This document shows, one piece after another, positions 1 through 39,030 of a stretch of 39,030 bases of DNA. The notes below the pieces were generated by a model. It searched no databases, was not told the DNA's origin, and worked only from the letters and a program-made list of their open reading frames with translations. The DNA lies in contig JASANZ010002047.1 in the NCBI GenBank assembly GCA_030849805.1, forward strand, positions 1 through 39,030. Direction: 5' to 3'. Source of the DNA: Sergeia podlipaevii (taxonomy: Eukaryota; Euglenozoa; Kinetoplastea; Trypanosomatida; Trypanosomatidae). Made by a program: the position numbers and the translations under genes. Each line of letters opens with the position of its first letter. The stretch's first letter is position 1.

Positions 1-105
1 CTTCTCCACACACAGTACCTTTTGATGCTCATTGGTATTGACTGAGACTGGGTAACGGGGGCGTTTAATCAGGTTGTAGGAACCCCCTCTTCGAACATTT
101 TTGGT

Positions 106-138
106 TCCCTCTTCTTTTACTCGCTGGTACATATATAG
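106..138 (+). promoter_or_regulatory. Possible trans-splice acceptor for the first gene
   Basis: A short pyrimidine tract (TTCCCTCTTCTTTTAC) is followed by AG at 137-138, six bases before ATG 145. A six-base leader would be unusually short, so either another upstream AG or a downstream start codon may be the real one. Confidence 0.25.
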
Positions 139-144
139 ATATCG

Positions 145-3100
145 ATGGAAACATCACGCAGGCTCTTTGTCCGTGCTTCTTCACTATATCCACATGCTCC
201 ACTGTTTTCACATCCCATCATCCCTAACGCACGCAGAGCACCTGAACTGCAAGGCAAGACATCATCGCCATGGCCAGCACCAGCAACTGCCTCTCCACGT
301 CAGTTTCACAGCATTGGGGACAGAAATGAAACAGCACCATCGCATAAGCGCACGACCAGCAGGTGCGCCATAGTCAGATCTTCTCAGTGGTCGCCACTCT
401 GCCATACCCATCCAGGAGCAAACTACAGCAGCGAGTCAGAGTCATCGCTAGCGTCTACTCCCCCCTCTCCCACCTCCACCCTTGCCTTCTGCTCCTCTTC
501 AATAGAAAGTGACACCACGCCCGGCGTGGAACACGAATGGGTAAGCGGCCCCACGATGCAGGCCGCACTTCAACGCGCCTATCCGCCTTTGCCACTGATA
601 TATCGCGGCTCTCAAGCCTCCCTGCTTGCCCAATGCAAAAGTCCGGGTACTGGCACTAGTGCTCTTGTAGCAGCAGCGTACGATACGAAGCCGCTGCAAG
701 CTACGAACTACAGAATCAGAGGCCAACTTAAACATGAGAAACAAACTCACACCGATCTCGGTGACCCTGACACAGATGCTCAAGATGAGCTCATCGCTAA
801 TATTCGTCTGTATCAACCTCCCGTGTGTGTTCGTCCAAGTGTATTTGCTAGGGATACAGTCGGCTTTGGCACACTGCCTCTCCAGAGGCTTTTTGCTCCT
901 CCAGTGTGCAATCCTCTCTCCTACCTGCTATGCACGCTGCCATTCTCTACTTCTGCCCTGTCCTACTTTTCTGCCTCCTCTGTGCTGCATGCGTGTCCGC
1001 TCTCTCCAAGCATGGCGAGGTCCTGCCGCGGCGCTTGCCAATATGACTGCGTAGATCGGGCCTGCTTCACTGCTGCAGACACGCAGCGACTTGAGTACTT
1101 TTGTCAGATAATTGGGCAGCGCGTGCCTGCCTTTGGTGTGGTTGCAGAAGAGGAAGAAAAGGATGAGCCTGAAGAAAGTGACGGCGGGGGCACGGAGAGG
1201 AGCAGTTTGTTAGGTGCGGTGCCCACCACATCAGTCGGTGTCAGAGTACTCACTGAGCGTGTGCCGCTGCCCCCACTGGAGCCCTCCTGGCAGGCACTTC
1301 GCGTGGCGCTCCAAGGTGCAGACAGGGAGCTCCGTAGTGGCAGTTGGTGGCGATACACCGCGAGTGAACTCTCGCGCGCTGCCTTTGTTCATTCAGAAAA
1401 TGCCAACGCTCACGACAGTGTTGGAAGTAGAGAGATGCAAAGTGGACCTTCGTCGAAAGTGAAGGAGGAGGACGCTATCGTTCGCTGCCCAGCTGTTCGA
1501 CCGCGGAGGCCCTTCCTACCTGAAGAAATGTGGCAGAGAGTATGGAACGGGCGATGCTGGCTTCTTGAAGAGGACCCACAGCTCTGCGAGGCGGGTCGTG
1601 CTATACATGAAAAGCAGTATCACCTCAGCATCTGCGAAGAGAAGGTTGGGGCATCACGAGAGCAATCCGCAACAGAAAACCAAAGTTGGACTCAGATATC
1701 AGAACACAGGGAGATGAAGTCGCCATTATCATCATTGCTGCCGCCGCCACTGTGTAGAGCGTGGATGCCCCCGACCTGGAATGAAGGTAATCGCAGCTCT
1801 CAGAAAATTTTCAATCGTGCTCGGCGGGATATCACAACTAGCAGCAACCATAGCGGGACTGGTGGTGGTGGTGTTGTAGGCGGTGGAAACGGTTGCGGTG
1901 CCGGCCAGCTCTGGACGGTGGCGTTGCACAAGCGATGGGTGCTTGTTGGACTGAATCACTATCTCCAGTACATGAGAGGAGCCTATACTGCTTCAGCCGC
2001 ACCTAGTGAAGCAACAGCAGTCGCAAAAGATGAAGAGGTCCATCTTGACGGAAACGCAAGCTGTGTGTTCTCTGTGGTACATGATGCGAGAGATGATAAC
2101 GAAAGTTCCAAAACCGTTCGGACAAAGAGACAAGAGTCAACGCCAGCGCTGGGAGACCCCGCACAGCAGTGTCAGATGCCTGGAAACGTATATATTGCCC
2201 CACTCCTTATGGGGAAGGACCTACTGCGCTTTCCTAGTTATGAGGCCACTCATGGCATCTCTTTAGTGTGCGGTCGGCAGCAGCGGCAGCAGCAACAACA
2301 ACCCCGGCCAGGACCGAACCACCTCTGCGATCGTCAGCATATAAAGAAGACGAGGGGGTCATTGCTATCCACTGGAAAGGCAGAAGAAGCAGAGGTGAAA
2401 GCTGGAGAGGAACACTATGACCCATTTAGCGCCGCTGCTGCGTGCCAGCAAATTTGTTGGATATCTCTTAGTCAAGCACGCGAACGCGGCTTGAGCGTCG
2501 CCCGCCCACTTCCTTCCCCTATGCTATGCTCGACACCTTTGCTACCGCATGACAAGAGAGAGGACCTGACAGAAATGCAAGAGGAGAAGCAGCCTATTGC
2601 CATCACTGAACAGAATGTCCCACGTGGTGTAGGTTCTCTTTTCAATGGACTACACACTGGTGGCGCTACGGTTGAGTCAAAGAGAGCAGTGGAGGCGATC
2701 CCCTGCGCTGAGGCCTTCTCCTCCTCCACCTTCACAGAGATAGATACAGATGTATGTGCAGTGACAACGGAGGAGTTTTACCTTGTGGGCTTCTGGGCGG
2801 ATCAAGTCCCTGACTGGTGCGTTGCCTTGCTCTCACCTGCTCCTCTGAGTAGGACGGACGGCAGTCAAAGCGTCAAGGCGCCGCACATGAAGTTGCAACA
2901 CCACTCAGCATTAAGAATCTCAGAGGAGGAGAGAGAAAAGGCGCGCGCCTGTCTACTAGAATGTGCCAACGCACCTTGGTCACTATCCTCACCACTCATC
3001 TCTAGTTGCACTGGTGACGACGGCGATGGTGAGGAGTACGTTTATGTACTCCAGTGCGACCTGTATGGCAGTGCGTCGCCTCGGGTTTCCCATGATGACA

Positions 3101-4803
3101 CCAGCCAGTCTTCTGCTCCTTTTTCTTTGCCCCTGCCATCTCTCTTGTGGAAGCGTTACAACACACGCGATGTAATCGTCAATTTTTCTTTTCCTCTACG
3201 GTCCGATGGCTCCTTGCTACGCTTTATCGATGTACACGCGGTCTTTGTGCTCTCGCAGAAACACGCGGCAGAAGCAACAGCAGTCGCTGGTGTCTCCTCA
3301 GTGATACACGCGCATGATCCCTTTGGGAAACTACTAGAGAAGTGGAGCCCGACTCACACAACACTCGCATTAACTTCGTCACCTTCATCATCATCATCGC
3401 CTTCGTCCCCTCTAGAAGCCATATCTCTTTCATCTTCCCTGAGTGGCGGCGCGGAAGGTGATAGGTCTTGCAGTTCCCGCCCTTCCTTCACAGCTTACAC
3501 GACCGGCACCGCCAGGAGCGTGGTGGAACGCATCACACAGCACTGGAGGACGTCACAACAGTGGACATGGGAGGCGTATGACGAAGCGCTGCGCACTGCC
3601 ACGTGTGGTGTTGCCACTTATGGTGACCAGCACGAAGTCAGCAGAGGGGATGTTTCTCTACCCACTGGCAGCACTCCTAAGGGTGTTCAGTGTCAGGACA
3701 TAGTTGGGGTCGAAGGAGAGGGACAGGAAGACGATTTGGCGCTAGATGGCGGCGTGATGCGAACTCCGTCCGCGATAGCTAGCGATGGCACTGCTAGTCG
3801 CCTCATGCCATCTACTGCTCTTACAGAAAGCGAAGATGTCATCCCGCATGATGAACAATACGGTGACGAGGGAGAGAGGGGAGAGGCAAAAGCGGCAGCA
3901 CACAGGCTCGAGCGGGTGCAGGCCTCGTTATGGAATACGCTGGAAGTGCGCGCGGAGGAACCCGACATGAGCACTACCGACTTGCCAGCTGTAGACCGAC
4001 GAGGAAACATTGGGGCAAGCTATCACTCGATAGCACATCAGGGTCTCCGCAAGCGTGATAGAGGGAGCGGCCGATCGCATAGGCTATATAAGGCCTATGC
4101 ACATCCCAATCAGCTCGCGGCGGAGGCCATCCCCCACGTGCATGCACTTGGCAAACAAAGGGCGTGGTCGATTGTCTCGGCCCATGAGCAAGCAGTGCGT
4201 GCACGGCACATGCTTCGGCGTGGCAAGGAAAGCAACAGCGAAGATGAATCCCCATGGATACTTCAGTCGCGATACACCTCTTCACGCTTCCGCTACGCTG
4301 ACACAAGCAACAAGACGTCTGAAGGCCAACCACCCGAACAACAATCATCTCGGAGAGGAGTCGTGAAGACTTCTTCAGAAGTGCACAGACATTCATTTTT
4401 GTCACCTCATACAGGAAAATATACTGTCACCACTATCGCAGAGCTTTGTGAGCAAGAGAAACGGCTGTTTCACCGCCGATGGGCACCTTGGCGGCGATAC
4501 CTAAATGTTTTTGCCGAGGGTGCTGCCGATCCTATAGGCATTTTTTCCTTAACACCTTCGCCACTGCTAGCTTGCACAGAGCAATTCCACCAGTCAGACG
4601 TCATCTCCTCTTTTGGCAGCAGCTCTAGTTGCACCACCCGCGTCCCCACTGGTAGCGCGCTGCTAGACGCTACAGCACACGCCACGGTGAACTGTCAGCG
4701 AGTCATTCAGGTTGAAGATATAGGCATTGTCATCCTCACCGTGACGCAACGCACACCATACATTAACGCTTCTAATATAGCAAGCGCGCAGAAGAAAAAA
4801 TAA
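145..4803 (+). CDS. Hypothetical protein, 1552 aa, no recognised family
   Basis: Long intronless open frame ending in TAA. I recognise no family. Visible features are a Ser/Thr/Pro-rich first ~290 residues, an acidic run near residues 332-346, a glycine-rich stretch near residues 570-588, a glutamine run near residues 711-716 and scattered low-complexity acidic or basic segments. Between these lie islands with ordinary globular composition, for example around WTVALHKRWVLVGLNHYL, FYLVGFWADQVPDWCVALL and the C-terminal WAPWRRYLNVFAEGAADPIG. No signal peptide, membrane helix or nucleotide-binding loop is evident. The start is uncertain: ATG at 145 lies only a few bases after a possible splice AG (137-138). 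Later in-frame ATGs occur at 556 and 1012, the latter right after a pyrimidine-rich stretch. A ~290-codon stop-free frame upstream of 1012 argues that the longer form is coding. Probably a lineage-specific trypanosomatid protein. Confidence 0.75.
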   Translation: METSRRLFVRASSLYPHAPLFSHPIIPNARRAPELQGKTSSPWPAPATASPRQFHSIGDRNETAPSHKRTTSRCAIVRSSQWSPLCHTHPGANYSSESESSLASTPPSPTSTLAFCSSSIESDTTPGVEHEWVSGPTMQAALQRAYPPLPLIYRGSQASLLAQCKSPGTGTSALVAAAYDTKPLQATNYRIRGQLKHEKQTHTDLGDPDTDAQDELIANIRLYQPPVCVRPSVFARDTVGFGTLPLQRLFAPPVCNPLSYLLCTLPFSTSALSYFSASSVLHACPLSPSMARSCRGACQYDCVDRACFTAADTQRLEYFCQIIGQRVPAFGVVAEEEEKDEPEESDGGGTERSSLLGAVPTTSVGVRVLTERVPLPPLEPSWQALRVALQGADRELRSGSWWRYTASELSRAAFVHSENANAHDSVGSREMQSGPSSKVKEEDAIVRCPAVRPRRPFLPEEMWQRVWNGRCWLLEEDPQLCEAGRAIHEKQYHLSICEEKVGASREQSATENQSWTQISEHREMKSPLSSLLPPPLCRAWMPPTWNEGNRSSQKIFNRARRDITTSSNHSGTGGGGVVGGGNGCGAGQLWTVALHKRWVLVGLNHYLQYMRGAYTASAAPSEATAVAKDEEVHLDGNASCVFSVVHDARDDNESSKTVRTKRQESTPALGDPAQQCQMPGNVYIAPLLMGKDLLRFPSYEATHGISLVCGRQQRQQQQQPRPGPNHLCDRQHIKKTRGSLLSTGKAEEAEVKAGEEHYDPFSAAAACQQICWISLSQARERGLSVARPLPSPMLCSTPLLPHDKREDLTEMQEEKQPIAITEQNVPRGVGSLFNGLHTGGATVESKRAVEAIPCAEAFSSSTFTEIDTDVCAVTTEEFYLVGFWADQVPDWCVALLSPAPLSRTDGSQSVKAPHMKLQHHSALRISEEEREKARACLLECANAPWSLSSPLISSCTGDDGDGEEYVYVLQCDLYGSASPRVSHDDTSQSSAPFSLPLPSLLWKRYNTRDVIVNFSFPLRSDGSLLRFIDVHAVFVLSQKHAAEATAVAGVSSVIHAHDPFGKLLEKWSPTHTTLALTSSPSSSSSPSSPLEAISLSSSLSGGAEGDRSCSSRPSFTAYTTGTARSVVERITQHWRTSQQWTWEAYDEALRTATCGVATYGDQHEVSRGDVSLPTGSTPKGVQCQDIVGVEGEGQEDDLALDGGVMRTPSAIASDGTASRLMPSTALTESEDVIPHDEQYGDEGERGEAKAAAHRLERVQASLWNTLEVRAEEPDMSTTDLPAVDRRGNIGASYHSIAHQGLRKRDRGSGRSHRLYKAYAHPNQLAAEAIPHVHALGKQRAWSIVSAHEQAVRARHMLRRGKESNSEDESPWILQSRYTSSRFRYADTSNKTSEGQPPEQQSSRRGVVKTSSEVHRHSFLSPHTGKYTVTTIAELCEQEKRLFHRRWAPWRRYLNVFAEGAADPIGIFSLTPSPLLACTEQFHQSDVISSFGSSSSCTTRVPTGSALLDATAHATVNCQRVIQVEDIGIVILTVTQRTPYINASNIASAQKKK

Positions 4804-6288
4804 ATCTCATATATATACATAAATAAATATATGCATCCATTTCACTCAGGTACACCCATTCTTATCTTATTATTTTTTTTTTTTTTAAAAAGCAAATACA
4901 TTCACTTCTTTTGGTCAGATATATTTGCATGATGATGACCCCCTTAATCTTTAGGGAAGAAAGAAAGAAAGAAAAAAAAGGGAGGAAAGTCCACCAATGA
5001 AACAAAGAGGAACTGTTTGGGGGGACATACATATTTTTGTGCACCAACAAAAAAAAAAAGGAAGAAGAAAAAAAAAAAGAATGAACCGCACTACCTCACT
5101 CTCACGTAATATCATGCTTTCCCCTACACTCCTACATACACATCAACAAATCAGATCTTCAGACAAACCACATAGCATCACAAAATCCCCATTATCATTA
5201 CTCTCCATTTCTCCTTCTTTACCTACCTAACATCCCCACAACAAAAATAATAGGGACACTAACTACCCACCAATTGTGTTTCAACGCCCACAAAACAAAA
5301 ATAAAGCAACGTAATCAGCAGGAAAATATAACGACACCCCACCCACATGAGGAGACCCGTAGCCGCTGCAGCCCTCTCAGTGGGCAGCCGCGGGTGATAG
5401 TTCTCCAAGAATTCCGAGCACTTCCTCATGGGACGCCTCCCCCCCCCCTCTTGCCCCGCGCTTCCTATGCGTGCCGCGTGTTGCAGTGATGAAAACAACT
5501 TCTTAACGACGAGCGGACTGAACCAATCACTGTGGACATTTCGAATGTGTACAAATGTTGAGCAACACGCACTAGCACGCACACACACACACATACACAC
5601 ACATACACATATGCACTTTGGTGAGGGGAAGGTGGGTGATGGTGCCCCTTCCTCACTGCACTGAGAGTGCCCATCAGCGGCGTGCGAGTAGCGATGACAC
5701 ACAGTTGTAGTGCGCGACTGAAGCCTCGTGATCGAGAAACACAACCGCCGTGGGGGCCGCGTGCTCACCACTATCTGAATTGTCATGCGTGCCAAACTTC
5801 GTGTTTTGTATTTGTGTTATTTTAAATGTTGTATGTTGCTGCTTTTTTTTTCTTCGTTTTGCGAATATGTGGAGATGTATAGTGTTTGTGGACTATGCGA
5901 TGTGGTTTACATGAAATTGTGTTGGTTGCCGTTATGGACCGCCTATTCTTCTATGCTCATTTTTTTCTTCGTTCTTATTTTTCTTCGTTCTGTCTTTTTT
6001 TGGTAGTACGGACTTGTTTGACAGTAGAGACGTTGAGCAACGAATGCAAGGCGTATATACAGCACTAACTTACTTTTGTTGTTGTTGCTGTTATTGTTTT
6101 CAATATATAGATTGACTCATCCCACGCATAGAGTTAGGGTTTTGGTAGTGCGCAGGGTAGGCCTTAGGAGCTCCTTTACCAAAATAAAAAGAAATATTAA
6201 TTTTTATTTTCTTGTGAGACATAGTCGTAGATTCTGCCCAGGCAGGAGGCGCTGATTATATAATTGTGTAGGGAAAGATTTAGCAGTG
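4804..6288. other. Intergenic region, no supported gene
   Basis: Low-complexity AT-rich sequence follows the TAA at 4801: poly-T, A-rich GAAA runs and a (CA)n tract near 5580-5610. Open frames here are short and low in complexity, including a 178-codon minus-strand frame at 5259-5795, and look non-coding. The region probably holds the 3' UTR of the first gene and the 5' leader of the next. Confidence 0.6.
5958..6110 (+). promoter_or_regulatory. Candidate trans-splice acceptor region for ORC4-like gene
   Basis: There are two candidates. A strong U-rich tract (about 5958-6002) ends at AG 6005-6006, and a weaker T/G-rich tract ends at AG 6109-6110. The leader from 6111 to 6288 contains no ATG, which supports the start at 6289. 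Using the first AG would place one upstream ATG at 6044. No promoter is expected for individual trypanosomatid genes. Confidence 0.4.
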
Positions 6289-9200
6289 ATGGCACCAAAG
6301 AAGCGTTGTTCTGCGCCTAAACCGGCTGCGAAGGTCATTCCTATTAGGCGCAGCAGTAGCGCGCAAGCGAGGGCGAAGAAGGAAGCATCCGTTGCGCCTG
6401 CACGCAAGACTGCCGCAAAACAGGTCAAGGCGTCTCCTGCAGCAGGAGCAGCAGCGGCTAGCAAAAGGAAAGTTCCGAGCACGAAACAGAGTGCACGTGT
6501 AGCGTTACCTTCCACAGCGGTGGCACGAGCTGTGCCGCCACCTGCACCTGCGTCATCTTCGACTGGCGGGTGTAGCCGCGGCAAAAGGAATAATCGCGTG
6601 AACGCTCGCAACTCTCTAGACGAGGCGCGGGTTGTGGCGCATAACTTCCTGGCCGCCAAGAATGCCGTACTAGAAGCTGAAAAGGCAAAAAAGCAGCGGA
6701 AGCAGGAAGAAATTCAAAGAGAGAGGAAAGCAGAAGAAGAGCGAAAGAAGAAGGTTGCTGAAGAGGCCGCGGCGCGTGCAGCAGCAGTGGCAGCCAGGCG
6801 TTTAGAAAAGCAGAGGGGTATGGAAGTCAGTGTCTCACTAGGGGAGCTGCTTGCCCGCCAAATACATGCTCTTGTCGCCCAGCGGTGTGAAGCCTTGGAC
6901 GCGGACAGTATCAGGGTGCATCGCCACCGCATGACAACCGCATATTCGCGTCACGATCGCGCGTGTTTTCTCGCTGACGTGGAGAACCACCTGTGGCGCA
7001 GCATGTGTCGGTTGCTTCCAAGCCTTACTACACGTACCAGCAGAGCTTTCGTGTCTATTGCCATGAATGGCCGGACTCCCCTGAGTTCCCCTGCTGTGAG
7101 CAGCAGCGATGAGGACGATGATGAGGCGGGCACTGGTAAGCCAGGCGGAGGAGGGGATGACGTGCTGCGTCAGCTGTTGCGCTCGAAGAAGAAGCGCGAC
7201 CCCGACGCGGGTCACGAGGAGGCCTATCACACAGTGCGTGATACCATCGCCGCGTCCTGCGCGCTTGGTCATCGCTCCTGCCAAGTGCTTTGGGGCCCTA
7301 GAGGGAGTGGCAAGCATCGCATTATGCGACTGGTGGCGGAAGAGTGCAGGAGGATGCCGAACACCCTTGTGCTGGAGCTCAATGGCGGACTGCTGAAAGG
7401 AGATGAGGGAGCCATCCGCGCGATTGCGCAGCAGATGCTAGATTTTTTAAAGTCTCCACGCTCGGCGACGCTACGAGCCCGGGACTGGTCCATAGCAACT
7501 GGCACGTTTGACTTTGGGCGGCTATTTCACTTTGAGAAGCACCTCAGCCAGGTCGAAAGGGGGCCTCACGAAGAGAATGTCACGGGGGGCGCTTCTTACA
7601 GAACATCTAGTGTTAACGTCAACAACAAGAGTAAGGCACTGAAGTCACAAGGAGCTGCTGATAGCGCGAATATGGCGAGAAAGAGGCGTAGAGGTGATGG
7701 ATTTGACGACGGCGACGAGGATGACGCTGTTGGCGATCGTGGTGGTGGCGGAACTCGCAGGAAGCATACTCGCACCGCTGTGAGCGACAGCGATACCGAC
7801 GCAGACGAAGGAGAAGCGATGCTGATTAGTTTTACCACCGCCTACCTGAAAGGCGGCGCTTCCTCGGCTCTTTCTCCCCTTCAACGTGCGCTCCTAGCGA
7901 TGAAATCAAGTGGCACCAACATTGTGGTTTGTATTCGCCAAGTGGATCAGTTTGGTATCGCATGTGATCAGCTGCTCTACGTTCTTTCAGGCCTCATGCA
8001 CGAAGGGGATGGCGGAGGAGGAGGCATGACGCTGCTCTTGTCCTCCGGCACTCCAGACGTACGGCAGCTGGAAAAGCGCCTGTCCAGTCGGCTGACGTGT
8101 GAAACTCGCTTTGTGCCCATGTTAAACTGGACGGTGCGACGGGTGGTGAGGGCGGTCGTGACAGCCGTGAGGGATGAAGCGAGGCGCGCACTGGGGGCCG
8201 TACTGGCAGAGGGAGCCCGCTCAGAACGTGAGGAAAAAGCCGCTGCCGCCGCGCATGGTGGTGGTGGGCACAACGAGGCTGCAGGAGGGAAAAAGAGCAC
8301 AAGGAAGAAATCACAGGGCAAGAAGGTCAGTAATGCCCGCGGTGGCGGCAAGGCAGTGGAAGAGGAAGAGGAGGATAGCAGTGCGGCAGGGGCGGTGACG
8401 GCGGAACTGGAAGCCACGCTGGCAGCGATGGCAGTAACGACGGCGTCTATGATGCCTGCAGGTGTGTTGGCACCGCACTTGACGGGAGCGTGCGGTTGGC
8501 GCGCTGCCGATAGAACTGGCCTCTCGTCTTCCTCTTTGTTCTCTGCAGCTGCTCCGTCTTCAATGGTTGAAAGAGATCTTTGTACACCGAAAAGCAGAGA
8601 TGCTCTCTCACGCGTCGCCGCACCGCCTGCCTCGCTGCTTGCACACCCAACTTTAGTTTTAGAGACCATTGGATGCATGTGCGATGCACTTCTCAAGCAA
8701 CTCAACACAGAAGCTATGCAGGAGCAGGGGGCAAAGAGCAAGAAGAACGAGGAGGAAGAGGGCAGTGGAAGGCACGTTCGCCTTCTTTCCCCACATCATC
8801 AAGGCAGCGGGCACACAGGAGATGGCGCCATCATCAACAATAATAGTACTACGACTAGTAGTCACAGAAGCAGCAAGAGACCAAGTCCTTTCATTCAGAA
8901 GCTCTCAGCCACTTCTGCAGAGCTCACGGCGACAGGTGCTACCGCTCCGATTGTGCTCAGCGCGGTCGCTACCATCCTCGGCAAGACGACAGCTGGCGCA
9001 CTGGACGGACTCGGGGATGCAACACGAGGGCGGCTGCTACAGTGGCTCTACGTGCGCATTGCAAACGACGTACCTCTTGTGCAGCCCGCGTGCACTGAAC
9101 GGGTGATGGAGCAGCTTGCTCTCTCTCCGCCTTCTCCACCTCCTCTTGTGATGACGGCAGTTGCTTCACTGCAAAGTGCCTCAGTCTATGCGACTAAGGC

Positions 9201-9915
9201 GTCATCGTCATCGCATTATGCTTCTATTCATAACACGCCAAGACACTTGACTGGATCGGATGTTTACCTGTCGCTACAGGACAGAGCCCCACCTCTGGTG
9301 AAGGAGCGTTGGGCCCTTACTACACGCACGCAGTCCTCACGCTCTGGAGCAGCTGTGGTAGAATCACCTGAGAAACAGCGCGTAGAGGGAAGCGGACCCG
9401 AGCGCATCGCTGTTGCCGCTGTTGCTTCCCCTTCGCATAGTGCTGTTGCGGGTCGCCTTGACACCGTACCGCAAGCGGCCTGTAGCGATAGCGCTGACGC
9501 CACCGTCAGTGGACCTGTGTATGTACCACTGCCTCCTGACCTGTTTGATCTTCTCGATGGAGGTCGCCTGGTGCAGCTGGGGTATGGTAGCCGGGAGGCG
9601 TTTTTGCTTTTGGTCTACATTCTTATTCACCATGAGGCGGGTGTGTCTCGCAGCGTCCCAGATCTTCTTGTGGACGTGGCATCTTCACTAGGTACCGCGG
9701 CAGCTGCAGCAATCGATCGAGACGCCTTTAAGGTCGCGATACTCTTGCTTGCACGGTGGAACATAGTGCATGTGGGGGGCGTGGTCACTCTCTGTGGCAG
9801 CGCGGCACGACTACGTGAGTTTCTCTTGAGCGTTTTGGAGAAGCGGGAGCTGTGGTGTGAGGGCGTACTGGGCTTTGACGCTAGAGCATACATGCTGATT
9901 CGCAATATGCTTTAG
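6289..9915 (+). CDS. ORC4: Origin recognition complex subunit 4-like AAA+ protein
   Basis: 1208 residues. A putative nuclear replication-initiation ATPase-fold subunit. The N-terminus is basic (PKKRC at residues 3-7) and is followed by a charged Lys/Glu/Ala-rich helix (about 125-175). Walker A is GPRGSGKH (336-343). The segment after it, VLELNGGLLKGDEGAIRAIA (from ~361), matches the ORC4 pattern of an 'LNG' strand followed by an alpha helix. The Walker B position reads VVCIRQVDQF (546-555), lacking the usual Asp-Glu. The downstream LEKRLSSR (R597, R601) matches the conserved ORC4 'LEKRVKSR' arginine region. A winged-helix-like domain occupies about 1079-1200. Long low-complexity, charged or Gly/Ser-rich insertions (about 430-510, 640-710 and 820-870) make it far longer than animal ORC4 (about 436 aa). 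The start is ATG 6289; an in-frame GTG just before it was not used. ORC1/CDC6-like is the main alternative, but the LNG and LEKR motifs favour ORC4. Confidence 0.85.
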   Translation: MAPKKRCSAPKPAAKVIPIRRSSSAQARAKKEASVAPARKTAAKQVKASPAAGAAAASKRKVPSTKQSARVALPSTAVARAVPPPAPASSSTGGCSRGKRNNRVNARNSLDEARVVAHNFLAAKNAVLEAEKAKKQRKQEEIQRERKAEEERKKKVAEEAAARAAAVAARRLEKQRGMEVSVSLGELLARQIHALVAQRCEALDADSIRVHRHRMTTAYSRHDRACFLADVENHLWRSMCRLLPSLTTRTSRAFVSIAMNGRTPLSSPAVSSSDEDDDEAGTGKPGGGGDDVLRQLLRSKKKRDPDAGHEEAYHTVRDTIAASCALGHRSCQVLWGPRGSGKHRIMRLVAEECRRMPNTLVLELNGGLLKGDEGAIRAIAQQMLDFLKSPRSATLRARDWSIATGTFDFGRLFHFEKHLSQVERGPHEENVTGGASYRTSSVNVNNKSKALKSQGAADSANMARKRRRGDGFDDGDEDDAVGDRGGGGTRRKHTRTAVSDSDTDADEGEAMLISFTTAYLKGGASSALSPLQRALLAMKSSGTNIVVCIRQVDQFGIACDQLLYVLSGLMHEGDGGGGGMTLLLSSGTPDVRQLEKRLSSRLTCETRFVPMLNWTVRRVVRAVVTAVRDEARRALGAVLAEGARSEREEKAAAAAHGGGGHNEAAGGKKSTRKKSQGKKVSNARGGGKAVEEEEEDSSAAGAVTAELEATLAAMAVTTASMMPAGVLAPHLTGACGWRAADRTGLSSSSLFSAAAPSSMVERDLCTPKSRDALSRVAAPPASLLAHPTLVLETIGCMCDALLKQLNTEAMQEQGAKSKKNEEEEGSGRHVRLLSPHHQGSGHTGDGAIINNNSTTTSSHRSSKRPSPFIQKLSATSAELTATGATAPIVLSAVATILGKTTAGALDGLGDATRGRLLQWLYVRIANDVPLVQPACTERVMEQLALSPPSPPPLVMTAVASLQSASVYATKASSSSHYASIHNTPRHLTGSDVYLSLQDRAPPLVKERWALTTRTQSSRSGAAVVESPEKQRVEGSGPERIAVAAVASPSHSAVAGRLDTVPQAACSDSADATVSGPVYVPLPPDLFDLLDGGRLVQLGYGSREAFLLLVYILIHHEAGVSRSVPDLLVDVASSLGTAAAAAIDRDAFKVAILLLARWNIVHVGGVVTLCGSAARLREFLLSVLEKRELWCEGVLGFDARAYMLIRNML

Positions 9916-10429
9916 CCAAAGGTCCGCTTCAGTTCATAGCTGCATCTATATGTACTGGGGTGCGAGAGTTGTGACTGCGGCTGCTGTGGCACTTTCATAT
10001 TAATAGATAGATGCCAGCATGCTGTTACCGTTCTAAATGCGCATATATTGTTTTTTGCCTTTGTTTCCTCCTCCTCCTTTTACTGTCGGCAATATATTGA
10101 AAATAAATATTAAAAAAAAAAAACATATATTGTCTATAGAGTCTTGGTTGCTGCTCCTTTTCTTTTCCTTCTTCTTTTTTTTTTCTGCTGTTCCATCTCA
10201 AAGATGATGTCGCTCCTCAACTAATTAAAGTGACATTATATATATATATATATATATTTCTTAAAGAATATTCCCGCATTTTTGTCTCCCCTTCTGTTTA
10301 CGTAACCAAATTACTTTCAAGCAATAGAGGAAAAAGGAAAGAAAGAAAAAAAAGAAAAAAAAAAGGAGCTCTCGTTGCTATTATTATTATTATTATTATT
10401 ATTATTATCATCACTCACTTTTTGCCACT
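9916..10429. other. Intergenic region with (TA)n and (TTA)n tracts
   Basis: Holds the 3' UTR of the ORC4-like gene, a pyrimidine tract at about 10147-10200, a (TA)n run at 10237-10257, and a second pyrimidine-rich stretch ending in AG at 10320-10321. That AG marks a possible splice acceptor for the dynein light chain gene, with no ATG between it and 10430. No gene is visible. Confidence 0.6.
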
Positions 10430-10586
10430 ATGTCCAGCCAGGAGCGTAACAGTAGTAGTAATAGTGGTGGTGGTGGTGGTGGTGGCTCCGCACTGGCAGC
10501 CCCAGCCCCAGCAGCGGCACCTGAAGAGGATAACATCAGCAACGACAACGAGGGGACGAAGGAAAATAGTAGTCAGGGCACTGCAG
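10323..10586 (+). repeat. First copy of a ~260-bp direct repeat (gene 5' end), joined by N
   Basis: This segment carries a purine-rich leader, a (TTA)n run at 10379-10408, an ATG at 10430 and about 51 codons. It recurs at 10588-10844 with small differences: 30 versus 24 bp of TTA repeat, one glycine codon fewer, and Ser instead of Asn at one codon. Copy 1 breaks off at the single N at 10587, where copy 2 begins. This fits two unmerged contig ends or haplotypes better than a functional tandem gene. Read as it stands, the first ATG leads out of frame after the N. Confidence 0.85.
10430..10586 (+). pseudogene. Broken duplicate 5' end of the Tctex1-like gene
   Basis: This is about 52 codons nearly identical to the first codons of the gene at 10689. 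They are interrupted at the N (10587) before any of the conserved dynein light chain domain. It is probably an assembly artefact rather than a biological pseudogene. Confidence 0.6.
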
Positions 10587-10587
10587 N

Positions 10588-10844
10588 AATAGAGGAAAAG
10601 GAAAGAAAGAAAAAAAAAAGAAGAAAAAAAAAGGAGCTCTCGTTGCTATTATTATTATTATTATTATTATCAGTCATTTTTTGCCACTATGTCCAGCCAG
10701 GAGCGTAACAGTAGTAGTAATAGTGGTGGTGGTGGTGGTGGTGGTGGCTCCGCACTGGCAGCCCCAGCCCCAGCAGCGGCACCTGAAGAGGATAACATCA
10801 ACAACGACAACGAGGGGACGAAGGAAAATAGTAGTCAGGGCACT
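10588..10844 (+). repeat. Second copy of the ~260-bp direct repeat
   Basis: This is the continuous copy, with a leader, a (TTA)n run at 10646-10669, the ATG at 10689 and the Gly-rich codons. It runs without interruption into the full Tctex1-like frame. Confidence 0.85.
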
Positions 10845-11354
10845 GGAGATGCAAATCGGATGGCTACCGCAGTCCCCGCGGACGTGCGGAGCGACGACGG
10901 CGGCGCTGCTGGAGATGAAGAGGATGAAGAGGGCCAACTTGGACCACGCGGGAGCAGTGAGGAGAGGGATGAGGAGGTGGCAGAGCAAGACCTCTACGAG
11001 CAGGTAGCAAGCAACGATGTGAAGAACATTATTCTTCAGGTGCTGAGCCCGTATTTTGACGATGACGGTACTGCTGAAACCGGCGAGGACGGAGAGGACG
11101 CTGCTCAGCGCTATGATCATGTCAAGTCTCTGGCATGGATACAACTCATATGTGATGGTATTCAGGAAAGACTGATAGGTATGGGCAAGCCGTACAAGTA
11201 CGTGGTGCACTGCATGGTGATGCGCAAGTGTGGGGCAGGCATGCACGTGTGCTCTAGCTGTCTCTATGGGCAAAATGACGGATGGGTGAGTCACGCACAC
11301 GACCTCTCTGCGCATATATATTCTGTGGTCACTGTGTACTGGAGCGCCATTTAG
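10689..11354 (+). CDS. Tctex1-family dynein light chain
   Basis: 221 residues. Likely a light chain of cytoplasmic or axonemal/intraflagellar dynein, binding the dynein intermediate chain as a dimer. The first ~95 residues are a Ser/Gly/Ala/Pro- and acid-rich extension with a run of eight glycines (residues 13-20), probably disordered. Residues about 99-221 form the Tctex1 domain: helices around LYEQVASNDVKNIILQVLSP and VKSLAWIQLICDGIQERL, then the diagnostic strand pair GKPYKYVVHCMVMRKCGAGM (from residue 166), a SSCLYG turn, and the terminal strand IYSVVTVYWSAI. The usual Tctex1 length is about 110-175 residues, so the N-terminal extension is long. The start at 10689 is preceded by an ATG-free leader. 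The upstream partial duplicate and N make the true 5' end of the locus uncertain. Confidence 0.85.
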   Translation: MSSQERNSSSNSGGGGGGGGSALAAPAPAAAPEEDNINNDNEGTKENSSQGTGDANRMATAVPADVRSDDGGAAGDEEDEEGQLGPRGSSEERDEEVAEQDLYEQVASNDVKNIILQVLSPYFDDDGTAETGEDGEDAAQRYDHVKSLAWIQLICDGIQERLIGMGKPYKYVVHCMVMRKCGAGMHVCSSCLYGQNDGWVSHAHDLSAHIYSVVTVYWSAI

Positions 11355-12055
11355 AATATCTCTCCCCCCCCCCCCCCCCCCNGAATATCTCTCCCCCCCC
11401 CCTCCCCAGAAGAAAAAAAAGTGCGAGGGCAAACGCATTTTTTTTTTTTTTTCAGTTAGGAGAACAACGTGTGGTGTCAATGGTATGTTCCATATATAGA
11501 ATGGAGGGTCGTGGTTGCTGTCTATTTTTGTTCTGTTGACTATTATTTTTTTTTGTATGTGAAGGAGTGACGGAGGAAGGGGAACGAGCAAATGTCCACA
11601 TGTTGATGCTAGGCACTGCAGACGGTTTCTGCCCTCTTGAGATGTAGATAAATCGACAATGAAAAAGCAGAACATATATATATATTCGAAGCGCCAGAGA
11701 CTTTAGGAATAGTAAATAAAAAAAGGAAGAAGAGACACTCAGTATAGCAGTCTCATCCTTCAGTTCACTTTTCCGAAAGGAAGAAAAAAAAAATCTTCCT
11801 TGTGGTGGATATTCATTACTTTTACTATTGTTTTGATTGTTTCTCTCTTTTCTTCTCTCTATTTTTTTTTCTTCTTACGTTTTCATTGGTTGATTTATCT
11901 CCATAGCCTCTTGAATATTGTCTTTAACTTGACATATATTTTTTTTCCCCCGTAGCAGTAGTAGTAGTAGTAGTACGACAGCGTACCACTTTCGTTGTCG
12001 TTGCTGTTGTTCCATCTATATCTATAAAGTACCCATAAAAAAAAAAGACAACCCT
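11355..12055. other. 3' UTR and leader with a second assembly join (N at 11382)
   Basis: An 18-base C run ends at the N at 11382, after which GAATATCTCTCCCC repeats the sequence beginning at 11354. This is the same signature as the N at 10587, so it is probably an unresolved join in a homopolymer. The rest is T-rich or A-rich spacer with no gene visible. Confidence 0.7.
11819..11955 (+). promoter_or_regulatory. Candidate trans-splice acceptor for EF-Tu
   Basis: A long pyrimidine-rich stretch (11835-11876), followed by a TTTTTTTTCCCCC tract, ends at AG 11954-11955. No ATG occurs from there to the EF-Tu start at 12056, consistent with a ~100-base 5' UTR. Confidence 0.45.
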
Positions 12056-13477
12056 ATGTTCCGCACTGCCATCCAGCGCTTCGTCGCCCCTACCGGTCTC
12101 GTTCTGGCACCCAAGAAGGAGGCGTTTATTCGTGGCAAGCCTCACGTCACGATCGGCACTATTGGCCACGTTGATCATGGCAAGACCACCCTCACCTCTG
12201 CCATCACCACCGTTCTCGCCAAGAAGGGTCAGGCCACTGCCCTCGACTACTTTGCCATTGACAAGTCTCCCGAGGAGAAGAGTCGTAAGATCACTATCAA
12301 TGCCACACACGTCGAGTACGAGTCCGACAAGCGTCACTACGGCCACATTGACTGTCCTGGACATATGGATTTCGTGAAGAACATGATCACCGGCGCTGCG
12401 CAGATGGACGGTGGTATCATCGTGGTAGCTGCTACGGATGGTGTGATGCCCCAGACCCGTGAGCACCTGCTGATCTGCTCCCAGATTGGTCTCCCTGCTC
12501 TGGTTGGCTTCATCAACAAGGCGGATCTTGTGGATGAGGAGACCTGCGATCTCGTTGATATGGAGCTTCGTGAGCAGCTGGAGAAGTACAAGTTCCCAGC
12601 TGAGGAGACCCCCATTGTGCGCGGCTCCGCGCTCAAGGCACTCGAGGGCGATGCGAAGTACGAAGAGAAGATCTTCGAGCTCATTAAGAAGTGCGATGAA
12701 TGGATCCCGGATCCTCCTCGCAACACAGACAAGCCTTTCCTCATGGCCATCGAGCACGTGTACGAGATTGGCAAGGACAAGAAGTCAATTATTATTACTG
12801 GCCGTGTGGATCAGGGTATCCTCAAGAACAACGCCGACGCCGAGCTTGCCGGCTTCGGCACCAAGAAGCCCACAGTAAAGGTGACTGGTCTTGAGATGTA
12901 CCACAAGACACTCGATGAGTGCCTTCCCGGTGACTCTGTCGGTGTCAGCGTTGTCGGCAGCGGTGACACCACGAGCCTTTCCAAGGATAACGTGGAGCGC
13001 GGTATGGTGCTAGCCGCCCCTGGTAGCACTCAACTCTTCAACAAGGTCAAGGCACAGGTGTACGTGCTCACCAAGGAGGAAGGTGGCCGCCACACCGGCT
13101 TCAGCCCCCACTACCGCCCCCAGCTCTTCTTCCAGTGCGCCGATGTGACGGCAGATCTGAGCTTCCCCGAAGTGGAGAAGCACCGCGAGGAGCTGAACAA
13201 GAAGTATGGCAAGGACGATGAGGGTGAGAAGAAGAAGGCGGCTGAGATGAAGGAGTTTGAGAGCAAGATGGTGTGCATGCCTGGTGACAACAAGGAGCTG
13301 TGCCTGACCTTGGCCTACCCCATGCCAATTGAGAAGGGCCTCAAGTTTACCATTCGCGAGGGTAAGATTACCGTTGGCTGGGGCGCCGTCATCGAGACGA
13401 CTGGCCTTGACACCAAGGTGAACATTGAGGGAAAGCGCCAGGCCGCTAAGACCCCCGCTGGAAAGAAGAAGAAGTAA
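12056..13477 (+). CDS. EF-Tu: Mitochondrial elongation factor Tu
   Basis: 473 residues. GTPase delivering aminoacyl-tRNA to the mitochondrial ribosome. The N-terminus (MFRTAIQRF...) is basic and amphipathic, as in a mitochondrial import sequence. The GTPase motifs are intact: G1 GHVDHGKT (37-44), G3 DCPGH (99-103) and G4 NKAD (154-157). They are followed by the two beta-barrel domains and the C-terminal signature GRxTVGWG-like (KITVGWGAV). Residues about 370-404 form a Lys/Glu-rich insertion ([20 protein letters not shown] and following) in the last barrel. It corresponds to the ~30-residue charged subdomain described as unique to trypanosomatid EF-Tu and essential in T. brucei. The C-terminus ends in a lysine run. 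Codon use appears more G/C-ending than in neighbouring genes, as expected for an abundant protein, though I did not count it. Confidence 0.97.
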
Positions 13478-14199
13478 AGGAAAGGGGGCAAAATGCACAA
13501 CAGCAACAACAATGGTTAGCCCTTTGAGCAGCACTTGCTGCGTGGCTTAGGTGGACGCCCCTAAAGGCATTGCGTGACTCCGTCAGTATATAGGTCACAC
13601 GTAAGAGAGGGGGGGGGAGCGAAAGTGAAGGAATGGTGAGGGGAACTTTTTCTTCTTTGTCTTCTTCAAGCCTTGTTACCCGCTGTAGGAATGGACGAGC
13701 AATGGTGAGAGGGGTTCCATTGCTAGGTACCTTCCGCCTGCGCACTTCCCCCTCCCCTCCTCTTCTTCCTTTTTCACGTGACTACTGGCAACTGTTGAGT
13801 TTTTTTTTTTTAGGTGGGTATCCTCGTTTTTGTATTGTACGCTTCAACTTTGCCTTACACACCGCACCTGGCACTCTCTGTGTGTTTTCTTTCTCCTTTT
13901 TAAATCTCTCACCGGATTTTTTTTCTTTTTTGAGAAAGGGAGCATGAAGGGGAGGGGGAGGGAATGTGTTCGGTGCGTGTGCAAGTGCGTCACAGAATGT
14001 TCTTTTTTTATTATTCTAAATGTTTAGGTTTGTGTGTTTATTCGCAATGATAATCAGTCATTTCTCTCCTTCATATGATTTTTTTTGTTATTATTTTTTT
14101 TATTACTATTGCTATTGTGTTCATCTCCTTCCCGGACAGCGATGCATACATTCCTCTCTTTCGTTTCGTTCTTTGAAGGATGCCGGAGTGCATGTTATA

Positions 14200-14219
14200 A
14201 TATATATATATATATATAT
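14200..14219. repeat. (TA)n microsatellite
   Basis: About ten TA units between EF-Tu and the repeat-protein gene. Useful as a polymorphic marker; no function inferred. Confidence 0.9.
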
Positions 14220-15798
14220 TGGTTAACAACTTCTTTAGTTATTGTCTATGTGCTCCATAGCAATGTACTGGATGAGGACTATGAGCAGAGGAGAGGAACC
14301 GACGTCTTTGAGTTCGTGAGCGCGCGCGCATTTAGGTGAATAGAAATAATAATAATAATAATAATATCAAATGCAATGGAGTTGAGTGAGGAAGAGACTT
14401 TAAAATATGACTAAAGGGTGAACACCAAAGAAAAACACATCAGTGGCAAGTTAGAGGCAGTCAGTAAGCCAATAACAAAAAAAAGAAAAAGGAGAGTAGG
14501 GTGCTGGTGAAGGGCCGTGTGTTGGGTCAGGAAAAGAAAGAAGAAAAAAAAAGAGAGAGAGAGAGAAAGAGAGAACTAGCGGATTTGTATTTTTTTTTTG
14601 TTTTACTATTATTTTTTACTATTTATTACTACTACGACAACTATGACGATAATCTCCACATATAATGTGAGGGTGCAGTACACACACAAACAAACAAAAC
14701 CCCCAGAAAAAAAAAAGCATATAGATACACAAGCCATGCATATATACCGCCCAAATATGGTATTTGCCGCCGAGAGGGAATGTGCGCAACTGCACTAAGG
14801 AAAAACCTTCACGATGAGCGGGAGAGAAAGAAAGAGGGGGCGAAGAACGAAGGTAAAGTAAGCTTTCTTAGTGCGCTATTCACCTCTCCGATGTAGTTGT
14901 TGTTTTTTTTTCTTTGCAACAACTCATGTCTAACATTTTTATACATCTTCTTTTTTTCCATTCCCTCTTTCTCTCTCTCTCTCCTTTTTTTGACTACACC
15001 TTTATATCTTGATATGGCTTTAACACATAGCGCCTCTACCGTTTGCGCAGGAGGATTCAGCCAAATCGTGGCGCTGCATACACACGCAGCTTGCATATAG
15101 TTTTAGCTCTTCCTTTCTTTCTTTCTTTCTTTATTGGTGAAGAAAACAAGAAGTCGAAACGATAGTTGCATCTCCTTGGGTATTTTTTTTTGGATATCTT
15201 AGTTTTCTCCCACACCTTTACTCCCTTGGTTCTTCTCGATCCTTTTTTTTTTGGAAAGTTTCTGAAAAGAACGTCACCAACACCCCTAGGCACACCATCA
15301 TTTTTATTACTATTATTATTATTTTTTCTCGTTCATTAGTATTACTCATCTTTTTTTTTACTTACTTTTTTCTTTTGCTTTTTTTGCTTTTTTTTTAAGG
15401 AAACTTTTGTTTTCTTCGTAGACGTGTGCGACACCAACAAAGAAGCGTGTTTGTACTGCCGCTGCTGTAGATATATATATATTTATTTATTTATTTATTT
15501 ACTTATTTTTGTCTTTTTGTTGTTACTGTTGTTGTTCTGTATACTGTAGTGAAACACCTTCTTTTTTTTTCGTTTAGCAGTGTTATTCTTTTTTTAATAA
15601 ACATATTTTTTCCCCCTGGCTATATAAACATTTCTTTCCCCTATTATTCCTCACAAAGCAAGATTTTGAAAACTTTTTTTTTTTTTGAAGCTCCGTGTAC
15701 AATTTTTTTTTAATCAGCAAATAAGGAAATAGCAACACAGCCAGAAAGACCCAACAGCATCACAACGGTTGTGTATTCCTCCGCCTCTCTATAGGATT

Positions 15799-15877
15799 CC
15801 CTTTTTCTGTTTGCTCATTTTATTTTTAATTTTTTTTCTTCTTCCTCCTCTCAAACTGCATAAACTACGCACGCCAG
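15799..15877 (+). promoter_or_regulatory. Candidate trans-splice acceptor for the repeat/LRR protein
   Basis: A pyrimidine-rich tract (CCCTTTTTCTG... to CTTCTTCCTCCTCTC) is followed by AG at 15876-15877. The leader from there to 15990 lacks ATG, so 15991 is the first start codon. Confidence 0.45.
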
Positions 15878-15990
15878 AGAGTCGTCACCATTATCAAGCA
15901 CAGACACACACACACGAGTGCGAAAGTTCATTTTTTAAAAAAGGGCAAAAAAAAAAGAAGGAGAGGAGGAAAAATAATAAACAGAAAAAC

Positions 15991-18900
15991 ATGGATTTCA
16001 TACTAGACACAGCCAAGCAAGCATCTTTAGAGGAGAATGACGATGGTACCACAGTCTCGGTCCCTCTCCCCCCGGGTCTTCACCTCTTTGAGCTATGGAA
16101 GCAACGCATGAGGGCAAAGTCGAATGCCACCACTCTCACTGCCGCTGATTCTTCTCCTGCTGAGTCAGAGGTCTCACCCCAGCCCACAACACCTCCACCA
16201 GAACGTACCGATCGTATGGAGAAGAGGGATGCAACTGTGAAACCCGATGAAAAAGAAGAAGACGAATACCTTGCTGGTGGCTACGAGGCTTCCGAGTTTG
16301 AAGTGGCACAGTGCGATGACATTACTGGCGCTGAGCGCAGGGCAGGTCACAACAGCACTGTCGCCGAGGCCGCTGTCGAACACGACTGCATCGGCGACTT
16401 TGCGCACGTAGTGGAGAATGAGGAGACGCAGCCTAGCGGCTCTTTCGACATTGTCAGGTACATGGCAGGGGAAGAGCAAGAGGCCGAGCCGACGGAGGTG
16501 CCACTAACCGCAACGGAGGAGCAGGAGGCCACTGCCAAGCCAGCGGAGGAGGAAGACGACGAATACCTTGCTGGTGTCTACGAGGCTTCCGAGTTTGAAG
16601 TGGCACAGTGCGATGACATTACTGGCGCTGAGCGCAGGGCAGGTCACAACAGCACTGTCGCCGAGGCCGCTGTCGAACACGACTGCATCGGCGACTTTGC
16701 GCACGTAGTAGAGAATGAAGATTCCCCACCAGCTCTGGTGGGCACCTTTGACATGGCCAAGTACATGGCTGGAGAAGAGCAAGAAGAAGCTGCAGTATCC
16801 TTCTCAGACAAGGATTCTCCCACCACAGCTATTGAGGAGCAGGAACAAGAATGGACGCAGCATACAAAGGTGTTTCCCGGTGAGGACTGGGGTGTCCTGC
16901 TAGAGAATTCACAACTTCTTACAGGTGCATTCAAGGCAGACGTATGCGAGGCGTGCGACCTCGTCACCAAGGATGTGCGCCACGTGGAGTTTGCACTTGG
17001 AAGCCTGCATGTCTGCTTTGAGTTAGGTCATTCTTCTGAGGTGACACGCCAGCAAATGGATAATCAACTGGAAGTTGCGCCGTATACACGTATGATGGCA
17101 CTCTACGGGCTCTTGACGAAGCGGACGACGCCTCCAGACACGCCAATTCCTGTTCCGTGTACATCTCTTCAGGCGAGAGAGGCCCAGCAAGGCGAAGAAC
17201 ACAGTGACGCTGTGACTAGCGGCAAGCAGTGTAATTGGACAGAGGCAAGCAGTACCGTGGCAGATGCCACTGAGAACTGGAACGAGCTCAGCACCATCGA
17301 TGAGAACAGTGATGAGGAAGAGGATATCAAGCGGCACCCTACAGTGGTGGAACGGCGGTCTAAGGTGCTCGAAGAACCCCCGTATCTTCCTGACGCCGTG
17401 ACCGACGAGTTCAACCATCACGAGCAGCTCGTTGGTGGTTACGAGATGGAGGGGGAGTTTGCAGTGGCGGAGTGCGACTGTGGGTGCGGGGATGTGGGCC
17501 ATGTCAGCCACACTCCCAAGCAGAGCTCTCCCTCTGCTGCTGTTGCTGTTGAGGTCGTGCCTGCTATGGATGGCTCTGTGCTTGCCGCTACAGAGGAGGA
17601 GGAGGCGCAGCCCTTGGGCACCTTTGATATGGAGAGGTACATGGCTGGCGAGGAGCAGGATCTTGGTCCTGACACGATGGTCACAGTTGTGCAGAATGAG
17701 GTCGTGGAAGACCCTGGGACTGGATTTGAGGACACGTTGCCTTACCTGATGTCTGGCCCTCGCGAACAAGGTCCACAGGTTTTGGTTGTCAAGGCATTCC
17801 ACAAGAAGGTCTTTGAGGGTGATGAATGGCACTTGCTGATCGATCAACGAGACGTCATCCGGGCCGCTTTTACAACTGACGTTGCGGATGCGTGTGGTGT
17901 GGATGTGTCTCAGGTTGGGGACACCGTGTTCACACTGGGTAGCCTGCAGGTGAGCTTCTCCCTTCCTTCCACCTCTACGAGAACAAGCGCGGACACAGAC
18001 AACCTACTCGCCTCGTTTGATTTTCCACGCATGACCGCCTTGTACGCTCGACGCCATCTTGCTCTCAGCTCACCGAGAACTGTGGCGGAGATGGTAGCGG
18101 CGAATGAGCGTGAGCTTCGCTCGCACAGTGTCCACGAATACGGCCCCATTGAAGCTCTTCACACAGCCGAACATTTGCAAAGTGAGCATGCAGAGGAAAA
18201 CGATGAAGAGCAGCAGCAGGAGGCAGAATGCGACGCTGAAGCCACAAACAGCTCTGAGAACTGGAACGAGCTCAGCACCATCGATGAGAACAGTGATGAG
18301 GAAGAGGATATCAAGCGGCACCCTACAGTGGTGGAACGGCGGTCTAAGGTGCTCGAAGAACCCTCGTATCTTCCTGACGCCGTGACCGACGAGTTCAACC
18401 ATCACGAGCAGCTCGTTGGTGGTTACGAGATGGAGGGGGAGTTTGCAGTAGCGGAGTGCGACTGTGGGTGCGGGGATGTGGGCCATGTCAGTCACACTCC
18501 CAAGCAGAGCTCTCCCTCTGCTGCTGTTGCTGTTGAGGTCGTGCCAGCTATGGATGGCTCTGTGCTTGCCGCTACAGAGGAGGAGGAGGCGCAGCCCTTG
18601 GGCACCTTTGATATGGAGAGGTACATGGCTGGCGAGGAGCAGGATCCTGGTCCTGGCGCGATGATGACGATCAACAGTCCTGGTACACCCAAGAAGGATG
18701 AATGCAATGCAACAGCGAGCACTTGTAACCGCCCCATCGATCCCCCGCGACAAAGTAGACAAGAAATGATTGGAGCCAGCAGCAAGGTGGAGTCGCTGAG
18801 ACTCGAAGTGTCCAACGCACACAGGCGAAAGGTTAGCATTATCGTGTATGAGACGCCGCTCATGCGAGAGGAGGCGTGTGTGTCTCCTACATTCACTTCC

Positions 18901-20130
18901 TTCTCTGAGAGTGGGTCCTGCAGCAGCGCGAGGCTTGAACGGCTAACAAGTGTGGCGCTAGGCAACAACGATACGTGCTCCGCCGCAGAGGCCGCCCCTG
19001 CCGTTTGTCAAACATTGCGGGAGGAAGAAACAGAGGAGCAGGAAAAGCGACGGAACAGTGTCGATATGAAGAAGCGAAGCTGGAGCACCGGACCAGCAGA
19101 AGTGGCAGAAGGTGGTGCCGATGCTTCCTACTACCAGGAATCTCCTCCGCAGAGTGCGCGTGCTTCATTGCCCGTGCATGGCACTCTCGACGGCACCATC
19201 AGTACCTACGACGCCAACCCGATGCTTCCCCAGTTCCGGAGCATCGTTACCAAGGGTTTCGCCGGTCTACGGCCCCTGCAGAACCCTTATCGTGATCAAG
19301 CTTTTAAGGGTGCCAGTGCGGCGCTTGATATGTGCTATCCGCTGAACGCTCTCAGGGATGGCATACGTACTCCAGAAGACCTCTACAAGCACTACTGCCG
19401 CTGCTTTCACATTCAAGTCAATCATGAGGTGGTGAAATCCTTCAGGGATGCCACCATCGCTGGCTCTGGACCCGCGGTACTCGCAGAGGCGGAGGCGTCC
19501 TCCTCGTGTGATAAGCGTCAGCGTGACTCGGTAACGTGGAAGGAGCTTCTTGATCCTGCGAACTTGTCCACTATTTATGATATCCGCATCCCACATCTGC
19601 TCTTCAAGGACGCGGGTTTCCTGCCTGTGCTGGAGGTGCTGCGGTGGAGCCCGAACGTTTCTTCGCTTGATATCTCTGGCAACGGTCTCAGCAATGAGGC
19701 GGTGGAGTGGCTTGCGCACGCCGCGCTTGAGTGCGACAACGCACCACTTTTGCAAACCACGATTTACAACTTGCTTCACAAGGGGTTGCCTGATAGCGCT
19801 TCAGAAAGCGAGGAGGAGAAGAAGAGGTCACCCAGGACGGACGCAGAGGTGGCGGAGACGAATGGGGTGTCTACTGCGTTCGTTGTCCTGCTGCGCGAGC
19901 TGGAGCCACTGGGGGACACGCTGAGTAGCATGTATGACACATCCTTTGGGCAGGTGCGCTTTATCGGTGCTAATTGCAACCGCTTCTCTCTGGGTGCTGT
20001 GCGCTTGACAAAGAGACTGCTCAAGGCACGTCCGAACTTATCTCGGGTGGGGATGGTAGGCACTGGGGAAAACATTAACCTTATCAATGGCAAAATCCCC
20101 AAGGTCAATAAGCACCGCATGATTCTTTAA
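15991..20130 (+). CDS. Modular repeat protein with two FAZ1-like domains and LRR-like C-terminus
   Basis: 1379 residues. Function unproven. Module order: A1 (~90-163), A2 (~187-264), domain F1 (~287-376), B1 (428-557), F2 (~596-690), B2 (756-885), a charged linker, then an LRR-like region (~1071-1379). A and B share a core containing an 'L-GGYE...EF-VA-CD' motif and ending FDM-YMAGEEQ, which occurs four times. F1 and F2 share G(E/D)(D/E)W--L(L), AF--DV--AC and a F-LGSL-V-F pattern. From memory this resembles the conserved globular domain of trypanosomatid flagellar attachment zone proteins (FAZ1 type); that needs a profile search. The C-terminal part has PNVSSLDISGNGLSNEAVEW and a second RFIGANCNRFSLGAV unit, typical of leucine-rich repeats. 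The protein is very acidic, with no signal peptide or membrane helix. ATG 15991 was chosen because the in-frame extension upstream starts with TTG and is pyrimidine-tract translation. Confidence 0.85.
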   Translation: MDFILDTAKQASLEENDDGTTVSVPLPPGLHLFELWKQRMRAKSNATTLTAADSSPAESEVSPQPTTPPPERTDRMEKRDATVKPDEKEEDEYLAGGYEASEFEVAQCDDITGAERRAGHNSTVAEAAVEHDCIGDFAHVVENEETQPSGSFDIVRYMAGEEQEAEPTEVPLTATEEQEATAKPAEEEDDEYLAGVYEASEFEVAQCDDITGAERRAGHNSTVAEAAVEHDCIGDFAHVVENEDSPPALVGTFDMAKYMAGEEQEEAAVSFSDKDSPTTAIEEQEQEWTQHTKVFPGEDWGVLLENSQLLTGAFKADVCEACDLVTKDVRHVEFALGSLHVCFELGHSSEVTRQQMDNQLEVAPYTRMMALYGLLTKRTTPPDTPIPVPCTSLQAREAQQGEEHSDAVTSGKQCNWTEASSTVADATENWNELSTIDENSDEEEDIKRHPTVVERRSKVLEEPPYLPDAVTDEFNHHEQLVGGYEMEGEFAVAECDCGCGDVGHVSHTPKQSSPSAAVAVEVVPAMDGSVLAATEEEEAQPLGTFDMERYMAGEEQDLGPDTMVTVVQNEVVEDPGTGFEDTLPYLMSGPREQGPQVLVVKAFHKKVFEGDEWHLLIDQRDVIRAAFTTDVADACGVDVSQVGDTVFTLGSLQVSFSLPSTSTRTSADTDNLLASFDFPRMTALYARRHLALSSPRTVAEMVAANERELRSHSVHEYGPIEALHTAEHLQSEHAEENDEEQQQEAECDAEATNSSENWNELSTIDENSDEEEDIKRHPTVVERRSKVLEEPSYLPDAVTDEFNHHEQLVGGYEMEGEFAVAECDCGCGDVGHVSHTPKQSSPSAAVAVEVVPAMDGSVLAATEEEEAQPLGTFDMERYMAGEEQDPGPGAMMTINSPGTPKKDECNATASTCNRPIDPPRQSRQEMIGASSKVESLRLEVSNAHRRKVSIIVYETPLMREEACVSPTFTSFSESGSCSSARLERLTSVALGNNDTCSAAEAAPAVCQTLREEETEEQEKRRNSVDMKKRSWSTGPAEVAEGGADASYYQESPPQSARASLPVHGTLDGTISTYDANPMLPQFRSIVTKGFAGLRPLQNPYRDQAFKGASAALDMCYPLNALRDGIRTPEDLYKHYCRCFHIQVNHEVVKSFRDATIAGSGPAVLAEAEASSSCDKRQRDSVTWKELLDPANLSTIYDIRIPHLLFKDAGFLPVLEVLRWSPNVSSLDISGNGLSNEAVEWLAHAALECDNAPLLQTTIYNLLHKGLPDSASESEEEKKRSPRTDAEVAETNGVSTAFVVLLRELEPLGDTLSSMYDTSFGQVRFIGANCNRFSLGAVRLTKRLLKARPNLSRVGMVGTGENINLINGKIPKVNKHRMIL
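16258..16782 (+). repeat. Tandem A modules within the repeat protein gene
   Basis: The stretch from about 16259 to 16420 recurs almost base for base at about 16556-16715. It encodes the EYLAGxYEASEFEVAQCDD... unit. The two copies end with diverged versions of the FD-YMAGEEQ motif (about 16443-16480 and 16747-16782). Confidence 0.85.
17272..17660 (+). repeat. B module, first copy (~390 bp)
   Basis: Nearly identical to 18256-18644, at a fixed offset of 984 bases (328 codons). I saw only about four base differences, one of them changing Pro to Ser. It encodes ENWNELSTIDENSDEEED, the Cys cluster CDCGCGD and the YMAGEEQ end motif. Confidence 0.9.
18256..18644 (+). repeat. B module, second copy (~390 bp)
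   Basis: This is the partner of 17272-17660. Such high nucleotide identity, including synonymous sites, points to recent duplication or ongoing gene conversion. Confidence 0.9.
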
Positions 20131-21499
20131 AAGAAGAAAAAATAGAAGAAGGAGGCGGAGGAGAATATGCGAGTTATGAAAAATGATATGATATGGATGA
20201 AGTTGAAAGAAGGAGAGAAAAGAAATAGAGAGAAGGGGTGGAGCTGGAGAAACTAACAACAGTGTATGCGTTGCTCCATATATGACCGACCGCTTTCTTA
20301 AATGCTGTTGCTTTGGCTGGTTGGTGTCTCTCTCTCCCCCCCCCCCTCCCGTTTTGAAATGCTTCCTTATCCTCAGCAGTGCTTTTCATTTTTTGCTTTT
20401 TGATTGTTCTTTGATTGTTTGTTTGCTCTTCTTCAACTTTGAATTCTCAGATAGGCACTTGATATTTGTCGACTGAGTGGTATTCTACTGGTTTCCCCCG
20501 GGGTGATCTGCTTTATTTTTCTTTGCGTTGATTCTTTTTTTTTCCCCCTTTCTTTCTACCGTACAAATCTATTCTTTGCTTTTTTTTTTATCTCGTTCAT
20601 TTTCAAATGACTTTAACGTGCTTATTTTTTTTTTTTTTTTTTTTTTACAAATACTAAAACGAGGGAAGATTTGGGGTATATATACATATATACTATTGTG
20701 AAAGCTAATCACTGACTTAGAGAAGAGAGGGAGAGAAGCGGGGGGAATGCTAGGTATATACGTATATATTTATTCACTTTTTGTAGATGTACATTGCTCT
20801 CACGTTGGCACAAAGAATGCATATATATAGTGTTATGTAAATACGGTTATGAATCAGTTCAATAGGAAAAGAAATATATATCATTGGGTTGTTTTATCTA
20901 CCTACAACTTTCTTTTTTTTTCTATTATCATTATTTATTCTATATATTTATTATAGAACTTGTATACTCCACTTTTTTTTTTTCATTTTACAGTACGTAC
21001 ACACCTATGTCATCTCTCGTTGCCCGTATACAATGCTCTCTCTGCGTACTACAAAAAAACTAGTAAAAGGCAAAAGGAAAGGTATGGGGGAATTTTTTTC
21101 CATATTTCTTTCTCTCTCTCTCTGTTTGTGTGTGTGTACCTCTCACCCTATCTTTCTCTAGGTGCTGCGCGAACATACACAACAGTTTACAATCAGTGAT
21201 ACATTTTATTGGTTAGTGATGTTGGTTCTGATAAATCTTACTTTCTACGCATATGTGAACTCTTCAAAATTGACTTATCTCTCTTCTTTCTTCTCTGTCG
21301 TTTTGGCTGCTTTGGCATTCAGGCGGCTCCCCTTTTTAGCTCTCGTAATCAAATATTTAGCTACACGAAGGCACACGTGTCTAGCGGAACGGTAGTGCTC
21401 CTTGTATGTGTGTGTTTTTTTTTTTAATTCTCCTCGTATCATACTATTTTATTCTTATATTTATTATTATCTTTTTGAAAAAAAAGGGAGTTATTATTT
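20131..21499. other. Intergenic region, T-rich, no gene supported
   Basis: Contains a poly-C run near 20336-20346, a 22-base T run at 20625-20646 and several TATATA stretches (20675-20900). Candidate splice acceptors for the next gene are AG 21160-21161, after a CT-rich tract, and AG 21321-21322, after TTCTTCTTTCTTCTCTGTCG-like sequence. Upstream ATGs (21217 and 21404) lie between these sites and the start codon, so the leader is not resolved. Confidence 0.55.
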
Positions 21500-23479
21500 A
21501 TGTCCTCCGTCCCTTTTTCCTTCTCCTCTTCCTGTGGTGCTGAGCCTCGCCGTCTGTTTACACGAGAGTTTCAACCTCAGCGGCAGCGCATTGCTCACCA
21601 CAGTAGTAGAGGGGAAATGGAATGCATCAACGAGCCTCACACAACGACGAGTGCATGGCGCTCATTGAGGTACCTTGACACGCGGCTGTCCACGCTAGAA
21701 GACGAGGTGCAGCAGATGCGGCATTCATCATCATCCAGGTGCGCCGCCGTGGACAGTAGTGCCGTGATGGCATGCGAAGACTTGATCGCGCTGGTGGACG
21801 CTGCCGTGGACCGCCGCTGCGCACAACGTCATGCGTTAGACTCGCTGATATGGTCAGAGCAGACAGCCCGTGCGGCGCTGGCGGTAGAGGCAGCCGAGAG
21901 CCTTCAGAGCGCATACAGAAGGGGAATAGCGAAAATGGTTGGGCAGTACTCTCTCAGTAGTAGCCGGCAACTGAGCGAGGCAGGCGGCAGCGGCAGCACA
22001 ATTGAGGGCATTTCTCCCATTGTGAAGCCGCGTCACCGACAGCGAAGAGGAGGGGGAGGAGGGGGAGGGAGTCATCAGGCCTCCTGCAGTGAGGGCCAGA
22101 TGACAGTGGAGGCGGGGGAGGAATCCATAGTGGAAACACGCTGCTGCTTACGTTGTGAAGCGCAATGCAGAAAGTACGTGCATGAGTGTCAGGAGACCAG
22201 AGAGCAGGCGGCTCGAACTTTGGAGCAGGTGCTGCGCCTTGAGCGTGATGTGACGCGCACATTGAAGACGGCTCTTCCGCCCAGTGGCGGGGACGCTTGT
22301 GGAGGAGCCCAAGAGAGCGCCGCAGCGCTTACTCAAATGCAGCGGCTGCGCACTCGACAAGAACAACTTGCTAGAGAACTGCAGGACAGTGTGGCTGAGT
22401 GGGAGCTGAAGCTGCAAGTAGTGGCGCGAGACATGCGTGGAGAAGACCGTCGCACGCATGTCATGGCGACTTGTATTTTATTGGATGAGGCAGTGATCAC
22501 TGTAGAGCGTATTTTGGTGGAGATGGGGCGAGACAGCAGAAGTCAACATCGTGCTCCTGCATGGGATATGGCACAGCTCGGAGAGGGCGTGAACGCGGGC
22601 GGTGGTGCCCATGAGCTTGAGATTATGTCAAGCGACGAGAGAAGTAGTTTCGGTGAGGTAGAAGCATTGTGCTGCACGCTCCGCAGGATACAAGCGATTA
22701 TGAGTGTGTCCTGCGCCACAAAGCAGGCGGCCCCCCGCTGCTGGCGTGCACTTGGCAATAGTAAGACGATCAGCCTGCAGACAGTTGCGTCTCTCCCCCC
22801 TCTTGCTGTGCCTGATGTAGTCGCGCGGTGCTGTGGAGAGTACTTGGCGTCTCATAGCATCTTCGCTCTTACAGAAGAGATGGAGAGCTTGTTGCTTTGC
22901 GATGTGACTGAGACCCAAGGAGCGTTATCCTCAGACGCCATTACCACTGTGCCTGTGTTTTTGGCATCCTGCGAGACTTTGAAACGAGTAGTTCCGTGGA
23001 TGGTGTCCGTAGTGTGTGTACATGGTCTTGATCTTGTTGATACTGCGAAGAGCCAGGCAAGATGTGGGCTCGATGGTGGTGATGATGATGGCAAAAAGGA
23101 AAGCAGCATTGCTGAGGCACCGAAGGTCTTTTCACTTGCATGTCCGTCAACCACCATCATTGACTCAAGCAGATATTCTTCGCGTGTTGAGTCCCACAAC
23201 GGCGGTCACACGAGTGCAACAACGGCTAGCGGTCATGAACGAAGGGGCCATCATCACACGAAGCCAACGCGTTATGATGGTTACTTCCCTCTTCCGTCAG
23301 CGATCTCTACCTATACTCCCCCTCCGGGAGGAGTGTCAGGAGAGGTCCTTGACTTCTACACCGCGCCAGCGCGGCACCCGCGGAGACTCGGGCAGTGGGA
23401 AATTCATTCTGCTGTGGAGGGTATCGAATATGGAGAACGTGCAAAGCAACCGGTTAGGTGGCGGTGGTCAGAACATTGA
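21500..23479 (+). CDS. Hypothetical coiled-coil protein, 659 aa
   Basis: No family recognised. Visible features are a Ser-rich N-terminus and a heptad-like segment near residues 55-75 (LDTRLSTLEDEVQQM). A basic glycine run follows at about 178-192 (RQRRGGGGGGG). The longest helical region is about 215-350 and contains RKYVHECQETREQAARTLEQ and TRQEQLARELQDSVAEWELK, likely coiled coil. The C-terminus is Pro- and aromatic-containing. Composition suggests a structural or cytoskeletal protein, but this is inference only. The start is ambiguous: ATG 21500 gives the longest frame, with in-frame ATGs also at 21617 (residue 40) and 21716 (residue 73). No membrane helix or signal peptide is seen. Confidence 0.75.
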   Translation: MSSVPFSFSSSCGAEPRRLFTREFQPQRQRIAHHSSRGEMECINEPHTTTSAWRSLRYLDTRLSTLEDEVQQMRHSSSSRCAAVDSSAVMACEDLIALVDAAVDRRCAQRHALDSLIWSEQTARAALAVEAAESLQSAYRRGIAKMVGQYSLSSSRQLSEAGGSGSTIEGISPIVKPRHRQRRGGGGGGGSHQASCSEGQMTVEAGEESIVETRCCLRCEAQCRKYVHECQETREQAARTLEQVLRLERDVTRTLKTALPPSGGDACGGAQESAAALTQMQRLRTRQEQLARELQDSVAEWELKLQVVARDMRGEDRRTHVMATCILLDEAVITVERILVEMGRDSRSQHRAPAWDMAQLGEGVNAGGGAHELEIMSSDERSSFGEVEALCCTLRRIQAIMSVSCATKQAAPRCWRALGNSKTISLQTVASLPPLAVPDVVARCCGEYLASHSIFALTEEMESLLLCDVTETQGALSSDAITTVPVFLASCETLKRVVPWMVSVVCVHGLDLVDTAKSQARCGLDGGDDDGKKESSIAEAPKVFSLACPSTTIIDSSRYSSRVESHNGGHTSATTASGHERRGHHHTKPTRYDGYFPLPSAISTYTPPPGGVSGEVLDFYTAPARHPRRLGQWEIHSAVEGIEYGERAKQPVRWRWSEH

Positions 23480-25049
23480 GGAGAGAGATGATGAACCTCT
23501 GTCATGTCGTGATTGGGGTGTTTGTTTGATTGCTTTTGCGCTTTGTTGTCATCGATACATATCTTCTGTTGTTGATGATGCTGGTGATGCAGTTATATTT
23601 ACGTTTGCTCAATTCATATATTAGAAACACTAAAAATTGTCTCTGTATTCCCTTTTCGTGTGCTTTTTTTTTTTTCTGCGTTGCTACGTGTATACCTTTT
23701 CCTGGGAATTTTTGGGGTTTTTTTTTGTCGCTACATCCCTCATATATCTTTTCTCTCTCTTTCTTTCTTTCCCTCATACATGTATTCATGATGTTCCACT
23801 TTCATTGTGCTACAACTTAGTAGTGGCGCAAGAAGAAGAAGAAAAAAAATAGGGGGTAATACAACCCACTAGCGCCTTGCAAGCTGCTTTGTACGCAAGG
23901 TAGTAGTAGATTTTCTTTACTTAGCATACGTGTATATTCATTTATCCTTGTTACTTTTCTTTTCTTTTCTTAGTTTCCTTTGGTGTGTGTTTTTTTTTTT
24001 TCCTCTCAGGGAAGGGGAAAAGAAAAATATAAGACAAGGGAACAGCAGGACGCAATCAAGCATAAATATATATTGGTACGCACTATATACACACAAAGTT
24101 TTTGCTCCTCGGCCACTCTATACTGAGAGGAAGAGAGGTAAAAAAAGAAAGTGAATACCTCAAGCGTACTAGTAGTTGTGTGCTCTCTCTATCTCCCTCT
24201 CCCTCTCTTCACTCTGAAAAAAAAAACACACACTCACACAGGCACGCATATTTATCTGCTTTATTTTTCATTTTTAAAATTTATTTTTGTAAATAGGACC
24301 AAACACACTCACACAGAAAAGGGGAAGAAGACAGGCTACGCATTACCTCTTATTTTTTTTTCTTTTTATATTTATATTAACCCCTCTTTGGTGTATATCT
24401 TTCTTTTGTTTTTTTTGGTTGTTGTTTGTTTTTTTCTTTGTGCCAGGTATCTTTCGCACTATTGATTTATTTATTTATTTATTTATTGCTTAGTTTGTGC
24501 ATTTTGTTATTCTGTGTCTTATTCTATTGTTGTTGTTCATTATTATTCTTGTTTCTTTATTTGTTTGTTTAGTGGAAAAAAAAAATCTGGCATCAGTAGG
24601 TAGTTCTACCGGTAACTTTCATTTTTTTTTTCTTCCTCTCTCTCCCCCCTTTTTTAGGTTTTCTTCTTCTCTTTTCTTTTTTTTTTTCAAACAGTAAAGA
24701 AAAAGGGATCTTTCACTTGTGTCTGGAAGAAAGAGAGAGCTGCCTCACGTACTCCTACTTTTTTTTTTTCATTTGCCTCTCTCTCGGTTTCAGTATATTA
24801 TTATTATTATTATTATTATATATTTCTCTTTTTTCTACTTTTTCTTTGCATTGGAACCAAACCGTTTTACAATAACAACCTGAAAATAAAAATAACAAAA
24901 AAGAACTGGGGAGGAACAAAAACAAAAACAAAAGAAGCAATATATATATATATAGCACCTGGAAACATCAAAAACACAGTTTTTTTTTTTGGGAAAGAAA
25001 GAAAAATAAAGAAATTGTTTGCTGTGTTTCCACTATTTTAGATAGCGCA
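23480..25049. other. Intergenic region, T-rich with microsatellites
   Basis: Holds poly-T tracts, (TTTA)n at 24465-24487, (TTA)n at 24796-24819 and a 6-bp inverted repeat (CCTTGC 23875-23880 / GCAAGG 23895-23900). No gene is supported. Confidence 0.6.
24752..24793 (+). promoter_or_regulatory. Candidate trans-splice acceptor for the giant PAS gene
   Basis: A pyrimidine tract (CTTTTTTTTTTTTC, then CTCTCTCTCGGTTTC) ends at AG 24792-24793. The following 256 bases contain no ATG before 25050, supporting that start. A second candidate tract ends at about AG 24692. Confidence 0.45.
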
Positions 25050-28000
25050 ATGGATGCTTCCATCGCTCATTCGCAAAGTGTGGCGACGCAAATCAACCGA
25101 GGCCGCTCTGCACGTTTTGATGATTTCTTTGATAACAAATGGCGTATCTTCCCCTTCATGTCGGAGCTTCAGGCCGTAGCGGGTGAGTACCCTATGGTGT
25201 TCATCTACGTGCATGTAGTCGTCGATGTACTGCAGATTCTTTCTTTCTCCGTACTTCCTCAGAACTGCTGGGGTACCGTCATGACTGGAATCACCGAGAC
25301 CATCAATTTCACCCACTTACCCGTGTACGACTACCTCGGTGGCAACTTCTACGCCACATTTGTTATCGCAGCGATATTTGTCGTACTATATGCCATTCAG
25401 TTCGCCTATATCATTGTGCAGTGTTTTCGTATGAGGAACTATGTAGCTGGCTCCGCCGCGCTGAGCTCCACCTTCTTTCATATGCTGCGTGCCTACGTTT
25501 ATCTAATGAGCAGTATTCTCTTTGTACCCCTTGTGGAAATACTTCTTTCGATCGCTTTCTCTAGTAAGGGCAGTAATCCGCGTCACCTGTCGTGGTTTTC
25601 ATCTATCCCGAGCGATGCCGCTGTCGCTCAAGTCGGCATCGCCCTCTGTGTGCTTGGTATGATCATGCACTCCACCGTTGCACATGTTGCTAACACGCAC
25701 TACGTAGAAATTGACATTGCTAGTATTCACCCTCTGCGACGCTCCAACACCGATCCAGACGATATCTATCTTTTGTTTCGCATTGTCAGTTGCATCTTAT
25801 ATCAATATTTTTACTCCGCAGGTAGCATGCAGTACTTCTGTATCTACATGGCTGTTGCTTCACTGCTGATGACGGCGCTCTACACCACAGTACTTCCCTT
25901 TTACAGTGAAAGGATGAACAAAACTCGTATCATGACACTTGCACTCGCCTGTGTGTTCTCTGTTTTTTCAGGGATTTCGCACGTGGATAAGGTGAGTGAA
26001 TTTTTTGTGGTACGTAATACCGGCCTCGATGCTCTCATCTTTTTGCTTTCTTTGCCGATTTTGGGGGTTTTGTTTTACCACACTATATGGCGTGCGCGCG
26101 TTTCACCTGTCTACCTGCACGCCATGCGCGAGCTCAAGAAGGGCAAGTTGTCTAACCCTGTTGTTCACATCCCCAAGAATCTGCCACGTGACGTGGAGAA
26201 CCTCACCCGATTTTCCCATCTTTTGGATGAGATTGAAAGCGCACGCTTATACGGCAACAACAATAACAACAACAACAACGATAACGATAACGACAATGGT
26301 CACATTGGTCTAGAGGAGGAGCTCATTACAAGACCTCGGTATGCAACCGAGGATGTGAGCGCGGACCCAGCGCTCGCCCAGATTTTTAGGACGCGTCACT
26401 TCCTCTCTCGCTTTATTGCCCCCTACGTCGACTCAATTGTCTTCTCTTCGGACGTCGAGGTGGCGGTGCGCTTTCTGCCAGCGTTTACAGAAACAACGGG
26501 GATTGACATCTCTGGGTACCAGCTTCGTTACGCCACCACTGTGTACCTCAAGGCACTCAGCAAGTACCCCACAGACTGCCTGCCACGCCTCGCCTTTGTC
26601 ACCTTTCTACTCTATCAGTGCAATCACCCGCAGGTGGCTCTTACGTATGTCCGTGAACTGAGAAGCAAGGAGGCCCCACTGTGGCTCAGCTTTCTCGCGT
26701 GGAGGCTGGAGGCAGAAATCAGCAACCGTCTGCATCTTGGCCAGAACAACCGCGTCGCCGCTCTCAATAAGGCAAAGGACGTGCATCGCAAAGCAGTGCA
26801 CAGCACGACCGACTTGTGGCATGTATTAATGGACAAGGATCATCAGTTTTCCGACATTTCCGCTGCCAACACCGCTCTCATGCGCTTTACCAACGAGAGC
26901 AAGCTGCGCTATGAGACGTTGCTTGCCAGTGACCCAGGGAACCTCGAGGTCCTTTCTTGCTACGCGATCTTCTGCGATCAGGTTCTGGATGACAGGGAAA
27001 TGGCGAACCAGTGCACGCAGCACATCCGTCAGGCCGTTGAGACCAGGCATCAGGACAAGATGCGTGGAGCCAAGATGAAGGGAGCTATTGGTGCCTCCCT
27101 GACCCAGCTGAAGCTTTCACTGGCGGTCGCGTCAAACAACATGAAGCAATTCGCTCGTGTGTCGCGCGTCAAGTTTCTCTTCGCCGTGTCCTTGTTGCTT
27201 GGGCTTTTCAGCTTGATATGTATGGTGATGGTTCTGGTATTCATGGTTCTCAAGTATGAGGCAATTCATAACACAGAGCACTGCATGTATTATTTAGGCC
27301 AGTTGCGAGTGTTGACGACACAAATCGCACTTGGCGCGCGCACTATCAAGGAAAACAACCGCCTCAATGTGGACACAGCGAAGGAAGTCATGAGCAACAT
27401 GATAGCGCTTCGTAACGATTTCATTTCACTCTACAATGAGATGATGTTTGGAAAACATAGCCGGAGCACGATGCTTGTGAAGGCCTTCTTCCGTGACTTG
27501 GCAGTGCGCCAGATCGACTCCGGCATTATTATTCATCTGTGGGCATACATTGGAGTGTCACTCGGCGCAGTGCAGGATGTCGTCTCACACCCGAAAGAGT
27601 CCCTGTATACGGACTGGATCGCAGAGGAGTTCAACAGTGAGCTCACGCTTGCCCTCACCACCACATCGGACACCCTTATCTCTCAGTGCGAGCAAGATGG
27701 ATCTAAACTCATGTATATTTGCATTCCCCTTCTTGCCGCCAATGTGACAATTATGATCATTGGCATTCTTATTTTTTTCAACAGCGTGTATAAGGTCAAG
27801 GGCGTACGTGCGATCACATTTACCCTACTGAAGCTCGTGCCGTTTTCTGAGATTCGTCGCATTCACAAGCGCTCGTTGCGGCAGCACTTTACACTTGATG
27901 CTTTTCTCACCTTAAGTACCCGTGACAAGGTGATGAAGCTCATTGGGGCCTCGGAGGAGGCGGAGAAGCAACGGATGGCGACACAGGTCACCAGAGGAAG

Positions 28001-31000
28001 CCACAAGCACCGGTCGCTGCTACAGGTGGTAGCAGATATCAGCGGCACCTCTATGCGGTACTTGATCAGTGCGGAGGACCCCTCAGCGGGTATGGACGCT
28101 AGCACCACTGCCACTGGCGCGAACACCGCTTGGGCGACCAGTGCTGTAGCCGCGTCTTCGTCCTCCATGGGATTGTACGGAAGAGGAGGAGGAAACAAGA
28201 AGTCAACGATCAACGGAGAAGAAAGCACCGACGCTGCTGACGACGGAGCGACACAGGAACGCTGCTGTCGTCAGAGGAGCGAGGACGAACTCGAGGTCAG
28301 CAACAGCAGCAGCGATGAGGAGGAAAATAGCGGTGAAGACGGAAGCAGTACTTTCGACAGCGACGATGACTATGAGTGCCACGAGGGTGTGGTCAAAGAG
28401 TACGGCGCCGCTTGTTACGAATATGGAGAGGAGGACAATGAAGGTGACAAATCAAAAGCCTCTCACGCTGTGGGTCAAGGATCTCCGTATGGTCAGTTTG
28501 GGACTGCGATGGGCACCCCAGCAGACGCTGCTGGTAAGACCGGTCAGACGAAGAGATGCAACGAGAGACGAAAGCGGCGCGAGAGACTGCGCGCTTCGCG
28601 GCGACGCCGACAGGCCCGAGAGCAGCTGCTGCTGGAAGGTATTGTCTCTGAGCAGTCCTATATATTGAGTCGCGACCGCAGCACCAGCGATGATGTCGCG
28701 TTTTCTCGCAATTCCATCATTTTATTCGTGGCGCTGGTTCTGATGATGGTGGCTGTGGTGGTGGTGAACATACTAGCCATCCCACACCCTCGTGATACGC
28801 ACGCCTTCTACTCTGGAGTCATGAACAGTGATATGGTCGTGCGCAATGTCAAGGTCAACGTAGTCTTCTCGCTGCTTAACACCGCTTTTTTTGTTATTCA
28901 AGGCAGTCAGCGGTACTACAATGACTATATTGTCATGCGCAGTCAGGAACAGTGGGAGGCGCTGCGTACCACATACGCGGATCGCCTGACAGACCCCGCC
29001 TTCGCGGCTCTTTTCTTTGAGCTCTCCACAATGTATGAGGGAATCATAGAGATACTCGACATTGCACTGCGTTTTGCGTGCTCCACGTTCAAGGATAACT
29101 GCGCTACCAATCGAATCCAGTTTGAATACACTTACATTAACTCGGTTCAGTGGGGAGATGAGGAGTCGCTCATTATGACACGCCAGGCTGCTGCAGCTGG
29201 CGTCTACAACACATATTTTGGCGTGTTGAAGGGGTCCCAAGTTGATCTTGCCCAGACACCTCAGCAGCAACTAGAGATGGCAAAAAAACTGCTGACTTCT
29301 GACCTTCTGAACGACTACGTTGACCAGTTCTTCCAAAAGCTCAGTCACATCAACGGCAACCTCAGCAACAGCGATAGCGACTACGCTTTTCTGTATGGTC
29401 TCATCTCCCTTATTCTCGGCGCGGTTGCTACGGTAGGCCTCGCAGCTTCGACTGTGTATTTACTTTTCAAGAAGTCACGGGTCATGTCATGTTTCATCAC
29501 TATTTTTCTTCGCGGTATCTCGTTTTTATTACTTGTTTCTGTTGTGGTGCTTTCCATTGTCAATGTGACACACTTGAACGAGGTGAAGGTGGACGTGTAC
29601 ATGAAGGAATCCCGCGAGGTGTCGAACAAGTGGAATCTTGTCTTGTACAGCTCTTTCTGGTACCCACTTATGTACGTTGCCACACATGACATGGAATGGA
29701 ATCTCAAGTATCGAAACTTGAGAACGGAATATAGCAACGAGCTCCTTCTCAAAGACCTCTCCACCGTTGGCGGTGTGCAGTTCACTGCGGCGGATGAGCA
29801 GCAGCTGGATGACGCACAACGGCTCTCAATGATTACGATGGCGCTGATCTTTGCGGCGACTAAAGACGACCCAGGTATACAGCCATACTCTAGCATCTTC
29901 AACGACGAGTACCTCTCCACCTACACCTGGGACTTTCGAGCCCAGTCAGACTACTATGTGACCCTTGCCAAGTACGGTAGCGTCGATATCTTCTACTCTA
30001 CAAATGAGGCAGATCTCCAGCTACCCCGTGCGGGTATGATTAACCTCGCCATGAACACACTCATCTCCAACCGACAAGATAACTCCATAGAGGTACTCAA
30101 CTCCTACGTACTCCGCTCCGATACACTTGTGAACATTCGTCTCGCGAAGGATGGCGTCACCCTTGACAAGCAAAGCCAGTTGTTCTTCATTACGATGATT
30201 CTCTCCATCGTGGCTCTTGGTTGCCTTGTCGTGGGCTTCATGTACACTTTCGTGATATTTACGCTCGACATTGTATTTGTCAACCGGCGCAACACAAGGG
30301 TCGGAATCGGCACAAGTGCCGGGAGCAAGTCCTCTGGGATGCCACCAAGCGTCGAAGAAGCAAAGGCGGAAGCACACAACGAGCAAACGAAGCAAGTTAC
30401 CACCATCACCAACGGTGGCGGCGGCAGAGGCAACGCAGGTGCTGCTGCCACTACTGCTGGCAATCACAGCATGAAGAATTACAGCAGCAGCATCGAGTTG
30501 GGAAAGAACAGCAACAACAACAACAACAACAGTCAAGGACAGTTCCAACCGTCACACACAGGAAGCCACTTGAGTATTGTTGCCAAGTCATCACAGCAGA
30601 CGACGCTGGTGTCAGAAAATCAGGAGAGGTCTCATGGCAGTGGCAAGAGCGTGTGCCGCGTGGTGGCGCCTTTCGTGTCCTTTGCTCTCATTATCATCAC
30701 CACAGTCATTGTGATTGTTCTTCTCCCTGTCTTCACAAATACAGTGAACGGGATGAGTAAGATGACTATTGAGTCTACCGAGCGTGGGTGGATTGTGGCT
30801 CAGACGATGTATCTTGCAAAACAAATTAATGACGACATGTCCTACTACGCCACGGTCTCCGAGAACCTCAACACTCTCTACAAGCGACATTCCACGCTTC
30901 TCAACGCTCTATACTTCAAGGACATGATGGACGTCAACAGTGGCTACGGCTTCATCACACACGACCAGACTCAGGATGACTTTCTCTTCTCCCGCAATGA

Positions 31001-34000
31001 GTTTTACAGCGAACTGCACTTCTTGGGTCCGCGCAGCCAGGACGACTCTAACGAGGACTTTGAGACGCTCTACGTCGCGGGAATCGATGAGTACACCAAA
31101 AAGGATCCCACGTCACCTTTCTTTTGCAGCTACAAGGTGCAGACGGAGGTGATGGTGCAATATAGTCGCGGTCTGGGTCTCTTCTACGATGTGGTTTGGC
31201 CAGGCACCATGCGTGCTACGTTCGATGGAGAAACTGCGAGTTTTGTAGAGGCTTTCACCGTGATTAGCAACATGTACCGCAACACTCTGATTGGTGTCGC
31301 GCAGTCCGATTACATCTATAACAACTTTTCTGAGGGCAAGATGCAGCAACTTTTTATTGTATCGATCGCATTCACTGCTCTCACGATTTTGATCATTTTG
31401 ATCTCCGTATTGTGCACATGGCTGCCGTTCGCGAAGTATCTGATGCAAGAAGACGCCCAAACGCGTCTGATGATCCGCTCCGTGCCCTCTGATATTCGCG
31501 AGAAGTTCCCTGTTTTTACACAGTTTCTCAGTAACCGCGCCCATACGTTAACGGATGAGGAGCGTGTGGATCAAACGATGAAGGAGATGGCAAAGAGCGC
31601 CGTTGTGGCGAGTGATGCCAATGGTGTTATTATTCGCTTTAATGACTTGGCAGAGGAACTGTTTGGGTACAACGCGGCTGAAGTAATTGGTCGTAATATT
31701 TCCCTTCTCATGGATGCGGCAATGGCGGAGAAGCACCAGCAGTATCTGGACAACTTCGATGAGACCAGCATACATTTTAGCAACCGCACACGTGAAGTGG
31801 AGGCGCGACGGAAGGATGGCAAGTTGCTCGACACAACCGTACGAGTCAACAGTATGCGCCTCTCTGACACCGGCGAGACGATATTTATTGCCTTTTTTGA
31901 GGAGATTGGTGACCGTGCTCGTCTGGCGCTGCTTGAGCAGATCAACCGTACCGCCATTGAGATGAACCCCGACGGTATCATTCTTATCGACAACACCGGC
32001 ACGATGCTGCGCGTGAATGAAGCTGTCGCCGCCTCTTTCCGCTATGATCCCGAGGAGATGGTTGGTCAGAACGTCAATATATTGATGCCGGACGACATTG
32101 CACAGTTCCACAACAGCTACCTGCGGCAGTACATGGACACCGGCGTGAAGCGGAGGATCGACGCCACGACTAACATACCTGGCAAGCGCAAGGATGGCAC
32201 CGAGTTTCGTCTCAACATCACAATAACCGAGCTGAAGAACTCGAGCGACCAGACCTACTTCCTAGGCTATCTCGAGGACACCACACGCTCCCGCGAGCTT
32301 GAGCAGATGCGCGGCCTGTACGAGACGGCGGTGAATCTTTCACCAACGCCTATCATTACGGTTGACAGCTCGTGTGCCATCGTCGGCTTCTCCAAGTCTG
32401 CGAGCGAACTCTTTCAGTACAAGCCGGAGGAGCTCATTGTTTCTGGTCCAAGCTGGGTCAGCGATATCAACACACTCATTCCTGAGCGCTATGAATGCAA
32501 TCACATGAACGATATTTTTGGCGAGAAGGGCATTCTAATGCGTAACACAGATATGCAGAGCGACACGGCAGTGGTGACGGCGAACGTGACGGCTGAGCGT
32601 AAAGACGGCACTGCGGTGCCAGCTGCACTTATCGCATGTGATATCCAGCCGGACCCAATGATTTTACGGAACCGCTTATTTCTCACGTTTCTCAGCGACA
32701 CCTCACGCGAGGCCCACCTCGAGGACATGGGCAGGCTTGCCACCGCTGTGTTTGAAACTAATGCGTACCCTGTAATGGTGTTGGACTACACTGGCGTCAT
32801 CACCTCCGTCAACCGCAGCGCACTGGAGTGTTTTGGTGTGTCGTCAAAGTACGAAATGATCGGTGAGAACTGCAGCGCGTTCACGTCCGAGGCGGATGAA
32901 ATGGGCATTATTGAGGAGCAGATTGTCACTGGTGGTGGACACAAGGTGGAAACGGATGAGACAGAGATTGAGTCTGCTGCTGTGCAAGACGACAAGAAGA
33001 TCATCGCCAATCTCGCTGAGGAGAAGGCGAATATCACGAAGAACCACGTCTGGCTTGGAGAATACCCACGCACTCTGCAGAAGGGGAGGTACTTCAACTG
33101 CAACCGCAGCATGGTGGCCAAGAGGAAGGATGGCACAGCGTTCCCACTTGAGCTGCGCCTCGTAGAGGTAAGCGGTACACCTAGCGCGAGCCCCCTCGTG
33201 ATTGCGTTCCTGCGCGACCTCACTGAAGATCAGCGCATCAGCCAGAGCTATCACATCAGTGAGACCCTTGAGGATGTGTGCCCTACGGGCATCCTCGTGG
33301 TGGACCTCAACGGTCGCATCACACACATCTCATCTGCCGCCGAGGAGTGTTTTGGCTATCACTCGAGTGCCGTGCTGGATGCCAATGTGAAGGTGCTGAT
33401 CCCCTCGCTAAGTCACCCGTCAGCAAGCGACAGCGGTGGCGTTGGCAGCGCAGATGCCTCCTTCGCGCGCCACTCGAACTCTCCCGGAAGTCGTGCCAGT
33501 TTTCTCAACAACAGCGCGAGTCGCAACGACCACAACAGCTCTCTGGGCGCTCCCAACGTTCAGTCCGTTGGTGTAGCAGGCGGTAGCGCAAGTGACGTAC
33601 CGACTATTCTGTTGAATCACGTTGCTGGTGAAGGCAGCCACACAGTGGTCGCACGCCGCAGTGATGGGCGCCTCTTTCCTCTTGAAATTCGCGTCGAGCA
33701 GCTGGATATGCAGAACCCTCGCGACGTTCCACTTTATGCCGTCTTCTGCAGCGATACCACCAGTGAGGTGCAGGGCCGCCAGTTTGCCTCCTTCCACAGA
33801 AGTCTTCGTGGCATGTTGGATATACCGTTTGTTCTATTAGATAGCTCGGGTAACATAGTGTCCGCGAGCGAGCCCTTCTTGAGTGACTTCCGTTACAAGA
33901 ACGGCGAACTTGGCTCACTAATGGGCAAGTCGTTTGCCAGAATGTTCATTTCCTCCACAGCAAGGGACACCTATACAAAGGCCATGGAGGCGTTCATCCG

Positions 34001-37000
34001 TGTCTGCGACGGGGCGAGAAAGGCTGCCGTTGCAACCGGCGCGACCATGTCCTCCGAAACGGACGGCACCTCGTGTACTATTCTCAACGATGGCAGCAGG
34101 ACTGTTCGGATACGCTGTGCAGACGGCACAGACTTCTTTGCTAGTTGCAGGCTTGTGGGCATGAACTCAATTCATACCAGCTCTGTCAGCTTTGTGCTCT
34201 TTGTGGAGCCATACAACGTGCAGCCAGAGGAACAGCTTGCCTCCCACATCAACGATGCGGTGATGGATATGGCTCCGGTCGCCTCGGTCATCACCGACCT
34301 GCACGGGTGCATTCTGCGCGTCTCCGGGGCAGCAGCAGCGCTCTTCGGCTACGACAATGTAGAGGATCTTGTCGACCTTTCGATCAATAAGCTCATGCCG
34401 ACCGATATTGCGGCAGAGCACGATGAGTACTTGGCGACTTTCATGGCTAATTTCTTGGCTGTGCACAACGCGGCGAACGGTGCTGACACCAATGGAGACC
34501 AGGTAGTGGCGGCGAGCGAGAAGGAGATGACCACAATGAAACGTATTACTCAGCAGACTGCCCTGCATAAGTCCGGTCGCTGCTTCCCTGTTGAAATAGT
34601 GATGCGTGTTGCCGAATGTCGCGGCGCACAGCCTCTCTTTGTGGTTTGCATCCGCAGTCTGGAGCTCAAGCAGCAGGCAGCAAGCATGTGCCTCACCAAC
34701 TCCATTATGCTCGAGCAACTGCCACTGTGCGCGGTGGTCACGACGCGCGAAGGCACCATTGAGCAAGTAAACTGGACTCTCTGCCACGAGTTTGGTTACC
34801 GCAGCAGCGGCGAGCTGGTGGGCAAGGATGTGGGCGTGCTCATGACGAGCGAGGATGCGCAGTATCACAAGCGGCACATCGCGAACTATCTGCGGACCAA
34901 GATGAAATTTGCTCTGGGCAACACGGTTGTGCGCAACGGCCGCAGGGAAAATGGCGAGGTGTTCCGTGTAGCGATACACGTGAAGGAGGTTACGCCAGCC
35001 TCTCAGGATCCAAAGGATATTCGCTTTGTAGCTTATATGGTGCCGGAAGGAGGCGACAGCCGCGGCGCAACTCTTGGTCCAAGCGGCACGATTGTCACAG
35101 ACGTGCGTCGTGCCATTGGTGAGGCGAGTCGCGTGAAGCGCGGAAAGGGAGGTGCGGAGAGGGTGTTGCCCCAGCACGAGATCAACGGCCGTCGCGTGCG
35201 TCACCTTGAATCGTGGCTGCGCGAGCCAGGTCTGTCGTTTGCGATTGTAGATGAGCAGGGTAAGATCCTAAATTTATCTGCTGCGGCAGAGGCCACCTTT
35301 GCGTGCGTACAAGATGAAGCCACGGGCAGGCACTTGTCCTTCCTTCTTTCCCGCGAGAGCCACAGGAGCGAGATGTACGGCACAGTGAGCAACATCCTGG
35401 ACGTGCTGAACCGCGTAGGCATCGATGCACACGGCGCTGTAAATCAAGTGGGTAGCAATGCCAATGCTACTGTCACCCAAAGAGGGGACGACAGACCGTA
35501 CTCTGGCGTCTCAGACTCGTATGGCGAGGACCTGGGACAGTCCACCTACCTCCATAACAATCTACCAGAAGGAAGGGGAGGCGCGAACGTCAGCAGCATG
35601 GACCCACGCAGCATCGACTCGGTCACCCTTCCCCCCACTAAGGAGCTCGTCGACTCTCTGCGACAGCGGAGGACACTCGTGCAGCGCCGCTCTGGAGAGT
35701 GGTTCCCAGTGGACATGCGATGGAGCCGTGTCGATAGTAGCGCTATCGTTTCATTTGTTGGTGACACGGAAGGGACCGCATCCGAGGTGGCGACGTCTGT
35801 GGGCACCGCAGGAGGAGGCGGCAATCTTGGACTCCATGGACGCGTGTACGTGGTGGTTCTGGAGGATCTCAGTAAGCAGTGCGAGGCCATGCGGCTCAAA
35901 GAGCTGTACGACGGCGCTATTGAGCTGTGCACGGCGCCGACTGTGTTCGCGGACAGTCGAGGTGTAGTGAAAGTGTTCAATGCGGCAGCAGAAAAATGCT
36001 TTGGGTACACTGCGCAAGAGGTGCTTGGCAAGAATGTGAAGTTGTTGATGCCTCGCAAGACCGCCGCTATGCACGATCGCTTTATGGAGACGTACCTCAA
36101 GACCGGTGTGGCGCGCATGCTGGGGTCTAACCGCGATATCACGGCCAAGCGTCGTGACGGTACTCACTTTCCGGCGACGATCATCTTGAAAGAGGTGAAA
36201 GAAACCGAAGGTCACTTTTTCATTGCTCACATTGTCGACAACACCGTGGCGACACAGAGCGAAATTATAGGTGTGCTTGGGCGTGCGGTGCTCACAGAGA
36301 CCTCTTCCGCTGTACTAGTCTTGAACGCGCAGGATGCCGTGATGCAAGCCTCTCCACATGCAGTTCGGTTGCTTCAGTACAGCGACCATGAGGCCGAACT
36401 TCTTGCCCCCGTGACGCCATCTTCCCCATCTGTGATCACCGAGCGCATTCTGTTTGGTGGCTCTTTGCACACGTACACTGCCTTTGTACGCGACTCTATT
36501 AAGAATCGCCACAAGTCGTTTGCTAACCTGGGCAGTAGCAGCAGCACCGTGGCTACCGCTGGCAGTACAGTGGGCGTCAAAAGCAGCACCGCGGAGGCTA
36601 CTTCGTCGCCCATGTTCTCCACTATTCGCAACAGCGACGATGTGGTGCAGCTTATGACAGCTGGAGCGCAGGTTGCTGGTGGGAGACTAGAAAATTCTAG
36701 CGCGGCGGCCGCGGTCTGCAGCGTCATGATGGGCACCGGCCCTTGTACTGTCATCCCCGCAGTGGCCCTTCGCTGCCGAGGCGGCGCCATGGCCACCGCT
36801 GATGTTGAAGTGCGTGTGGTGTTCTGCGGCACGGCGTACCTCGGCTGTGTGCTGCGTCTGAGACAGCGCCTCTTTGGTGGAGCACCCAGTCTTACCTCCC
36901 TCGCTAGCCCAGACGGCAATGACGCCGACACCGCGCTTGCCCTGCGCGACCAAGTTCTTGCGACCGGTTCGCTCAAATGCTTTCAGCGGCCGCTCTTCAT

Positions 37001-37904
37001 GCTGAACCGCAGCGGGCACATGTCCACGGTGAACCCTGCGCTGGCCACTACGCTTGGATACGCCAACGTGGGTGAGGCGGAGCGTGTGCTGGTGGGTATG
37101 TTAGTGAGCACGCTCTTCCCAGAAATGCAGATACCCGAGGCCGGCAACCGTAGCGCCAACGCACGAGTGCAAATCTCTCCCTCTACGTCCGTCACCTCTG
37201 CAGCCTCTCTCGGCTCTTGTGCTGCCACGATGGAGCATGAGCAGGTGTGTGTGGCTGCTCTTAGCGCCTTCACCACCCCGTCAGTGCTACCGGCCTCCGC
37301 GCAGGAGTCCGCAGTGGCAATGAGCGTGCAGAACGCGAATCCATCTCCGCGTGTGCTGAAGGCGGTATGCAAGGATGGTACAACGAAGAAACTGCTTCTT
37401 GAGCGCTTTGTTGGTCTCAGCACGCTACCACCAGCAGCGTCGTCGACTGACGCGGCCAGCGGCGTCCAGCAGCCCGCCACACAGCTCAGCGACATCCAAT
37501 TCTTCTTGGGTGAACTGGGCAACATTGAGACGGCGCACACGGCAGCAGTGCAGCACGAGGTGTCGCGGAACCTGCTGAGCGTATGCCCGCTCCCTATGCT
37601 CGTTGCTCAGGCCTCGACTGGTTCCATCATTGACGTCAATAACGCCTTGCTGCAGGAATTCGACTTCACTCGTGACAACGTCATTGACCAGAAACTGCAT
37701 GTTCTCTTGAGTAGGTCTACGGGGATAGGGTCGACGAGTGCGCAGGTGGACGATGCACTAATGCGGCAATTTGAAGTGGGACCCCCGCGCCGCGTCACAG
37801 GTGAGAGTCGTACTGGTCGCACGTTCTCGCTTGAGGTGGTAGTGGCTCCCGTCACCATCGACGAGGTCGCATGTCTTGTGATTTACATGACACCTGACAA
37901 GTAG
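25050..37904 (+). CDS. Giant polytopic membrane protein with 13 PAS domains (TmcB-like)
   Basis: 4284 residues. Probably a membrane-anchored sensor or scaffold. Eight hydrophobic segments lie near residues 48-70, 98-126, 148-170, 190-213, 241-261, 262-282, 292-308 and 325-346. Next come an Asn/Asp run (403-416) and a helical TPR-like region (~450-690). Four pairs of membrane helices follow: 709-736/887-914, 1222-1244/1445-1473, 1489-1509/1711-1744 and 1871-1897/2101-2127, each bracketing a loop of about 150-220 residues. Charged or Ser/Asn-rich linkers lie at about 1030-1215 and 1750-1865. From ~2180 to the end are thirteen PAS units. They repeat an FGY/FRY-type helix, a G-N/D-V-LM segment and the RKDGT-F hairpin. 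Membrane, TPR-like and PAS order matches what I recall of TmcB-like proteins annotated in protists. No kinase, cyclase or other enzyme domain is seen. Best PAS resemblance is to FixL-type domains. Confidence 0.88.
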   Translation: MDASIAHSQSVATQINRGRSARFDDFFDNKWRIFPFMSELQAVAGEYPMVFIYVHVVVDVLQILSFSVLPQNCWGTVMTGITETINFTHLPVYDYLGGNFYATFVIAAIFVVLYAIQFAYIIVQCFRMRNYVAGSAALSSTFFHMLRAYVYLMSSILFVPLVEILLSIAFSSKGSNPRHLSWFSSIPSDAAVAQVGIALCVLGMIMHSTVAHVANTHYVEIDIASIHPLRRSNTDPDDIYLLFRIVSCILYQYFYSAGSMQYFCIYMAVASLLMTALYTTVLPFYSERMNKTRIMTLALACVFSVFSGISHVDKVSEFFVVRNTGLDALIFLLSLPILGVLFYHTIWRARVSPVYLHAMRELKKGKLSNPVVHIPKNLPRDVENLTRFSHLLDEIESARLYGNNNNNNNNDNDNDNGHIGLEEELITRPRYATEDVSADPALAQIFRTRHFLSRFIAPYVDSIVFSSDVEVAVRFLPAFTETTGIDISGYQLRYATTVYLKALSKYPTDCLPRLAFVTFLLYQCNHPQVALTYVRELRSKEAPLWLSFLAWRLEAEISNRLHLGQNNRVAALNKAKDVHRKAVHSTTDLWHVLMDKDHQFSDISAANTALMRFTNESKLRYETLLASDPGNLEVLSCYAIFCDQVLDDREMANQCTQHIRQAVETRHQDKMRGAKMKGAIGASLTQLKLSLAVASNNMKQFARVSRVKFLFAVSLLLGLFSLICMVMVLVFMVLKYEAIHNTEHCMYYLGQLRVLTTQIALGARTIKENNRLNVDTAKEVMSNMIALRNDFISLYNEMMFGKHSRSTMLVKAFFRDLAVRQIDSGIIIHLWAYIGVSLGAVQDVVSHPKESLYTDWIAEEFNSELTLALTTTSDTLISQCEQDGSKLMYICIPLLAANVTIMIIGILIFFNSVYKVKGVRAITFTLLKLVPFSEIRRIHKRSLRQHFTLDAFLTLSTRDKVMKLIGASEEAEKQRMATQVTRGSHKHRSLLQVVADISGTSMRYLISAEDPSAGMDASTTATGANTAWATSAVAASSSSMGLYGRGGGNKKSTINGEESTDAADDGATQERCCRQRSEDELEVSNSSSDEEENSGEDGSSTFDSDDDYECHEGVVKEYGAACYEYGEEDNEGDKSKASHAVGQGSPYGQFGTAMGTPADAAGKTGQTKRCNERRKRRERLRASRRRRQAREQLLLEGIVSEQSYILSRDRSTSDDVAFSRNSIILFVALVLMMVAVVVVNILAIPHPRDTHAFYSGVMNSDMVVRNVKVNVVFSLLNTAFFVIQGSQRYYNDYIVMRSQEQWEALRTTYADRLTDPAFAALFFELSTMYEGIIEILDIALRFACSTFKDNCATNRIQFEYTYINSVQWGDEESLIMTRQAAAAGVYNTYFGVLKGSQVDLAQTPQQQLEMAKKLLTSDLLNDYVDQFFQKLSHINGNLSNSDSDYAFLYGLISLILGAVATVGLAASTVYLLFKKSRVMSCFITIFLRGISFLLLVSVVVLSIVNVTHLNEVKVDVYMKESREVSNKWNLVLYSSFWYPLMYVATHDMEWNLKYRNLRTEYSNELLLKDLSTVGGVQFTAADEQQLDDAQRLSMITMALIFAATKDDPGIQPYSSIFNDEYLSTYTWDFRAQSDYYVTLAKYGSVDIFYSTNEADLQLPRAGMINLAMNTLISNRQDNSIEVLNSYVLRSDTLVNIRLAKDGVTLDKQSQLFFITMILSIVALGCLVVGFMYTFVIFTLDIVFVNRRNTRVGIGTSAGSKSSGMPPSVEEAKAEAHNEQTKQVTTITNGGGGRGNAGAAATTAGNHSMKNYSSSIELGKNSNNNNNNSQGQFQPSHTGSHLSIVAKSSQQTTLVSENQERSHGSGKSVCRVVAPFVSFALIIITTVIVIVLLPVFTNTVNGMSKMTIESTERGWIVAQTMYLAKQINDDMSYYATVSENLNTLYKRHSTLLNALYFKDMMDVNSGYGFITHDQTQDDFLFSRNEFYSELHFLGPRSQDDSNEDFETLYVAGIDEYTKKDPTSPFFCSYKVQTEVMVQYSRGLGLFYDVVWPGTMRATFDGETASFVEAFTVISNMYRNTLIGVAQSDYIYNNFSEGKMQQLFIVSIAFTALTILIILISVLCTWLPFAKYLMQEDAQTRLMIRSVPSDIREKFPVFTQFLSNRAHTLTDEERVDQTMKEMAKSAVVASDANGVIIRFNDLAEELFGYNAAEVIGRNISLLMDAAMAEKHQQYLDNFDETSIHFSNRTREVEARRKDGKLLDTTVRVNSMRLSDTGETIFIAFFEEIGDRARLALLEQINRTAIEMNPDGIILIDNTGTMLRVNEAVAASFRYDPEEMVGQNVNILMPDDIAQFHNSYLRQYMDTGVKRRIDATTNIPGKRKDGTEFRLNITITELKNSSDQTYFLGYLEDTTRSRELEQMRGLYETAVNLSPTPIITVDSSCAIVGFSKSASELFQYKPEELIVSGPSWVSDINTLIPERYECNHMNDIFGEKGILMRNTDMQSDTAVVTANVTAERKDGTAVPAALIACDIQPDPMILRNRLFLTFLSDTSREAHLEDMGRLATAVFETNAYPVMVLDYTGVITSVNRSALECFGVSSKYEMIGENCSAFTSEADEMGIIEEQIVTGGGHKVETDETEIESAAVQDDKKIIANLAEEKANITKNHVWLGEYPRTLQKGRYFNCNRSMVAKRKDGTAFPLELRLVEVSGTPSASPLVIAFLRDLTEDQRISQSYHISETLEDVCPTGILVVDLNGRITHISSAAEECFGYHSSAVLDANVKVLIPSLSHPSASDSGGVGSADASFARHSNSPGSRASFLNNSASRNDHNSSLGAPNVQSVGVAGGSASDVPTILLNHVAGEGSHTVVARRSDGRLFPLEIRVEQLDMQNPRDVPLYAVFCSDTTSEVQGRQFASFHRSLRGMLDIPFVLLDSSGNIVSASEPFLSDFRYKNGELGSLMGKSFARMFISSTARDTYTKAMEAFIRVCDGARKAAVATGATMSSETDGTSCTILNDGSRTVRIRCADGTDFFASCRLVGMNSIHTSSVSFVLFVEPYNVQPEEQLASHINDAVMDMAPVASVITDLHGCILRVSGAAAALFGYDNVEDLVDLSINKLMPTDIAAEHDEYLATFMANFLAVHNAANGADTNGDQVVAASEKEMTTMKRITQQTALHKSGRCFPVEIVMRVAECRGAQPLFVVCIRSLELKQQAASMCLTNSIMLEQLPLCAVVTTREGTIEQVNWTLCHEFGYRSSGELVGKDVGVLMTSEDAQYHKRHIANYLRTKMKFALGNTVVRNGRRENGEVFRVAIHVKEVTPASQDPKDIRFVAYMVPEGGDSRGATLGPSGTIVTDVRRAIGEASRVKRGKGGAERVLPQHEINGRRVRHLESWLREPGLSFAIVDEQGKILNLSAAAEATFACVQDEATGRHLSFLLSRESHRSEMYGTVSNILDVLNRVGIDAHGAVNQVGSNANATVTQRGDDRPYSGVSDSYGEDLGQSTYLHNNLPEGRGGANVSSMDPRSIDSVTLPPTKELVDSLRQRRTLVQRRSGEWFPVDMRWSRVDSSAIVSFVGDTEGTASEVATSVGTAGGGGNLGLHGRVYVVVLEDLSKQCEAMRLKELYDGAIELCTAPTVFADSRGVVKVFNAAAEKCFGYTAQEVLGKNVKLLMPRKTAAMHDRFMETYLKTGVARMLGSNRDITAKRRDGTHFPATIILKEVKETEGHFFIAHIVDNTVATQSEIIGVLGRAVLTETSSAVLVLNAQDAVMQASPHAVRLLQYSDHEAELLAPVTPSSPSVITERILFGGSLHTYTAFVRDSIKNRHKSFANLGSSSSTVATAGSTVGVKSSTAEATSSPMFSTIRNSDDVVQLMTAGAQVAGGRLENSSAAAAVCSVMMGTGPCTVIPAVALRCRGGAMATADVEVRVVFCGTAYLGCVLRLRQRLFGGAPSLTSLASPDGNDADTALALRDQVLATGSLKCFQRPLFMLNRSGHMSTVNPALATTLGYANVGEAERVLVGMLVSTLFPEMQIPEAGNRSANARVQISPSTSVTSAASLGSCAATMEHEQVCVAALSAFTTPSVLPASAQESAVAMSVQNANPSPRVLKAVCKDGTTKKLLLERFVGLSTLPPAASSTDAASGVQQPATQLSDIQFFLGELGNIETAHTAAVQHEVSRNLLSVCPLPMLVAQASTGSIIDVNNALLQEFDFTRDNVIDQKLHVLLSRSTGIGSTSAQVDDALMRQFEVGPPRRVTGESRTGRTFSLEVVVAPVTIDEVACLVIYMTPDK
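25191..31430 (+). other. Membrane and loop region of the giant PAS protein
   Basis: Encodes residues ~48-2127, with sixteen predicted membrane segments by eye. The first eight are closely spaced, like a transporter- or receptor-like block. The last eight form four pairs around helical loops, a layout reminiscent of ligand-sensing loops of chemoreceptors. If the first eight helices return the chain to the cytosol, each later loop is extracytoplasmic and each linker cytosolic. The topology is inferred. Confidence 0.65.
26256..26297 (+). repeat. In-frame AAC/GAT microsatellite (Asn/Asp run)
   Basis: Encodes eight Asn followed by alternating Asp and Asn (residues 403-416) between the membrane block and the TPR-like region. 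A similar six-Asn run lies at 30513-30530 (residues 1822-1827). Both sit in linkers, so length variation would be tolerated. Confidence 0.9.
31587..37901 (+). other. Array of 13 PAS domains
   Basis: Approximate residue spans are 2180-2290, 2299-2418, 2422-2560, 2561-2731, 2735-2910, 2913-3066, 3068-3212, 3213-3338, 3386-3617, 3617-3738, 3740-3942, 3964-4158 and 4160-4284. Regular units are about 120 residues. Units 4, 5, 9, 11 and 12 are lengthened by Ser/Gly/Thr- or acid-rich inserts, mostly before the RKDG hairpin. Units 1, 2, 7, 8 and 10 keep a His at the FixL proximal haem-ligand position (H2229, H2354, H3124, H3273, H3675). Units 11-13 are the most diverged. Confidence 0.8.
35898..36270 (+). 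other. PAS domain 10, FixL-like haem-binding candidate
   Basis: Residues ~3617-3738. After GKNVKLLMPRKTAAMHDRFM comes a YLKTGVARMLGSNRDITAKR segment and then RDGTHFP. Counting from H3675, R3695 is exactly 20 residues later. This matches the H200/R220 spacing of Bradyrhizobium FixL, and the following KRRDGT aligns without a gap. Haem binding is inferred, not shown. Confidence 0.6.
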
Positions 37905-39030
37905 GCGGAGTATATAATTGTGTGGGCGAGAGACTTGTAGAGCAAAGAAGAAGAAAAAATAGAAGGAAAATAGGACGATAAAAAGAGTTGGCATATATAT
38001 GTGTCGCTACTTAGGTGATTTGGTGGGTGATTCCTTGTTCATATATATATTGTTGTTGTTGTTGTTGTCTGAAAGGGGAAGAGGGGGAGCCGTTTTTTGA
38101 GGGGCGAACGAGCTGCTTTCTTCTTTCTCTCTCCATGAGCTGTTGTTTTCATTACTTATTTTTATTTTCCTTCTAATTTCAATCAGTTTACTTTGCCTTT
38201 TTTTCTTTTTCTTTTTTGCTGGTTGAATGATATGTAAATATATATATTTTTTTTAGTGAGATTCTTCTCCACGTGATTACCGCAGGCGCCATATTATTCC
38301 TTTTAATAATTTTATATATATAAAGGCACCTGTTTTCCTTCTCTTTTCTTTTTTTTTTCTTACTATTTGCCATGTATTTGATGTATATTAGCAAGATGAA
38401 GGAGAGAGAGAGAGGGAGAGGTAAAGGAAAGAGGAAAACAAAATAGAATGTGGTGGAAATACATGAGCTACTTTTGCTCTAGGGACACATGTTGGTTGGT
38501 GTATGTAGCGTTATCCCTGAAACAGTGCATATCCAGTGCCGCAATGGCTTTGGTCACTGCCTCTCTTCCTTCTAAGATTTGGTTCCCATATTTTTTTTTG
38601 TTTGTGTATTTCTCCTATCAATGCTACTTACAAATATTGTTTCTTTCTCTTTCTTTTCCTGTTACTTCGTGTTGCCTCTTTACTGTTTGCTTGCTTGTTT
38701 GTTTCGCGCCATAACCGCAAATAATTATTTCCGAAAAAAAAAAAAAAACATACATACATACATATCCCATGCGCATGCACATGCGTGCAGCTTGAGATGA
38801 TATTTATTATACTCGTTTTCCCCCTTTCTTTTGCCAGTTTTTTTTTTGGTTCCTGCTTTTTTTTTTTAATCTGTTTTTCTTTACTCTTATTATTATTATT
38901 ATTATTGTTTTTATTGGTATTGCTGTCGTCGTTGTTGTTGTTGCTTTTTGTTATTGTTGTCCGCGAGCTGCAAGGATGAAAGGAGACGTAAGAAGAACGG
39001 AGAAGGAGAGAGAGATACTTAGTGCTAGAA
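37905..39030. other. 3' region with a strong pyrimidine tract near the window end
   Basis: Follows the TAG of the PAS gene. Contains (TTG)n near 38047-38066, TATATA runs and poly-T. From about 38818 to 38968 the sequence is T/C-rich with (TTA)n, then AG at 38973-38974 and an ATG at 38976 that stays open to the window end (18 codons). It could be the leader or start of the next gene, but too little is present to decide. Confidence 0.45.

Follow-up and report, generated by a model that had tools for sequence, protein, structure and literature searches.

The tenth PAS domain (PAS10) of a giant membrane protein of the trypanosomatid Sergeia podlipaevii probably binds haem through a histidine, H3675, that occupies the place of the haem ligand of bacterial FixL. 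We hold this prediction, drawn from sequence and from a structural model, with somewhat better than even confidence, and it overlaps with those of the alternatives discussed below that also assume haem. The protein is encoded by an intact open reading frame in the window, that is, the whole 39,030-nucleotide stretch of DNA that was analysed (Table 1). Homology in sequence and fold assigns PAS10 to the FixL/DosP-type PAS subfamily, which is cluster 3 of Xing et al. 2023. It is not an isolated oddity but one module in a family of multi-PAS giants.

Table 1. Positions in the window of the giant open reading frame, its regions, and the residues discussed in the text.
Feature	Position	Strand	Basis or remark
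Intact ORF	25050-37904	+	4284 aa; the giant membrane protein, with TPR repeats of TmcB type and PAS domains arrayed at the C-terminus
Membrane part, aa 50-2121	25197-31412	+	15 hydrophobic segments: 7 near the N-terminus, 8 more widely spaced
TPR_TmcB repeats (PF25474), aa 572-668	26763-27053	+	Pfam
PAS array, aa 2185-4271	31602-37862	+	12 places by profile, some partial
H2354 of PAS2	32109-32111	+	His kept in P0070; Arg at Ile215, Thr at Arg220
H3273 of PAS8	34866-34868	+	His kept in P0070; no Arg at Arg220
PAS10, aa 3630-3722, FixL/DosP-type PAS domain	35937-36215	+	Sequence and model homology
H3675 (CAC), predicted proximal haem ligand, at BjFixL His200	36072-36074	+	Ungapped sequence and structural alignment; kept in P0070
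T3681 at BjFixL Arg206 / SmFixL Arg200 (haem propionate contact)	36090-36092	+	Thr in P0070 too
M3690 at BjFixL Ile215 / SmFixL Ile209 (distal pocket)	36117-36119	+	Alignment; Met in P0070 too
R3695 (CGC), predicted distal Arg, at BjFixL Arg220	36132-36134	+	Alignment to FixL; kept in P0070

TPR_TmcB repeats, membrane segments, and a C-terminal PAS array, the features of TmcB-type multi-PAS giants, are all present and are common to two of the related proteins described below (P0003 and P0004). A Kyte-Doolittle scan, which is a hydropathy estimate rather than a topology prediction, gave 17 hydrophobic segments; two lie within the PAS array, and the other 15 end by residue 2121. PAS10 is the tenth PAS match along the protein, as the sequence-only reading of this DNA had numbered it, and a possible thirteenth PAS was noticed by eye at aa ~3740-3790. 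The Pfam scan of the whole 4284-aa protein (E up to 1, 11 families) shows neither a kinase nor a cyclase nor any other output domain, and the HisKA/HATPase output of FixL kinases is likewise not among its matches. Elsewhere in the window, an ORF at 15769-20130 (+) carries the FAZ1 conserved domain (PF23398, E 6e-41), by name a flagellum attachment zone protein, and an EF-Tu/EF-1A-like GTPase with all three domains lies at 12056-13477 (+).

The sequence-only reading had matched H3675 and R3695 to His200 and Arg220 of Bradyrhizobium FixL (BjFixL) on the strength of their exact spacing and of the ungapped segment around them. An ungapped alignment bears out this register, with a spacing of 20, and places the accompanying Tyr at +7, Gly at +17, and KRRDGT at +25 to +30 from the His in the same BjFixL columns. 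From the His onward, 16 of 42 residues are identical without a gap, and a phmmer search matched PAS10 to RmFixL with an E value of 9.6e-19. The exact spacing is therefore real, but the bare spacing carries no signal: the whole protein contains four H/R pairs 20 apart, against a mean of 5.55 over 500 shuffles. The spacing alone is no commoner than in shuffles; the signal in PAS10 is the homologous register. Thus, chance is ruled out for the register within a homologous PAS domain and accepted for the bare spacing. Convergence is ruled out as well, because the H/R pair accompanies the FixL-type subfamily: both residues occur in 32 of the 35 bacterial rows of our alignment A1, and His alone in one more, a rate biased upward because the loci were partly found via motif-containing patterns and 35 of 41 loci were aligned. 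The spacing of 20 is a subfamily trait and no independent coincidence.

An AlphaFold model, the check that had been proposed for this register, places the two residues likewise. The PAS10 model superposes on FixL with H3675 and R3695 at His200 and Arg220; the former lies on modelled helix 70-86 (F-alpha) and the latter on modelled strand 95-101 (G-beta), each in register with its FixL counterpart. For 11 of the 13 FixL rows, the fit spans 105-111 residues at 1.2-1.5 A, and 3mfx, a row without a haem-protein description, outranks DosP in Z against the model.

FixL likeness was rejected as a test for haem, given that PAS2 and PAS8 of the same protein also have FixL as their top match. PAS2, whose pocket is altered, equals PAS10 in its match to FixL (E 2.8e-20), so FixL likeness is no proof of haem. 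In the FixL/DosP cluster, Xing et al. 2023 (PMC10468136) report the His as invariable across "more than 9700 (60%)" sequences and regard it as what primarily determines whether haem binds. About 40% of that published cluster is thus without the His, and the fold therefore stands without haem.

Accordingly, the fold of FixL and most of the signature residues could be an inheritance that PAS10 has retained, and the domain, free of haem, could serve for dimerisation or coupling within an array in decay. Such a history would agree with several PAS domains of this protein that have lost His, Arg, or pocket character and are still recognised as PAS, with the equal score of PAS2 against FixL despite an Arg at the Ile215 and a Thr at the Arg220 position, and with the replacement of three PAS10 pocket residues by Met, Thr, and Ser. 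It is at odds with the conservation of the site in P0070, the single orthologue recovered by a TPR-region search that might miss more divergent ones. The two proteins are 32-34% identical (two alignments), and P0070 retains His and Arg in PAS10 along with the same substitutions to Met, Thr, and Ser. Among the PAS places compared, conservation is highest in PAS10, at 51% identity as against 29-45% for the other seven, and PAS10 is the only one with His and Arg in both proteins. Weighing these points, we consider a haem-free PAS10 rather unlikely.

Haem binding by PAS10 is the reading that we favor, and the remainder of the array sets it in context. His is present in seven of the eight array domains with both columns aligned, and His together with Arg in three of the eight. 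In PAS1 the His/Arg spacing is 19, and PAS4, which holds the one other H/R pair 20 apart that lies inside a PAS (H2666/R2686), is broken by an insertion. From the seven His places, PAS2, PAS8, and PAS10 hold the residue in both the Sergeia protein and P0070. The last PAS of P0070 has His and Arg 20 apart, and the Sergeia protein has lost the His there; in the pair formed by the giant on contig C361 and P0005, the last PAS keeps both residues. Moreover, the commonest form of the family, with 13 PAS domains that each carry the F-alpha His, is not matched by the 12 detected places of the Sergeia protein. The Sergeia array has decayed, and PAS10 is its best-preserved site. In both the Sergeia protein and P0070, PAS2 combines its His with an Arg in the Ile215 column and a Thr in the Arg220 column.

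Two protein searches returned 61 related long proteins (P0002-P0004 and P0008-P0065), besides P0005 and six proteins of bacterial type. Of the 61, 48 have PF25474 among their listed domains. Two of these relatives come from Diplonema papillatum and bear the name "Sensor protein FixL" (P0045 and P0065), and the others of the 61 have EukProt, metagenome, or no identifiers; we take several of the EukProt prefixes to be diplonemid and prokinetoplastid, and not all relatives need be euglenozoan. Exactly 13 PAS domains were detected in 44 of the 61, and in these proteins His is present in 570 of 572 domains, the remaining two being gaps. Over all relatives, His occurs in 685, Arg in 518, and both at the exact spacing of 20 in 475 of 695 domains, a base from which rows without letters in the His and Arg columns were dropped (695 of 734). 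The column of FixL Gly217 is Asp in 55% of 699 relative domains, a family-specific feature near the distal Arg.

In a non-redundant set cut at 50% identity (292 of 734 domains), His is the most conserved FixL column (278/289), narrowly ahead of Gly163 (277/291), and the Arg220 column ranks 23rd (179/288). Constancy of the His across domains less than 50% identical is what would be expected of a metal-ligand site, and a structural role would also do. On this pattern, the 13-PAS arrays are possible poly-haem receptors; among the matches listed in the open-licence PMC literature, none describes arrays of this kind from these protists. The Diplonema papillatum protein P0045, of the same family (PF25474 listed), has 13 PAS domains with His in 13/13 and Arg in 8/13; its array is intact, whereas that of Sergeia has one well-preserved site.

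When PAS10 was compared with the collected domains, each of its top five matches was domain ten of a different 13-PAS relative, at 47-51% identity, a result that points to PAS10 as the ancestral tenth module of a 13-PAS array. These five proteins are close kin, namely P0003 and four others at 55-71% identity to it, and among the best 100 matches position 1 is the commonest (17), with position 10 contributing 9; P0070 is absent from the domain set used for this position-by-position comparison. The same assembly encodes three more giants with PAS and TPR_TmcB matches (contigs C361, C537, and C572), which keep one, four, and three domains, respectively, with His and Arg 20 apart. Contigs C354, C550, and C388 carry shorter ORFs (1647, 2183, and 2180 aa) with a TPR_TmcB match and no PAS match listed.

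Among 30 bacterial PF00989 matches from 12 genomes, the 11 that we judged by eye to be FixL-type have His in 11/11 and Arg in 10/11, in register; the other 19 have His in the column once, beside an insertion, and Arg in none. This sample is biased, as the genomes were chosen for a FixL-like PAS and 6 of the 11 FixL-type domains are the selection domains themselves; with these six removed, 5 of 24 domains are FixL-type, with His in 5/5 and Arg in 4/5. The six proteins with histidine-kinase/response-regulator-type domains found among the relatives (P0006, P0007, and P0066-P0069), taken as bacterial and counted apart, have His in 2 of 21 domains and His with Arg in 1 of 21.

Within 52 domains of six kinetoplastid giants, His is associated with Tyr/Phe at position 207 (p = 0.0003), with a hydrophobic residue at 238 (p = 0.008), and with the spacing of 20 (p = 0.006). 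No significant association was seen in these giants with Arg220 (21/36 with His, 6/16 without; p = 0.23), and none with a hydrophobic residue at the Ile215 position (21/36 and 9/16; p = 1). Because the domains are related, all of these p values serve as a guide only. The missing association with Arg220 and the Ile215 column would fit a loss of haem in many domains of the kinetoplastid giants, and some His in decayed arrays may be structural or relict.

The setting in which PAS10 would bind haem was assessed in the Sergeia assembly (23.4 Mb, 576 contigs). Neither ferrochelatase nor coproporphyrinogen oxidase gave a match in this possibly incomplete assembly, and a cytochrome c1 match is present. 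By this gene content, with the same caution about completeness, Sergeia appears to be a haem user that must import haem, in keeping with the link to haem-scavenging organisms drawn from the sequence alone. KMP11, which we take to be a kinetoplastid marker, gave five matches in the assembly and none in 14 prokaryote control genomes. Contigs C261 and C229 carry long ORFs with one partial PAS match each, and their C-terminal ends look Ser/Thr-kinase-like by eye. In such an importer, PAS10 might bind haem in order to sense exchangeable haem itself; the lack of matches to the two synthesis enzymes beside cytochrome c1 favors this, as does the citation of FlrB as a haem-sensing PAS protein (PMC13060918). 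Conservation of the distal Arg, known from gas sensors, speaks against it, and we think this function unlikely.

The distal side of the pocket bears on the ligand. We take the hydrophobic distal triad of FixL to be Ile215, Leu236, and Ile238; at these columns PAS10 has Met, Ile, and Leu, all hydrophobic, but a Met in the first of these columns impairs O2 binding in SmFixL. In addition, FixL Ile218 is replaced by Ser. Met at the Ile215 column occurs in none of the 35 bacterial rows of alignment A1 and in none of the 44 tenth domains of 13-PAS relatives (V 36, I 6, L 2); it is present in some non-tenth domains of the multi-PAS family. In the work on SmFixL (PMC10765370), the I209M variant binds haem and CO, the isolated protein has no oxy spectrum, and the ferrous spectrum gives no hint of Met ligation. 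Arg200 variants of SmFixL retain haem according to the same work (PMC10765370), so T3681 is no obstacle to haem.

The sequence-only reading had allowed for sensing of O2, NO, or CO. With Met at the Ile215 position, CO, NO, or redox would be preferred over O2; by analogy with SmFixL I209M, CO, NO, or the haem redox state is a more likely PAS10 signal than O2, a point less certain than haem binding itself. Of the earlier proposal, O2 as a likely ligand is the part that finds no support in the form given. A true O2 sensor like FixL, in which R3695 would hold O2 on the same haem, accounts for His and Arg in register on the modelled F-alpha and G-beta but meets both the Met that those 35 bacterial and 44 position-10 sequences lack and the missing oxy spectrum of I209M (PMC10765370), and we regard it as very unlikely.

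We return to haem binding with a shifted ligand preference. PAS10 would retain the haem site of its subfamily, with b-type haem on H3675 of F-alpha and R3695 and M3690 on the distal side, and would serve the giant TmcB-type membrane protein, in whose C-terminal tail it lies, as a switch for gas or redox signals. The signal would more likely be CO, NO, or the redox state of the haem than O2, and ligation by His and Met is a possibility; Met could ligate the haem iron as it does in DosP, at another position. Since the Pfam scan showed no output domain in the protein, whether kinase, cyclase, or other, the signal would travel by PAS-PAS coupling, reaching either the TPR/membrane part or partner proteins. 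More broadly, and only tentatively, diplonemids, kinetoplastids, and related uncultured protists may share a family of giant membrane receptors in which a tail of thirteen FixL-type PAS domains, each made to hold a haem, forms a poly-haem sensor or haem reservoir with up to 13 sites per chain. In the Sergeia lineage, which judging by its assembly has given up haem synthesis, the chain may then have decayed to essentially one canonical site, PAS10, where a change of Ile/Val to Met may have retuned the site from O2 towards CO, NO, or redox.

PAS10 shares with FixL of Bradyrhizobium and Sinorhizobium the PAS subfamily, the F-alpha His, the G-beta Arg, and their spacing, as well as, with BjFixL, the KRRDGT motif. 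It differs in that no histidine kinase was found, in having Met for Ile215, Thr for Arg206, and Ser for Ile218, and in its setting within the long array of a membrane protein that is eukaryotic. DosP (EcDos) is of the same subfamily by sequence and fold; its His77 and Arg97 (R97 is named in PDB titles) are also 20 apart and its Met ligand lies at +18. Unlike DosP, PAS10 has its Met at +15, and no GGDEF/EAL was found with it. The Chlamydomonas FXL proteins are FixL-like and were reported by Murthy and colleagues in 2012 to bind haem. They are a precedent for a eukaryotic FixL-type haem-PAS, so PAS10 would not be the first of its kind. In Leishmania PAS-PGK, haem raised enzyme activity by 20% in vitro (PMC7729029). 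This enzyme and its T. cruzi counterpart are kinetoplastid PAS proteins too, but their PAS is fused to phosphoglycerate kinase and belongs to another family. Hence, the general idea of a haem-PAS in such organisms is not new.

Overall, PAS10 itself would be a variant within the known FixL-type haem-PAS domains, and the surprise lies in the 13-PAS arrays. M3690, common to the Sergeia protein and its orthologue, predicts a defined shift of ligand preference. In our judgement, little is known of gas and haem sensing in kinetoplastids or in their free-living relatives. If the prediction is true, a single FixL-type haem site in a eukaryotic protein, and all the more a set of thirteen, would give such sensing a concrete receptor.
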